NCBI RefSeq assembly: GCF_004565475.1
Contig: NZ_SRHX01000001.1
Location: 434,001 to 498,000 of the forward strand
Reading direction: 5' to 3'
Source: Lonepinella koalarum
GTDB lineage: Bacteria > Pseudomonadota > Gammaproteobacteria > Enterobacterales > Pasteurellaceae
DNA: 64,000 nt
Under the pieces are notes generated by a model. It was not told the origin of the DNA. It ran no database searches and was given only the letters and a program-made list of their open reading frames with translations. Position numbers and translations under genes: made by a program. Below, one piece after another: positions 1-64,000 of the stretch; within the stretch, counting starts at the first letter, position 1, and each line of letters opens with the position of its first letter.

Positions 1-674
1 AACACAGTTTGAAATCTGCTTTGGGCTAAAATCTGACAAAATTCATCAGTAATTCGCTGTGGAATGACCACAGGTAAACGCGTATGAATCCGCAAACGCT
101 GCAAGTGCGGTATTTTTTCTAGCTGTTTTATGAGCCAGTCTATTTCATGATCTTTTGCCATTAAGGGATCACCGCCAGACCAAATAATTTCTTCAATTTG
201 TGGATTTTCCGCAATATAGTCTAATGCTTTCAACCAGTTGGCTTTATTGCCTTTGTTTTGGTTATAGGGAAAATGGCGGCGGAAACAATAACGGCAGTTA
301 ATGGCACAGCCACCTTTCACCATTAATAACAATCGGTTATGATATTTGTGCAAAATATTTGGCGCGGCGGCTTGTTGTTCGTCTAAGGGATCTTTACTAA
401 ATCCTTTTTCTGCCAGAAATTCTTGTTGAGCCGTCATAACTTGCAAAAAAAGCGGATCTTGTGGATTGCCTTTTTCCATTTTTTGCACAAAGGGTAAAGG
501 CACTCGCATAGGAAATAAACGGCGAGCTTGAATATCTTTTGCAAAGTCATTCACTGGTAAATTTAGCATTCTTAATAACATTTCGGGGTCAGAAACCGCA
601 TTCGCCAGAATTTCTAGCCAATTCTGTGTTTTTTGTTCTTCTCTAATTAAGGGTTTTTGGGGTAAAATATACAC
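1..674 (-). CDS. epmB: EF-P beta-lysylation protein EpmB (lysine 2,3-aminomutase family), 3' part missing
   Basis: Radical-SAM enzyme that converts (S)-alpha-lysine to (R)-beta-lysine, which EpmA then attaches to elongation factor P. The first 224 codons are in the window; the gene runs off the left edge (E. coli EpmB has about 342 residues). The radical-SAM CxxxCxxC cluster motif is at Cys123, Cys127 and Cys130, followed by the typical RRHFPY stretch. The start is a GTG at 674 (MVYILPQKPLI): an in-frame TAG lies five codons upstream and no ATG is available in between. It is divergent from efp with only about 35 bp between start codons, the same head-to-head pairing of modifier and target seen in E. 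coli. An uptake signal lies inside the gene at 103-111. Function assigned with high confidence from motif and context. Confidence 0.93.
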   Translation of the reverse strand, partial: MYILPQKPLIREEQKTQNWLEILANAVSDPEMLLRMLNLPVNDFAKDIQARRLFPMRVPLPFVQKMEKGNPQDPLFLQVMTAQQEFLAEKGFSKDPLDEQQAAAPNILHKYHNRLLLMVKGGCAINCRYCFRRHFPYNQNKGNKANWLKALDYIAENPQIEEIIWSGGDPLMAKDHEIDWLIKQLEKIPHLQRLRIHTRLPVVIPQRITDEFCQILAQSRFQTV

Positions 675-709
675 TTTAAAACAGCTCTACATCTAAATTA
701 AGGATAAAT

Positions 710-1276
710 ATGGCATCATACACTACCACAGACTTTAAACCAGGTCTAAAATTTATGCAAGACGGTGAGCCTTGCGTAATCGTTGAAAATGAATTTGTTA
801 AACCGGGTAAAGGTCAAGCCTTTACGCGTACTCGTATTCGTAAATTAATTTCAGGCAAAGTATTAGACGTGAACTTTAAATCAGGTACTTCAGTTGAAGC
901 TGCTGATGTGATGGATCTTAACTTGACCTATTCTTACAAAGACGAAGATTTCTGGTATTTTATGCACCCAGAAACTTTTGAGCAATACTCTGCGGACGAA
1001 AAAGCAGTGGGTGATGCAGAAAAATGGTTACTCGACCAAGCGGATTGTATTATTACCTTATGGAATGGCACACCGATTTCTGTTACGCCACCAAACTTTG
1101 TGGAATTAGAAATTGTGGATACTGACCCAGGTTTGAAAGGGGATACCGCAGGAACTGGTGGTAAACCAGCGACATTAAGCACGGGTGCGGTAGTGAAAGT
1201 CCCTTTATTTGTTCAAATCGGTGAAGTCATCAAAGTGGATACTCGCTCAGGCGAATATGTTTCTCGCGTCAAATAA
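710..1276 (+). CDS. efp: Elongation factor P
   Basis: Translation factor that enters the ribosome E site and relieves stalling at consecutive prolines. The 188-residue length equals the enteric protein and the C-terminal half (from [18 protein letters not shown] to the end) is almost identical to E. coli EF-P. The modified lysine is Lys34 in the loop VKPGKGQAF, the residue that EpmA/EpmB beta-lysylate, so the divergent epmB gene supplies half of the modification system. The ATG at 710 has an AAGGAT ribosome-binding site. A strong terminator follows. Confidence 0.98.
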
Positions 1277-1294
1277 ATTATTTAGATAGCAAAT

Positions 1295-1322
1295 TAGCAC
1301 TGGTTTCCCAGTGCTATTTTTT
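1295..1322 (+). terminator. Intrinsic terminator of efp
   Basis: Perfect 9-bp stem TAGCACTGG (1295-1303) and CCAGTGCTA (1308-1316) with a 4-base loop, followed directly by six T (1317-1322). It lies 18 bases after the efp stop. The other strand carries the end of perM, so it may act in both directions. Confidence 0.9.
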
Positions 1323-1325
1323 ATC

Positions 1326-2399
1326 TTATTTTACAATAACATTCAATTCTTCTGTTGATGGCCAAGCATTAATCACTGCTTTCACTAAGGTCGCCAACGG
1401 AATGGCAAAAAACACACCCCAAAATCCCCATAGTCCACCAAAAATTAAGACTGAAACAATAATGGTTAAAGGGTGTAAATTAACCACTTCCGAAAATAAA
1501 AATGGTACTAGTAAGTTTCCGTCCAATAATTGACTCACCACATAGGCAATCATAATGTACCAGAAAGTCGCGTGATCACCGAATTGGAAAAAGGCGACTA
1601 AAGCAACAGGAATGCTCACTAAAACTGCGCCTACATAAGGAACTAATACAGAAATGCCTACTGCTACAGAAAGTAATAATGGATAATTCAATCCAAAAAA
1701 TAGAAAGAGAATGTAGCACACTAAAGCGACAATCGCAATTTCCAGTAATTTCCCCCGAATATAATTAGCAATTTGTAATTGCATTTCTTGCCAGACTTTA
1801 TTGGCAAGACGACGATTTTGTGGTAAAAATTGAGTGAAAGAGCGAATTAAGGTGTCTTTATCTTTCAACATAAAGAACATCATTAACGGCACTAGAAAAG
1901 CATAAATACCAATAGTAACTAAATTTACAATAGAAGTGAGCGAAAATTTCACCGCGCTTTCACCAAAGCCAAGAATTTTGCTACGTGTAGCAGTGAATAT
2001 CCCTTCAATCATTTGGGCATCCACAAATTCCGGATGAATTTCAGGTAAACGCATTGCCCAGCTATGCAGTTTGTTGAACATATTAGGCAAATCACTTAAT
2101 AAATTAATGGTTTGATTAATTAAATTGGGTAATAAGCCGAAAGCGAGTAATAAGGCAAAGGTGATAAAACCGCCTAATATGAGCATGATCGCTAGAATGC
2201 GGGGGAGCAAGAAGCGGGTGACAAGAAAATGAATCGGAAATTCAAGCAAATAGGCTAACACGAGTGCAATTAATAAAGGGGCGATGAGATCACTAAAAAA
2301 ATAAATAGCAATAAAGCAAAATAACAGGATAACTGCTAATCCTATTGCTTGTGGATCACTAAAGTGTCGCATATACCATTTTTTTAGCAATTCAATCAT
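1326..2399 (-). CDS. perM: AI-2E family permease (PerM-like)
   Basis: Polytopic inner-membrane protein of the AI-2E/PerM family (PF01594). About eight hydrophobic segments can be picked out: two close together near the N terminus, one near residue 70, one near 150, and a cluster from about 200 to 340. An ATG at 2399 (MIELLKKWY) is preferred over the TTG five codons upstream because AGGGA sits 8 bases before it. Members of this family include a quorum-signal exporter and Na+/H+ antiporters, so the substrate here cannot be inferred. It converges on efp across the efp terminator. Confidence 0.85.
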
Positions 2400-2435
2400 A
2401 AATTCATTCCCTAGCAATTTTTTCTTGATTATAAG

Positions 2436-2464
2436 TTAAAATTTTATTTAATTACATATATAAT
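2436..2464 (+). promoter_or_regulatory. Probable sigma-70 promoter of arfA
   Basis: A perfect -10 hexamer TATAAT at 2459-2464 with a weak -35 (TTAAAA, 2436-2441) 17 bases upstream. It lies about 32 bases before the arfA start, in the divergent gap with perM. Assigned by eye. Confidence 0.5.
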
Positions 2465-2495
2465 ACACAAGTTTATTCATAAGGGAGAGAAAAAT

Positions 2496-2771
2496 ATGGC
2501 AAAGCAAAAACTAAACTTGCCAAGTGTTGCTGAAACACAAGGCACCACCACTTACCAACATAGTCGTGGTGTTATTCGAGATAATGCGATTCAAGCATTA
2601 TTAAGTGATCGATTATTTCGCCAACGAATTGAGAAAAAACTCAAAGGCAAAGGTAGTTATCAACGTAAGGCGAAACATACTCTCAAATGGACTGAAAAGC
2701 CCGATAATAAGATTTCTTTTGAAAGAGATTTTATTATCGGGTTTTTGTTTAATAACAATAGATTACATTAG
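2496..2771 (+). CDS. arfA: Alternative ribosome-rescue factor ArfA
   Basis: Back-up factor that recruits RF2 to ribosomes stalled on mRNAs lacking a stop codon. The core matches E. coli Arf[25 protein letters not shown] and [12 protein letters not shown] (roughly residues 20-62). The frame has 91 codons, but codons after about residue 68 are made of a hairpin and U-tract (2700-2746) that would end or cleave the mRNA before the stop at 2769-2771. In E. coli the same arrangement makes arfA mRNA a non-stop message, so tmRNA normally destroys the product and ArfA accumulates only when tmRNA fails. The ATG at 2496 has a GGGAGAG ribosome-binding site. Confidence 0.93.
2700..2746 (+). terminator. 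Hairpin terminator inside the arfA reading frame
   Basis: A long stem pairs 2700-2718 with 2723-2741 (outer arms CCCGATAATAA and TTATTATCGGG, two G-U pairs further in) around the loop TTGA, followed by five T at 2742-2746. The whole element precedes the arfA stop codon. It can act as a Rho-independent terminator, and its double-stranded length also suits RNase III cleavage, as known for E. coli arfA. Readthrough would be needed to transcribe the next gene from the arfA promoter. Confidence 0.88.
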
Positions 2772-2786
2772 AAAGGAAATAAAAAC

Positions 2787-3080
2787 ATGACAGCATTAAC
2801 AGAAGTTTTATTTACCAATACGTTGAATGTTCGGATTAGTGATCCGGGCGAAGAAGGGGCAACTAGCCACTTTTTTGAAACCATTTATATTACTCTGGTT
2901 GCACATATTAACGGCGATGAAGTTAAGTATGAATTTACGCGTAAAGTGGAAAACGAAGTAAAAATTAACCGCACTTTTACCGCATTAAATGAGCTATTTA
3001 AATTCTTAGCAGATTATTTGGATCCTGTTGCTTTAGGCAATTTAGGGGTAAAGATCGGTCAGTTAGGATTAGCTAAGTAA
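2787..3080 (+). CDS. Small conserved protein of unknown function (DUF5377-like)
   Basis: A 97-residue soluble protein with no signal peptide or membrane segment, rich in beta-type sequence in the middle (FETIYITLVAHINGDEVKYEF) and ending in a hydrophobic helix-like segment (FKFLADYLDPVALGNLGV). From memory it resembles a Pasteurellaceae-restricted family (DUF5377). It has a good ribosome-binding site (AGAAAGG) just after the arfA stop. It lies beyond the arfA hairpin, so it is either expressed by readthrough or from a promoter I could not identify. An uptake signal lies inside it (2968-2976). Function unknown. Confidence 0.75.
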   Translation: MTALTEVLFTNTLNVRISDPGEEGATSHFFETIYITLVAHINGDEVKYEFTRKVENEVKINRTFTALNELFKFLADYLDPVALGNLGVKIGQLGLAK

Positions 3081-3087
3081 AACAGAA

Positions 3088-3108
3088 CTGCAGTGAACTT
3101 CACTGCAG
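3088..3108. terminator. Inverted repeat between convergent genes, possible bidirectional terminator
   Basis: Nine-bp stem CTGCAGTGA (3088-3096) and TCACTGCAG (3100-3108) with a 3-base loop, between the stop of the small protein gene and the stop of hemB. T-tracts on both sides are short, so termination may be weak. Confidence 0.5.
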
Positions 3109-3118
3109 CTATTCTATG

Positions 3119-4933
<1,815 letters not shown>

Positions 4934-4937
<4 letters not shown>

Positions 4938-5473
4938 TTTTTCTCCTGTTGGCTAACAGGTTGAGCATCTTCAGCAGGGTGATATTGATCGATATATTGT
5001 GCTAATTGCTCATCTAAAGAAAGCTCGTCTTCAATATTTTGTGTTAAATCATCAGGATCTTGATTGGTTTCATCAAGTGCGGTGGAATTTTCGGTTTTTT
5101 CTAGTTTATTCTCTTGAACGTTCTCATTCCGTACAGTATCTATTTGTTCTTGTAAAGCATGATTAGCATCACTGGCTTGTTTATCCAAATTGGCTTTCAT
5201 TTTTTCGGCGGATTGTTTCAATTCTTCTACCGTTTGAGCCAGTTCAGGCGACAGGGTATTCAAATTTAAATGCTCGGCTTTTTTGATACTTTCTTGCAGC
5301 TCTTGTAATTTTAACTCTTGTGTCAATTCATTTTGCACATTCGCCGCTAAACCACGAATAGTTCGTACCCATTTCATCACTGTCCGAATAGCCACAGGCA
5401 TACGTTGTGGACCTAATACCACCAAGCCCACAATAAAAATCAACAGTAATTCAGAAAAACCAATATCAAACAC
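4934..5473 (-). CDS. tatB: Sec-independent protein translocase TatB
   Basis: Single-span membrane protein that pairs with TatC to bind twin-arginine signal peptides. It starts with the typical [20 protein letters not shown] helix and the LGPQRMP hinge, then an amphipathic helix and a long acidic, coiled-coil-like C-terminal region to residue 179. Length is close to the E. coli protein. It lies 3 bases after tatA and overlaps tatC. An uptake signal lies in the variable C-terminal part (5075-5083). Confidence 0.96.
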
Positions 5474-5476
5474 GGA

Positions 5477-5698
5477 TTATGCCTGTTCTTTTTGTTTCGC
5501 CGTATCTTCTGTTTTAACCGTATCGGTTTTATCTAAGGATTTAAATTCTGCATCCTTAGGTTCATCTGCCATGGCTTTTTTAAAGCCTTTCACCGATTCA
5601 CCTAAATCAGAACCTAAGGTTCTTAGTTTTTTTGTACCGAATAGTAATACCACGATAGCCACAATAATCAGCAGTTGCCAAATACTAATACCACCCAT
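5477..5698 (-). CDS. tatA: Sec-independent protein translocase TatA
   Basis: Pore-forming component of the twin-arginine translocase. A 73-residue protein with one N-terminal membrane helix (about residues 3-20), the FGTKKL hinge, an amphipathic helix with [15 protein letters not shown], and a charged tail. Ribosome-binding site AGGGG lies before the ATG. First gene of tatABC. Confidence 0.96.
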
Positions 5699-5785
5699 AA
5701 AAATACCCCTTAATATTGAAATAATAATTGTGCCTGAATATACCCCTTTTCCCTTGTTTAGGCAATAGCCACAAAGTAGTAGAGA

Positions 5786-5794
5786 TGCTATAAT
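5786..5794 (+). promoter_or_regulatory. Extended -10 promoter of greB
   Basis: TGC followed directly by a perfect TATAAT at 5789-5794, about 30 bases before the greB start. No good -35 is visible, as is common for extended -10 promoters. Confidence 0.55.
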
Positions 5795-5823
5795 TCGACT
5801 TATTTTACTTATATTTCATTGAA

Positions 5824-6306
5824 ATGGCAAAATCCAATTACATTACCCGACAAGGCTGGAATACCCTTGATCAAGAATTAAAATTTTTATGGAAAGAAGA
5901 ACGCCCGAAAGTTACTCAAGCGGTTTCCGATGCAGTAGCATTAGGCGATCGCAGTGAAAATGCAGAATATATTTACGGCAAACGCCGCTTGCGTGAAATT
6001 GACCGCCGTGTACGTTTTTTAATGAAACGGTTGGAAGTGTTGCAAATCGTGGATTATCACCCGCAACAAGAGGGCAAAGTGTTCTTTGGTGCTTGGGTAG
6101 AGTTGGAAACAGAAAGCGGTGAATTAAAACAATATCGCATCGTTGGCTGTGATGAATTTGAGCCAGCCAAAAATTGGATTTCCATTGATTCTCCGGTGGC
6201 TCGAGCTTTGATTGGTAAACAGCTTGATGATGAAGTCCGCGTCAACACGCCATCAGGCAAAATGCTATTTTTTGTGAACCGTATTTGGTATGAGCATGGT
6301 TCTTAA
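5824..6306 (+). CDS. greB: Transcription elongation factor GreB
   Basis: Cleavage factor that reaches through the RNA polymerase secondary channel and rescues backtracked complexes by stimulating hydrolysis of the nascent RNA 3' end. The 160-residue protein has the N-terminal coiled coil with the acidic tip GDRSENAEY (about residues 41-49) and the C-terminal FKBP-like domain (GKVFFGAWVELE, SIDSPVARALIGK). Similarity to E. coli GreB is high throughout. Starts at an ATG with only a weak ribosome-binding site. Confidence 0.96.
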   Translation: MAKSNYITRQGWNTLDQELKFLWKEERPKVTQAVSDAVALGDRSENAEYIYGKRRLREIDRRVRFLMKRLEVLQIVDYHPQQEGKVFFGAWVELETESGELKQYRIVGCDEFEPAKNWISIDSPVARALIGKQLDDEVRVNTPSGKMLFFVNRIWYEHGS

Positions 6307-6387
6307 ATATGATAACGATGTACCGTATCTGATCTAATCGCTACGGAGTAGCCATATTATGCTAACCCCGTATGCAAGTACAGGGGA

Positions 6388-7683
6388 TCAAAAATACTTA
6401 TCCAAAAATTTATAGTAAGGAATGCCAATTTTCAAGGCTAACTTTTTGATTAATTTACCACCATAAACAGACGAAATTTTTAATTTCTCAAATACTTGCA
6501 AACGGTGATCATCACCTAAAATACTTTCAGCTATAATCCGCCCCGCCAATCCTGTTAAGGCAATCCCGTGTCCTGAATAGCCGTGTGCAAAATAGATATT
6601 GGAGGCAATTCGCCCAAAATAGGGTTGCGAATTTAAGGTCATGTCAATCGGTCCCCCCCAGCCATAATCAATTTTTATCTGTTCCAGTTGCGGAAACACG
6701 TTGAGCATATTTTTTCGCATCACCTGTACCATATCTTTATTGGAACTACTGTCACTGCCAAATAACAAGCGGTTATCCGCACTTAACCGATAATAATCCA
6801 GTAATAAATTATTATCACACACCGACATACCATTGTTAATTAAGCTATCTGCGGTACTTTGATCTAAGGGTTCTGTGGCGATAATAAAACTTTCCACCGG
6901 TAAAATTTTGCGAGCGGTGCCGTGATGAATGGATTTCGGTAAATTGGCGATATAAGCATTGGTGGCTAACACCACATGTTGAGCAGATACTTGTGCTTTA
7001 TCGGTAGTTAAAATTACTTGATTGTATTGCGTTTGCATATCCAGCACAGGCGATTGCTCAAAAATCTGTACGCCCAGCTCTAAGCAGGCTTTGGCTAGAC
7101 CTAAGCAGTAATTTAATGGGTGCAAGTGTCCTGAATTGCTATCAAATAAACCACCCACATAAATATCCGAACCCAAATGTTGTTGTAACTGAGTTTTATC
7201 CCATAGCTGCATATAGGAGTAACCAAAGGTTTCTCGGCTGGCTTTTTCAATGGCAATTAAATCGTCCATGCGACGATGGTTCAATGCCAAGGTGGCGTAA
7301 CCTTTTTTCCAATCACATTGAATTTGGTATTTTTGTACTCTTTCATCAATAATATCAATGGCTTCAAGGGACATTTCCCATAGGCTTTTGGCTTGTTCAA
7401 AACCAAATTGTTCAATATATTCATCAATGCCATCTTCAAAACCATTAATGGCTTGTCCGCCACTACGACCTGATGCGCCATAGCCAATTCTTGCCCCATC
7501 TAGCACAATCACTTGTTTGCCCTGTTCGGCGAGTTCTAAGGCAGTGGATAAACCACATAAACCCGCTCCAATTACACAGACTTCAGTGCTGAGATTTTCA
7601 GCTAAGTGCGGTTGTTTTAGGTTGAGATTTCGGCTGTGATAATAGTAGGTGTTGATATGTTCTTGATGTGCAAAATTCAGCAT
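6388..7683 (-). CDS. FAD-dependent amine oxidoreductase, PuuB/DadA-like
   Basis: A 431-residue FAD enzyme of the DAO family. The dinucleotide-binding motif VCVIGAGLCGLSTALELA is near residue 35 and the flavin-attachment-like segment RIGYGASGRSGGQ follows. The best match I recall is E. coli gamma-glutamylputrescine oxidase PuuB: shared segments include LLDYYRLSADNRLL, QPYFGR and YSGHGIALT. The ATG at 7683 is preferred over an upstream in-frame ATG at 7740 because the domain starts there and length fits the family. The gene is divergent from potD, which suggests an amine or polyamine substrate, but puuA, puuC and puuD are not nearby. An uptake signal lies near the N-terminal end (7604-7612). 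Substrate not established. Confidence 0.8.
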   Translation of the reverse strand: MLNFAHQEHINTYYYHSRNLNLKQPHLAENLSTEVCVIGAGLCGLSTALELAEQGKQVIVLDGARIGYGASGRSGGQAINGFEDGIDEYIEQFGFEQAKSLWEMSLEAIDIIDERVQKYQIQCDWKKGYATLALNHRRMDDLIAIEKASRETFGYSYMQLWDKTQLQQHLGSDIYVGGLFDSNSGHLHPLNYCLGLAKACLELGVQIFEQSPVLDMQTQYNQVILTTDKAQVSAQHVVLATNAYIANLPKSIHHGTARKILPVESFIIATEPLDQSTADSLINNGMSVCDNNLLLDYYRLSADNRLLFGSDSSSNKDMVQVMRKNMLNVFPQLEQIKIDYGWGGPIDMTLNSQPYFGRIASNIYFAHGYSGHGIALTGLAGRIIAESILGDDHRLQVFEKLKISSVYGGKLIKKLALKIGIPYYKFLDKYF

Positions 7684-7751
7684 AAAATAGTCTTTTCTTA
7701 TTATTTTCGCTGATCTTACAAGGATATTAGCAGATGTCAATGTAAAAACTA

Positions 7752-7760
7752 TGTTATACT
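7752..7760 (+). promoter_or_regulatory. Extended -10 promoter of potD
   Basis: TGT followed by TATACT (7755-7760), a TGn extended -10 element, 64 bases before the potD start in the divergent gap. No convincing -35. Confidence 0.45.
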
Positions 7761-7824
7761 TGATCTGCTTACATTAAGCACATTTAAATTTTTAACCACA
7801 CTTTCTGGGAGACCTTAAACGTAA

Positions 7825-8868
7825 ATGAAAAAATCCTTTTCTCGTTCAATCAAAACGTTACTATGTTCCGCCACTGCTTTTTTCGCCAGTCAAGTCTGGG
7901 CGGAACAACTGTATATTTATAACTGGACGGACTATATTCCGTCAGATTTAGTATCTAAGTTTACCAAGGAAACAGGTATTAACGTCCATTATTCTACTTT
8001 TGAAAGCAACGAAGAAATGTATTCAAAATTGAAGTTAATGGATAAGGCAGGTTATGATTTAATTTTTCCATCAAGCTATTACATTGGCAAAATGGTAAAA
8101 GAGGGTATGCTGGAAAAAATCGATCATAGCAAGTTAACCAATTTGTCGCAAATTCCACAAAATGTATTAAATAAAGAATTTGATCCCGATAATCAATATT
8201 CATTACCTTATGTTTATGGTTTAACGGGTATGGCAATCAATACCAGTAGTGTTGATCCAGACAAAGTCACCAGTTGGGGGGATTTATGGAACCCAGAATT
8301 TAAAGGTAAAGTATTATTAACGGCGGATGCACGAGAAGTGTTTCATATTGCTTTATTGTTAGACGGCAAATCACCCAACACCAGCAATGAAGATGAGATT
8401 AAAGCGGCTTATGAACGTTTGGTGAAATTATTGCCAAATGTTGGGGCGTTCAATTCTGATACGCCAGAATTGCCTTATATTCAAGGTGAAGTGGAATTAG
8501 GTATGATTTGGAATGGCTCAGCTTATATGGCGGGTAAGGAAAATCCAGATATTAAATTTGTCTATCCAAAAGAGGGGGCGATTTTCTGGATGGATAATTA
8601 CGCTATTCCGAAAGGAGCAAAAAATATTGAAGCGGCGCATAAATTTATTGATTTTATGCTGCGTCCTGAACATGCGAAAACCATTATTGAGCGAATGGGA
8701 TTTTCTATGCCAAATGTAGGCGCGAAAGCGCTGTTAAAACCGGAAGACGCGACAAATCCATTATTATTCCCACCCACTGAAGAAGTCGAAAAGGGTATTT
8801 TCCAAGGTGATGTGGGCGATGCCGTAGATATTTATGAGAAATATTGGAATAAATTGAAAACCAATTAA
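7825..8868 (+). CDS. potD: Periplasmic spermidine/putrescine-binding protein PotD
   Basis: Substrate-binding protein of a polyamine ABC importer. It has a signal peptide (about residues 1-26, ending SQVWA before EQLYIYNW). Residues known to hold spermidine in E. coli PotD are present: the aromatic YNWTDY segment, the acidic pair in TADAREVF, the tryptophan of GMIWNG, and WMDNY. Length 347 is normal. No potABC permease or ATPase genes are next to it, so it must serve a transporter encoded elsewhere. Divergent from the amine oxidoreductase gene; ends at a symmetric terminator. Confidence 0.92.
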
Positions 8869-8887
8869 TTAAACGGTAGAGATAGTT

Positions 8888-8920
8888 AAAGGGCGAATTT
8901 AAATTCTAAATTCGCCCTTT
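8888..8920. terminator. Bidirectional terminator between potD and the YidE-like gene
   Basis: Perfect 14-bp inverted repeat AAAGGGCGAATTTA (8888-8901) and TAAATTCGCCCTTT (8907-8920) with a 5-base loop, between convergent stops. The A/T-rich ends supply U-tracts in both directions. Confidence 0.85.
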
Positions 8921-8940
8921 GTTATGTTAGTTGCAATGTG

Positions 8941-10596
8941 TTAAATTGTCCACAACAATATTGCCAGTAACTGCGGTGAAATTATCCGTAAAAACATGGT
9001 TAATGGATAAACAGTGGCATAGGCTAACGGCGCTGCTCCGTGATCTTCTTTAATCGCATTGGCAAAGGCTAAGGCTGGTGGATCGGTCATGGAACCGGCT
9101 AACAAACCACAGATAGAAAGATAATTCAGTTTAGCATAAAGGCGAGCGATAATACCGACCAGCATTAATGGCACAAAGGTAATCAAAAAACCGTAACCCA
9201 TCCATTCTAGACCATTACCTTCGGTTAAGGTGCTAACAAAATTACCACCCGATTTTAATCCCACCACCGATAAGAATAACACGATCCCGATTTCACGTAA
9301 TGCCATATTGGCACTTGGCGGCATAAACCAGTAGAGTTTACCAATTGATCCAATTCGAGCTAAAATTAACGCTACCACTAACGGACCACCAGCCAAACCA
9401 AGTTTTAATGCAACAGGGAAACCCGGAATATGGAATGGAATGGAACCGAGTAATACCCCTAAACCGATCCCGAAAAAGACAGGTAACATTTGTACGCGTT
9501 GCAATTTAGACTGCATATTACCGAGTTCAGCAATCACATTATCAATCACATCCGCATTACCCACAATATGCACCACGTCACCGAATTGCAAAGTGGTATG
9601 TGCGGTTGGTACTAGTTCAATACCTGAACGGTTTAAACGAGAAATTACCACGCCATATTTTTGATGAAATGCCAACGCCCGAATGCTTTTCCCCAATACT
9701 TTTTCATTGGTAATCACCACCCGTTGAGAACGTAAATTTCCTTTGATATTAGACGGCTCAATATTGACTAACTCGCCCATAATTAACCGTACTTTATTGA
9801 GAGCTTGCGTATCACCAACTAAATGTAACACGTCATCTAAGTAAATTTCTGTATCCCCCTTGGGTACTTCAATATGCTCGTCACGTTTTAAACGAGTACA
9901 TAGCACATCATGGCTTTCAAAGCCGGGAATTTCTTTTAGCATCAACCCATGTAGATTTGGATTGGTGACTTTCAGGTCAATTTTTTGTAAGACTTCTTTA
10001 TCCTTACCCGTGGTTTTGTCAAATGAGGCGGCTTCTTCCTCTATTTTTACGCGGAAAAATAAACGAATTAACCACATACTCAACAAAATACCGCAAATCC
10101 CAAATGGATACGCCATGGCATAAGAAATACCCATGGTTTCGGTAATATTAGTCATACCCAGTTCAGCGAGAATTTGTTGACCGGCACCCAACGCGGGTGT
10201 ATTGGTTACCGCCCCTGAATAAATCCCCAAAACCACATCTAATGGCATATCAGTAAAATATTGAATGGCAATCACCATCAGTGAACCTAACAACACAATT
10301 AATGCTGCCAAACCATTTAATTTCATTCCCGATTCACGTAAGGACGCAAAGAAACCGGGTCCCACTTGAATACCGATAGTATAAACGAACAAAATTAAAC
10401 CGAATTCTTGTACAAAATGTAAGGTGTGCGCATCAAGCATTAAACCACTTTGATGGGTAAAATGTGCAACAATAATCCCACCGAATAGCACTCCACCGAT
10501 ACCTAATCCTACCCCTTTGATCTTCCAATGACCAAGCCATAAGCCTATTACCGCTACCAACGATAATAGGCTTATAGTAATCGCAATATCAGACAT
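8941..10596 (-). CDS. yidE: Putative transporter of the YidE/AspT family
   Basis: Inner-membrane protein of 551 residues with two blocks of about five hydrophobic segments (residues 5-180 and 375-550) around a central cytosolic part with two RCK_C (TrkA C-terminal) domains, roughly residues 200-290 and 290-370. This is the architecture of YidE and of the aspartate-alanine antiporter AspT. The substrate is unknown. Ribosome-binding site AGGGGGG lies before the ATG at 10596. It is divergent from the ABC exporter gene; a CRP-like site lies between them. Confidence 0.88.
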
Positions 10597-10673
10597 AAAG
10601 CCCCCCTAAATTAAATTAATTGCTGATGATTATAATCTAAGCTGTAATAGATAAAATAAAAAAAAGGAAAAAG

Positions 10674-10689
10674 TTTGATGTTTATCACA
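10674..10689. promoter_or_regulatory. Candidate CRP site between divergent transporter genes
   Basis: TTTGA at 10674-10678, six spacer bases and TCACA at 10685-10689: nine of ten core positions match TGTGA-N6-TCACA. It lies 73 bases before the ABC exporter start and 78 bases from the YidE-like start, so either gene could be controlled. CRP is encoded in this window. Confidence 0.5.
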
Positions 10690-10761
10690 TTTTTCCTTGC
10701 TTAATTTACTTATTTGCTGAAAAATAACGCATTATTTTAACATTTACACTTTAATTTTAAT

Positions 10762-12555
10762 ATGGATTATGTTCAAGAATTAATCACTTCTTTATTTTGG
10801 ATTTTAAAAGCCATTGCTATCACTGCCATCGTATTCACTATTGTATTATGGTTTTTAGTCAAAACCACCCGTTGGGGACAACAATTTTGGTCACTGGCGC
10901 ACGAGTATTTGTCGCCTAAACGGAGTGTAAAACCCTTAATTTATTTTGTGGTGATTGTCTTTTTTAACCTGTTTTCTGTACGCTTAGATATTTTGTTTTC
11001 GGAATGGTATAAGGCAATGTATGATGCGTTGCAAAATAGTAATGAAAATATTTTCTGGATCCAAATGGTGGTATTCTCCGTATTAGCCGCCATTAATATT
11101 AGTAATGTATTATTACTTTATTATTTAGGGCAACGTTTCACCATTCAATGGCGGACTGAATTAAACCGACAATTAGTGGATAAATGGCTCGACAAACAGG
11201 CTTATTACAAAACACAATATGTTTATAATCAATTAGATAACCCCGATCAACGGATTCAACAGGATATTCAATCCTATGTGTCGAATTCGTTAAGTTTTGC
11301 GACCGGCGTCATTTCTTCGGTAGTGTCTATTGTAGCGTTTACTCAAATTCTATGGAATCTATCTGGTGAAATGATGGTTGGTTCAATCACGGTGCCACAC
11401 GCCATGGTCTTTTTGGTGTTTATTTATGTGTTAGTTACCAGTGTCTTTGCTTTCCGCATTGGGCGACCATTAATTCAACTCAATTTTGCTAATGAACGCT
11501 TAAATGCGAACTATCGTTACTCATTGATTCGGATTAAAGAATATGCGGAAAGTATTGCATTTTTCCGTGGTGAGAACATGGAACGCAATATCCTGTTTAA
11601 ACAATTTGATAAAGTGATCGGCAATGTGTGGAAAATGGTCTATATGACCCTAAAACTTTCTGGCTTTAACTTAATGGTTTCTCAAGTGTCAGTGGTGTTT
11701 CCCTTTATTATTCAAGCCAGTCGATTTTTTAGTAAACAGATTCAATTGGGGGATTTAATTCAAACATCGCAATCTTTCGGACGCGTGCAATCGGCATTGT
11801 CTTACTTCCGTAATGCTTATGATGAATTTGCAGGTTATCGTGCAGTATTAAATCGTTTAACAGGCTTCCATTCTGCCATTGAACAAGCGACTCAACCAAC
11901 TGAAGTAAAATTACATCCGCTAGAAAGTGCGGTGCGTTTTGAGCAAGTTTCGGTGAAAAAACCAACGGGCGAAACCCTGATTACGGATTTAACTTTCGAT
12001 CTGCCACAGGGTTCATCGCTATTAATTAAAGGTCCATCGGGAGCAGGTAAAACCACCTTATTACGTACTATTGCGGGCCTTTGGTCGCATGCCAACGGCG
12101 ATATTTATTTACCCCAACAAAGTGCTTTGTTTTTACCGCAAAAACCTTATTTACCGCAAGGGCGTTTAATTGATGCGTTATTTTATCCAAATCTTGCCCC
12201 TGATAATGTGGATTTAGTCCAAGCGGCAGATACCATGCGAGCGGTGCAACTTGGACATTTAAGTGATAAATTGGAACAAGAAAATGACTGGACTCGGGTG
12301 CTTTCACTCGGTGAACAGCAGCGGTTAGCGTTCGCTCGGTTATTGATTACGCAACCGAAAATTGCTTTCTTAGATGAAGCCTCCGCCAGTATGGATGAGG
12401 GATTAGAAGATGCCATGTATCGTTTATTACATGAACGTTTGCCGAATACCACGATTATCAGTGTTGGACACCGTTCAACTCTCAATGTACATCATCAGCA
12501 ACAATTAGAAATTGATCCGGTTAATCATCGTTGGCAGTTAATTGTAGGACATTAA
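10762..12555 (+). CDS. ABC transporter with fused membrane and ATPase domains (YddA/SbmA-BacA-like)
   Basis: A 597-residue half-transporter. The membrane domain (about residues 1-370) has six hydrophobic segments and the EWYKAMYDALQ region typical of the SbmA/BacA-type ABC family. The ATPase domain follows: Walker A GPSGAGKTT, signature LSLGEQQR, Walker B IAFLDEAS and switch SVGHRS. E. coli YddA is the nearest named relative I recall. The substrate is unknown; SbmA-type proteins move peptides and exporters of this group may handle lipophilic compounds. The stop codon abuts the lpxH start, so the two are likely co-expressed. An uptake signal is at 11925-11933. Confidence 0.87.
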   Translation: MDYVQELITSLFWILKAIAITAIVFTIVLWFLVKTTRWGQQFWSLAHEYLSPKRSVKPLIYFVVIVFFNLFSVRLDILFSEWYKAMYDALQNSNENIFWIQMVVFSVLAAINISNVLLLYYLGQRFTIQWRTELNRQLVDKWLDKQAYYKTQYVYNQLDNPDQRIQQDIQSYVSNSLSFATGVISSVVSIVAFTQILWNLSGEMMVGSITVPHAMVFLVFIYVLVTSVFAFRIGRPLIQLNFANERLNANYRYSLIRIKEYAESIAFFRGENMERNILFKQFDKVIGNVWKMVYMTLKLSGFNLMVSQVSVVFPFIIQASRFFSKQIQLGDLIQTSQSFGRVQSALSYFRNAYDEFAGYRAVLNRLTGFHSAIEQATQPTEVKLHPLESAVRFEQVSVKKPTGETLITDLTFDLPQGSSLLIKGPSGAGKTTLLRTIAGLWSHANGDIYLPQQSALFLPQKPYLPQGRLIDALFYPNLAPDNVDLVQAADTMRAVQLGHLSDKLEQENDWTRVLSLGEQQRLAFARLLITQPKIAFLDEASASMDEGLEDAMYRLLHERLPNTTIISVGHRSTLNVHHQQQLEIDPVNHRWQLIVGH

Positions 12556-13263
12556 ATGAAAAAAAACTTGTTTATTGCCGATTTACATTTAAGCGAAAAT
12601 CGCCCCGATTTAACCGCACTTTTTGTGGATTTTATGCAACATCAAGCCCCACAAGCCGAAGCGTTATATATTCTAGGCGACCTTTTCGATTTTTGGATTG
12701 GTGATGATGAACGTTCAGACTTAATTAACTTAGTGCAAGACCAAATTCGTTCTATTACGCAACAAGGTATTGCATGCTATTTTATGTGCGGTAATCGGGA
12801 CTTTTTGCTCGGACAGAAATTTGCTGAAACTTGCGGATTACAGCTTTTGCCTGATTATCAAGTGATTGATTTATATGGCACTAAAACCCTGATTTGTCAC
12901 GGTGATACCCTTTGTATTGATGATGAAAGATACCAACAGTTCCGCCGTAAAGTGCATCAAAAATGGCGACAACGTTTGTTTTTATGTTTACCATTAAAAC
13001 TGCGGTTGAAAATTGCTGAGAATATTCGCTCCAAAAGCAAAGCGGATAAGCAACAAAAAACCATTGAGATGATGGACGTGAATCCTGAATTTACGTTGCA
13101 AATCATGCAAAAATTTGCGGTGACAAGATTAATTCATGGACATACCCATAAACAAAATATTCATCAAATGACGCCACAATGTGAGCGAATTGTATTAGGT
13201 GACTGGGGAAAAACTGCGTCTATTTTAGTCGTGACTGAACAAAGCATAATTTTCAACAATTAA
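12556..13263 (+). CDS. lpxH: UDP-2,3-diacylglucosamine pyrophosphatase LpxH
   Basis: Peripheral membrane hydrolase that cleaves UDP-2,3-diacylglucosamine to lipid X and UMP in lipid A synthesis. The calcineurin-type metal motifs are complete: [38 protein letters not shown] and HGHTH. Length 235 is normal. Starts immediately after the ABC exporter stop and is followed 12 bases later by rnr. An uptake signal is near the start (12613-12621). Confidence 0.96.
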
Positions 13264-13275
13264 AGGAGATATATC

Positions 13276-15663
13276 ATGACAAAAACAAAAAAAGCGGAAA
13301 AAAACACCGCGCTTATGGATCCAAATTTTCAACAAGAACAAGCGAAATATGAAAACCCTATCCCAAGTCGTGAATTTATTATTCAAATTATCCGAGAACA
13401 CAATGCCCCCATGAGTCGTGAAGAAATGGTGGCAACCTTTGGCTTACATCATGAAGACGAAATCGAGGGGATTCGTCGCCGTTTACGTGCAATGGAAAAT
13501 GATGGTCAGTTAGTGTTTACTAAGCGTAAATGTTATGCCTTGCCTGAAAAGTTAGATTTAATCAAAGGTACTGTGATTGGGCATCGTGACGGCTACGGCT
13601 TTTTAGAAATCGAAAGCCCTGCCAAAAATGCGGTAGCCAATAAAGATTTATTTATTCCAAATAACCAAATGCAACGGGTGATGCACGGCGATTTTGTGTT
13701 GGCTCAACCCACTGGATTTGACCGCAAAGGACGGCAAGAAGTGCGTATTGTTCGCGTATTAGAAAGCCGTAAAAAACAAATTGTTGGACGTTTTTTCCTT
13801 GAAGACGGCATTGGTTATGTGGTGCCTGATGATAGCCGTATTGGACGAGATATTTTAATTCCTAATGAATCTCGCATGGGGGCAAGAATGGGGCAAGTGG
13901 TGGTAGTTGAACTTAAACCACGTACCGCCAGTTTTAGCCAACCTGTCGGGATTATTCGTGAAATTTTAGGGGATAATATGGCAAAAGGTATGGAAGTTGA
14001 GATTGCCTTACGCAATCACGATATTCCGCATACTTTCCCTGACGCTGTCCAAAAAGCGGTGAAAAAACTCAGTGAAGACGTGCCAGAAGAAGCGAAAAAA
14101 GGACGTATCAATTTACGTGATTTGCCGTTAGTGACCATTGATGGCGAAGATGCTCGAGATTTTGACGATGCGGTACATTGTCGTAAAGAAAAAAACGGTT
14201 GGCGTTTATGGGTGGCGATTGCCGATGTCAGTTATTATGTGCGTTTGCGTACTGCTTTAGATGCCGAAGCTCACAATCGGGGAAATTCGGTCTATTTTCC
14301 CAATCGAGTGGTGCCGATGTTACCTGAAATTCTCTCCAACGGCTTATGTTCACTTAATCCACAAGTTGATCGTCTGTGTATGGTGTGTGAAATGGAAGTG
14401 TCCAATAAAGGGGAATTAAAAGGCTATCAATTCTATGAAGCCGTGATGAACTCGCACGCTCGCTTGACTTACACCAAAGTGGCTAGTATTTTACACGGTG
14501 ATGTAGAATTAAGCCAGCGTTATCAAGCACTTGTTCCTCACTTAAAGGAACTGTACGCCATGTATCAAGCCTTGCTAGAAGCTCGTCATTTACGTGGTGC
14601 TATTGATTTTGAAACCATTGAAAGCAAGTTTATTTTCAATGAAATGGGGCGTATCGAACGGATTGAAAAAGAAGAACGCAATGACGCACACAAAATCATT
14701 GAAGAATGTATGATTTTAGCCAATATTTCTGCGGCGAATTTTATGGAACGTCATCAAGAGCCAGCGTTATATCGTATTCATGCGGGTCCGAGTGAAGAAA
14801 AATTAACTGCTTTCCGCACATTTTTGGCAGAATGTGGTTTATCTTTGCGAGGGGGCAATAAACCGAGTACGGCGGATTATGCCGAGTTGTTAAATCAAGT
14901 CAAACAACGTCCCGATCAAGAGCTTATTCAAACCATGTTGTTACGCAGTTTAAGCCAAGCAGTGTATCACCCTGATAATATTGGACATTTTGGTTTAGCC
15001 TTAACGGAATATGCACATTTTACCTCACCTATTCGCCGTTATCCTGATTTAACCTTACATCGTGGCATAAAATATCTGTTAGCCAAACAAAAAGGGGCAA
15101 AACGCAAAACCACAGAAAGTGGAGGATACCATTATAATTTAGATGAGATGGATTTATTAGGTGACCATTGTTCCATGACCGAACGCCGTGCCGATGATGC
15201 AACAAGGGAAGTGGCAGACTGGTTGAAATGCGAATTTATGCAAGACCACGTTGGTGATGAATTTGACGGTGTTATCTCGTCAGTCACTGGTTTTGGCTTA
15301 TTTGTTCGCCTTGATGATTTGTTTATTGACGGCTTGGTGCATATTTCCACTCTCGATAATGACTACTATCAATACGACAGTGCAGGACAACGCTTAATCG
15401 GTGAAAACAGCGGCATGCTATATCGTTTAGGGGATAAAGTCAGAATCAAAGTAGAAGCCGTCAGCCTTGAACAACGCCAAGTGGATTTCTCTCTAGTATC
15501 AAGCGAACGCCAACCACGCCGTGTAGGCAAAACCGCTAAAACCAAAGCAAAAAGAGCTGAAAAAGTGGTGAAAAATAACCGCAGTTTGAAGATGGAGAAA
15601 GGAAAAAGGACAGGGGAAACTAAAAAAGAAAAAAGTAGTCAACGTTTAACCAAAAAAAGATAG
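13276..15663 (+). CDS. rnr: Ribonuclease R
   Basis: Processive 3'-5' exoribonuclease that degrades structured RNA and acts in trans-translation and rRNA quality control. Domains in order: winged helix (about residues 25-90), two cold-shock domains, RNB catalytic domain with the metal-binding aspartates in [12 protein letters not shown]1 domain (about 640-725), and a lysine-rich tail. A strong AAGGAGAT site precedes the ATG. Likely co-transcribed with the two genes upstream. In E. coli the next gene is rlmB; here rlmB is 10 kb away across the galacturonate locus. Confidence 0.97.
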
Positions 15664-15677
15664 CGAAGTAAAATATC

Positions 15678-15712
15678 AACTTCCTGAAAGTGCGGTGTAT
15701 TTTCAGGAAGTT
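15678..15712 (+). terminator. Inverted repeat after rnr with an uptake signal in its loop
   Basis: Perfect 12-bp stem AACTTCCTGAAA (15678-15689) and TTTCAGGAAGTT (15701-15712). The uptake signal AAGTGCGGT (15688-15696) starts at the top of the stem and fills the loop. It ends 12 bases from the kdgK stop on the other strand, so it may terminate both transcripts. Confidence 0.7.
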
Positions 15713-15724
15713 TGTAAGCAAGAT

Positions 15725-16627
15725 TTAAAATATCTCTTTAGGAATAATCGCACCACGATATGAAATTACTTTGCTTGCCACTACATGCCCTTGTTGAGCA
15801 GACTGAATTTCATTTTTTTGCTGTAAACGAGCCGCTAAATAACCTGCACTAAAAGAATCTCCAGCAGCAGTGGTGTCAATGACATTTTCTACTTTTATAG
15901 CCGGAATTGAGAATTGTTGCTGAGTTTGTACAATACAATCTTCCGCCCCACGTTTAATCACAATTTCAGTCACACCGAATTGCTGGGTTCGCATAATACA
16001 ATCAGCAAGTGTTTTATCTTGCCAAAGTTGTTGTTCATCGTCGAAAGTTAAAAATGCGATGTCAGTAAAAGAGAGAATTTGACGATATATTTGTTGGGTC
16101 GTTTCTTTGTTTTCCCACAAAATAGGTCGGTAATTATTATCAAAAATTATTTTCCCACCACCTTGTTTAAAGCGCGGTAAAAAATGAAATAATTTTTGGC
16201 GACTTGCATTATCTAAAATAGCCAAACTAATCCCACTTAAATAAATATAATCAAATTGCTTAAGTTTAGATAAAATTTGTTCGGCGTTAGGGGATTTTAA
16301 CCAGTATTTTGCGGCAGAATCATTACGCCAGTAATAAAAAGAACGCTCGCCTTTTTTATCGGTAATAATGGAATATAAACCGGGTAATTTATCGGGTAAA
16401 CATTGTACCAACTCGGTATTGATTTGTTCTTGCTGCCATTGTGCAAGCATTTTCTGGCTATAAGGGTCAACACCTAATGCCGTTATATAATGTACAGAAA
16501 ATGAATTTGGTAGCAGTCGAGCTAGGTATATTGCAGTATTAAGAGTGTCTCCGCCAAAACCTAATTTTACTTGTTGATCTTGTTGTGCCAGTTCGATCAT
16601 ACATTCGCCGAGCACCGCAATTTTCAT
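15725..16627 (-). CDS. kdgK: 2-dehydro-3-deoxygluconokinase
   Basis: PfkB-family sugar kinase that phosphorylates KDG to KDPG. It has the N-terminal GFGGDTLNTAIYLARLL substrate loop and the C-terminal signature DTTAAGDSFSAGYL with the catalytic aspartate. Length 300 is normal. Its start overlaps the eda stop by one base, and it is the last gene of uxaC-uxaB-uxaA-eda-kdgK, where it supplies the fourth step of galacturonate breakdown. Confidence 0.93.
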   Translation of the reverse strand: MKIAVLGECMIELAQQDQQVKLGFGGDTLNTAIYLARLLPNSFSVHYITALGVDPYSQKMLAQWQQEQINTELVQCLPDKLPGLYSIITDKKGERSFYYWRNDSAAKYWLKSPNAEQILSKLKQFDYIYLSGISLAILDNASRQKLFHFLPRFKQGGGKIIFDNNYRPILWENKETTQQIYRQILSFTDIAFLTFDDEQQLWQDKTLADCIMRTQQFGVTEIVIKRGAEDCIVQTQQQFSIPAIKVENVIDTTAAGDSFSAGYLAARLQQKNEIQSAQQGHVVASKVISYRGAIIPKEIF

Positions 16628-17259
16628 TATTGTATTCCTTCTATTGTGGATTGAGCTAATTGAGCAATAAGCGCAAAATTTTCTTGTTTAACGGCAGATA
16701 AAGGAACAAACCAACTTCCCCCCACACACATAACATTTTTTAGATTAAGATAATTCAAATAATTTTTTTCATTAATGCCTCCTGTCGGACAGAATGTTAT
16801 CTCAGGAAAGACAGATGAAAAGGCTTGCAATGCTTTGATTCCACCGTTTATTTCTGCCGGGAAGAATTTTAGGCAATGTAAATCGTACTGTTTGGCTAAC
16901 ATTATTTCACTTGCAGTGGCGACACCCGGAATAAAAGAAACATCAAATAATATGCTTTTTTGCAATAAGCTTTCCGTTATTCCGGGGCTAATAATAAATT
17001 GTGCACCTGCTATAATGGCTTGTTCAAATTGCACTGGATTTAAGACTGTTCCGGCACCGACAATTGCATCGGGGATCTCTTGTTTAATTAATTTTATCGC
17101 GTCTAATCCACATTCAGTACGTAATGTAATTTCTAATACCTTTATACCTGATTCAACTAAGGTTTTTGCTAATGGAACAGCATTTTTTAAATTATCAATT
17201 ACCATTACAGGAATAACGGGTGATTGTGTTAACACATCAAGTGCGGTTAATTTTTTCAT
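16627..17259 (-). CDS. eda: KDPG/KHG aldolase
   Basis: Class I aldolase that splits KDPG into pyruvate and glyceraldehyde 3-phosphate, the final step of the hexuronate route. The Schiff-base lysine is in CLKFFPAE; other family marks are LEITLRT, GAGTVLN, SPGI and PTGGI. Length 210 is normal. It lies 9 bases after uxaA and overlaps kdgK by one base, so all three are likely translated from one mRNA. An uptake signal sits near its 5' end (17239-17247). Confidence 0.95.
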   Translation of the reverse strand: MKKLTALDVLTQSPVIPVMVIDNLKNAVPLAKTLVESGIKVLEITLRTECGLDAIKLIKQEIPDAIVGAGTVLNPVQFEQAIIAGAQFIISPGITESLLQKSILFDVSFIPGVATASEIMLAKQYDLHCLKFFPAEINGGIKALQAFSSVFPEITFCPTGGINEKNYLNYLNLKNVMCVGGSWFVPLSAVKQENFALIAQLAQSTIEGIQ

Positions 17260-17268
17260 TTTTTCTCC

Positions 17269-18756
17269 TTATAGAGTGACACCACTTTTAAAAATCGCCA
17301 ATTCACGAAACTCATTAATTTCATTTTTAGTCGGTTTGCCATTGACGGTATCAACCACTAAGTTAATAAAATCATTTAATAATTCTTCCATGCTTTGGTT
17401 GTGAACTAAACGACCCGCATCAAAATCAATCCAGTGTTTTTTCTTTAATGCCAGTTCGCTATTGGTGGCGATTTTCATGGTGGGAACAAAACCGCCATAG
17501 GGCGTTCCCCGTCCCGTGGAAAATAATACAATATGACACCCAGCACCTGCTAAAGCACTGGTGGCGACTGCATCATTGCCGGGGGCACTTAATAAATTTA
17601 GCCCTGATATTTTTAAGCGTTCGCCGTATTTCAGCACATCAACCACCTGACTACTGCCTGCTTTTTGTGTGCAACCTAGGGATTTATCTTCCAAGGTGGT
17701 AATGCCCCCTGCTTTGTTACCGGGGGACGGATTTTCATAAATAGGTTGTTGATGAGCAATAAAATACTGTTTGAAATCATTGATCATTTGTACGGTTTTG
17801 TGGAAAACCGTTTCATTACGACAATGGCTCATTAAAATGCGTTCAGCCCCGAACATTTCAGGCACTTCGGTAAGCACAGTGGTGCCACCATGGCTGACTA
17901 AATAATCGGAAAATCGTCCAAATAACGGATTGGCAGTAATCCCCGAAAAACCATCGGAACCACCACATTCTAAACCGAATTTGACTTCACTGAGTAAGCC
18001 TTTTTCACGCTTATCTTGTCGCATGGTTTGATAAAGCTGTTGTAATAATTCAACGCCGGCTTCCACTTCGTCATCATAATGTTGTGAAATCATAAATTTC
18101 ACCCGAGTTTCATCTACTTCGCCCAAGGTTTGCCGAAAAATATCCACTTGGTTGTTTTCACAGCCTAAGCCAATCACCAATACCGCACCTGCATTAGGGT
18201 GTTTCACCATATTTTGCAACATAATTTTGGTATTTTCATGATCTGAACCTAATTGAGAACAACCGTAACTATGATTAAAGGTAAATACGCCATCAATATC
18301 AGCAAGGGTATTACGTTGCATAAATAATTTTTTTATTTGATTTGCAATCCCCACTACACAACCCACGGTTGGCACAATCCAAAGCTCATTGCGAATCCCA
18401 ATCTCGCCATTTTTACGGCGATAAATTTGCACGTCTCGATCAGGAGACTGAGCTGTTATCGGTGTGGCAACAGGGCGATAGTCATATTCATTCACATCAC
18501 TTAGATTGGTTTTTACATTGTGAGTATGAATATGCTCACCCACGGCAATATCGGCTAACGCATGTCCAATGGGGTAACCGTATTTGATCACATCTTGATC
18601 TTTAGCAATTGGACAAAGGGCAAATTTATGCCCCCGAGCAATATCCGATAAAAGTGTGATGGGCTGTGCTTCCACACTTAAAACCGTGCCTTGTGTCAGA
18701 TCCTGTAATGCCACCGCAACATTATCTTGAGCGTGAATTTTAATAAATTGCTTCAT
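17269..18756 (-). CDS. uxaA: Altronate dehydratase
   Basis: Iron-dependent enzyme that dehydrates D-altronate to 2-keto-3-deoxygluconate. It has an N-terminal SAF domain (about residues 1-95) and the long UxaA/GarD dehydratase domain with WIVPTVGCVVG, GYGCSQLG-like SYGCSQLGSD, LECGGSDGFSGITANP and the C-terminal STGRGTPYGG region. Length 495 matches E. coli UxaA. The start shares one base with the uxaB stop. Confidence 0.95.
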   Translation of the reverse strand: MKQFIKIHAQDNVAVALQDLTQGTVLSVEAQPITLLSDIARGHKFALCPIAKDQDVIKYGYPIGHALADIAVGEHIHTHNVKTNLSDVNEYDYRPVATPITAQSPDRDVQIYRRKNGEIGIRNELWIVPTVGCVVGIANQIKKLFMQRNTLADIDGVFTFNHSYGCSQLGSDHENTKIMLQNMVKHPNAGAVLVIGLGCENNQVDIFRQTLGEVDETRVKFMISQHYDDEVEAGVELLQQLYQTMRQDKREKGLLSEVKFGLECGGSDGFSGITANPLFGRFSDYLVSHGGTTVLTEVPEMFGAERILMSHCRNETVFHKTVQMINDFKQYFIAHQQPIYENPSPGNKAGGITTLEDKSLGCTQKAGSSQVVDVLKYGERLKISGLNLLSAPGNDAVATSALAGAGCHIVLFSTGRGTPYGGFVPTMKIATNSELALKKKHWIDFDAGRLVHNQSMEELLNDFINLVVDTVNGKPTKNEINEFRELAIFKSGVTL

Positions 18757-20216
18757 TATTCATCTCCACAATAATGGGCTAACGCCGTTCTCATCCCTTG
18801 TTGAATTATCATGGTTAACTGCTCTGTCAGCGTATCGGCTAATTGTGGAATCAAGCTGAGATCCTGTTGCCAATGTTTTTCCTGTGCTAAAACATCGCAT
18901 ACCAATTGAGATAAGCTGAGATGACCCGTTTCATATTGCCCCCACCATTGTTTGTAGTTGTTCAACCAGATTTCATCATCTTGTAATGGAATCGTCTCCC
19001 CATTTCGTTGCCCACGATAAAAGGCGATTAAGGCGGCGAAAGCGAAGGTTAACCGCGGTGGTAATTTTTGATATTTTTGTTGATAAGCCAGTAATTGTGG
19101 CAGATTTCTGGTGCGGTATTTGGTCATGCTGTTAAGGGAAATGGACAATAACTGATGTTGAATAAACGGATTACGAAAGCGTTTAATCACGGCATCTGCA
19201 AATTGTTGTAATTCGTCTTTGGCTAAAGAAAGGACAGGAATGATCTCATTTTCCACCGCGGTTTTGACAAATTGACAAAGGGCAGGATCGTCCATGGCTT
19301 CGCCCACGGTATTGACACCAGATAAATACGCCACTGGCACCAATGCGGTATGTGCCCCATTTAAAATCGCCACTTTACGTTCTTTATAAGGTTTAATATC
19401 ATCAACAATCAGGATATTTAAATCCGCTTGATCTAAACGCAACCATTGAGCCAGTGACTTAGGCCCTTGAATCACAAATAAATGGAAATATTCTGCGGTA
19501 TCTAAAAAGCTATCTTGATAGCCTAATTCCGCTTCCAATTCGGTCGTTTCATTGCGTGGATAACCGGTGACGATACGATCAACCAAGGTTGAACAAAACG
19601 TATTGGCAGTTTCTAGCCAATTAATAAACACCGTTGAAAGTTGCCATTGTTGAGCATATTTCAACACCATATGTTTTAATTGCTCGCCATTGTAGTCAAT
19701 CAGTTCACAAGGTAAGAGAATAAAACCTTGCTGTTTATCGCCATTGGTGGCAATAAAACGCTCATATAACAAACGAGTTAGTTTAGCTGGATAACTGCTA
19801 GGTGGACGATCATCAAATTGATCATTTTCGTTATAGCTAATGCCCGCTTCGGTGGTATTCGAGAAAATAAATTTAATCTCAAGATTGTGAGCCAGTTGTA
19901 AATAGTCGTCGTAATCTTGATAAATATTCATTTCCTGATTAACGGAACGAATAATCCGACATTGTTTTACCACATCGCCTTTTTCATCTAATCCACGAAT
20001 AACGGTGGTGTATAATCCGTCTTGGGTATTAAGTGATGGTGGAAAATCCGTATTAATAGGGCGAATAATGGTCACCCCAGCATTGAGATCCGTTTGTTCA
20101 TTAAGTAAATCAATTTGCCAATCCACAAAAGCCCGTAAGAAATTCCCTTCGCCAAATTGAATGATTTTGGTTGGGTGCTGACGGCCGGGGAAGTTTTTTC
20201 TGTTTAAGGTTTGCAT
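18756..20216 (-). CDS. uxaB: Tagaturonate reductase (altronate oxidoreductase)
   Basis: NADH-dependent enzyme of the polyol dehydrogenase family that reduces D-tagaturonate to D-altronate. The N-terminal Rossmann segment [17 protein letters not shown] and the C-terminal domain with [18 protein letters not shown] are clear. Length 486 is normal. The fructuronate reductase UxuB belongs to the same family, but the sequence pattern and the uxaA/uxaC neighbours fit UxaB better. Confidence 0.92.
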
Positions 20217-20233
20217 AACGCTTTCTCCAATGA

Positions 20234-21646
20234 TTAATTGAGTTCTATTTCAAAGTAATTTCGGGCATTATTAAAACAAATATCTGAAACCATCTGACCT
20301 AATAATTTAATATCATGCGGTGCTTCACCATCACGTACCCAATGACCGAGCATTTGACACAAAATACGGCGGAAATATTCGTGGCGAGTATAGGATAAGA
20401 AACTACGGCTATCTGTTAACATACCCACAAAATGACTAAGAAGTCCCAGTTGACTAAGTTGTGTCATTTGACGAATCATTCCATCTTTTTGATCATTAAA
20501 CCACCAACCAGAACCGAATTGCATTTTTGATTTGATCCCTGCCTGTTGGAAATTACCCAACATTGTGGCAATGACTTCGTTATCACGTGGATTCAGGCAA
20601 TATAAGATAGTTTTTGGTAATTGGTTATTTTTACCTTGTGCATCAAGTAAATGTGCTAAGGCTTGGGCGATAGGTTCATCATTAATGGAATCAAATCCTG
20701 TATCAGGGCCTAAGTGATTAAACATAAAGGTATTACTATTACGTAATGCGCCAATATGATATTGTTGAACCCAATTACGTTTATGGTATTCTCCGGCAAG
20801 AAAGACTAGAACAGCGGTTTTGAATTTAGCAATTTGTAATTTGTCTAGTTGATGACCAGATCGCTTGCTATCTAGTATCTGATTCAATTCTTTCTCATCA
20901 GCGTCAGCATAAGGCACCGTATCAAGAGCGTGATCGGAAACTTTACAACCATGCATTGCAAAATAATCAATACGTTTTGTCAAAGCATCACATAAAGTAG
21001 TAAATGACGTAATTTCAACATCAGCGACGTTGCCTAATTTTTCAATATAACTGTTAAAATTCTCTTGCTCAATATTAAACGCTTTATCTGGTCTAAAGCT
21101 TGGGGTAACTTTAGTTGTAAACTGTTTATCGGTAGCAATCATTTTATGATATTGCAGATTATCTACGGGATCATCTGTCGTACCAATGAATTTTACGTTC
21201 ATTTGCGTAATAATACCTTTGGCAGAGAAGTTTTCTTGTTCTAATAAGGCATTACACTTATGCCAAATTTCTTGTGCAGTTTGTGGTGATAATAATGTAT
21301 CGGTGATGCCGAAAGGTCTGCGTAATTCCAAATGTGTCCAGTGATATAAAGGGTTGCCTATGGTATAAGGAACTGTCTCACACCAAGCTAGGAATTTGTC
21401 ATAATCAGTCGCATCTCCAGTACAAAAACGTTCTTCTACACCATGTGTACGCATTGCTCGCCATTTATAATGATCTCCTTTTAACCAGATGTCATATAAA
21501 TTTTTGAATTGATAATCTTCTGCTATTTGTTGTGGTGGTAAATGACAATGATAATCAAAAATAGGTTGATTCTCTGCATAATCAAAAAATAATTCTTTAG
21601 AAATTTCATTATCCAACAGAAAATCTTTTGTTAAAAAATGTTTCAT
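20234..21646 (-). CDS. uxaC: Uronate isomerase (glucuronate/galacturonate isomerase)
   Basis: Amidohydrolase-fold enzyme that converts D-galacturonate to D-tagaturonate (and D-glucuronate to D-fructuronate). The metal-binding HCH is in FDYHCHLPP near residue 32, and the C-terminal [18 protein letters not shown] segment is typical. Length 470 is normal. First gene of the catabolic operon, transcribed from the shared control region upstream. No uxuA or uxuB is in the window, so galacturonate is the likelier natural substrate here. Confidence 0.95.
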
Positions 21647-21682
21647 CTTCGGTCTCCATGAGTATAAAAATTAGAACACATT

Positions 21683-21701
21683 AAATATATTATACCAATT
21701 T
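21683..21701 (-). promoter_or_regulatory. uxaC promoter -10 overlapped by an UxuR/ExuR-like operator
   Basis: On the minus strand the sequence AAATTGGTATAATATATTT contains an extended -10 (TGG then TATAAT, 21695-21690). The same bases match the left half and centre of the E. coli ExuR/UxuR operator consensus (AAATTGGTATACCAATTT, from memory) at about 13 of 18 positions. A repressor bound here would block the -10 directly. Confidence 0.5.
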
Positions 21702-21723
21702 AAAGAAAAATAAACTTATTTTT

Positions 21724-21739
21724 TGTGACATAGATCACA
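21724..21739. promoter_or_regulatory. CRP site in the divergent galacturonate control region
   Basis: TGTGA-CATAGA-TCACA, a perfect match to the core CRP consensus and itself nearly palindromic. It lies about 48 bases upstream of the probable uxaC start point and about 45-60 bases upstream of candidate -10 elements (21764-21769 or 21779-21784) for the TRAP operon. It fits cAMP-dependent activation of both arms. Confidence 0.85.
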
Positions 21740-21899
21740 TTTCTGAAAATTTGTATGATAACTATAAATTTTATGTGTTACTATACGGGCGTGGGAAATA
21801 GGTTATAAGGATGGAATTGGGTGATTATCTCCTTAATAACATTGCTAATATCCTGTTTTCAATGGGAATAATTCTATAACTTAATGATTGGAGACGATT

Positions 21900-22883
21900 A
21901 TGAAACTAAAAAAATTTATTTTGTCTAGTCTATGTGTGGCAATGCCTGTTCTATTATCCACCAATGCAATGGCTAAAGTGACCTTAAAACTTGCTCATAA
22001 CCTTGAGCAATCGCATGTCGTGCATCAAGCATTAGCACAAATGGCGAAAGAAGTTCAAGAAAAATCAAATGGTGATTTAAATATTCGTATTTACCCAAGT
22101 GGTCAAATGGGCGGACCTAGAGAAACGATTGAACTCATTCAGAATGATGCTTTAGATATGACGAAAGCGAGCGCAAGTGAAATGGAATCCTTCGTTAAGG
22201 AATTCGCCGTATTTAGTTGTCCATATCTTTTTGATGATGAAGAACATTTTAAGAAAGTATTGTTCGGACCTGTTGGAAAAGAGATTGCAGATAAAACTCA
22301 AAATAGTGGCTTTAATGTTATCGCATCTTATGTCGCTGGTACACGAAGTTTTTATGCGAAAAAACCTATTCATTCTCCAGCCGATATGAAAGGCATGAAA
22401 ATTCGCGTAGTTTCCACCCCAACTACCAATAAATTAATTGAATTATTAAATGGCTCTCCTGCCCCAATTCCATTCGGTGAAGTTTATACCGCGTTGCAAC
22501 AAGGTGTGATTGATGGTGCTGAAAATAATATTCCTTCATATAATCAAACAAGACATTCAGAAGTTGCAAAATATTATATTGAAGATCAACATACCAGTGT
22601 TCCTGATTATTTAATTGTTTCTAGTAAAACGTGGAATAAATTAGATGATAATCAGCGTAAAATTTTGCAAGAAGCAGCGAAACATTCTGAGGAGTATCAA
22701 CAAAAATTATGGGATGAAGAAGTGGCAAGATCCCGTGCTGAAGCAGAAAAAACCGGAACAACCTTTATACAGGTTGATAAAAAACCATTCCGAGATGCTT
22801 TGCAACCACTTTATGAGGATTTTGCCAAAGATCCTAATTTAGCTAAAATTATTGAATCCATCAAATCTCAAGGAAATAAATAA
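21900..22883 (+). CDS. TRAP transporter substrate-binding protein (DctP family), probably for hexuronate
   Basis: Periplasmic receptor of a TRAP transporter. The ATG at 21900 follows GGAG at 21889-21892; it encodes a signal peptide (MKLKKFILSSLCVAMPVLLS, cleavage after AMA, about residue 25). The family's carboxylate-binding arginine is Arg169 in MKIRVVSTPTTNK, and GEVYTALQQGVIDGAENN is a DctP hallmark. Length 327 is normal. Because it is divergent from a complete galacturonate pathway and followed by an UxuR-type regulator, galacturonate (or glucuronate) is the probable ligand; this is inference. Confidence 0.9.
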   Translation: MKLKKFILSSLCVAMPVLLSTNAMAKVTLKLAHNLEQSHVVHQALAQMAKEVQEKSNGDLNIRIYPSGQMGGPRETIELIQNDALDMTKASASEMESFVKEFAVFSCPYLFDDEEHFKKVLFGPVGKEIADKTQNSGFNVIASYVAGTRSFYAKKPIHSPADMKGMKIRVVSTPTTNKLIELLNGSPAPIPFGEVYTALQQGVIDGAENNIPSYNQTRHSEVAKYYIEDQHTSVPDYLIVSSKTWNKLDDNQRKILQEAAKHSEEYQQKLWDEEVARSRAEAEKTGTTFIQVDKKPFRDALQPLYEDFAKDPNLAKIIESIKSQGNK

Positions 22884-22888
22884 GGAAT

Positions 22889-22920
22889 AGTCCGATCTAT
22901 TTATAGATCGGACTTTATTT
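22889..22920 (+). terminator. Terminator between binding-protein and permease genes
   Basis: Perfect 11-bp stem AGTCCGATCTA (22889-22899) and TAGATCGGACT (22904-22914) with a 4-base loop, then TTATTT. It lies 6 bases after the binding-protein stop and 26 bases before the small permease. Partial readthrough would give much more binding protein than permease. Confidence 0.8.
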
Positions 22921-22945
22921 CATAATTATAGTTGGAGGCATTCCA

Positions 22946-23437
22946 ATGTTATTGGAAAAAATAAAAAAACCGATCGATAAATTTATCTCAACTTTTTCAA
23001 TTATTGTGATGATTTTATTGGTTATTTGTGTTACTTGGCAGGTCTTTAGTCGTTATGTATTGAAAATGCCAAGTACTGTAACAGATGAAGTGGCAAGATT
23101 TAGTATGATTTGGGTCGGATTACTCGGCGCGTCTTATACCGTTGGATTGCAAAAGCATCTGTCCATTGATTTATTTACTCATAATCTATCAGTTAAAAAG
23201 AAAGCAATGAGTAATATATTTATTAATATTTGTATCTGTATTTTTTCTTTGTCTGTTCTGGTATTTGGTGGTGCAACTTTAGTTGCTAATGTTTATGCCA
23301 CAGGACAAATATCCCCATCAATGCAAATTCCAATGGCTTATGTTTATATTGCATTACCTTTAAGTGGTATTCTAATGGTTTTTTATAGTGTTTTATTTCT
23401 CATCCAAAATATTTTTCTGCTTAAGGAGAACAAATAA
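22946..23437 (+). CDS. TRAP transporter small permease (DctQ family)
   Basis: Integral membrane subunit of 163 residues with four hydrophobic segments (about 15-38, 50-67, 90-112 and 130-153), the DctQ layout. VCVTWQVFSRYVL and TDEVARFSMIWVGLLGAS are typical of the family. The GTTGGAGG stretch provides the ribosome-binding site. Its last base is shared with the start of the large permease. Confidence 0.9.
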   Translation: MLLEKIKKPIDKFISTFSIIVMILLVICVTWQVFSRYVLKMPSTVTDEVARFSMIWVGLLGASYTVGLQKHLSIDLFTHNLSVKKKAMSNIFINICICIFSLSVLVFGGATLVANVYATGQISPSMQIPMAYVYIALPLSGILMVFYSVLFLIQNIFLLKENK

Positions 23438-24753
23438 TGGAATGGTTACTATCATGGGAATGGTTTATTCCGCTTGTAATGTTTACATCTTTCTTTTTAT
23501 TAGTCTTTTTAGGGGTGCCTATCTCTTTTTCTATCGGTATTTCAACCTTAATTTCAGGGGGATTTATGCTCCCATTAAATACCACGATGATTGTTTCAGG
23601 ACAGAAAATAGCCACCGGCTTAGATAGTTTCTCATTACTTGCAATTCCTTTTTTTATTCTTGCTGGATCATTAATGAATAGTGGTGGAATTGCCACAAGA
23701 TTGATTAACTTCTCTCAAGTACTTGTTGGGCGGATTCCCGGTTCCTTAGGGCATGTTAATGTATTGGCTAATATGATGTTTGGCTCAATTTCAGGGTCTG
23801 CTGTTGCCGCAGCGGCTGCGGTAGGTGGAACGATGTCACCGTTACAAAAGAAAGCGGGCTATGATCCTAGTTATTCTGCAGCAATTAATGTCACATCCTG
23901 TATAACCGGATTGTTAATTCCTCCATCAAATGTCATGATTGTTTACGCCTTAACGGCCGGTGGTATTTCAGTAGCCACGCTTTTTATGGCGGGTTATGTA
24001 CCAGGTACGTTAATGGGACTCGGTATTATGGCTGTCAATTTCTTTATTGCTAAAAAACGAAAATACCCCATTTCAGAAAAACCAACACTATCATTAATTA
24101 TTAAATATACTTTAGATGCTATCCCTAGTTTATTAATGGTAGTGGTTGTGATTGGAGGGATATTAGCGGGCGTTTTTACCGCTACAGAAGCCTCTGCTAT
24201 TGCGGTTGTTTATACTTTTGTTTTATCTGTTCTTATTTATCGTGAAATTAAGTTTTCTCAGCTACCTAAAATCATCTTAGAATCAGTTATTACCACTTCA
24301 ATTGTGTTATTCTTAATCGGGGTTTCCGTAGCAATGTCTTGGGCGATGACTAATGCGGATATTCCATATATGGTAAATGAATTATTAATGAGTGTATCAG
24401 ATAACTTAATTGTTATCTTACTGATTATTAATGTACTTTTATTAGTTATTGGTATTTTTATGGATATGACGCCCGCTGTGTTGATTTTCACCCCTATTTT
24501 TCTTCCGATTGTGACAAATTTAGGGATGAGTCCAATTCATTTTGGTATTATGATGATTTTTAACTTGTGTATTGGGTTGTGTACACCACCAGTGGGAAGT
24601 GCATTATTTGTAGGATGCTCTGTATCTGGCGTTAAATTACAAGACTTAATTAAGCCTATGTTACCATTCTTTGTGGTGTTACTTGTTACATTGTTTTTAG
24701 TCACTTATATTCCGCAGTTATCATTATTCTTACCTAATTTATTGGGTTTATAA
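23437..24753 (+). CDS. TRAP transporter large permease (DctM family)
   Basis: Sodium-coupled transport subunit of 438 residues with about twelve hydrophobic segments. Family marks include FFILAGSLMNSGGIATRL, GSISGSAVAAAAAVGG, LIPPSNVMIVYAL and the repeated LCTPPVGSALFVG. Overlaps the small permease by one base, which suggests translational coupling. Ends at a strong hairpin. Confidence 0.93.
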   Translation: MEWLLSWEWFIPLVMFTSFFLLVFLGVPISFSIGISTLISGGFMLPLNTTMIVSGQKIATGLDSFSLLAIPFFILAGSLMNSGGIATRLINFSQVLVGRIPGSLGHVNVLANMMFGSISGSAVAAAAAVGGTMSPLQKKAGYDPSYSAAINVTSCITGLLIPPSNVMIVYALTAGGISVATLFMAGYVPGTLMGLGIMAVNFFIAKKRKYPISEKPTLSLIIKYTLDAIPSLLMVVVVIGGILAGVFTATEASAIAVVYTFVLSVLIYREIKFSQLPKIILESVITTSIVLFLIGVSVAMSWAMTNADIPYMVNELLMSVSDNLIVILLIINVLLLVIGIFMDMTPAVLIFTPIFLPIVTNLGMSPIHFGIMMIFNLCIGLCTPPVGSALFVGCSVSGVKLQDLIKPMLPFFVVLLVTLFLVTYIPQLSLFLPNLLGL

Positions 24754-24757
24754 TTTA

Positions 24758-24802
24758 AAATAGTTGTTGCCACATTAGTCGTGGTAGCAACTATTTCTTT
24801 TC
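24758..24802 (+). terminator. Terminator of the TRAP operon
   Basis: A 16-bp stem with two G-U pairs (24758-24773 with 24781-24796; outer arms AAATAGTTG and CAACTATTT), 7-base loop, followed by CTTTTC. It separates the TRAP genes from the regulator gene. Confidence 0.75.
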
Positions 24803-24826
24803 CTATCTCTCATCATAGCAAATTTG

Positions 24827-24835
24827 TGCTATAAT
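24827..24835 (+). promoter_or_regulatory. Extended -10 promoter of the UxuR-type regulator
   Basis: TGC followed by a perfect TATAAT (24830-24835), 35 bases before the regulator start. An ATACCAAT half-site like that of the UxuR/ExuR operator follows at 24863-24870, just before the ATG, so autoregulation is possible. Confidence 0.5.
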
Positions 24836-24870
24836 CTAGCATATATGTTTCCAATAGAAGTAATACCAAT

Positions 24871-25662
24871 ATGAAATTAATGGATAATCAGCGTCTTTAT
24901 CAACAACTAGCTCAAGATCTTAAACAGAAGATTATTAATGGGTTTTATAAAGTCGGAGAGAAATTACCTGCTGAAAGATTTATTTCGGAAGAAATGAATG
25001 TCAGTCGCACGGTGGTAAGAGAAGCGATAATTATGCTTGAAGTGGAAGGTTTTGTTGAAGTTAAGAAAGGTTCCGGTATTCATGTTATATCATCGACACC
25101 CAAAAATTTTACCCAATCTGATGAAAATCGTGGACTGGAATTTTCCGATTGCGGTCCTTTTGAACTATTACAAGCCCGTCAATTAATTGAAAGTATCGTT
25201 GCTGAATTTGCTGCATCTCAAGTAACCAAAGAAGATATTATTGATATTATGGAAATTCAAAAAAATGCTAGACAAGAAGATCATTTTCGTGATTCAGAAT
25301 GGGATTTAAAATTTCATACTAAAGTAGCACAAATTACTCGAAACAGTGCTTTGATTACTATTGTTCAAGAAATGTGGCGGCAAAGGGTGCTTAATCCTTA
25401 TTGGCTCAAATTACATGAGCATATTGATGCTCGCTCTATTGATAGTTGGTGTGATGACCACGACAAAATATTAAGAGCGCTAATGAATAAGGATCCTGAT
25501 GCAGCCAAAATAGCAATGTGGCAACATCTGGAACATACCAAACAGATGTTATTCAATGGTGCCAATAATGATTTTGAAATAGGTATAGATAAATATCGCT
25601 TTTCAGATAATCCAGTGATTCATCTTTCTGGTACTATTGATTCTTTGAATAAGAAAGCGTAA
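24871..25662 (+). CDS. uxuR: GntR/FadR-family hexuronate regulator (UxuR/ExuR-like)
   Basis: A 263-residue transcription factor. The N-terminal winged helix (about residues 8-75) includes [19 protein letters not shown] and [10 protein letters not shown]; the C-terminal FCD ligand domain carries [21 protein letters not shown] and the HDKIL metal-binding-type histidine. These segments parallel E. coli UxuR and ExuR. In E. coli these repress hexuronate genes and are released by fructuronate, tagaturonate or galacturonate. Here the target is probably the divergent uxa/TRAP region. An ATG three codons downstream (24880) is an alternative start. Which of the two E. coli proteins it corresponds to cannot be decided. 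Confidence 0.85.
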
Positions 25663-25703
25663 AACAAGATTATATAAGATAACATTCATTCAAAAGGTAA
25701 GTC

Positions 25704-26441
25704 ATGTCAGAACAAATCTACGGTATTCACGCTGTGAGTGCTTTTTTAGAGCGTACGCCAGAACGTATTATTGAAGTTTTGGTGTTAAAAGGGCGTGAGG
25801 ATAAACGCTTGCAACCTTTACTTAACGAATTACATAAATTGGGTATTAGCGTCCAATTTTTAAATCGCCAAAGTTTAGATAACAAGGCTCAAGGCGAAGT
25901 GCATCAGGGGATTATTGCTCGCGTGCAAGCGGCGAAAGAGTTAAATGAAAACGATCTTGATCAGATTTTGCAACATAAGCAAAATCCGTTTTTATTGGTG
26001 CTAGATGGGGTGACCGATCCGCATAATTTGGGGGCTTGTTTGCGTACAGCCGATGCGGCTGGGGTTGATGCGGTGATCGTGCCGAAAGATAAATCGGCTC
26101 AATTAACCTCAGTGGCTCGTAAAGTGGCTTGTGGTGCGGCGGAAACGATGCCGTTAGTTCGGGTAACAAATTTAGCTCGTACCTTGCGTGAATTGCAACA
26201 ACATCACAATATTTGGGTGGTGGGTACGGCGGGTGAAGTAACGGAAACGCTTTATCAAAGTAAATTAACGGGTGCTATTGCGTTGGTGATGGGAGCCGAG
26301 GGGGAGGGTATGCGACGGTTAACCCGTGAATGTTGCGATCAATTAATCAGTATTCCAATGGCTGGGTCGGTGTCATCATTGAATGTTTCCGTTGCCACGG
26401 GAGTATGTCTGTTTGAGATTGTAAGGCAGAGATTAGGTTAA
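25704..26441 (+). CDS. rlmB: 23S rRNA (guanosine-2'-O-)-methyltransferase RlmB
   Basis: SpoU-family knotted methyltransferase that methylates the ribose of G2251 in 23S rRNA. The substrate-binding domain (residues 1-75) starts with EQIYGIHAV; the catalytic domain has [28 protein letters not shown] and [16 protein letters not shown], the SpoU motifs 1-3. Length 245 is normal. It usually follows rnr; here it follows the hexuronate regulator by 41 bases and needs either that transcript or its own promoter. Confidence 0.96.
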
Positions 26442-26464
26442 CTGATAATTATTAATAGATGGGT

Positions 26465-26499
26465 AAAAATGGATTAGAGAATAAATCTAATCCATTTTT
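26465..26499. terminator. Bidirectional terminator between rlmB and the MFS gene
   Basis: Perfect 14-bp inverted repeat AAAAATGGATTAGA (26465-26478) and TCTAATCCATTTTT (26486-26499) with a 7-base loop; the outer A and T runs supply U-tracts on both strands. It closes rlmB on the plus strand and the reductase operon on the minus strand. Confidence 0.88.
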
Positions 26500-26508
26500 T
26501 TATTTGCT

Positions 26509-27735
26509 CTATTTTTCAGCATATGAATAAAATCGATCAGCTAACAAGCCACCAATTAAGAATATTAGGGTTGTTATTGCCAATACCACAAAACTCACCA
26601 ACCACGCCCCCGATAATTGATACAGTCCCCCAATAATCATAGGGCTTAAAGATGCCATCACATAACCAATTGATTGTACAACGGAAGATGTATAGCGGTT
26701 TTCTTCTAGTGAAGATGATTTAGAAATAATCAACGAGAAGATAACAACGTATGCACCGCCACAGCCTATGCCTCCCATAATATCCCATAATAACCACCAG
26801 TCTGGCAATAAATAGAAACCAACAGGTACTAGAAACCAAGCTAATCCATCAATAATAAATAGCCATTTTTGTGAAAGTTTGAACCATTTACCAAGCAACG
26901 GCATACCTAAGCAACCAATAAATCCTAGTAAGTGAAAAATGGATACCACTACACCCGCTTTATCACTACTCATCTGAGCAAATTCCACAAGGAAACTTGG
27001 TAGCCATGCTACAACGCCATAAAAAGCAAAACAGTGACAAGAAAATGAAACCGTGAGTGCAATAATCGCTGAAACATGCTCTCTAGAAAATTGACTTAAA
27101 GAAATCGTGGATTTTTTCACCGCACTTTCTTCAATACGAATCGCAAGCCGATCATTTTTGGCTTTTTCACGGCGATAGCGTGGAATCCATAAAAATAAAC
27201 TTAATAATGCAAGCAAGCTCCAACTAGCTAACGCCCAACGCCAATCCAATAAATGGCTCATTGGGACAGTGAGTGAAGATGTGATCATTCCCCCTAAACT
27301 CATGCCTAACACCATCATTCCTGTCATAAAACTCGCATTAGATTTAAAATCACGGGCAATAATTAATAATCCTAGCAGGTTGCCAATAGTGAGTGATAAG
27401 CCAATAATAATGGTACCTGATAGCATAAAGCCAGTATCGCCAACGGCTCGTAAAATCGAACCCAAAGTAACACCAATAAGACTTAACATTACGGAATTTT
27501 CAATTCCCATTTTACCGATAATTTTTGATGCAAAGGGGGTAAACAAACCAAAACAAAGGACAGGAATCGTGGTTAATACACCAGCAAACACAGGTGACAT
27601 GGCAAGACTGGCTTTTACTTCACTGATAACAGGGGGAAGTGAAGTAATTGGAGCACGTAAATTTAAGGATAGGGTAAGAAAGGCGAAAAACATCACCCAT
27701 TTCATACGACTACGGCGTGTTTTGACTGATTGCAT
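26509..27735 (-). CDS. MFS transporter, CynX/NimT family
   Basis: A 408-residue protein with about twelve hydrophobic segments. The N-terminal LTLSLNLRAPITSLPPVI matches the CynX/YycB/NimT branch, which includes cyanate and nitroimidazole-type transporters. The substrate cannot be told from sequence. It lies last in the minus-strand operon of reductase, apbE and porin genes, 20 bases after apbE, so it may import the reductase substrate or export its product. An uptake signal lies inside it (27119-27127). Confidence 0.8.
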   Translation of the reverse strand: MQSVKTRRSRMKWVMFFAFLTLSLNLRAPITSLPPVISEVKASLAMSPVFAGVLTTIPVLCFGLFTPFASKIIGKMGIENSVMLSLIGVTLGSILRAVGDTGFMLSGTIIIGLSLTIGNLLGLLIIARDFKSNASFMTGMMVLGMSLGGMITSSLTVPMSHLLDWRWALASWSLLALLSLFLWIPRYRREKAKNDRLAIRIEESAVKKSTISLSQFSREHVSAIIALTVSFSCHCFAFYGVVAWLPSFLVEFAQMSSDKAGVVVSIFHLLGFIGCLGMPLLGKWFKLSQKWLFIIDGLAWFLVPVGFYLLPDWWLLWDIMGGIGCGGAYVVIFSLIISKSSSLEENRYTSSVVQSIGYVMASLSPMIIGGLYQLSGAWLVSFVVLAITTLIFLIGGLLADRFYSYAEK

Positions 27736-27755
27736 AAAATAATCTCCGTAAAATA

Positions 27756-28733
27756 TTAAATAACCGAGTTAATATTGGTTAATTCATAGTCTGAACTCAC
27801 CAATTTAAAAGATGAAACTAAATTTGAAGTTACATAAACTTTTTGATCTTTGCTGATAAAGATGGCTGCAAAATGCGGTATTTTTTCAATGAATTTCAAT
27901 CCGTCTTCAAGCCCTTTGAAATAAACTTGAGTAGATAAAATTTCCCCTTCAACAGAACGATCAGAAATAATGGTGACACTGTCTAATTGACTTTCAAAAG
28001 GATAGCCTGTATTGGGATCGATAATATGATGATAAGATTTACCTTGAATTTCCGTATATTTTTCATAATTGCCCGATGTCACAATGGATTTATTTTTCAC
28101 AGCAACAATGCCGACATATTGCCCACGTTTTGCAAAGGGTTGTTGAATCCCGACTTTCCATTGACCTTGAGCATTGTGTGGTGCTTCACCAAACGCAATC
28201 ACATTTCCCCCTAAATCAATAATGCCAGCATAAATTTGATACTGGGCTAACAATTGAACAAGGCGATCCGCAATATAGCCTTTCGCAATTGCTCCAAGAT
28301 CAAATTGCATGCCAGCTTTACTTAAAAATACGGTTTGTTTCTTTGCATCAAGAACAATATCGTGTGGATTAATCAATTTTAATGACTGAGCAACGTTTTG
28401 TTCTGTAGGTAAATGATGTTGTTGGAAACTCGTTTTCCATAACCGAGTAAGAGAACCTATAACCGCATTAAATCCCGAATTAGGTGCTAAACTGGCTAAG
28501 GTCGCCTGTTGAATAAGGTCAAAAACATCACTGCTTACTTGAACAGGCGACAATCCTGCCGCCTGATTAATTGACATCACTTCTGAATAAGGGCGATTGA
28601 CAGTGAATTTATCTTCAAGGTTTTTAACCAATTGATAAACAGCTACTTTTATTTCATCAACAATTGGCGTAAATACCGTAATCGTATTTACTGTTCCCAT
28701 TGCGATAAACGTCGTCACTGATTTTTCTACCAT
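27756..28733 (-). CDS. apbE: FAD:protein FMN transferase ApbE
   Basis: Enzyme that transfers FMN from FAD to a threonine or serine of target flavoproteins. Family motifs are FIAMGTVNTI at the N terminus, FDLGAIAKGYIADRL, GIIDLGGNV and HHIIDPNTGYP. There is no signal peptide or lipobox, so it should act in the cytoplasm, unlike the periplasmic ApbE proteins that serve Rnf and Nqr. It lies 21 bases after the large reductase gene, whose FMN_bind domain carries a matching acceptor motif, so that protein is the obvious target. Confidence 0.92.
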   Translation of the reverse strand: MVEKSVTTFIAMGTVNTITVFTPIVDEIKVAVYQLVKNLEDKFTVNRPYSEVMSINQAAGLSPVQVSSDVFDLIQQATLASLAPNSGFNAVIGSLTRLWKTSFQQHHLPTEQNVAQSLKLINPHDIVLDAKKQTVFLSKAGMQFDLGAIAKGYIADRLVQLLAQYQIYAGIIDLGGNVIAFGEAPHNAQGQWKVGIQQPFAKRGQYVGIVAVKNKSIVTSGNYEKYTEIQGKSYHHIIDPNTGYPFESQLDSVTIISDRSVEGEILSTQVYFKGLEDGLKFIEKIPHFAAIFISKDQKVYVTSNLVSSFKLVSSDYELTNINSVI

Positions 28734-28754
28734 ACAACCGCCTAATATTAATGG

Positions 28755-31700
28755 CTAAATTTGATTAGCACAGTTTTTACCTGCAACATAACCATAGAAC
28801 ATTGCCATAGAGTGGCTAACCCCTTTCATACAAATTGGGTATTCCACGGCAACACGGTTACCCTGTACGTTACCTGCCACATACAATCCTTTGATCACAT
28901 TACGATCCACATCATAGGTATGTGAATCTTCATCACTTTCTAAGCCACCTAAACAGGTTAACATCGTCGTCGTGACAAAACGCACTGCGTAGAATGGTCC
29001 TTGGTTAATAGCAAACAAACGTGATGGCGATTTAGCAAAATCTTCATCATAACCGGCTTGTGCTAATTGGTTGTAACGTTCAATGGATTTCAATGCGGTT
29101 TCTTGATCAATATCTAATTGAGCAAGCAATTCTGGCAAAGTATCTGCAACCAGCACATTACCTTCATCCACTTCATGTTGGAACTCTTTATCGCCAATAT
29201 GACTGAGTGAACATTTCGGATGATTTTTCACTTCATCATTGTCGTAATAAGACACGGTGCCATGTGCTGCTGGCATATAGGCAAGTTGTTCACGCCATTG
29301 GTTATCAAAGAGTTGATAACAGATATTATCTGGCTGCATTTCAATTTGATTTTCCAATTGTTGACCCGGTACTTCTTCGTTCATAAAGCGTTTGCCATGT
29401 TTGTTTAAGAACAAGAATGGGTTATTACCTAAGCCACCTGCCATACCAAATGGACCACCCATGTTGTGAGTCATTGGAGCATGATGTTGTTGGATTCTTG
29501 CTCCGATTTGAGCACCAAGTTTATGACCATCACCAGTATTGGTTAAATTACCTTCCACATCACGGTTAAGCCAAATATTTTTCACTCCACTTTCGCTGAT
29601 TTCAGGACAATAATGATCCACCATTTTTTTATTGCTACCATAATCCCCAGTGGCTAATACCACGCCACGTTTGGCGATAATACGAACGTATTTGCCTGTT
29701 GCGGCATTACGAGCAATTACGCCTGTCACTTTGTCGCCGTCTTTCAATAATTTTTCCACAAAATGACCAAAGCGTGCATCAACATTACCTGTATCTAATG
29801 CTTTTTGGAAGTTAGCATTAATCATTGGTGCTTGGCTTGGCACAAAATGCACAGATGTTGGATAAGTTGGGTAGTCTTCGTTTTTATAGTTATAATGCGG
29901 TGGTAAAGGATGTTCCATTGGCTCTAAGAAGAAATCCGCATGCTCATCTGGTACTGGAGAGCGTTGGGTTTCACAAATCCACATATCCGGTTTCGCACTA
30001 ATAAACCAATCAAATACATCTGCACAGTTTTTCGCCCAGCGAGAAACGATCGGACGTTTGATACGATAGCTACATTCACGCATAAAACGGTCGACCATTT
30101 CATCCACATTGAAATTATCTCGTCCCCAACGAGCTTGGACTTTACCATTGATAATGGCATATTCCCCACTACGACATTGTGGACTGTCAGCTTTCTCAAT
30201 AACAACGACTTTCGCCCCTTCTTCCGCAGCAGCACGCACCGCACAAGTACCCGCTACACCACAACCCACAATCACCACATCGGTTTCAATGTTTTCTTCA
30301 ATTTGAGATTCATCCACCGAAAGTTCATCTGGTAACCAAGGTAACTCAGGTAATTTATTTTTACTCATTTTTGTTCCAGTGGCTTTAGCAATAATCCGAT
30401 CTACGGCTTCTAATACAGATTGACAGCTTTCCGTTGCACCACTCACTACATCAACATCATCGGTACCGTCTTTTTCTTTAATACGGCGAGCCATTTCAGT
30501 AAAGGCATCAATCGTCACCCCTGGAGCTAAACTCTTTCCTGTCACATCAATTTTTTGAATAGAAACTCTGTCTAAGGTTACTTCCACATGAACCATACCA
30601 TGGAAATCAGCAAAACGTTCTACATAAGTACCGGGTACAAATTCTTTGCGTGGAGCTTGTTTATTCAGATAGGATTTTTCTTCTTTCTCCATTGAAGGGC
30701 CAATAATATCCCATACCGTTTCTGGCACATGGCGAGCTTTACAATCTTCAATGTGCATGAAATTTAAAACTTCTTCCCCATTTTTGATTTTTTGCAACCA
30801 ACGTGGCTCAACAATAATGGCTTTACCAATAGAGACTAAATCAAAACCATGAGCAAAGGCATTATCCAAATCTTTCGCTTGTTTAATACTACCCACGCCC
30901 ATTACTGGAATTTTTGCCAAGGTTTCAGAACGGTTTTGAATTAATTTATCAATTAACGGTTGTTTGTCGTGTAAATCAATAATAGATGTTTGCACTGCCT
31001 GACCAGTGGAGAAATGTAAATAATCCAGCCCTTTGTGAGCTAATTTCTCTAGCAAGAATAAGGTGTCATCATAATTAATCCCCGGTTTTTCCAATTCTTC
31101 AGGTGAAAAACGATAGCCGACAACAAAGGGTTTATCACCCAAACATTTTTTAACTGTGGATTTTACCACATCCACAATCGCTAATGGAAATCTAGCTCGT
31201 TTTTCAATATCGCCACCCCATTGGTCATCACGACGATTAGAGTGCGGTGAAAAAAATTGTTGAATTAAATAGGTATTGGCACCATGAATTTCTACCCCAG
31301 CAAAGCCTGCTTTAATCGCTCTTTCGGTGGCTAAACCAAAATCAACAATCAATTGATCAATTTCATCTACAGTTAATGCTTTCGGTTCAACACAACCGTG
31401 ACGACAGGCTGCAATTGCACTAGGCGCAATCGCTACACTACCATCAGGAAGTAGTTCAGGGCGAACCATACGTCCACCATGATAAATTTGCATAATTGGC
31501 ACCGAACCTTGTTGTTTGATTGCTTCTGCAATTTTGGCTAATCCTGCAATATGATCATCGGTAGATAAGCCGACACCACCGGGAAATGCCATACCATTAC
31601 GTTGCACATAACCACACTCCACCACAATCGCCCCAACATCTTTGGCACGTTCACGATAGTAAGTGACTAATTCATCATTCACAAAACCATTTTCATCGGC

Positions 31701-31787
31701 AGATTGTGTTGTCATTGGTGCCATAAATACCCGATTTTTCAGTGTTACGCCAGATGCTAGCGTTAATTGTTCAAAAGCAGTTGTCAT
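28755..31787 (-). CDS. Three-domain NADH-dependent flavoprotein reductase (OYE, FMN_bind and fumarate-reductase-like FAD domains)
   Basis: A 1010-residue cytosolic protein without signal peptide. Residues 1-365 form an Old-yellow-enzyme barrel (RVFMAPMTTQS, EIHGANTYLIQQFFSPHSN). About 400-475 is an FMN_bind domain with the ApbE acceptor motif DVVSGATES, acceptor Thr452. From about 503 a fumarate-reductase/succinate-dehydrogenase-type flavoprotein follows (DVVIVGCGVAGTCAVRAA, KHGKRFMNE, GLYVAGNVQGNR). The same order occurs in soluble NADH:fumarate reductase of Klebsiella, where electrons pass from NADH through FMN and covalent FMN to FAD. The active-site HTMGG and GANRLGG segments of fumarate reductases are replaced by LTCLGG and GNRVAVEYPICMKG, so the substrate is probably another unsaturated acid. 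Function beyond this is unknown. Confidence 0.85.
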   Translation of the reverse strand: MTTAFEQLTLASGVTLKNRVFMAPMTTQSADENGFVNDELVTYYRERAKDVGAIVVECGYVQRNGMAFPGGVGLSTDDHIAGLAKIAEAIKQQGSVPIMQIYHGGRMVRPELLPDGSVAIAPSAIAACRHGCVEPKALTVDEIDQLIVDFGLATERAIKAGFAGVEIHGANTYLIQQFFSPHSNRRDDQWGGDIEKRARFPLAIVDVVKSTVKKCLGDKPFVVGYRFSPEELEKPGINYDDTLFLLEKLAHKGLDYLHFSTGQAVQTSIIDLHDKQPLIDKLIQNRSETLAKIPVMGVGSIKQAKDLDNAFAHGFDLVSIGKAIIVEPRWLQKIKNGEEVLNFMHIEDCKARHVPETVWDIIGPSMEKEEKSYLNKQAPRKEFVPGTYVERFADFHGMVHVEVTLDRVSIQKIDVTGKSLAPGVTIDAFTEMARRIKEKDGTDDVDVVSGATESCQSVLEAVDRIIAKATGTKMSKNKLPELPWLPDELSVDESQIEENIETDVVIVGCGVAGTCAVRAAAEEGAKVVVIEKADSPQCRSGEYAIINGKVQARWGRDNFNVDEMVDRFMRECSYRIKRPIVSRWAKNCADVFDWFISAKPDMWICETQRSPVPDEHADFFLEPMEHPLPPHYNYKNEDYPTYPTSVHFVPSQAPMINANFQKALDTGNVDARFGHFVEKLLKDGDKVTGVIARNAATGKYVRIIAKRGVVLATGDYGSNKKMVDHYCPEISESGVKNIWLNRDVEGNLTNTGDGHKLGAQIGARIQQHHAPMTHNMGGPFGMAGGLGNNPFLFLNKHGKRFMNEEVPGQQLENQIEMQPDNICYQLFDNQWREQLAYMPAAHGTVSYYDNDEVKNHPKCSLSHIGDKEFQHEVDEGNVLVADTLPELLAQLDIDQETALKSIERYNQLAQAGYDEDFAKSPSRLFAINQGPFYAVRFVTTTMLTCLGGLESDEDSHTYDVDRNVIKGLYVAGNVQGNRVAVEYPICMKGVSHSMAMFYGYVAGKNCANQI

Positions 31788-31812
31788 ATATAAAATCCCC
31801 TTGATTTTTATG

Positions 31813-33153
31813 TTATTTGGTTAAGCCTAAGGCATTATCTAATAAAAGCGTAATCGCTAAACTGGCAGAATAACCGTCTTTAGGGCGTTCTGTAATCACT
31901 TGCCCTGTATTCGCATTCATCCAGTTGTTAGCATGCCACACTCTGCCAACTGACCCCTGTACGATCAATGACGGCAACACTGGAATTGTTGCATCAACGC
32001 TAAGTTGGTATTGATTTTTACGAGCATACCAGTTTTCATTACCAACATAGCTAGCCGTCATTGCACGTTGTTGTCCATTGCTTACTTTGGCCCAGTTAAA
32101 ATTTAAACCATAGCTATCCATTGGACGGCTTTTAAATGGACCATTTAAAATCACCCCAGCACTCACAAAGCTAGACAATCCACCATTGTTAATATCATCA
32201 AATGTTTTGGATAATGATGCGTAAGCACTTAATGTAGTGGCACTTGGCTGTTTTTCACTACCATCATCTAAACGCCAAAATAATTTTTTTATCCCCGCAT
32301 GCATACCTGTTACGCCACTAAGCTGTTTTTTATCTACCACTAAAGGATCGGCATCAACAAAACGATGCGTATTGTGGAAAAAAGTTAATTCCCAAGTCAA
32401 TGGGTATTTGCTTTGACTATTTCGCCACTCTTCTGTGCGAGAAAGACCTGCTAACCATAAATTTCCTGTTGGATGTTTGCTATTCCAACCGTTATCCCAA
32501 CCATTCGTGAATGGATAATCTGAGAATGTTCGCCAGCCACTTGCACTAAACTCTAAACTTGGCGTAAGTTTATAAGCTACCCGACCACCCCATGCAGAAT
32601 AAATCACTGGGCTAAATGCGGCGGTTTTGTGCAATAAAGGATTTACACAACTAAATTCAAAATTACACAAAGATTTGCCGTAATAAAACCCGGGATTACT
32701 TCTACCCACTTCAATAGACAAACGATCATCAAACAGTTTTTGTTCATAGGTCAATTTTGTTAAATGAGCAACTTTAGGGATATAAGGTGGGGGATTACCC
32801 ACTAAAATATCGCCCGCTTGAGAGCCAAAATTGAAGTTTTTGTGATAAGGTGCCCAAGCATAGGAAAAATGGAAATTACCGCCTTTGATAGATGCTAATT
32901 TTTGTAAATCTGCATCAAATCCAGCCATCACAATAACAAGCTGTTCATTTTTCCCTTTCTGGATACCCATATCAAAGTTATCAAAATAGAGATAAGATGA
33001 CATTAAGTGCGGTTTAATTCCGTGCTGTTCTAGCCAATTCCCCACATCGCTTAATGGTTTTTGAGATTCCGTTTCGGCTTGAGCTGTGATTGCTCCCAAC
33101 GTTATTACTGAACAGCATAATCCTTGCATTAATTTAGAATGATTGATTTTCAT
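31813..33153 (-). CDS. Outer-membrane porin, OprB-like (carbohydrate-selective porin family)
   Basis: A 446-residue protein with a signal peptide (about residues 1-26, ending ITAQA before ETESQ) and alternating beta-strand-like sequence throughout. The segment AHLTKLTYEQKLFDDRLSIEVGRSNPG resembles OprB-family porins. It ends in ...LGLTK rather than the usual terminal aromatic residue, so assembly or family placement is not certain. Lying between an MFS gene and the reductase gene with gaps of 9 and 25 bases, it probably lets the reductase substrate cross the outer membrane. An uptake signal is near its 5' end (33005-33013). Confidence 0.7.
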   Translation of the reverse strand: MKINHSKLMQGLCCSVITLGAITAQAETESQKPLSDVGNWLEQHGIKPHLMSSYLYFDNFDMGIQKGKNEQLVIVMAGFDADLQKLASIKGGNFHFSYAWAPYHKNFNFGSQAGDILVGNPPPYIPKVAHLTKLTYEQKLFDDRLSIEVGRSNPGFYYGKSLCNFEFSCVNPLLHKTAAFSPVIYSAWGGRVAYKLTPSLEFSASGWRTFSDYPFTNGWDNGWNSKHPTGNLWLAGLSRTEEWRNSQSKYPLTWELTFFHNTHRFVDADPLVVDKKQLSGVTGMHAGIKKLFWRLDDGSEKQPSATTLSAYASLSKTFDDINNGGLSSFVSAGVILNGPFKSRPMDSYGLNFNWAKVSNGQQRAMTASYVGNENWYARKNQYQLSVDATIPVLPSLIVQGSVGRVWHANNWMNANTGQVITERPKDGYSASLAITLLLDNALGLTK

Positions 33154-33162
33154 AACAACCCC

Positions 33163-34362
33163 TTAGTTATTTTTTACTTTTAATTTAAACCCAACAAGAC
33201 CACCGATAATAGATACGGTAATCATGGCAATAAATGAGGAACTGTAAGTACCTAATGTGCTTAGCAACAAGGCACAGGCATAAGGTGATAAAATACCTGC
33301 GGCAAAATTAAACATCATGGTGAAACCAGATACTTTACCAATCACTTCTTTTGGATAGGTTCTTGCAATGAAAGAGAGTGTGATTGGTGAAATGAAACTT
33401 TGGAATAAACCTAGAATAAGTAAACAAATAATTAATCCGGCAGTTTCGGTGTATTGTGTAATAACAAAACTAAAAATTGCGGAAATTAAGAAACAGACTA
33501 AAATAACTAAGTTATCCTTTTGTCCTTTTAGCCAAATACCTGCAACAGCACCACCGAGTGGTGAACCGATGGCATAGGCAATAGAATAGTAGAACATTAA
33601 GTCTGCTCCGTGAATTTGCCCTAAACCTAATTCCGTACCAATAAAACCAGCTCCCACAGAGTTTACGGATTGTTGTAGCCAAGTACTACAAAATAGACTA
33701 ACAACACCGATGAGAACTAATGGTTGTAAGAGTTTAAATTCAGTAGCTGTTTGTTGCATCGGAGATGGTACATCAAGCTCAACTGGTTCTAATTTCGGAC
33801 AGAAAATCACAATTAAAGTAAGGACAATACCGGTTAAATTAATTAAAGAAAGATAATAGAAAACGGTTCCCCAATCTTCCACATAAGTCACTAAACGAGG
33901 AACTAACACAAAGCCAATCGCAATCCCGATAGAGACTGCCATACCTTGCAAACCTGTTACTATGCCATGTTCATTTTGTTTAAACCATTGTCTTGCCACA
34001 AGCGTAATGGACACCATAATCGGTCCTGTACCTAAACCTTGAAATGCACGGCTCAAGAAAATGCCCCACACTTCATTGCCTAGATTGGCCATCACCACGT
34101 TACCGCAGATAACCAGTGCCAAACAAAGCACATAAATTTTCGTTACGCCAAATTTATCTACCAAAATACCGCCAGCCATCACGGATAATACGATAAATAA
34201 ATTAAACGTACTCATTGATGCGGTAATAATAGTCGGTGGAGCAAGATGAGAAGAAGATGAAATACTGTCAACAATGGTAACTGGTGCAATGAGAATTAAT
34301 GACGTTGATGCGGTGACAATAAACATCACAAATAACACGAACCATCTAAATTTGGAATACAT
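33163..34362 (-). CDS. MFS transporter, oxalate/formate-antiporter-like
   Basis: A 399-residue protein with about twelve hydrophobic segments; the N-terminal half has the MFS loop GILVDKFGVTKIY and the RAFQGLGTGPIMVS helix. Overall it resembles MFS carriers for small organic anions, but the substrate is not readable. It is the first gene of the operon, with GGAGT before the ATG at 34362, so it is the best candidate for uptake of the acid reduced by the enzyme encoded downstream. Confidence 0.78.
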   Translation of the reverse strand: MYSKFRWFVLFVMFIVTASTSLILIAPVTIVDSISSSSHLAPPTIITASMSTFNLFIVLSVMAGGILVDKFGVTKIYVLCLALVICGNVVMANLGNEVWGIFLSRAFQGLGTGPIMVSITLVARQWFKQNEHGIVTGLQGMAVSIGIAIGFVLVPRLVTYVEDWGTVFYYLSLINLTGIVLTLIVIFCPKLEPVELDVPSPMQQTATEFKLLQPLVLIGVVSLFCSTWLQQSVNSVGAGFIGTELGLGQIHGADLMFYYSIAYAIGSPLGGAVAGIWLKGQKDNLVILVCFLISAIFSFVITQYTETAGLIICLLILGLFQSFISPITLSFIARTYPKEVIGKVSGFTMMFNFAAGILSPYACALLLSTLGTYSSSFIAMITVSIIGGLVGFKLKVKNN

Positions 34363-34517
34363 AAATAACTCCTTTGTTAGTGCTTATGGGAATGAGAAAA
34401 GTGTCGATATGAACTACTTGTTATTTTTCGTACGATATAACTATGCTGTAGAGCAAGAGAAAGTGGAAATGTGATTTCTGTAAATGGTTATTTATTTTTT
34501 GCATAACTAAAAACAGC

Positions 34518-34543
34518 TTAATTGAGATGTTTAATTGAGATGT
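34518..34543 (+). repeat. Tandem 13-base direct repeat upstream of the beta-glucoside cluster
   Basis: Two exact, adjacent copies of TTAATTGAGATGT (34518-34530 and 34531-34543). The second copy also forms a dyad, ATTGA-N5-TCAAT, at 34534-34548. The spacing of 13 bases and position 215-240 bases before the first gene suit a regulator-binding site. Confidence 0.7.
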
Positions 34544-34603
34544 TCAATAGGGTGTTTTTATCGCGGACGATTAAGTAAGTTGCCAGTTACATTTCTTCAA
34601 TAC

Positions 34604-34625
34604 TTTTCCGTATCAATACGGAAAA
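34604..34625. promoter_or_regulatory. Perfect inverted repeat, candidate operator
   Basis: Arms TTTTCCGTAT (34604-34613) and ATACGGAAAA (34616-34625) around CA. Followed by TTTCGC rather than a T-run, so an operator fits better than a terminator. It lies 133 bases before the first glucosidase gene; the LicR-type regulator of the cluster is one candidate to bind it. Confidence 0.5.
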
Positions 34626-34685
34626 TTTCGCTATGTACATTTTGGCTTAAATAATTATGATAATAACTAGACATTTCATTTTTAA

Positions 34686-36182
<1,497 letters not shown>

Positions 36183-36192
36183 GGAGAGTTGT

Positions 36193-36507
36193 ATGAAAAA
36201 AGCATTAATTATTTGTGCCGCGGGCATGTCTTCTTCGTTAATGGCAAAAAAAACCACGGATTTTTTAAAATCCAAAGAACATGATATTAGCATTGATGCG
36301 GTATCTGCTACTGAAGGGCAAAAAGCCATTGAATCTGGGGCGTTTGATTTGTATTTAATCAGTCCGCAAACAAAAATGTATTTGGCGAAATTTACTGAAC
36401 TCGGGCAAAAAGTAGGTAAACCTGTGGAAAGTATTCCACCACAGGCCTATGTACCCATTCCTATGGGCGTTGAGAAATTAGCCAATTTGGTGTTGGAAAA
36501 AATCTAG
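36193..36507 (+). CDS. celA: PTS EIIB component, lactose/cellobiose family
   Basis: Cytosolic phosphocarrier that passes phosphate from EIIA to the incoming beta-glucoside. A 104-residue protein; phosphorylated cysteine is Cys8 in LIICAAGMSSSL, the EIIB-Lac/Cel P-loop. The ATG at 36193 has AAGGAGAG before it; a longer frame upstream lies within the previous gene and is not used. It is the only EIIB of this type in the cluster and must serve both EIIC permeases. Confidence 0.92.
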   Translation: MKKALIICAAGMSSSLMAKKTTDFLKSKEHDISIDAVSATEGQKAIESGAFDLYLISPQTKMYLAKFTELGQKVGKPVESIPPQAYVPIPMGVEKLANLVLEKI

Positions 36508-36527
36508 CCTAAGCAAAGGGGTAGGGT

Positions 36528-38504
36528 ATGTTTAATAAAAAAGAAATTGCCATTTTGCAATATTTATTCGACAACCAAGATCGCTTTGTCACTAGTGAGC
36601 AATTGGGATTGCAGTTAAATTGCTCTGACCGTACCATACGTCATTATATTAAAAGCCTTAATTCGGAATTGCCCCAATACGGGGCAAGTTTGCTGGCAAA
36701 ACAAGGAAATGGCTATCAATTACAGATTGAAAATCTCGATCAATTTAGACCGCAGTTACAGCTTAGCCGTCCGCGTAGAGCAATTGAAAACAAGCAGGAT
36801 CGGCAAAAATATATTTTACAACAACTTTGTTTTAATCAACCGCATATTTTATTTGATCGGCTTGAACAAGAGCTGTTTGTCAGTCGTTCGACCTTGTCGG
36901 CGGATTTTAAAGAAATCAGTGATCTGATTAAACCCTATCAATTAATTTTACGAAGTAAAGCCAATCAAGGAGTAAGCATTCAGGGCAGTGAACAAAATTA
37001 CCGCAGTTTTATCATGGATTATTTCTTTAAGGAAAATTTCGGTGATGCCATTAATCGTTATATTGGTAACGCTATTTTTGTCGATGAAATTCGTTTTGAA
37101 CAGTTACTACAAATTATTTTAGAAGAATGTCGCAAAGGTAAATTGTATTTGGCAGATTTTATGTTACAAAATTTAGCTTTGCATATTTTATTGGCAATTA
37201 AGCGGATTAAAACAGGGCATAAACTGAATATTAACCTTGATCAACATGAATTAAACGAACATGTCAATGAAAGTCGAGTGGCAGAAAATATTATTGCTAG
37301 AATTAAAGCGGAAAATCATGTGAGCATGCCACAAAGTGAAATTGATTATATTACTTTGCAGTTACTCGCCAAAGGCAAACGCCATTCTTCTCAGCTTTCT
37401 GAGCAAGCTCAACAACAAGCAGAAATTAAACGACGGATTGAACAAATTGAGCAAGCCTTACAAGTTCAATTACAAGATGATGAAAGCTTATTGCAAGCTA
37501 TTTCGCAGCATTTGCAGTTACTCATCACAAGACTAAAAAATCATATCACATTGGAGAATCCCCTTTGTCAAGAAATTAAGCAAAATTACCAAGGGATTTT
37601 TCAATTAGTGCGGTCAAATTTTGCCGAGTTTCCAGCATTTGACGGCATGGAAGTCAGTGATGATGAATATTCCTATTTAACCTTGCATATTCTCGGTGCT
37701 ATTGAGCGTTATCAAAATAAGAAAAAATTAAATGTACTGGTAGTTTGCGCTACGGGCTATAGCGCGGCACAATTTATTAAAAATCGCCTTGCCTACGAGT
37801 TTAATGACAGCCTGAATATTAAAGATGTGGTGAGTTATTATGAATTAAGCGATCAGGTGTTGGCAGGTATTGATTTTATTGTATCTTCAGTGGATTTGTC
37901 TAATTTGGTATTTAAAGTACCGGTGATCCATTCTAGTATTTTTCTTAAAAATGAAGAATTTGAGAAAATTAGACAACTTATTAAACAGCTTAAAACCCAT
38001 GATGTGCCGTTTGATCCTATTTTACCGACAGATTCGCTTAATCAGAATAAGCAAGACTTATTATTACGTTTTTTCCGCCCTGATTATTTTCTGCTCGGTG
38101 AACAAGGGATCAGTAAAAAGCAACTTATCGGACAACTTATTGATCGTTGTGCTGGGCAGGAAAATGAAAAATATGTGCGCCGTATGCGTGAGCAAATTCA
38201 GCAACGAGAAAATTTAAGTTCAGTGGCATTTAGCCCTTATCTTGCAGTGCCACATCCGATAAAACCCGTGGGCGAACAATGTAAAATTGCCGTGGGACTT
38301 GTGCCAAAAGGATTAGTTTGGGATGAAATGCATCCCCATATTCAGCTAGTATTTTTAATTTCACCATCACAATATGGCAATGCAGATCTAAAGGTTATTA
38401 CCTCTGCCATGGTGAAATTAAGTGAGGATGAACGAGCCCAGCAAAAAATGGCACAATGCCAAGATTTCGATCAATTTATTCAACTTTTTTCATCATTTAT
38501 CTAG
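36528..38504 (+). CDS. licR: PRD-containing transcriptional activator, LicR type
   Basis: A 658-residue multidomain regulator. In order: HTH (SSEQLGLQLNCSDRTIRHYI-like segment, residues 1-60), second HTH/Mga region (about 85-160), PRD1 (about 175-290), PRD2 (about 305-400, YLTLHILGAIERY), EIIB-like domain with Cys407 in VVCATGYS, and EIIA-like domain with His576 in LAVPHPIK. LicR/MtlR activators are set by phosphorylation from the PTS: phosphate on EIIB/EIIA domains lowers activity when no sugar passes, PRD phosphate raises it when preferred sugars are absent. Sitting inside the operon suggests local control of the beta-glucoside genes. Confidence 0.9.
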   Translation: MFNKKEIAILQYLFDNQDRFVTSEQLGLQLNCSDRTIRHYIKSLNSELPQYGASLLAKQGNGYQLQIENLDQFRPQLQLSRPRRAIENKQDRQKYILQQLCFNQPHILFDRLEQELFVSRSTLSADFKEISDLIKPYQLILRSKANQGVSIQGSEQNYRSFIMDYFFKENFGDAINRYIGNAIFVDEIRFEQLLQIILEECRKGKLYLADFMLQNLALHILLAIKRIKTGHKLNINLDQHELNEHVNESRVAENIIARIKAENHVSMPQSEIDYITLQLLAKGKRHSSQLSEQAQQQAEIKRRIEQIEQALQVQLQDDESLLQAISQHLQLLITRLKNHITLENPLCQEIKQNYQGIFQLVRSNFAEFPAFDGMEVSDDEYSYLTLHILGAIERYQNKKKLNVLVVCATGYSAAQFIKNRLAYEFNDSLNIKDVVSYYELSDQVLAGIDFIVSSVDLSNLVFKVPVIHSSIFLKNEEFEKIRQLIKQLKTHDVPFDPILPTDSLNQNKQDLLLRFFRPDYFLLGEQGISKKQLIGQLIDRCAGQENEKYVRRMREQIQQRENLSSVAFSPYLAVPHPIKPVGEQCKIAVGLVPKGLVWDEMHPHIQLVFLISPSQYGNADLKVITSAMVKLSEDERAQQKMAQCQDFDQFIQLFSSFI

Positions 38505-38514
38505 GAGTATCCAC

Positions 38515-38853
38515 ATGGAACAACAAACTATGTCGCAAGAAGATCTACAGGTGGTCGCTTTTGAAATTATTGTCCACAGTGGCGATGCCCGCAGTCTTAT
38601 TCATCAAGCCCTGAGTTTAATGAAACAAGGGGAATTTAGCCAAGCACAATGCCAGTTAGATGAAGCCAATAAAAATTTATTGGAAGCACATAAATCGCAA
38701 ACAAGTCTGTTAAAAGACTATGCCTGCGGTACGGTGATCAACATGGAAATTATTATGGTGCATGCACAAGACCATTTAATGTCAACCATGTTATTACATG
38801 AAATCGCCCTTGAATTTTTAGCATTGCATCAAAAAATAGCGGAGCAGGTATAG
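38515..38853 (+). CDS. celC: PTS EIIA component, lactose/cellobiose family
   Basis: Phosphocarrier between HPr and EIIB. A 112-residue, all-helical protein; the phosphorylated histidine is most likely His83 in IMVHAQDHLMS, a family signature. The ATG at 38515 follows AGGAG; the frame is open further upstream but that part overlaps licR. Only EIIA of this type in the cluster. Confidence 0.93.
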   Translation: MEQQTMSQEDLQVVAFEIIVHSGDARSLIHQALSLMKQGEFSQAQCQLDEANKNLLEAHKSQTSLLKDYACGTVINMEIIMVHAQDHLMSTMLLHEIALEFLALHQKIAEQV

Positions 38854-38854
38854 T

Positions 38855-39349
38855 ATGTCAACGCTTTCCCATCGCCAACAAATGACCTTGCGATCGTTAT
38901 ATTTCAATCGCTTTTTATGGGTACGTTATGCGGCAGCCTTGTTATTTTTTACCACGTTATTATGGACTTGTGCCATGTGGTTATCACAAGCCAGCCTATT
39001 GGTCATACCTGCGGTGTTGTTATTGTTACTTGGCACGGCCTATGTGGAACAAGTCAGACTTTATTATCGCCATAATGCTCAAGCCCCTTGGACGTACGCT
39101 ATTTTTAAACTGCTTTTAATCAGTCATGTAGGGTTATTGGGTTTGTTGTTTACGCCCTATGCCAAGGCATTATTCCCTTTTGTTCGAGATCCACACAGCA
39201 TTGTATTGGTGGGATATATGGGGATTGCTATTTTGTTGATAAGTGGGGTATTGCGAAAACTATACCGTATCCGCACTAACCAAGACAGCCATTATCATCA
39301 TATTATAGCGTACCAAAAACAACTCAACTTAAAAGGAGATTCCCGATGA
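38855..39349 (+). CDS. Small integral membrane protein of unknown function in the PTS operon
   Basis: A 164-residue protein with four hydrophobic segments (about 25-43, 47-63, 84-101 and 119-135) separated by short basic loops, and a basic, histidine-containing tail (RTNQDSHYHHIIAYQKQ). I do not recognise a family. It begins one base after the EIIA stop and overlaps the EIIC start by 4 bases, so it is firmly part of the operon and translationally coupled to the permease. A role as an accessory to EIIC or in sensing is possible but unsupported. Confidence 0.75.
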   Translation: MSTLSHRQQMTLRSLYFNRFLWVRYAAALLFFTTLLWTCAMWLSQASLLVIPAVLLLLLGTAYVEQVRLYYRHNAQAPWTYAIFKLLLISHVGLLGLLFTPYAKALFPFVRDPHSIVLVGYMGIAILLISGVLRKLYRIRTNQDSHYHHIIAYQKQLNLKGDSR

Positions 39350-40677
39350 ATGGTATCTTTCAATTGCTCGAAAAATATTTAATGGGTCCAATGGCAAAAA
39401 TTGCAGCCTTTAAATCCGTGCGTGCCATTATGGCAGCAGGGATTGCCAGTATTACCTTTACCATTGTAGGATCGCTATTTTTGGTATTTAATGTATTACC
39501 CACCACGTTCACTTTTTTACAAGATTTTTTCAATGACACTTTTTTTAGAATCAGCGATCTTTATTTGCTCGTGTATAAAGCCAGTATGGGTATTTTAGCG
39601 ATTTATTTTGTGATCGTTATTAGTTATGAATACACCAAAATTCATCAACAGGAAGATGAATTGAATGTCTCGCCGTTAAATGGGGCGTTATTAGCAGTGT
39701 TTGCCTTTTTCCTATGTGTACCAGAATTATTGTTCGTGGATGGTAAAATGCAACTATTGGCGGCCAGCAAGACGCTGAACGGTTGGACGATTGGTGGCAA
39801 TGGACCCGACCGACTTGGTACCGTGGGGATTTTCACGGCCATTATTATGGCATTATTATCGGTAAAAATTTACTGTTTTTGTGTGAAACGCAATTTCGTG
39901 ATTAAAATGCCCGAAGCCGTTCCTGAAGGTGTGGCACGTTCCTTTACGGCCTTAATTCCAGCTTTTGCGGTGGCATTGGTGGTATTAGTGATTAACGGTA
40001 CTTTTGTGCTCCTTGGTACAGATATTTTCAAAGTAATTGCTATTCCTTTTGCTTTTGTCACTGACATTGCCAACAGTTGGCTTGGTTTAATGGTGATTTT
40101 GTTCTTAATCCACGCCTTATGGATTGTCGGTATTCACGGTGCTAGCCTAATTATGGCATTTGTAAAACCGATTTTACTGATTAATCTACAAGCTAACATT
40201 AACGGCGAAGTTGTTCCTTATGCGGGAGAGTTTAATAATAGTTTTGTGTTGTTAGGCGGCTCAGGCGCTACGCTCGGTTTAACTTTGTTTATTGCTTTTC
40301 TTGCTCGTTCCCAACAATTACGTATTTTGGGTAAAGCATCTGTTGCTCCCGGCATTTTTAATATTAACGAACCAATCATCTTTGGCTTGCCAATTGTTTA
40401 TAATCCTTATTTAGCCATTCCATTCTTTTTTGCCCCAATGGTCAGCGCATCTCTTGCTTATTGGGCGATTAAATTAGAATGGATTAACCCAATTATTGCC
40501 TATATTCCTTGGCCATCTCCTGCGGGTATTGGTGCATTTATTGGTACGGCGGGCGATTGGCGAGCATCTATTTTAGCATTGCTTTGCGCTGTGGTCGCTT
40601 GGTTAATTTATCTACCGTTTATTAGAATGTATGACAATAAATTGTATAAAGAAGAACAAGTCGCGGTGCAGGCATAA
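39346..40677 (+). CDS. celB: PTS EIIC permease, lactose/cellobiose family (first copy)
   Basis: Membrane channel that imports beta-glucosides with phosphorylation. A 443-residue protein with about ten hydrophobic segments and the EIIC hallmark NINEPIIFGLPIVYNPYLAI. Preceded by AAAGGAGA; the start overlaps the upstream membrane-protein gene by 4 bases. Its first codons are nearly identical in DNA to those of the second permease at 42249, while the remainder has diverged. An uptake signal lies just after it (40694-40702). Confidence 0.93.
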   Translation: MNGIFQLLEKYLMGPMAKIAAFKSVRAIMAAGIASITFTIVGSLFLVFNVLPTTFTFLQDFFNDTFFRISDLYLLVYKASMGILAIYFVIVISYEYTKIHQQEDELNVSPLNGALLAVFAFFLCVPELLFVDGKMQLLAASKTLNGWTIGGNGPDRLGTVGIFTAIIMALLSVKIYCFCVKRNFVIKMPEAVPEGVARSFTALIPAFAVALVVLVINGTFVLLGTDIFKVIAIPFAFVTDIANSWLGLMVILFLIHALWIVGIHGASLIMAFVKPILLINLQANINGEVVPYAGEFNNSFVLLGGSGATLGLTLFIAFLARSQQLRILGKASVAPGIFNINEPIIFGLPIVYNPYLAIPFFFAPMVSASLAYWAIKLEWINPIIAYIPWPSPAGIGAFIGTAGDWRASILALLCAVVAWLIYLPFIRMYDNKLYKEEQVAVQA

Positions 40678-40739
40678 AACGGTGGTAAAAAAGACCGCAC
40701 TTTTAACAATGAATTATCAGTGAAAAGTAACAGGAGTAA

Positions 40740-42167
<1,428 letters not shown>

Positions 42168-42191
42168 ACGGCGATTTTTCGCCACTATCAT

Positions 42192-42217
42192 TCGCCATTA
42201 TCTCCGCATAATGGCGA
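42192..42217 (+). other. Intercistronic hairpin before the second EIIC gene
   Basis: Perfect 10-bp stem TCGCCATTAT (42192-42201) and ATAATGGCGA (42208-42217) with a 6-base loop. A shorter GGCGA/TCGCC hairpin is just upstream (42170-42183). Neither has a strong T-tract after it, so they look like RNA-processing or stabilising structures, or an operator, rather than terminators. Confidence 0.5.
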
Positions 42218-42248
42218 CATCATCAGTTAATTTAGGAGAAAATCCGCT

Positions 42249-43574
42249 ATGAACGGCATCTTTCAATTGCTCGAAAAATATTTAATGGGTCCAATGGCAA
42301 AAATTGCAGCCTTTAAATCCGTGCGTGCCATTATGGCAGCAGGGATCGCTAGTATCACCTTTACCATTGTAGGATCATTTTTCTTAGTGTTTAATGTATT
42401 GCCCCAAACCTTTAGTTTCCTACAAGGCTTTTTTGATGATACCTTTTTCCGTATCAGTGATCTGTATATTTTGGTTTATAAAGCGACCATGGGCTTGTTG
42501 GCATTGTATTTTGTAATTGTGATTGGCTATGAATACACTAAAATTCATGAACAGGAAGATGACATCAAGGTTTCCCCTTTAAATGGTGCTTTACTCGCGG
42601 TGTTTGCTTTTTTCTTGTGTGTGCCGGAACTGTTTTATGCAGACGGAAGAATTCAGCTGTTTAGCGATGCCAACACGATTAATGGTTGGACAATTGGTGG
42701 CAGTGGTCCCGATCGTATGGGAACAGTAGGGATCTTCACGGCGATTATCATGTCTTTACTCACTGTTAAAATTTATTGCCTTTGCGTGAAACGCAATTGG
42801 GTAATCAAAATGCCTGAAGCTGTTCCAGAAGGGGTTGCTCGTTCCTTTACGGCATTAATCCCTGCCTTTGCGGTCGCATTGGTGGTATTAATCATTAGCG
42901 GTACTTTCGTTGCATTGGGTACAGATATTTTTAAAGTGATCGCGATTCCTTTTGCTTTCGTTACAGACATTGCGAATAGTTGGCTCGGTTTAATGGTGAT
43001 CTTCTTTTTAATCCATGCCCTTTGGATCGTGGGTATTCATGGTGCAAATATTATCACTTCTTTCTTAGTCCCGATTGTGTTAAGTAATCTACAAGCTAAT
43101 GCTAACGGCGCCAATATTCCTTTTGCTGGTGAATTTTACAACAGTTTTGTGTTTCTTGGTGGATCGGGTGGTACATTAGGTTTAACCTTGTTTATCGCTT
43201 TTCTCGCTCGCTCTCAACAATTGCGAATCTTAGGTAAAGCATCCATTGCACCGGGAATCTTCAATATTAACGAACCGATTATTTTCGGCTTACCTATTGT
43301 TTATAACCCTTATTTAGCCATTCCGTTCTTCCTTTCCCCTATGGTGACAGCGTCCATGGCATATTGGTCAATTAAACTCCATCTCGTCAGTCCAATTATC
43401 GCTGCCGTTCCTTGGCCATCCCCAGCCGGTATTGGTGCATTTATTGGTACCGCGGGTGACTGGCGTGCTGCGCTATTAGCCTTGTCCTGCGTATTTGTCT
43501 CTTGGCTGATTTATCTGCCATTTGTGAAAGTGTATGATAATAAGTTGTTTAGGGAAGAGAGTAGTACAGACTAA
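42249..43574 (+). CDS. celB: PTS EIIC permease, lactose/cellobiose family (second copy)
   Basis: A 441-residue paralogue of the permease at 39346, with the same hydrophobic profile and NINEPIIFG motif. Ribosome-binding site is the AGGAG before the ATG. Differences cluster in loops, e.g. residues about 125-140 and 270-285, which may alter sugar preference. It has no EIIA or EIIB of its own in the window and probably shares celA and celC. Last gene of the cluster. Confidence 0.93.
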   Translation: MNGIFQLLEKYLMGPMAKIAAFKSVRAIMAAGIASITFTIVGSFFLVFNVLPQTFSFLQGFFDDTFFRISDLYILVYKATMGLLALYFVIVIGYEYTKIHEQEDDIKVSPLNGALLAVFAFFLCVPELFYADGRIQLFSDANTINGWTIGGSGPDRMGTVGIFTAIIMSLLTVKIYCLCVKRNWVIKMPEAVPEGVARSFTALIPAFAVALVVLIISGTFVALGTDIFKVIAIPFAFVTDIANSWLGLMVIFFLIHALWIVGIHGANIITSFLVPIVLSNLQANANGANIPFAGEFYNSFVFLGGSGGTLGLTLFIAFLARSQQLRILGKASIAPGIFNINEPIIFGLPIVYNPYLAIPFFLSPMVTASMAYWSIKLHLVSPIIAAVPWPSPAGIGAFIGTAGDWRAALLALSCVFVSWLIYLPFVKVYDNKLFREESSTD

Positions 43575-43604
43575 ATCAGTAAAATGATCATTATGCTCAA
43601 AAAC

Positions 43605-43623
43605 TGCGGTGGGAATCACCGCA
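43605..43623 (+). terminator. Probable terminator of the beta-glucoside cluster
   Basis: Stem TGCGGTG (43605-43611) and CACCGCA (43617-43623) with a 5-base loop, followed by TTATTAT. The stem looks like a decayed uptake-signal pair (AACTGCGGT instead of AAGTGCGGT). The weak T-tract makes efficiency uncertain. Confidence 0.5.
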
Positions 43624-43752
43624 TTATTATCTGATAATGAAATAATGCTGTTATGGTGTAACGCATTACATAGTTTATCAGTTCAATAAATCGTTTAGGC
43701 TAACGGCTTTTTTACATAATTCTGAAAATTCGCTGTAATTAACGTCGATTTT

Positions 43753-43782
43753 TTGATACATTACGCATAATTTTTCTATATC
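43753..43782 (+). promoter_or_regulatory. Possible sigma-70 promoter of mreB
   Basis: TTGATA (43753-43758), 18-base spacer, TATATC (43777-43782), 33 bases before the mreB ATG. Confidence 0.4.
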
Positions 43783-43814
43783 TTATTTAACGAACATCTA
43801 TTAGCGGAATTCTT

Positions 43815-44867
43815 ATGTTATTCAAAAAAATTCGGGGTTTATTCTCCAATGATTTATCTATTGATTTAGGTACAGCAAATACTTTAATTTATGTAAAAGA
43901 TCAAGGGATTGTACTTGATGAACCTTCTGTGGTGGCAATTCGTCAAGGGCGAGCAGGGCAACGTAGTATTGCAGCGGTGGGTAAAGACGCTAAAATGATG
44001 CTAGGTCGTACTTCCAACAATATTGAAGCTATTCGTCCGATGAAAGACGGTGTAATCGCCGATTTCTTTGTGACGGAAAAGATGTTGCAATACTTTATTA
44101 AACAAGTACATAGTGGTAATTTCCTGCGTCCAAGTCCACGCGTGTTAATTTGCGTGCCAGCAGGGGCAACGCAAGTTGAACGTCGTGCCATTAAAGAATC
44201 AGCAATTGGTGCTGGCGCCAGAGAAGTCTATTTAATTGAAGAACCGATGGCGGCGGCAATTGGTGCGGGATTGCCAGTATCTACCCCAACTGGGTCAATG
44301 GTGATTGATATCGGTGGCGGGACCACAGAAATTGCGGTGATTGCTCTAAATGGTTTAGCTTATTCTTCTTCCGTGCGTATTGGTGGAGATAAATTTGACG
44401 AAGCGATTATTTCTTATGTGCGTAAAACCTTTGGTTCGATCATTGGTGAAGCTACCGCAGAGCGCATTAAACATGAAATCGGTGTGGCTTATATTGAATC
44501 TGATGACGATGTACTTGAATTAGAAGTTCACGGCTTGAATTTATCCGAAGGTGTGCCACGTCCATTTACCCTGACTTCTCGTGATGTGTTAGAAGCCATT
44601 AGTCAGCCATTAAAAGGCATTATTGATGCAATTCGTTCTGCTTTAGAAGAATGTAAACCTGAGCATGCTGCCGATATTTATGAATACGGTATCGTATTAA
44701 CCGGCGGCGGCGCCTTATTACGTAATATTGCACACTTAGTCAGTAAAGAAACTGGCGTACGTGTCGTGGTGGCAGATAATCCATTAACTTGTGTTGCATT
44801 AGGTGGTGGAGAAGCTTTGCATATGATTGATATGCATGGTGGCGATATTTTTAGTGATGATATTTAA
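43815..44867 (+). CDS. mreB: Rod-shape-determining protein MreB
   Basis: Actin-like ATPase that organises lateral cell-wall synthesis with MreC, MreD, RodA and PBP2. Residues 15-30 hold the phosphate-1 motif [13 protein letters not shown]; phosphate-2 is [17 protein letters not shown] and the adenosine motif is [14 protein letters not shown]. Length 350 and sequence are close to the highly conserved enteric protein. Followed by mreC after a hairpin made of two uptake signals. Confidence 0.98.
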
Positions 44868-44880
44868 ATAAATACAGTGA

Positions 44881-44924
44881 AAAAAGTGCGGTGATAAATT
44901 TTCTATTTTTGCACCGCACTTTTT
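44881..44924 (+). terminator. Paired uptake signals forming a hairpin between mreB and mreC
   Basis: Arms AAAAAGTGCGGTG (44881-44893) and CACCGCACTTTTT (44912-44924), a 13-bp stem with an 18-base loop and terminal T-run. The stem is two inverted copies of the Haemophilus-type uptake signal. It has the form of an intrinsic terminator, which would lower mreC and mreD expression relative to mreB. Confidence 0.8.
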
Positions 44925-44943
44925 ACTTTGTTTTGGATTGGCT

Positions 44944-45996
44944 ATGAAACCTATTTTCGGAAAAGCCCCGCCATTGGGATTACGTTTATTTCTCGCCGTA
45001 ACAGCCTCTATTGTGCTGATTCTTTCTGACGGGCAAAGTAATGCGATGATTAAAGCGCGTAGTGCGCTGGAAACCTTTGTCGGTGGTTTATATTATTTAG
45101 CTAATACTCCTCATACAGTGCTTGATAGTGTTTCTGACAATCTCATTGATACCAATAAACTGCAAATTGAAAATCGCGTATTGAAAGCACAATTACGAGA
45201 AAAAAATGCGGATTTATTATTGTTGGATCAATTAAAAGTAGAAAATCAACGCCTACGTTTATTACTCAATTCGCCATTACGCACTGATGAATATAAAAAA
45301 ATTGCCGAAGTATTAACCGCAGAAAGTGATACTTATCGTCAACAAGTGGTGATTAATCAAGGCAGAGGAACGGGGGCCTATGTGGGGCAACCAGTGATTG
45401 ATGAACGTGGCGTGGTTGGGCAAATTATCTCAGCCGGTGAAGATAGTTCTCGAGTCTTGTTATTGACAGATGTTACTCACTCTATTCCTGTGCAGGTATT
45501 GCGTAATGATGTACGAACCATTGCAAGTGGAACTGGTCGGGCAGATGAACTATCCCTTGATAATGTGCCACGTTCAGTGGATATTGTAAAAGGGGATTTA
45601 CTGGTGACTTCTGGTTTAGGAGGGCGTTTCCCAGAAGGTTATCCCGTTGCGGTGGTTGAGACTGTTTCTCGAGATGGTTCTAACTATTTTGCTACTATTA
45701 CCGCTAAACCCTTGGCTTCCTTAGAACGATTACGTTATGTTTTACTCCTTTGGTCCAGTGCGGAAGATATGCATAAGGTTCAGGCACTTTCACCGGAAGA
45801 AGTACGTAATGCTGTGCAACAACGATTAGGGAATACATCTAATATACGACCGAAAAAAGAAAAAGCAACGGATGAACAAGAACAACATATACTGCATCCA
45901 ACGGATGATAATAGTACTGAAAGTTTACCGGTGGAAATGAATTTAAATGATACTCAGTTTGATCTTGAGTTAAAAGAACATCGGGAGGAAGATTAA
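44944..45996 (+). CDS. mreC: Rod-shape-determining protein MreC
   Basis: Bitopic periplasmic scaffold that links MreB/MreD with penicillin-binding proteins. The ATG at 44944 (MKPIFGKAPPLGLRLFLAV) is chosen over a TTG two codons upstream because the E. coli protein starts the same way. One N-terminal membrane segment (about residues 12-30), a coiled coil (about 60-105, LQIENRVLKAQLREKNADLL), then the beta-barrel domain with VTSGLGGRFPEGYPVAVV. The C-terminal tail from about residue 290 is charged and variable. Last base overlaps the mreD start. Confidence 0.96.
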   Translation: MKPIFGKAPPLGLRLFLAVTASIVLILSDGQSNAMIKARSALETFVGGLYYLANTPHTVLDSVSDNLIDTNKLQIENRVLKAQLREKNADLLLLDQLKVENQRLRLLLNSPLRTDEYKKIAEVLTAESDTYRQQVVINQGRGTGAYVGQPVIDERGVVGQIISAGEDSSRVLLLTDVTHSIPVQVLRNDVRTIASGTGRADELSLDNVPRSVDIVKGDLLVTSGLGGRFPEGYPVAVVETVSRDGSNYFATITAKPLASLERLRYVLLLWSSAEDMHKVQALSPEEVRNAVQQRLGNTSNIRPKKEKATDEQEQHILHPTDDNSTESLPVEMNLNDTQFDLELKEHREED

Positions 45997-46487
45997 TGAA
46001 CGGACGTTTTTTTATTCAAGTTATTAGCTTACTCTGTATTTTTGTAGTGGCACTAGTATTAGAAATTGCCCCTTGGCCAGCTGGTTTCCAAAGTTTCAAA
46101 CCAGCTTGGTTAGTGTTAGTATTAACGTATTGGTCATTATCTATTCCGGAAAAAGTCAGTATTGGATCGGCGTTTGTGCTTGGTGTTATTTGGGATCTGG
46201 TGCTAGGCTCTGTGATGGGCGTGCATGCTCTAGTGCTTTCAGTGTTTATGTACGTAGTCGCAAAAAATCATTCTGTATTAAGCAATCTCTCCCTTTTACA
46301 ACAGAGTTTACTCACTGTTTTATTGGTATTTTGTATTCGTATCGGCATTTTCTTGATTGAATGGACGATGCATAATGCTACTTTTCAATGGCAAGAAATC
46401 TTTGGCGCATTAATTAGCGGGCTACTTTGGCCTTGGGTATTTCTATTATTACGCAAGATCAGGTTGAAATTGCAGATCAATGAATAA
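45996..46487 (+). CDS. mreD: Rod-shape-determining protein MreD
   Basis: Inner-membrane partner of MreC; 163 residues with five or six hydrophobic segments. Starts with RFFIQVISLLCIFVVALVLE and contains the P-W-P-x-G segment near residue 27 and GSVMGVHAL. The TAATG overlap with mreC shows translational coupling. In enterobacteria a maf-like gene follows; here it is not present. Confidence 0.94.
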   Translation: MNGRFFIQVISLLCIFVVALVLEIAPWPAGFQSFKPAWLVLVLTYWSLSIPEKVSIGSAFVLGVIWDLVLGSVMGVHALVLSVFMYVVAKNHSVLSNLSLLQQSLLTVLLVFCIRIGIFLIEWTMHNATFQWQEIFGALISGLLWPWVFLLLRKIRLKLQINE

Positions 46488-46770
46488 ATTTACCCGATTG
46501 GTTTTGCCGAAAATGATCACTATTTTTTTACCGTATTTGAATTGTGAATGATATATTTCTGAAAAATTATTATACTAATAGTTCTGATGTTTATAGTTAA
46601 TAACATTATTTATTGATTATTATTTAAATTAAAACACTAATAAAATCTAAAATTACAAAATTTTGTCTAAATTTACCGTAGTTTAACCATATAAATTCTG
46701 TGGCAAAATAAGCAAAACTCGCTTAAAATCCAATCTGTATCTAAATTTTATTTATCAAGAGAACGTCACT

Positions 46771-47949
46771 ATGTCTAAACCACTCAATTTTGTCATGATT
46801 TCCCCACACTTTCCAACCAACTTTGAAACTTTTGCAGTGCGAATGAAAGAAAAAGGCATAAATACCTTGGGGATCGCTGATACACCTTACGAACAGCTTA
46901 GCGAGAATTTACGCCATGCTTTAACGGAATATTATCGCGTAGATAATATGGAAGACTATGATCAGGTTTATCGTGCGGTGGGGTATTTTGCACATAAATA
47001 TGGTCGTATTGATCGTATAGAATCGCACAATGAATATTGGCTTGAATTGGATGCAAAATTACGAACAGATTTCAATGTGTTTGGTTACAAAAATAAGGAT
47101 ATGCTTGCGATTAAAACCAAAGCACAGATGAAAGAAGTGTTCCGTCAAACTGGATTAAAAGTTGCTCAGGGGAAAGTATTTAAAACGGATGATGAAGCCC
47201 GTCAATTAGCCAATAAGTTCAATTTCCCCGTGATTATTAAACCAAACTCAGGTGTTGGAGCCAGTGATACCTATAAAATAAAAAGTGCGGATGAATTAGA
47301 AACCTTTTTTGCTTATAAAAATCCGCAAGTTGAATACATTATGGAAGAATTTATTGATGGTGATATTGTAACCTTTGATGGCTTAACTAATCACGATGGT
47401 CACATTGTATTCTATTCTAGCCTTGAATATTCGGAAGCAGTATTAGACACCGTAGAAAAAGATGGTGATATGTTCTACTATGTGCCACGTGATATTGCCC
47501 CTGAACTTATTGAATTAGGTAAACAATGTGTGGATGCTTTTGGTGTGCGTGAACGTTTCTTCCATTTCGAATTTTTCCGCGTGAAGAAAACAGGGGAATT
47601 TTTACCACTTGAAATTAACTGTCGCCCGCCGGGTGGTTTAACCATTGATATGTGGAATTATGCTAACGATTTTGACGTTTTCAAAGAATACGCTAACGTG
47701 GTGACAGAAAATAAATTTTATACAAATATTACGCATCCTTGGAATGTGGTATATATTTCTCGTAAAGCCAATCAAAACTATGCTAATACTATTGAACAGG
47801 TGTGTGAGAAATTTGCCGGCAATATTATTAGCGTACAAAGCGTGCCGGGAGTATTTGCTAAAATTATGGGGGAACACGGCATTTTAGCTCGTGCAGAGAG
47901 CATTGAGAAAATGCGCGAAATTGTACAATTTGCTCAGCAAAAACAGTAA
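46771..47949 (+). CDS. ATP-grasp ligase-like protein of unknown substrate
   Basis: A 392-residue soluble protein. The preATP-grasp part (1-115) is followed by the ATP-grasp fold: lysine and glycine loop FPVIIKPNSGVGASD (about 150-165), YIMEEFIDGDIVTFDG, and metal-binding FFHFEFFRV and LPLEINCRPPGG. Nearest general relatives are carbamoyl-phosphate-synthase/biotin-carboxylase-like ATP-grasp proteins and peptide-type ligases, which form an acyl-phosphate and join it to an amine or thiol. It is followed 15 bases later by an esterase gene, so ligation and hydrolysis of the same bond type are plausible. About 283 bases of AT-rich DNA upstream hold no other feature I could identify. Biological role unknown. 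Confidence 0.8.
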   Translation: MSKPLNFVMISPHFPTNFETFAVRMKEKGINTLGIADTPYEQLSENLRHALTEYYRVDNMEDYDQVYRAVGYFAHKYGRIDRIESHNEYWLELDAKLRTDFNVFGYKNKDMLAIKTKAQMKEVFRQTGLKVAQGKVFKTDDEARQLANKFNFPVIIKPNSGVGASDTYKIKSADELETFFAYKNPQVEYIMEEFIDGDIVTFDGLTNHDGHIVFYSSLEYSEAVLDTVEKDGDMFYYVPRDIAPELIELGKQCVDAFGVRERFFHFEFFRVKKTGEFLPLEINCRPPGGLTIDMWNYANDFDVFKEYANVVTENKFYTNITHPWNVVYISRKANQNYANTIEQVCEKFAGNIISVQSVPGVFAKIMGEHGILARAESIEKMREIVQFAQQKQ

Positions 47950-47964
47950 TACAGGAATAAAACT

Positions 47965-48717
47965 ATGCATTTTGAAAGAAGAAGTCAGTGGAGCGGTGAA
48001 TTAGGACGTGAAATGCACTTTAATGTGTATGGTCATGCTGGTAAGCCGGTTATCGTATTTCCATCATCAGGTGGAAATCAAAACGAGTATGGCAATTTTG
48101 GCATGATTGATGCTTGCCGTTCTTTTATTGAACGTGGCTTAATTAAATTCTATACACCAGATTCTTATGACAACGAGTCTTGGTTGGCGACATGGAAAAG
48201 TGCTCATGATATGGCATTAGCTCACAACGCCTATGATCGTTATATTGTTCATGAGCTCGTACCATTAATTCGTCATGAATCACAATGGAATGGATCCATG
48301 ATTGCTACTGGTTGTAGCATGGGAGCATTCCATGCAATTAATTTTGCCTTACGTCATCCAGATTTATTTGATACGGCTATTGCCTTGAGTGGCGTATATG
48401 ACGCTCGTTTCTTTACAGGCGATTTTGGTAGTGATCAAGCAGTGTATTTTAATTCACCGATTGATTATGTCGCAAATCAAAATGATGAGTGGTTTTTAGC
48501 ACGTTATCGCCAAAATCATTATGTAGTGGCGGTCGGTCAAGGCGCTTGGGAAGAACAGCATATCGCTGATACATCACGGCTACAACAAGTTTTCAATAGC
48601 AAAGCTATTAGTGCTTGGTTTGATTTCTGGGGAAGTGATGTAGATCATGACTGGCCTTGGTGGCGAGTACAAATGCCGTTTTTCTTAGGTAAGCTAGAAG
48701 AACAAGGGGTTATTTAA
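47965..48717 (+). CDS. Alpha/beta-hydrolase, esterase family, partner of the ATP-grasp protein
   Basis: A 250-residue cytosolic esterase-fold protein (PF00756 type) without signal peptide. The nucleophile is the serine in TGCSMGAFHAINFALRHP, the oxyanion region is near FPSSGGNQNEY, and the likely catalytic histidine is near the C terminus in DVDHDWPWW. Homologues in actinobacteria share the opening SxxLGR and VFPSSGG-type segments. It lies 15 bases after the ATP-grasp gene with its own AGGAAT-type site, so they form a two-gene unit. Substrate unknown. Confidence 0.8.
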   Translation: MHFERRSQWSGELGREMHFNVYGHAGKPVIVFPSSGGNQNEYGNFGMIDACRSFIERGLIKFYTPDSYDNESWLATWKSAHDMALAHNAYDRYIVHELVPLIRHESQWNGSMIATGCSMGAFHAINFALRHPDLFDTAIALSGVYDARFFTGDFGSDQAVYFNSPIDYVANQNDEWFLARYRQNHYVVAVGQGAWEEQHIADTSRLQQVFNSKAISAWFDFWGSDVDHDWPWWRVQMPFFLGKLEEQGVI

Positions 48718-48780
48718 TCTGATTTAGTATTACCTTGAATTTATTGTACAAGGTTAATAAGTAGGGCATAGTAGATAAAT

Positions 48781-48804
48781 AAAAGGTATCTTTCGATACC
48801 TTTT
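48781..48804. terminator. Bidirectional terminator between esterase gene and yidC
   Basis: Perfect 10-bp stem AAAAGGTATC (48781-48790) and GATACCTTTT (48795-48804) with the loop TTTC. T-runs at both outer ends. It separates convergent transcripts. Confidence 0.85.
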
Positions 48805-48823
48805 AGTTTAAATGCAGTCTTTA

Positions 48824-50434
48824 TTATTTCCGAGAATGTAATCCCTTTTTCTCCAATCCTCGGTAAATCAATTGCTGTTGAATAATGGTAATCAAATTCG
48901 ATACTAACCAGTATAATACCAAGCCTGACGGGAACCATAAGAAGAAAACGGTAAAGATCACAGGCATAAAGGTCATCACTTTTTGTTGCATTGGATCTGC
49001 CACTGGGGTGGGTGACATTTTTTGTAACAGGAACATCGATGCGCCCATTAATAATGGCAAAATATAATACGGATCTTGTGCCGATAAGTCTTGAATCCAA
49101 CCAAAGAATGGAGCATGGCGTAACTCTACCGCTTCCATAAATGTCCAGTATAACGCAATGAAGATTGGCATTTGTACAAGAATCGGTAAGCAACCTCCCA
49201 TTGGGTTGACTTTTTCTTCTTTGTACAATTTCATCATTTCCTGACTCATACGTTGACGATCATCGCCGAAACGTTCACGCATTTCCTGCATTTTGGGTTG
49301 CAACATCCGCATTTTCGCCATGGAGGTGTATTGTGCTTTAGTGAGTGGGTATAAGATCCCTTTCACAATGATAGTAACGCACATAATTGCCACACCCCAG
49401 TTCACCACAATACTTTGAATAAAGGTTAACAATTTAAATAATGGTTTTGCAATAAACCATGCCCAACCATAGTCAACAGTTAAATCAAGGTGATTGGCGA
49501 CGTCGCCCATCTTGTTTTGTAATTTAGGGCCTGTCCAAAGTTGACTTTTGATCGTATCACTTGCTCCGGCTGGAACAGTCAAGATGGGACCACGATAGCC
49601 GATAAAACCCATGCCGTTATTGGTGCTCGTGTAAAGTTGATTATCTGCATCTTGATTCGGGATCCAAGCAGACACGAAATAATGTTGTAACACCGCAACC
49701 CAACCTGCTTTAGTATTAATCGCTAAGTTGTTTTTCCCCATATCTTCAAAACTATATTTTTTATAGTTGGTTTCAGATGAAGAATAGGCACCACCAGTAT
49801 AAGTTGGCATTGCCATACTACCTGAATTTTCCACTAAAGTGTGTTTTAACTGACCATAAGGTTGTACTTCAATCGCTGTATCACTGTTATTTTGAATTTC
49901 ATAATTCACTTCAACTGCATATTCACCGCGTTTTAACACAAAGACTTTACGATAAGTTACACCATTCTGGCTAAAGATTAATGGCACTCGTAATTCATTT
50001 TGACCATCAGCGAGTGCAAAGTTATCACCATCTACCTGATATGCTGCACGACCTGCCGCACTATCAATACCGTTTTTCCCCACTAAACCACTTTGTGCAA
50101 CATAAACTTTGTTCGCATTATTTTCTAATAATACTAAACGTTGTTGGCTATTGAGTTGCGCGGCATAATCTAATAGGCTGCTTGCCACCACATCACCGCC
50201 TAACGTATCCACTTTTAAGCTAAATACGTCATTAGTTAGGGTGATAATGCGACCTTGAGTCGTTCCATCAACCATTGATGCAGATCCAGTTGAGCTGGTT
50301 GGCGTATCATTAGATACCGCAGAAACCGCGGTTTGTTGTGCCACTGGTTTAGGTGCTTTGTCAATTTCCCATTGTTGGTAAACAAGGAACGAAATAAATA
50401 GTAGAGCAAGAGCTAATAAGCTACGATTATTCAT
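48824..50434 (-). CDS. yidC: Membrane protein insertase YidC
   Basis: Inserts proteins into the inner membrane alone or with SecYEG. The 536-residue protein has an N-terminal membrane segment ([20 protein letters not shown]), a large periplasmic beta domain (about 50-330) and a C-terminal five-helix core (about 345-520) with [18 protein letters not shown] and the cytosolic coiled region [15 protein letters not shown]. Start overlaps the yidD stop by one base. Third in the order rpmH-rnpA-yidD-yidC; mnmE, which usually follows, is absent here. Confidence 0.97.
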
Positions 50435-50700
50435 CAGTTGTTCTCTTTGTGATTATTGTTATCATTTTTCGGCGGAACAGGATCGAATCCACCAGCGTTT
50501 AAAGGATGACATTTTAATATACGTTTAAGCGTAAGCCAACCACCTTTTGCAACTCCGTGCGTTTTTATTGCTTCAATACCATAACAAGAACAAGTTGGCA
50601 CAAATCGACACCGTGGACCGATTAACGGACTAATTGCAATTTGATAAACACGAATTAGTTTGATGAGAACTTTTTCGCCAAACGAATGTGACGTTGCCAT
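50434..50700 (-). CDS. yidD: Membrane protein insertion efficiency factor YidD
   Basis: Small membrane-associated protein that helps YidC-dependent insertion. An 88-residue protein with the invariant segments [25 protein letters not shown] and [12 protein letters not shown], including three cysteines. It overlaps the end of rnpA by 46 bases in another frame, as in E. coli, and overlaps yidC by one base. Confidence 0.95.
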
Positions 50701-51023
50701 AATTTTTCTAAAATTTGGGTTAAGGTTGAATTGTCTAATTTTCCAATCCCTGCTTTTGCCACAATCACAAAATCATAATGGGGCAAATGATGTTGTAACA
50801 AACGAAAACTTTCGCGGCATAAACGTTTAATGCGATTACGATCGTGGGCTCTTTTCAGATGTTTTTTGGCTACTGCTAAACCTAAACGTGGATGTTCTAC
50901 GTTATTTGGGCGTGCAAGAATAGTGATTTCAGGTGCAGAAGAACGGATCGGCTGTTGAAAGACGTATTTGAAATGTTCGGGAGTCAGCAAACGCAACTCC
51001 CTAGAAAAGTTTAGCTTAACCAC
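50655..51023 (-). CDS. rnpA: Ribonuclease P protein component
   Basis: Basic protein that assists the RNase P RNA in cleaving tRNA 5' leaders. The 122-residue protein contains the RNR motif [20 protein letters not shown]. The start is GTG at 51023 ([13 protein letters not shown]), which matches the GTG start and opening residues of E. coli RnpA. It lies 15 bases after rpmH and overlaps yidD by 46 bases. Confidence 0.96.
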
Positions 51024-51038
51024 GCTAAAGCGTAAAGA

Positions 51039-51173
51039 TTAAGCCGATAAACTTTTACGACCTTTAGCACGACGACGAGCTAAAACTTGACGGCCGTTTT
51101 TAGTTGCCATACGAGCACGGAAACCGTGAGTACGACTACGTTTTAATACAGAAGGTTGAAATGTACGTTTCAT
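51039..51173 (-). CDS. rpmH: Large ribosomal subunit protein bL34
   Basis: A 44-residue, highly basic protein: it begins [19 protein letters not shown] and ends [11 protein letters not shown], nearly identical to L34 of other gammaproteobacteria. AGGTGA lies before the ATG. First gene of rpmH-rnpA-yidD-yidC, divergent from dnaA. Confidence 0.98.
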
Positions 51174-51598
51174 ATTAAAATTCACCTAAATCAAAAATAG
51201 TTATTGATCGCTTTATTCACCAATGCCGTTGCAGACGCGAACAAAACACAAATTACTTGAAAACAAAAGGTATTCAAAGTTATCTAAAAGTTAAGGAACG
51301 AGATTTTACTCATAAAATCCTCGCTCGTCAAATTAGAATCAGCCAAATCAAGCAATTATTGATTAAAAATCTACAAATTATCTTATTTATATTTTGCAAC
51401 TACTTGATTTTTCTTTATAAAAAATCGCTAAAAAAGAGTAGGCAAATTATACGGATTTTGCTAAAAATCTCAAGTAATTTTTTTGATCCTTTTATGAAGA
51501 TCTTTCAACGTTTTTATTGTAGAATTAAATAAGTTTACACCGCACTTTTCTGTTAGATTCTTAGCTTTATAACATAATTAATTGATATTAAAACAAAA
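51174..51598. promoter_or_regulatory. AT-rich divergent leader region between rpmH and dnaA
   Basis: 425 bases with no convincing gene. It must hold the promoters of rpmH and dnaA, but no -35/-10 pair stood out. It contains one near-match to a DnaA box (TTATTCACC, 51213-51221), a 9-bp bulged hairpin at 51299-51323, three GATC sites and one uptake signal (51539-51547). There is no cluster of DnaA boxes, so it does not look like a replication origin. Confidence 0.6.
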
Positions 51599-52966
51599 AT
51601 GAACATTGACTTTTCAGCGCTATGGCAAGATTGCCTTTTACAATTACAGGATCAAGTGTCTTCCAACGACTTTAATATGTGGTTACGTCCTTTGCAAGCA
51701 GATGCTAATAACGAAAACCTTATGATTTTATATGCATCTAATATCTTTATTAAAAATTGGGTAGAAAGCCACTATTTAGAAAAAATCATCCAAATTACCC
51801 AGCAATTAAGCCAAAATCCAAATTTGGTGGTGAAATTGCAGGAAGGGACCAGACCAGCACCGCAAAAACAGGTCAATATTTCAGAGCAAACAAATAACTA
51901 TAGTGTGGTAGAAAATTCAACAAGTTCTGAATCAAATACGTTCCGTACCAATTTGAATCCGCACTATGTGTTTGATAACTTTGTCGGTGGCAAATCCAAT
52001 CAATTGGCTCGTTCTGCTGGCTTAAAAGTGTCCAAACATCCGGGGGATACATTAGCTAATCCGTTATTTTTATATGGTAGTACCGGTTTAGGTAAAACTC
52101 ACTTATTACATGCTATTGGCAACGCTATTCTGGAAGATAATCCGAATGCCCGTATTGTGTATATTCATTCAGAACGTTATGTACAAGAAATGGTAAAAGC
52201 ATTAAAAACCGAACGTTTAGAACAGTTTAAGAAATTTTATCGTTCATTAGATGTCCTCTTAATTGATGATATTCAATTTTTTGCTGGTAAAAGTGGAACA
52301 CAAGAAGAATTTTTTCATACTTTTAATTCCTTATTTGAAGGGGGACGACAAATTATTCTGACTTCAGATCGCTTACCAAAAGGCATTGAAAACTTTACAG
52401 AACGTTTAACATCTCGTTTTGGGGTGGGCTTAACCTTACAAATTCAACCTCCTGAGTTGGAAACTCGTATTGCCATTTTGTTGAAAAAAGCGGAAGAAAA
52501 AAATTTAAATTTGCCGGAAGAAGTCGCCTTTTTTATTGCCGAAAGATTACGTACCAATGTTAGGGATCTTGAAGGCGCGTTGAACCGTGTGCAAGCCTAT
52601 GCGGAATTTACTGGCAAACCTATTACCCGAGATTTTGCTGAAGAAACCTTAAAAGATATTTTGGCATTACAAGAAAAGTTAGTGACGATTGAAAATATCC
52701 AAAAAGTGGTAGCAGAATATTACCGTATTAAGGTGTCCGATTTAAAATCCAAAAATCGTTCACGTTCGGTGGCTCGCCCACGACAATTAGCTATGGCATT
52801 AGCCAAAGAACTGACTAATCGTAGCTTACCTGAAATTGGTAAGAATTTTGGTGATCGCGATCATACCACGGTATTACATGCTTGCCGTAAAACTTTAGAA
52901 TTACGTGAAACCGATAGTAATATTGAAGAAGATTGGATAAATTTAAACCGCACTTTATCTGCTTAA
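51599..52966 (+). CDS. dnaA: Chromosomal replication initiator DnaA
   Basis: AAA+ protein that binds DnaA boxes and opens oriC. Domain I (1-85, [13 protein letters not shown]), variable linker, ATPase domain with Walker [11 protein letters not shown], Walker [11 protein letters not shown] and sensor-2 region, and the C-terminal DNA-binding domain with the signature [12 protein letters not shown]. Length 455 is typical. Followed by dnaN and recF. An uptake signal lies in the last codons (52947-52955). Confidence 0.98.
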
Positions 52967-52995
52967 TTTTACGTTTAATCAATAGGAAGATCACT

Positions 52996-54096
52996 ATGCA
53001 ACTGATTATTTCAAGAGAAGATCTATTAAAACCACTCCAACAAGTTTGCGGTGTATTAAGTAATCGCCCGAATATTCCTGTATTAAACAATGTATTATTG
53101 CAAATTAATGGTAATATTCTGACCATTACAGGAACAGATTTAGAAGTGGAACTTTCTACACAAGTGCTATTACAAAATAGTGCAGAGGGTAATTTCACTA
53201 TTCCCGCTAGGAAATTCTTAGAAATTTGCCGAAATTTGCCTGATGGTGCCACCATTACGGTGGATTTTGAAGAAGATCGAGCGCTTATCCGTTCAGGTCG
53301 TACCAAATTTAATTTGACGACTTTCTCGGCAGACGAATACCCAAATCTGACCAACTGGCAATCAGAAGTGAATTTTACCGTTACACAAAGCATTGTTCGT
53401 CGTTTAATTGATGCGACCCAGTTTTCTATGGCAAATAATGATGCTCGTTATGCGTTAAACGGAATGAAATTAGAAACGGAAGGAAATTTATTGCGTACTG
53501 TTTCAACAGATGGACACCGTTTAGCTGTTTGTACTATTGCCCTTGAACAAGATTTACAAAATTATGCTGTAATCGTACCGCGCAAAGGCGTATTAGAACT
53601 GGCGAAATTACTTGATCCAAATAGTGAAGAACCAGTGAACTTACAAATTGGCACAAATAATCTGCGAGTACAATTGGGGGCGTTGGTGTTTACAACTAAA
53701 CTCATTGATGGACGTTTTCCTGACTATCGCCGTGTGCTACCACGCAATGCTGATCGTATTTTGGAAGGGGATTGGGAAACCTTAAAACAATCCTTTGTGC
53801 GGGCTGCGATTCTTTCTACGGATCGTGTTCGTACCGTTCGTTTACAGTTAAGTGAAAATCAACTTCGTATTTTGGCCACTAACCAAGAACATGAAGAAGT
53901 GGAAGAAACCTTAGATGTGTCCTACCAAAGCGAAGAAATGGAAATCGGTTTTAATGCCAGCTATGTGTTAGATGTACTTAATGCGTTAAAATGTAAACGT
54001 GTACGCATGCGGTTAATTGATGCCTCGTCAAGCTGTTTGATTGAAGATTGCCAAGATAGCAGTGCAGAATATGTTATTATGCCGATGCGTTTATAA
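52996..54096 (+). CDS. dnaN: DNA polymerase III sliding clamp, beta subunit
   Basis: Forms the ring clamp that tethers polymerases to DNA. The 366-residue protein starts MQLIISREDLLKPLQQV and ends VIMPMRL, both typical of the beta clamp; three similar domains of about 120 residues follow one another. The ATG at 52996 with AGGAAGA before it is chosen over a start 21 codons upstream that overlaps the dnaA end. Confidence 0.98.
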   Translation: MQLIISREDLLKPLQQVCGVLSNRPNIPVLNNVLLQINGNILTITGTDLEVELSTQVLLQNSAEGNFTIPARKFLEICRNLPDGATITVDFEEDRALIRSGRTKFNLTTFSADEYPNLTNWQSEVNFTVTQSIVRRLIDATQFSMANNDARYALNGMKLETEGNLLRTVSTDGHRLAVCTIALEQDLQNYAVIVPRKGVLELAKLLDPNSEEPVNLQIGTNNLRVQLGALVFTTKLIDGRFPDYRRVLPRNADRILEGDWETLKQSFVRAAILSTDRVRTVRLQLSENQLRILATNQEHEEVEETLDVSYQSEEMEIGFNASYVLDVLNALKCKRVRMRLIDASSSCLIEDCQDSSAEYVIMPMRL

Positions 54097-54113
54097 AAAC
54101 ATTCGTAAAATCG

Positions 54114-54122
54114 ACCGCACTT
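54114..54122 (-). repeat. DNA uptake signal abutting the recF start codon
   Basis: ACCGCACTT, the complement of AAGTGCGGT, ends one base before the recF ATG, filling the position where a ribosome-binding site would normally be. recF therefore has no purine-rich site of its own and may depend on coupling with dnaN. Confidence 0.85.
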
Positions 54123-54123
54123 T

Positions 54124-55209
54124 ATGGCTATTTCTCGCTTACTTATTGAAAATTTTCGTAATTTTACCGCCGTGGATCTTGAATTTGACCACGGCTTTAA
54201 CTTTTTGATCGGCAATAACGGTAGCGGCAAAACCAACTTATTAGAAAGTCTTTTCTATTTAGGGCATGGCAGATCCTTTAAAAGTAACGTTACTACCCGA
54301 ATTATTCGTTATGAACAACCACATTTCACCCTACACGGCAAAATTCAAGAACAACAACATCAATGGTCGGTGGGTTTACAAAAACTGCGTAAAGATGGCA
54401 CTACCTTAGTGAAAATCAACGGTGAGGATGGTAATAAAATTTCCGATCTTGCCCATTTACTCCCGATGCAGATTATCACACCAGAAGGTTTAACCTTATT
54501 AAATGGTGGACCAAGTTACCGCCGGGCGTTTTTAGATTGGGGACTTTTTCATCATCACAGCAGTTTTCATTCGGCTTGGTCAGCCCTCAATCGCTTACTC
54601 AAACAACGTAACTCCGCCTTACAACAAAGTTATGATTATGCTCCGCTTAGAATCTGGGATATTGAACTTGCTAAATTGGCACATCAAGTCACCCAATGGC
54701 GTGCGGAATATGCGCAAGCATTAACGCCAGCCATTGAACAAACCTGTCGATTATTTTTACCTGAGTTAGAAATTCAATTAAGTTTTCATCAAGGTTGGGA
54801 AAAAGGCAGTGATTATGCTGATCTATTACGAGAAAATTTCCAACGAGATAAACAAATCGGCTACACGGTTTCTGGTCCGCAAAAAGCGGATTTTCGTTTT
54901 AAATCTAATGGATTGCCGGTGGAAGATGTGCTTTCTCGTGGTCAACTCAAATTACTGATGTGTGCCTTACGACTTGCTCAAGGTGAGCATTTAATGCAAC
55001 AAAAAAACCGTCATTGTATTTTCTTGATTGATGATTTTGCATCAGAATTAGATCAAATCAAACGTGCCTTGTTAGCGGAACGCTTACAACAAAGCCGGTC
55101 ACAGGTATTTATCACCGCCATAACACAGGATCAACTAGCTCAAATGCAGGTGGAGAAACATTGTAGTTTCAGGCTACAAGAAGGTAATATTACGCTCCTC
55201 GCGGAATAA
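54124..55209 (+). CDS. recF: DNA replication and repair protein RecF
   Basis: SMC-like ATPase that loads RecA at gaps with RecO and RecR. Walker A is FLIGNNGSGKTN (about residues 27-38); signature and Walker B lie in VEDVLSRGQLKLL and CIFLIDDFASELD near the C terminus. Length 361 is normal. Third gene of dnaA-dnaN-recF; gyrB does not follow as it does in many gammaproteobacteria. Confidence 0.97.
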   Translation: MAISRLLIENFRNFTAVDLEFDHGFNFLIGNNGSGKTNLLESLFYLGHGRSFKSNVTTRIIRYEQPHFTLHGKIQEQQHQWSVGLQKLRKDGTTLVKINGEDGNKISDLAHLLPMQIITPEGLTLLNGGPSYRRAFLDWGLFHHHSSFHSAWSALNRLLKQRNSALQQSYDYAPLRIWDIELAKLAHQVTQWRAEYAQALTPAIEQTCRLFLPELEIQLSFHQGWEKGSDYADLLRENFQRDKQIGYTVSGPQKADFRFKSNGLPVEDVLSRGQLKLLMCALRLAQGEHLMQQKNRHCIFLIDDFASELDQIKRALLAERLQQSRSQVFITAITQDQLAQMQVEKHCSFRLQEGNITLLAE

Positions 55210-55263
55210 ACTGCGGTGATTTTTCCTTCATTTTTCTTAATGAATAAACGGGGGGATAGCAAT

Positions 55264-55291
55264 GTGACAGTTTGCCATATTATGCTATAAT
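55264..55291 (+). promoter_or_regulatory. Sigma-70 promoter of the DNA methyltransferase gene
   Basis: GTGACA (55264-55269), 16-base spacer and a perfect TATAAT (55286-55291) with an upstream TGC forming an extended -10. It lies 33 bases before the methyltransferase ATG, so this gene is expressed independently of dnaA-dnaN-recF. Confidence 0.75.
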
Positions 55292-55323
55292 CCGCAGCCT
55301 AATTCATAATTTTTGATGCCATA

Positions 55324-56031
55324 ATGGAACAGCTATCTTGTCAACTATTTCATAGTGATTGCCAAATAATAATGCGTGATCTTGCTAATAAAAATCAGCA
55401 AGTTGATCATATTATCACTGATCCTCCTTATGCGATTTCTCAACATAACAATTTTCATACTTTAAATAATCCAAGAAAAGGCGTTGATTTTGGGACATGG
55501 GATTGGGGATTTGATCCCGCTTTCTGGCTTGAAAGCGCTTACCCTTTATTAGCAAGTAATGGTTCCATGATTATTTTCTGTTCATATCGTTTTATTTCGC
55601 AAATTACCCACAAAATTGAAAGTTTAGGAGGGGTAGTGAAAGATATTATGGTGTGGCAAAAAGCCAATCCGATGCCAAGAAATATTCATCGTCGTTATGT
55701 ACAAGATATGGAATTTATTATTTGGGCGGTCAAATCTAAAAAGAGTAAATGGGTTTTTAATAAGCCTGAAGATAAACCTTATCAACGAGGATTCTTTCAA
55801 ACACCCACGTTATTAGGTAAAGAGAGAACTGCACATCCGACCCAAAAACCCATTCGTTTAATGCATGAAATTATTAAAATTCATACTCATCCGGGACAAC
55901 TTATTTTTGACCCCTTTATGGGGGTGGGTTCAACTGGTGTAGCTAGCCTAGACTTAAATCGGCGTTTTTTAGGTTGTGAACAAGATCTCCAGTGGTTTGA
56001 ATTAGCACAGATAAGATTAAATTTGGGTTAA
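55324..56031 (+). CDS. Solitary DNA methyltransferase (beta-class N6-adenine or N4-cytosine type)
   Basis: A 235-residue S-adenosylmethionine-dependent DNA methylase. The catalytic motif IV is DPPY in IITDPPYAIS near residue 35; the cofactor motif I is LIFDPFMGVGSTG near residue 200, with HPTQKP before it. This order (IV before I) defines the beta class. DPPY favours adenine. No restriction enzyme or specificity subunit is adjacent, so it is probably an orphan regulatory or immunity methylase, or a phage-type gene. The recognition site cannot be predicted. Confidence 0.87.
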   Translation: MEQLSCQLFHSDCQIIMRDLANKNQQVDHIITDPPYAISQHNNFHTLNNPRKGVDFGTWDWGFDPAFWLESAYPLLASNGSMIIFCSYRFISQITHKIESLGGVVKDIMVWQKANPMPRNIHRRYVQDMEFIIWAVKSKKSKWVFNKPEDKPYQRGFFQTPTLLGKERTAHPTQKPIRLMHEIIKIHTHPGQLIFDPFMGVGSTGVASLDLNRRFLGCEQDLQWFELAQIRLNLG

Positions 56032-56061
56032 AACAACGTTGCACCTTAGTGAGTAATGAGT

Positions 56062-56088
56062 AAAGTGCGGTAAAAATCACCGCACTTT
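56062..56088. terminator. Bidirectional terminator made of paired uptake signals
   Basis: Arms AAAGTGCGGT (56062-56071) and ACCGCACTTT (56079-56088) with a 7-base loop, between convergent stops of the DNA methyltransferase and the SAM methyltransferase. Confidence 0.85.
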
Positions 56089-56107
56089 GGCAACCATACT
56101 CGTAATG

Positions 56108-56863
56108 CTATTTTTGACTACAGACGGCAATAAAATTCAGTTTTTTCTCAGGATCATTAAACACCTTAAACATTTTTTTAAAGGTTTCTCTGTTCTCTGA
56201 TTTCATAGCATTAGAAACAATACGTAATGCCCCCAAAATACCTTCATCATGGATCATGCCTTTCGGGGATAACAAGCTCATTTCCCCATTAAAACTATCC
56301 ACATTACGGAATCCACTGTCTTTAAATAATTGTACCCACCCATCATGAGTGAGTGGCGTGACGGTAATATTAATCGCTTCTCGTAATTGCTTAATAATTG
56401 GCTCTGCTTCCGTGGTGGTTAACATCACATCATGGGTTAATAGTAAACCGTTTGGTTTTAACACACGAAAATATTCTTCCACGGCTTTCATTTTTGCTTG
56501 CACGGGTAACATGGTTAACATTGCTTCATTAATCACAATATCAAAGCTATTATCTTCAAAAGGCAATTTCATGGCATTGGCTCGCTGTACATGAATTTTG
56601 TCTTGTAAACCATTTGCTGCGATATTTTTCTTGGCTTTTTCTAACGCTAGTTCATCCAGATCCACACCTTCAATATGGCAACCAAATTGTTTGGCAAGAC
56701 TAATAGCAGTGGTTCCCATATTACAGGCGACTTCAAGTACTTTCTTACTGGCATCAAAATCACCGTTGGCAATTAACCAGTCTGTGGCTTTTTTACCGCC
56801 CGGGCGTAACCGCGTTTTACCTAAACGAGCTAAAAAATTATGTCCGACTTCATCTTTTTTCAT
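56108..56863 (-). CDS. Class I SAM-dependent methyltransferase, small-molecule type
   Basis: A 251-residue methyltransferase with a Methyltransf_11-like core: motif I VLEVACNMGTTAISLA (about residues 43-58), acidic GVDLDE after strand 2, LPFEDNSFDIVINE and the post-motif LKPNGLLLTHD. The N terminus (FLARLGKTRLRPGGKKAT) is characteristic of a group found in Pasteurellaceae and other bacteria, function unknown to me. It is downstream of crp but the crp terminator separates the two. Confidence 0.85.
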   Translation of the reverse strand: MKKDEVGHNFLARLGKTRLRPGGKKATDWLIANGDFDASKKVLEVACNMGTTAISLAKQFGCHIEGVDLDELALEKAKKNIAANGLQDKIHVQRANAMKLPFEDNSFDIVINEAMLTMLPVQAKMKAVEEYFRVLKPNGLLLTHDVMLTTTEAEPIIKQLREAINITVTPLTHDGWVQLFKDSGFRNVDSFNGEMSLLSPKGMIHDEGILGALRIVSNAMKSENRETFKKMFKVFNDPEKKLNFIAVCSQK

Positions 56864-56926
56864 CTTGCTTTCTCCCGCAATAAAATACTTGACTAAATAT
56901 ATCAGATTTTAGAATAAGAAAAATAA

Positions 56927-56972
56927 AAAAATACGGTAAACATTGATCTATACCAAAATTTACCGCATTTTT
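56927..56972 (-). terminator. Intrinsic terminator of crp
   Basis: On the minus strand the arms AAAAATGCGGTAAA (56972-56959) and TTTACCGTATTTTT (56940-56927) pair over 14 bp with one G-U, 18-base loop, then more T. The stem resembles a decayed uptake-signal pair (AATGCGGT). Confidence 0.8.
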
Positions 56973-56987
56973 GCTATCAAAATTTCA

Positions 56988-57659
56988 TTATTCTCTTGTA
57001 CCATACACCACAATGGTTTTGCCGTGAGCTGAAATCAAATGCTCATCTTCTAGCATCTTTAAAATCCGCCCCACGGTTTCCCTTGAGCATCCTACCATTT
57101 GTCCAATTTCTTGACGGGTGATTTTAATTTGCATCCCTTCTGGATGGGTCATCGCATCTGGCATTTTGGCAAGATTTAACAGGGTCTGAGCAATACGCCC
57201 CGTCACATCCAAGAATGCCAAATTTTTTACTTGTTGTGATGTGGTTCTTAAACGTCTTGCTAATTGTCCGGCTAAGATCATCAGTACATCAGGGTTGACT
57301 TGTACTAACTGACGGAATTTTTTATAAGAAATCTCGGCTACTTCGCAAGTGGTTTTGGCACGAATCCATGCTGAACGCACGTCATTTTCATTAAATAAAC
57401 CCGCTTCGCCAAAGAAATCACCAGACCCCAAATAGGTCAATAGCATTTCTTTGCCGTCTTCATCTTTGGTGGATACAGATGCTGACCCTTTAATTAAATA
57501 ATATAGGGTCTCTGCCTTTTCACCGGCATGAATAATGCTTGTTTTCATTGAATATTTATGAATATGACAATGAGAAACGAACCATTCTAAGGTAGGATCC
57601 AAAGTATGAGCAGGTTTCTTTTCTTGATTCACATCAAGTTGCTGTACTTGTTCTGGCAT
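56988..57659 (-). CDS. crp: cAMP receptor protein
   Basis: Global regulator that binds TGTGA-N6-TCACA sites when cAMP is present and, with Sxy, CRP-S sites of competence genes in Pasteurellaceae. The cAMP pocket has FFGEAGLF and the arginine-serine pair in [10 protein letters not shown]; the hinge TTSQQV keeps the cAMP-contacting Thr-Ser; the recognition helix is [12 protein letters not shown]. About 12 more N-terminal residues than E. coli CRP (223 versus 210). Candidate target sites lie in this window upstream of the galacturonate genes and between 10.6 and 10.7 kb. Confidence 0.97.
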
Positions 57660-57731
57660 AAATAACCTCTTTGTTCTAATAACCGATAGGCTTTGTTATC
57701 TCTCCTGTGCTATGTATTGAGATAAACAAAC

Positions 57732-57950
57732 CTAACGTAGAAAATCCGTTTTATTTTTAATATCAATAGTTTCATGTAATTCTGACCAAACGATAACTGC
57801 TTTTTGTTGCCGGATTTGATCGAGTAAATTTTCTGTTTTCTGCGCTAAAGATAATTCTTCAACACCGTAATCTGTTCCTTCTCGCAAAATAAAACTTTCT
57901 ACAATGTTAACCAACGTATCTTCTTCAAGTGCTTGCCAAGGAATTATCAT
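57732..57950 (-). CDS. yheU: YheU family protein (UPF0270)
   Basis: A 72-residue protein that opens MIIPWQALEEDTLVNIVESF and contains FILREGTDYG and VWSELHETIDI, all shared with E. coli YheU. Function unknown. It lies between slmA (19 bases upstream) and crp. Confidence 0.9.
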   Translation of the reverse strand: MIIPWQALEEDTLVNIVESFILREGTDYGVEELSLAQKTENLLDQIRQQKAVIVWSELHETIDIKNKTDFLR

Positions 57951-57969
57951 GTTAATTTATCATTATTTA

Positions 57970-58623
57970 TTAGGCAAACAATTGCTCAATTAGTTGCCAT
58001 TGATGTTCAAAACTTTGATTTGTTGTACGGCGAAAATTCGTCCGGACATAACGCATAAACTGTCCTTCACAAAAAGTGACTAAATAACTCGCGATGACGC
58101 GTTCATCAAGAGAAAAGGTTTTACCTTCGCGTAATTTTCGGATTTGTAAGATATTCACGAATTGTAATTCTAAGCGATCAAAAAATTGAGCGGCACGAAC
58201 TTGTAATTTAGCGTCTTCAAACATTAACGCATGACCAGTGAGAATCCGGGTCATGCCCGGATTTTTACGAGCAAAATCTAAGATCATTTGTAAAATATCA
58301 TGTACTCGATTTTGGGTATTGGTTTCTAATTTTGTCGATTGCGAAATTCGAATAAATAAATTCTGTTCAATATTTTCAATCAAGGCTTCAAACATTTTGG
58401 TTTTGCTAGGGAAATAACGATACAAAGCAGCTTCCGACACCCCTACAGCTTCGGCTAAACGTGCCGTTGTCATACGCTCCATGCCACGTTCGGAATGAAG
58501 CATACTTGCCAACACGGCTAACACTTGCTGACGGCGTTCTTTAACACTACGCTTTTCTATTTTGGGTACAGATTTTTCCACCATAGCAGGCTCAATATCT
58601 GCAATTTCCAACTGTTCTACCAT
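57970..58623 (-). CDS. slmA: Nucleoid occlusion factor SlmA
   Basis: TetR-family DNA-binding protein that blocks FtsZ assembly over the chromosome. The HTH is about residues 40-85 with [20 protein letters not shown], as in E. coli; [17 protein letters not shown] is also typical. An N-terminal extension of about 20 residues precedes the common start. Downstream of dut by 16 bases in the coaBC-dut-slmA order known from E. coli. Confidence 0.95.
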
Positions 58624-58639
58624 TATTTATTTACTCGCA

Positions 58640-59095
58640 TTATTGTTTTCCTGAATGTCCAAAACCACCCTCACCACGGTCTGTTTGAGTAAATTCTTCC
58701 ACAATATTAAATTCCGCCTGTAGCACTGGCACAAAAACTAATTGTGCAATACGATCGCCCACTTCAATTTTAAATGGTTGCTTACCACGATTCCATATAG
58801 AAACCATCAACGGTCCTTGATAATCGCTGTCAATTAACCCCACCAAGTTACCTAATACAATACCATGTTTATGCCCTAAACCTGAACGTGGTAAAATTAC
58901 GGCAGCTAAATTCGGGTCAGCAATATAAATAGATAATCCGGTTGGAATTAATTGAGTTTCACCCGGTTGAATTTCAACACTTTGTTCAATTAATGCACGC
59001 AAATCTAACCCTGCGGAACCTATAGTAGCATAACTAGGGAACGGAAATTCGTTGCCAATACGGCGATCTAAAATTTTAACATCAATTTTTTTCAT
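58640..59095 (-). CDS. dut: Deoxyuridine 5'-triphosphate nucleotidohydrolase
   Basis: Trimeric enzyme that hydrolyses dUTP to dUMP, keeping uracil out of DNA. Five family motifs are present: [40 protein letters not shown] and [10 protein letters not shown]. The start at 59095 ([10 protein letters not shown]) gives 151 residues as in relatives; an ATG four codons upstream (59107) has a better GAGAGGT site and may be used instead. The gene overlaps the end of coaBC by 14 bases. Confidence 0.95.
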
Positions 59096-60299
59096 GTTCT
59101 TTTGCATGGTACCTCTCAACTATTTTATTGACTAATTGTTGCGCTAACTGCTGTTTACTGGTTTCAGGTAACTGTTCTGAGCCATTCTGCCAGAACAATT
59201 TTAACGCATTTTGCTCTGCCCCGAAAACCTGTCCATTCGACACATCATTCGCACAAATCATATCCAACTTTTTACGTAACAATTTATCTTGTGCATATTG
59301 CTCTACTTGTTGGGTTTCAGCCGCAAATCCTACGGTAAATGGACGATTTTCGGTTAAATGCCCCACATCAGATACAATATCTGGATTTTTCACCAAAGTA
59401 AGTTGCATTTCATTAGTAGATTTTTTGATTTTTTGTTCGGCAATGTCCGCTACTCGATAATCTGCTACTGCCGCACAGGCAATAAATATGTGATTTTTCA
59501 CCGCACTTTCAAGGGCAATTTGCCACATTTGTTGAGCAGAAAGCACATTAATTCGATTAACCTTGCTTGGTGTGGGTAAATTAACGGGTCCACTAATTAA
59601 CGTCACATTTGCCCCACGTTGAGCAAAAGCCCTTGCTATGGCAAAACCCATTTTCCCTGAACTATGATTACTAATATAACGTACAGGATCAATCGCTTCT
59701 TGCGTTGGACCAGCGGTAATCACAATATCTAAGCCAACTAAATCTGATGAACGAGAAAAATATTGCTCAACGGTGGCGAAAATTTCCTGTGGTTCTGACA
59801 TTCGTCCCATCCCCACATCGCCACAGGCTTGTTCTCCACTGTTTGGACCGATAAATAAAATTCCACGTCGTTGTAAAGATTGAATATTTTGTTGTGTTAT
59901 CACTTGGCGGTACATTTGCTGATTCATGGCAGGAGCTAACAAAATTGGCGCGGATGTGGCTAAACAAAGGGTAGAAAGTAGATCATTTGCCATGCCGACA
60001 TTCAGTCGAGCAATAAAATCCGCACTCGCTGGTGCCACGACGACTAGCTCAGCCCATTTGGCTAATTCAATATGCCCCATCGCTAATTCCGCTTGTGGAT
60101 CAAGCAGAGATTGTGCGACGGCATGACCTGAAATCGCTTGTAATGTTAAAGGTGTAACAAATTCGGCGGCGGCTGGGGTTAAAACTGTTCTCACTTCTGC
60201 TCCCGCTTTACGCAATAAGCGAATAAATTCAATGGTTTTATAAGCCGCAATACCACCGGTTATCCCCACTACGATTCGTTTATTTGGTAAATTTGCCAT
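59082..60299 (-). CDS. coaBC: Bifunctional phosphopantothenoylcysteine decarboxylase/phosphopantothenate-cysteine ligase
   Basis: Coenzyme A synthesis: the C-terminal CoaB domain joins cysteine to 4'-phosphopantothenate and the N-terminal CoaC flavoprotein domain decarboxylates the product. CoaC motifs are [11 protein letters not shown] at the N terminus, [10 protein letters not shown] and the cysteine in [13 protein letters not shown]; CoaB (from about residue 185) has [20 protein letters not shown] and GKMG. Length 405 is normal. First gene of coaBC-dut-slmA. An uptake signal lies at 59500-59508. Confidence 0.96.
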
Positions 60300-60362
60300 T
60301 GTTAGTCCTCTTTCACTTCTATTTGATCATTTTACTGCAATTTTAACGAATAAAACATAAGA

Positions 60363-60384
60363 TTTTTTGATCTGTATTCCAAAA
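60363..60384 (+). promoter_or_regulatory. Candidate CRP-S-like site upstream of radC
   Basis: Aligned to the Pasteurellaceae CRP-S consensus (TTTTGCGA, six bases, TCGCAAAA), 17 of 22 positions agree, including both outer T and A tracts and the GATC centre-left. The most diagnostic C6 and G17 positions are not matched. Centre lies about 95 bases before the radC ATG. Confidence 0.35.
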
Positions 60385-60468
60385 CTCGCATAAATTTCTC
60401 GCCAAGCATGCTAAATTACTACAAAGTGAAATGCAATATGTTGAAAATTTATCATTTGGAATATAAGC

Positions 60469-61131
60469 ATGAAAATGTCTCCTTTAATGCCCCGAGAAAA
60501 ACTATTACAATTCGGTGCAACCGCGTTGACGGATGATGAACTGTTAGCTATTTTCTTACGTACTGGCATTAAAGGCTGTCCCGTAATGCAACTTTCCCGA
60601 TCGGTAATACAGAATTTTGGTTCCTTGCGTGGTTTGATTTCTGCCAATCAAAAACAATTTTGTGCTTTCAAAGGTATTGGTATTACCCAGTTTATCCAAC
60701 TACAAGCCAGCACCGAAATGACCAGACGTTATTTGTTAGAAGAAATTAAATTCTCCCATATTTTTAATCAGTCAGAAATCGTACGGCTATATTTGCAAGC
60801 GGAAATGGAACGCCATGAACGAGAAATCTTTCTAGTGTTATTTTTGAACAATCAGCATCAACTGATTAAACAAGAAGAAATGTTCTTAGGGTCTGTCAAT
60901 TCTGCCAGTGTTTATCCGAGAGAAATCATTAAGACCGCCTTATATTGTAATGCTTCTGCTCTCATTCTGGCACACAACCACCCATCTGGTTTAGCCCAAC
61001 CGAGTGATTCAGATTTTATCCTCACAAACAAAATTAAACAAGCCGCAGAATTCATGGAAATTCGCATTTTAGATCACTTTATTATCGGTAAGGGTTGCTA
61101 TTTTTCCTTTGCTGAAAAGGGTTATTTATAG
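60469..61131 (+). CDS. radC: JAB-domain protein RadC
   Basis: A 220-residue MPN/JAB+ protein. Helix-hairpin-helix part (about 15-80) followed by the metal-binding JAB domain with LILAHNHPSG and a downstream aspartate (S-D-SDF). RadC was once thought a repair factor; its role is unsettled. It is transcribed divergently from coaBC and lies upstream of rpmB-rpmG-mutM, the E. coli order. An alternative ATG is two codons downstream (MSPLMPREKLL). Confidence 0.94.
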   Translation: MKMSPLMPREKLLQFGATALTDDELLAIFLRTGIKGCPVMQLSRSVIQNFGSLRGLISANQKQFCAFKGIGITQFIQLQASTEMTRRYLLEEIKFSHIFNQSEIVRLYLQAEMERHEREIFLVLFLNNQHQLIKQEEMFLGSVNSASVYPREIIKTALYCNASALILAHNHPSGLAQPSDSDFILTNKIKQAAEFMEIRILDHFIIGKGCYFSFAEKGYL

Positions 61132-61147
61132 GATCCAACATTGGATC
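61132..61147 (+). terminator. Small palindrome after radC
   Basis: GATCCAA (61132-61138) and TTGGATC (61141-61147) directly after the radC stop, followed by ATTTTC. Short stem and short T-run; terminator strength is doubtful. Confidence 0.35.
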
Positions 61148-61203
61148 ATTTTCACGAAGAAGCGAAAATCTTAGGTCTTTTTCGTAGAAAATGTATTTTT
61201 TCC

Positions 61204-61232
61204 TTGAGAAAGTCGAATTATGTGAGTATAAT
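61204..61232 (+). promoter_or_regulatory. Strong sigma-70 promoter of rpmB-rpmG
   Basis: TTGAGA (61204-61209), exactly 17 bases of spacer and a perfect TATAAT (61227-61232). The transcript would begin near 61239 and carry a leader of about 117 bases before rpmB. Confidence 0.85.
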
Positions 61233-61238
61233 TCACAG

Positions 61239-61355
61239 CCTTTAATATAGTAAGCGGGTCGGCTACAGCGACCTGACGAGGTGGCTATCAAGGCTCTCCT
61301 TGAAATTGTATCCGAACCGTAAGCTCGAGCTTATATTTAATTATTGGAGTTTATT
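61239..61355 (+). promoter_or_regulatory. Structured leader of rpmB mRNA
   Basis: The leader can form a hairpin GGTCG-GCTACAG-CGACC (61257-61273) and a 14-base palindrome TAAGCTCGAGCTTA (61320-61333), shortly before the GGAG ribosome-binding site. A structured leader on a ribosomal-protein operon suggests feedback control by L28 or L33, but no such leader is known to me for this operon. Confidence 0.45.
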
Positions 61356-61592
61356 ATGTCAAGAGTCTGTCAAGTAACAGGCAAGCGTCCAGCCGTTGGT
61401 AACAACCGCTCGCACGCATTGAATGCGACTAAACGTCGTTTTCTACCTAACTTACACACTCACCGTTTTTGGGTTGAGAGTGAAAACCGTTTCGTGACTT
61501 TACGCTTAACAGCGAAAGGAATGCGGATTATTGATAAAAAAGGCATTGATGCAGTTTTAGCTGACATTCGTGCTCGTGGCGAGAAAATCTAA
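61356..61592 (+). CDS. rpmB: Large ribosomal subunit protein bL28
   Basis: A 78-residue basic protein beginning [12 protein letters not shown] and containing [18 protein letters not shown], as in E. coli L28. The ATG at 61356 with GGAG before it is the conserved start; an upstream in-frame TTG is not. Followed 11 bases later by rpmG. Confidence 0.98.
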
Positions 61593-61603
61593 GGAGCTAA
61601 AAT

Positions 61604-61774
61604 ATGGCAGCTAAAGGTGCTCGTGAGAAAATTAGATTAGTTTCCACTGCTGAAACTGGTCATTTCTACACAACAACAAAAAACAAACGTAATATGCCTG
61701 AGAAAATGGAAATCAAAAAATTTGATCCTGTGGTGCGTAAACACGTTGTTTATAAAGAAGCAAAAATCAAATAA
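61604..61774 (+). CDS. rpmG: Large ribosomal subunit protein bL33
   Basis: A 56-residue protein, [20 protein letters not shown] at the start and [14 protein letters not shown] at the end; nearly the same as E. coli L33. It has no cysteine, so it is the zinc-independent form. AAGGAG lies before the ATG. Second gene of rpmB-rpmG. Confidence 0.98.
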
Positions 61775-61797
61775 TTTGATTTTAAACAGAATGAAAG

Positions 61798-61820
61798 ACC
61801 CGACTCGATCGGGTTTTTTT
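61798..61820 (+). terminator. Intrinsic terminator of rpmB-rpmG
   Basis: Stem ACCCGA (61798-61803) and TCGGGT (61809-61814), 5-base loop, then six T. It precedes mutM by 25 bases, so mutM needs readthrough or its own promoter. Confidence 0.88.
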
Positions 61821-61845
61821 ATAGGTAAATTTTAAGGAAAACAAT

Positions 61846-62658
61846 ATGCCCGAATTACCCGAAGTGGAAACCGCTAAAAATGGTATTGCGCCTTATCTTA
61901 CGGGTTTTACCATTGAAAAAATTATTGTTCGGCAAACTAAATTACGCTGGCAAGTGTCGCCTGAATTAAGCCAGCTTTCTTTGGTCAAAATCACCGCACT
62001 TTCACGCCGTGCTAAATATTTGATTATCCATACCGAACAGGGGTTTATTATTGGTCATTTGGGTATGTCGGGTTCAGTGCGTATTGTGGAAAATAATGAT
62101 CCCGTGGAAAAGCACGATCATCTTGATATGATAATGAATAACGGCAAAATCATGCGTTACAACGATCCTCGCCGTTTTGGGGCGTGGTTATGGACGGATA
62201 ATTTAGATAATTTCCACTTGTTTATGAAACTCGGTCCTGAACCTCTTTCTGATCAATTTAGCGCCGATTATTTATTTAAAAAATCTCGTAAAAAACACAC
62301 CGCACTTAAAGTCTTTCTAATGGATAATGCTGTTGTAGTAGGTGTTGGCAATATTTATGCCAACGAAGTGCTATTTCAATGTGGGCTGCACCCCCAAAAA
62401 TTAGCGGGTACGATCACTAAAAAACAAGCAGAATTACTCGTCGCCACCATTAAAAAAGAGCTACAACGAGCCATTCAACAAGGCGGCACTACCCTAAAAG
62501 ATTTTTTGCAACCTGACGGCAAACCCGGTTATTTTGCTCAAGAATTACAAATTTACGGCAAAGCAGGCAAAAACTGTCCAACGTGCGGTGCAAAAATTGA
62601 GAGTTTGCTCATCGGACAACGCAATAGTTTCTTTTGTACGAAGTGCCAGAAAAAATAG
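61846..62658 (+). CDS. mutM: Formamidopyrimidine-DNA glycosylase (Fpg)
   Basis: Bifunctional glycosylase/AP lyase that removes 8-oxoguanine and formamidopyrimidines. The catalytic Pro2-Glu3 pair is in [10 protein letters not shown]; the helix-two-turn-helix region follows [10 protein letters not shown] and the C-terminal zinc finger has CPTCG and CTKC with the GQRNSFFC loop. Length 270 is normal. Two uptake signals lie inside (61993-62001, 62299-62307). Confidence 0.97.
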
Positions 62659-62718
62659 ACAAAATAGAATATTGTGGATTAAAATACCCTTAGTTTTTGA
62701 AGTTATATAGGACAGATT

Positions 62719-63036
62719 ATGGCGAACTGGAACGGCAAATACATCAGCCCTTATGCCGAACACGGTAAAAAGAGTGAACAGGTTAAAAAAATCACGGTAT
62801 CCATTCCGATTAAAGTATTGGAAATTTTAACCAACGAACGCACGCGTCGCCAAATCAAAAACTTACGCCATGCCACCAACAGCGAATTACTATGCGAAGC
62901 CTTTTTACATGCGTTCACTGGTCAACCCCTCCCCACAGACGAAGATCTACTCAAAGATCGCAATAATGAAATTCCTGAAAATGCCAAAGATATTATGCGA
63001 GAGTTGGGGATTGATCCCGATGAGTGGGAATACTAG
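62719..63036 (+). CDS. metJ: Methionine repressor MetJ
   Basis: Ribbon-helix-helix repressor of methionine synthesis that uses S-adenosylmethionine as co-repressor. 105 residues, same length as E. coli MetJ; the DNA-contacting ribbon is [19 protein letters not shown] and the SAM-binding region [20 protein letters not shown]. No methionine-box (AGACGTCT) copy is visible in the 60 bases upstream. The stop codon touches the stop of the converging antiporter gene. Confidence 0.97.
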
Positions 63037-64000
63037 CTATCTTTCCCGTTGCAAAATCTGTTGAATCACCATCATGGTTTCCTGATCTTCTTCAATAATC
63101 ACTTGTAGCATTTTTTCGTTTTCAAATTGACGTAAACTAGGGTCATAAGTTTCTGCCATGAGTTTTACCCCGTGGCGATTACGACCAAAAAATTCATTGC
63201 CAATTTCATGGACTTTATCTCTGTCTATCCCTAAGGCTTGTAGGGCTTGTTTACCTGCACGCAAGGCACTGTCAAAAGTTTCACGGACTTCAATATTGGA
63301 TCCGGCACGGGTTAATTCAATGACATGAAAACGATCGTAGGCTCTGGCGATAATTTGGATATGCGGATTGATACTACGCACATGTTTGACAATTTGCGTG
63401 ATTTTATTCGGATTATCTAAAGCTACAATCAATAATTTTGCCGTATCAATCCCAGCCCGCTTGAGCAAATCGGGATGGGTCGCATCACCAAAATAACTTT
63501 TAATGCCTAATTTTTTCATTTGTCCAATTAAAGCCACATCATATTCAATAATGGTGGGATTAAAGCCACAAGAACGTAGTAAGCGGTTAATCACCTGTCC
63601 AAAGCGACCTAGCCCAATTAAGATAATTTCATTTTGTTCGTCAATGGGATCATTTGGACGTTTATCTTGTTTGTGAAAACGTGGCGCAATAAATTTTTGG
63701 TGCAAAATAATAAATACGGGGGTAAGTACCATGGATAACACTACAATTGCCGTCATGTTTGCCTGCATTTCGGCACTGATTACATTTTGTAAAGCGGCAG
63801 TAGAAAATAATACAAAAGCAAACTCTCCTCCTTGTGCCATGACTACAGCACGATCCAAAGAATCTTCTTGATTAGAACCTGTTAGCCTTGCCACAACATA
63901 AATTACCAATCCTTTCATTAACATCATGGCAAACACGCCACCAATAATCAGTAGCCAATGTTCAAATACATAAACAAGATCCAAACTCATGCCTACGCCT
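63037..64000 (-). CDS. Kef-type monovalent cation:proton antiporter, 5' part missing
   Basis: CPA2-family protein. The visible 320 or so codons hold the last hydrophobic segments (about residues 1-105 of this part, with MAQGGEFAFVLFSTA) and the cytosolic RCK/TrkA-N domain (IILIGLGRFGQVINRLL, FGDATHPDLLKRAGID), as in glutathione-gated KefB/KefC. The reading frame is open through the right edge (the GMSLDLVYVF segment aligns with the middle of Kef proteins), so the apparent start at 63990 is internal. Whether it is KefB or KefC cannot be decided. Confidence 0.88.
   Translation of the reverse strand, partial: GVGMSLDLVYVFEHWLLIIGGVFAMMLMKGLVIYVVARLTGSNQEDSLDRAVVMAQGGEFAFVLFSTAALQNVISAEMQANMTAIVVLSMVLTPVFIILHQKFIAPRFHKQDKRPNDPIDEQNEIILIGLGRFGQVINRLLRSCGFNPTIIEYDVALIGQMKKLGIKSYFGDATHPDLLKRAGIDTAKLLIVALDNPNKITQIVKHVRSINPHIQIIARAYDRFHVIELTRAGSNIEVRETFDSALRAGKQALQALGIDRDKVHEIGNEFFGRNRHGVKLMAETYDPSLRQFENEKMLQVIIEEDQETMMVIQQILQRER

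Follow-up and report, generated by a model that had tools for sequence, protein, structure and literature searches.

A five-gene operon of Lonepinella koalarum, found in the 64,000-nucleotide stretch of DNA analyzed here (the window), encodes a reductase whose NADH half and substrate half point to different relatives. We consider it probable (roughly 60%) that this enzyme is a soluble, NADH-fed version of a reductase that is usually exported and cytochrome-fed, and that it comes with its own import route. A more specific form of this proposal has about an even chance of being right: a catalytic domain of the exported, cytochrome-fed kind would have switched compartment in one lineage of the family by being joined to an OYE/FMN_bind NADH module, in an import operon for a non-carboxylate compound, perhaps a plant phenolic. 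The function of such reductases is often guessed from the entire chain; since the two halves have different relatives, the obvious fumarate or enoate reductase label would mislead here.

The operon lies on the minus strand at positions 26509-34362 and comprises an MFS carrier, an OprB porin, the reductase, ApbE and a second MFS carrier, separated in operon order by 9, 25, 21 and 20 bases (Table 1). The initial annotation had described a five-gene operon with gaps of 9-25 bases that combines import and reduction, and both the ORF listing and the Pfam domains, all above curated cut-offs for the five ORFs, agree with that description. No ORF of the operon contains a CXXCH haem motif. At its end, the terminator candidate is a 14-base perfect inverted repeat, with only 3 G-C pairs, followed by T's; the terminator scan overall returned 7 sites versus 6.3 in shuffles, which is not above shuffles, so this candidate rests on its own length and place. 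The 20-base core of the palindromic operator candidate has one exact copy in its own genome and recurs at two other places with 3 mismatches. A separate suggestion, that uronate genes split an rnr-rlmB pair, was not borne out, the nearest genome (G001) having other rlmB neighbours.

Table 1. Features of the operon, its reductase and its flanks, in window positions.
Feature	Position	Strand	Details
MFS carrier A, first gene	33163..34362	-	399 aa; MFS_1 123 bits
OprB-family outer-membrane porin	31813..33153	-	446 aa; PF04966, 90 bits
Three-domain flavin reductase	28755..31787	-	1010 aa; OYE/FMN_bind/FAD
OYE-like domain, residues 5-337	30777..31775	-	PF00724, 246 bits; presumed NADH entry
FMN_bind domain, residues 395-466	30390..30605	-	PF04205, 34.9 bits vs cut-off 22
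Flavinylation motif DVVSGAT, D446 to T452	30432..30452	-	T452 = presumed FMN site
Catalytic FAD domain, residues 490-1010, stand-alone-flavoprotein type	28758..30320	-	by identities, tree and AU test
ApbE, FAD:protein FMN transferase	27756..28733	-	325 aa; 263 bits
MFS carrier B, CynX/NimT-like, last gene	26509..27735	-	408 aa; MFS_1 88 bits
Palindrome TTTTCCGTAT-CA-ATACGGAAAA, operator candidate	34604..34625	n/a	in divergent spacer
Inverted repeat with T tail, terminator candidate	26465..26499	n/a	between rlmB and operon end

The NADH-type input module proposed earlier for the reductase is present as an OYE-like domain. Over residues 1-480, the window protein shares 43-48.5% identity with 42 distinct fused reductases. 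These come from 43 rows, L042 and L080 both standing for one place in genome G365, and many belong to one genus (f27) and are therefore not independent. In the tree, this N-terminal half branches outside both fused subgroups, the FRD-length and the ~1005-aa proteins, with a branch length of 2.15, a position that points to no particular donor of the NADH module and would be compatible with an old fusion. The FMN_bind score of only 34.9 bits was counted against the preferred explanation. Residues D446 to T452 fit the flavinylation consensus D-x-x-[ST]-G-A-[ST] given in an extract of an ApbE review (PMC12052999), and the acceptor motif DVVSGATES that had been pointed out is present. The operon ApbE begins MVEKSVTTFIAMGTVN and has no signal peptide visible by eye, in keeping with the cytoplasmic partner claimed for the reductase; the sole other ApbE match in the genome is lipoprotein-type, also by eye, and adjoins an NqrF-like ORF. 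The operon ApbE is 45-47% identical to its counterparts at three FRD-length loci, 38% at a fourth (L081) and 37-39% at six loci of the ~1005-aa type. Direct descent of the N-terminal half and ApbE from an FRD-type operon was considered and dropped, since the N-terminal half lies on its long branch outside both subgroups and ApbE is closer to three of the FRD-length loci while the fourth does not share this closeness.

In sequence comparisons, the catalytic FAD domain (FAD_binding_2 match at residues 503-980, 143 bits) groups with stand-alone, mostly exported flavoproteins and not with the fused reductases. It is 20-31% identical to the latter and 39-41% identical to a stand-alone flavoprotein from Subdoligranulum. 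The tree of C-terminal halves comprised 37 rows, among them 17 fused ones (out of 43) and 19 stand-alone proteins (out of 28; L137's two and seven further ones were left out). Here the window protein paired with that of Subdoligranulum at 100/99, L123 joined them at 100/98, and the 17 other fused proteins separated at 100/99, with a warning from the tree program that long branches meet. An AU test, run after the tree was seen, argued against joining the window protein with the fused proteins (p 0.0025), and a Y-x5-G motif is found in the window protein and 28/28 stand-alone proteins versus 0/43 fused rows. Filing the whole protein with known enoate reductases, as the initial annotation did, could thus not be upheld, since only the N-terminal half fits there.

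The 28 stand-alone proteins exclude L136 (G1146), a 317-aa open frame without a complete ORF, and include near-duplicates (L137 of L125, L165 of L164) and several loci that share a genome; as seven of the 16 matching genomes (besides G1316) were taken from the closest, the set leans to the window's subclade. None of the 139 other family genomes searched contained this FAD domain, a search across 369 genomes of the class (cut-off E <= 1e-90) recovered only the operon's own genome, and viral contigs searched with the FAD domain yielded no relative. When genome contigs were searched with the whole protein, seven loci matched through the OYE part alone, and two Gemella fused proteins were also retrieved. 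In no other genome searched was an FAD domain of this type seen fused, the other open frames listed being at most 625 aa, so the domain swap rests on one protein.

The surroundings of the stand-alone relatives bear on how their catalytic domain is usually fed. A twin-arginine motif is present in 25/28 (24 by pattern and one ARRTFLK variant by eye), and a gene with at least three CXXCH motifs lies within 500 bases in 17/28 and within 4 kb in 21/28. Five of the multihaem neighbour proteins match cytochrome c3 models, four of these NapC/NirT too, and haem-c assembly genes stand beside some relatives (ResB in L125 and L137, CcmF in L163). Other neighbours are a barrel-type gene and a XylR_N/sigma-54 activator at L138 and an SLH gene at L135. 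The closest stand-alone relative, from Subdoligranulum, has neither a Tat signal nor a haem-protein gene within 21.5 kb. The window reductase differs from the stand-alone group in starting with an OYE domain, without a twin-arginine signal, and in having no multihaem gene in its operon. A catalytic domain joined to an NADH module and active inside the cell would explain the inner-membrane carriers and the cytoplasmic ApbE. An external compound may enter via OprB at the outer membrane and one MFS carrier at the inner membrane, the other MFS carrier serving product export or exchange. ApbE would put FMN onto Thr452, and electrons would run from NADH through the OYE-like domain and the covalent FMN to the FAD of the C-terminal domain. 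Hydride would then pass from FAD to the substrate, with a proton from Arg800, the counterpart of Fcc3 Arg402.

In fumarate and urocanate reductases, His504 and Arg544 (Fcc3 numbering) hold the substrate carboxylate, according to an extract of PMC7921117. Both are present in 34/34 FRD-length rows (33 distinct) and 7/7 ~1005-aa rows, and both are absent from the window reductase and from 28/28 stand-alone proteins. Extended to Glu378 and Arg381, the comparison finds all four residues in 34/34 FRD-length rows and none in the window, while the proton donor Arg402 is kept in 72/72 rows (71 distinct). Fcc3 His365 falls on His774 in one alignment and on Pro in another; a claimed loss of His365 was dropped over this disagreement, and because the residue may keep a counterpart, a carboxylate could be held another way. 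His504 and Arg544 are missing from two Gemella fused proteins as well, so that loss is no proof of a swap. Membership in the clade of stand-alone flavoproteins, together with the missing His504 and Arg544, makes fumarate, acrylate, crotonate and urocanate less likely substrates than was first proposed, though in one alignment His365 does have an equivalent.

It is accordingly unlikely that the protein is a diverged but ordinary NADH-dependent enoate reductase of the Klebsiella fumarate or Vibrio acrylate/cinnamate kind that disposes of electrons by reducing a simple unsaturated carboxylate. Such a reading would account for the three-domain order and ApbE partner shared with FRD-length and ~1005-aa proteins and for the 43-48.5% identity of the N-terminal half, and one FRD-length locus, whose annotation includes fumA, a DASS carrier and dcuR, suggests that the design is used for carboxylates. 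However, the FAD domain groups elsewhere and lacks His504 and Arg544, and the operon's carriers belong to MFS rather than to the DASS or Dcu type. In the explanation we favor, the substrate is probably neither fumarate nor a simple enoate; a neutral or phenolic unsaturated compound is the probable alternative.

The AlphaFold model of the catalytic FAD domain (mean pLDDT 78) matched urocanate reductase, flavocytochrome c3 and ketosteroid dehydrogenases in the PDB, with Z of 34.6-37.3 to the urocanate/flavocytochrome c reductases and 32.6-34.5, at lower rmsd, to the ketosteroid dehydrogenases. Against NCBIfam models, the domain scored 141 bits for vinylphenol reductase VprA, 139 for flavocytochrome c and 135 for ketosteroid dehydrogenase, below the equivalog cut-offs for VprA (600) and 3-ketosteroid dehydrogenase PRK12844 (789). 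The closeness of these values, and Tyr983 standing in the region of Fcc3 Arg544, would suit a dehydrogenase that works in the manner of 3-ketosteroid dehydrogenase, oxidising the imported compound and passing electrons to NAD+. This direction is very doubtful, as those relatives that have a Tat signal, a multihaem neighbour and genes for haem-c assembly resemble terminal reductases, and an OYE module is generally expected to accept hydride from NADH.

From the gene content we infer that the operon is dedicated to an external substrate. The porin N-terminus is signal-peptide-like by eye, ending AQA-ET, and porin homologues at E <= 1e-30 were found in 1/295 genomes of the order, namely its own. 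Among the matches listed, OprB and both carriers have only plasmid relatives, all below 40% identity; for MFS A, the better of 2 plasmid matches (K84) is 24% identical and adjoins a flavoprotein gene. Of the surroundings of these plasmid relatives, the Novosphingobium neighbourhood carries no annotation and that of Methylovirgula is uninformative. MFS B scores 207 bits against TIGR00896 (CynX/NimT-like), under that model's cut-off of 406.

The system may serve as an electron sink, in detoxification, or both. Possibly, the purpose is detoxification rather than energy: the reductase would inactivate a plant or host compound that gets into the cell, and the CynX/NimT-like carrier would expel it, with porin and carriers lacking strict specificity. 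The resemblance of MFS B fits this, as does L164, where an MFS gene comes after those for the reductase and the cytochrome, an arrangement assigned by likeness to its near copy L165 too. It would be odd, though, for a cell to provide a toxin with a porin and an import carrier. Detoxification concerns purpose and overlaps with the soluble, NADH-fed reductase that we favor. If the swap is true, this soluble, NADH-driven form would offer an easy substrate-class assay for exported, membrane-cytochrome-dependent reductases.

Among known systems, the Klebsiella NADH:fumarate reductase has the domain order OYE/FMN_bind/FAD, and the window likewise combines OYE, FMN_bind and FAD_binding_2 in one chain with a flavinylation motif and a cytoplasmic ApbE. 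The ApbE of the Klebsiella enzyme is cytoplasmic in the extract of PMC12052999. The likeness to this design drawn by the initial annotation therefore stands for domain order, motif and ApbE and fails for FAD-domain kinship and carboxylate residues: the N-terminal half is 44-48.5% identical to FRD-length proteins, whereas the FAD domain is 20-26% identical and lacks His504, Arg544 and their Ser-Glu...Arg stretch. The 1003-1020-aa Vibrio/Staphylococcus-type NADH-dependent flavin oxidoreductases, which we take to have acrylate/cinnamate function, resemble the window protein in length and domain order and have an ApbE neighbour in 6/7 loci. In contrast to the window protein, they keep His504 and Arg544 (7/7), and the FAD domains are 27-31% identical. 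As an extract of PMC5953540 describes them, Cgr1/Cgr2 combine export with a NapC-like cytochrome link, and Cgr2, an example of the exported, cytochrome-linked FAD reductases known from gut bacteria, acts on plant cardenolides, a point in favor of detoxification, and is said to lose most fumarate reductase residues. The group of the window FAD domain is similarly Tat-exported for the most part, with NapC-like cytochrome neighbours; the window protein, set beside Cgr2 as described there, differs in having its own NADH module and no Tat signal or haem motif. Finally, although UrdA Arg560 and His520 (Fcc3 Arg544 and His504) are without a window counterpart in the alignments made, UrdA, which carries covalent FMN too (extract of PMC7921117), and flavocytochrome c3 share with the window protein the proton-donor Arg and the fold (Z 37.3 and 36.8; rmsd 5.4-7.3; 436-438 aligned).

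The initial annotation described an operon of five packed genes encoding two MFS carriers, an OprB-like porin, a cytoplasmic ApbE and a flavin reductase, and closer analysis bears out this arrangement. All five genes run on the minus strand, separated by 9, 25, 21 and 20 bases in the ORF calls. Pfam assigns MFS_1, OprB, Oxidored_FMN + FMN_bind + FAD_binding_2, ApbE and MFS_1, and every match exceeds its cut-off. The proposed ApbE acceptor site was located within the FMN_bind domain of the reductase as D446-V-V-S-G-A-T452, a match to the motif D-x-x-[ST]-G-A-[ST] given in PMC12052999. By eye, no signal peptide is visible in the operon ApbE, consistent with a cytoplasmic location. Elsewhere in the genome, ApbE is matched just once more, by a lipoprotein-type protein adjoining an NqrF-like ORF.

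The whole reductase was matched in 45 of 394 genomes of the order, its own included (E ≤ 1e-75); most of these matches are fused OYE/FMN_bind/FAD chains, with a small number consisting of OYE only. The 94 plasmid records that cover 80% of the reductase show identities of at most 37.7% among the matches listed (20 of 94). Comparing its halves separately with 43 fused rows (42 distinct) revealed that residues 1-480 share 43.1-48.5% identity with all of them (388-449 bits), and that the FAD domain (residues 490-1010) shares 20-31%, with 127 bits at most. Aligned along its length with a stand-alone flavoprotein from a Subdoligranulum variabile plasmid record, the FAD domain shows 39-41% identity; with 20 further stand-alone proteins it shows 26-37%. 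A tree of 37 FAD domains pairs the window protein with the Subdoligranulum sequence at 100/99 and adds a third (locus L123) at 100/98, with 17 other fused proteins apart at 100/99. Constraining the window protein with the fused proteins was rejected (AU p 0.0025) in a test of the FAD domain run after the tree had been seen and with a program warning of long branches; identity alone likewise makes the Subdoligranulum match evident. In the N-half tree, the window protein forms a long branch (2.15) that falls outside the FRD-length group (Klebsiella fumarate reductase type) as well as the Vibrio/Staphylococcus/Gemella group. In the family, the FAD domain was matched in only its own genome out of 140 (E ≤ 1e-20); at phylum level 2 of 299 genomes matched (E ≤ 1e-30), the second being G066, with matches of 28% and 34% identity. 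Elsewhere, the phylum of G780 gave matches in 11 of 299 genomes (E ≤ 1e-30), and the family of G1316 in 16 of 131 (E ≤ 1e-60).

Active-site positions of flavocytochrome c3 (Fcc3) were placed by motif on a joint alignment of 72 rows (71 distinct). The proton donor Arg402 is Arg in all 72. According to PMC7921117, His504 and Arg544 hold the substrate carboxylate, with His520 and Arg560 as counterparts in urocanate reductase. Both residues occur in 34/34 FRD-length rows (33 distinct) and 7/7 rows of ~1005 residues, and neither occurs in the window protein, which has Leu943 and Cys986 there, or in any of 28 stand-alone rows. A Y-x5-G motif (Tyr983, Gly989) is present in the window protein and 28/28 stand-alone rows, and in 0/43 other fused rows. 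The His365 position of the window protein is His in one alignment and Pro in another. Fumarate is an unlikely substrate, and simple enoates are less likely than the initial annotation held. Loss of His504 and Arg544 is not unique among fused proteins, since two Gemella reductases (L003 and L008) also lack them; in L008, Ser replaces Thr at the flavinylation site. The Gemella pair may represent a third substrate type. A structural model of the FAD domain, built with 19 sequences (mean pLDDT 78; below 50 at 128-149, 246-256, 286-295 and 352-374), matched urocanate reductase, flavocytochrome c3 and ketosteroid dehydrogenases with Z of 32.6-37.3. These matches confirm the FAD-domain fold and give no choice of substrate.

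The stand-alone set comprised 28 proteins from 23 loci. A twin-arginine motif was found by pattern in 24, plus one variant by eye, and is absent in three, the Subdoligranulum protein included. A gene for a protein with at least three CXXCH motifs lies within 500 bases in 17/28 and within 4 kb in 21/28; none was found for 7/28 within the stretches examined, some of which stop at contig ends. The five multihaem neighbours checked all match cytochrome c3 models, four of them NapC/NirT as well; ResB (L125, L137) and CcmF (L163) genes occur nearby. The stand-alone relatives have the look of reductases that are exported and receive electrons from membrane cytochromes, the arrangement reported for Cgr1/Cgr2 of Eggerthella (PMC5953540). 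In the G066 locus L138, the reductase gene faces an XylR_N/sigma-54 activator of aromatic-catabolism type and is followed by c3 cytochrome and Phenol_MetA_deg barrel genes; the third gene past the reductase (L138:11524-13002) matches a reductive dehalogenase subunit (108 bits). At L135, the gene directly after the reductase encodes an SLH protein. The barrel and SLH neighbours are reminiscent of the window OprB, two loci being few. In L164, an MFS gene (Pfam-tested) follows the reductase and cytochrome genes, as it does by likeness in the near copy L165. A second pairing of a carrier-A-type MFS with an FAD protein occurs on an Agrobacterium K84 plasmid (L091:7974-10686), where an MFS gene (24% identity to carrier A) overlaps the gene for a VprA-like flavoprotein (238 bits against a cut-off of 600).

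For the window enzyme, we infer that NADH would pass hydride to the OYE-like domain, from which electrons would reach the covalent FMN and then FAD, and that FAD would reduce the substrate with Arg800 as acid. The substrate would cross the outer membrane through OprB and be imported by one MFS carrier, and the other would export or exchange the product. Two carriers fit cytoplasmic action, because an enzyme inside the cell would need an inner-membrane carrier whereas an exported reductase needs none. The role may be energy use, detoxification or both.

Features of the operon and its surroundings
Feature	Position	Location	Basis
Operon (MFS A, OprB, reductase, ApbE, MFS B)	26509-34362		ORF calls
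Galacturonate catabolism block, ~10 kb, with TRAP carrier and ExuR-type regulator	15725-25662	precedes rlmB	by eye
Perfect 10+10 palindrome	34604-34625	spacer between operon and divergent GH1 gene	
Doubled beta-glucoside cluster: two GH1-type glucosidase genes, two very similar PTS EIIC-like genes, PTS-type regulator	34758-43574	beside operon	one GH1 by profile match; second GH1, PTS EIIC and regulator by eye

No regulator gene lies among the operon's genes; the palindrome core has one exact copy across the genome. A terminator-like repeat separates the operon end from rlmB, with 7 terminator-type sites in the whole scan against 6.3 in shuffles. The ExuR-type regulator was confirmed with NCBIfam. 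Two further genomes from the family (L143, L144) have, beside rlmB, a match to the window ORF 13276-15663, read by eye as rnr, and therefore uronate genes are missing at this spot. In G001, the one other genome of the genus examined, rlmB is 91% identical but flanked by different genes on either side, and both that ORF and the operon are absent there. Since the neighbours of rlmB differ among these genomes, the region is variable, and it holds plant-sugar genes, a weak hint of a plant-derived substrate. GC is about 38-39% in the window, and the genome is 2.5 Mb.

The idea that FAD_binding_2 reductases exchange their electron-input parts as modules is well established. In a literature search by title or abstract start, of incomplete coverage and with key papers outside it, no paper concerned this catalytic type on an NADH/OYE module. 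The joining of this FAD-domain type to such a module, not known to us from other systems, is the new element in an already known general design. A comparable ApbE pair is described for Klebsiella in PMC12052999, with the cytoplasmic member serving a soluble fumarate reductase, and the window genome likewise has two ApbE proteins, one of them cytoplasmic.
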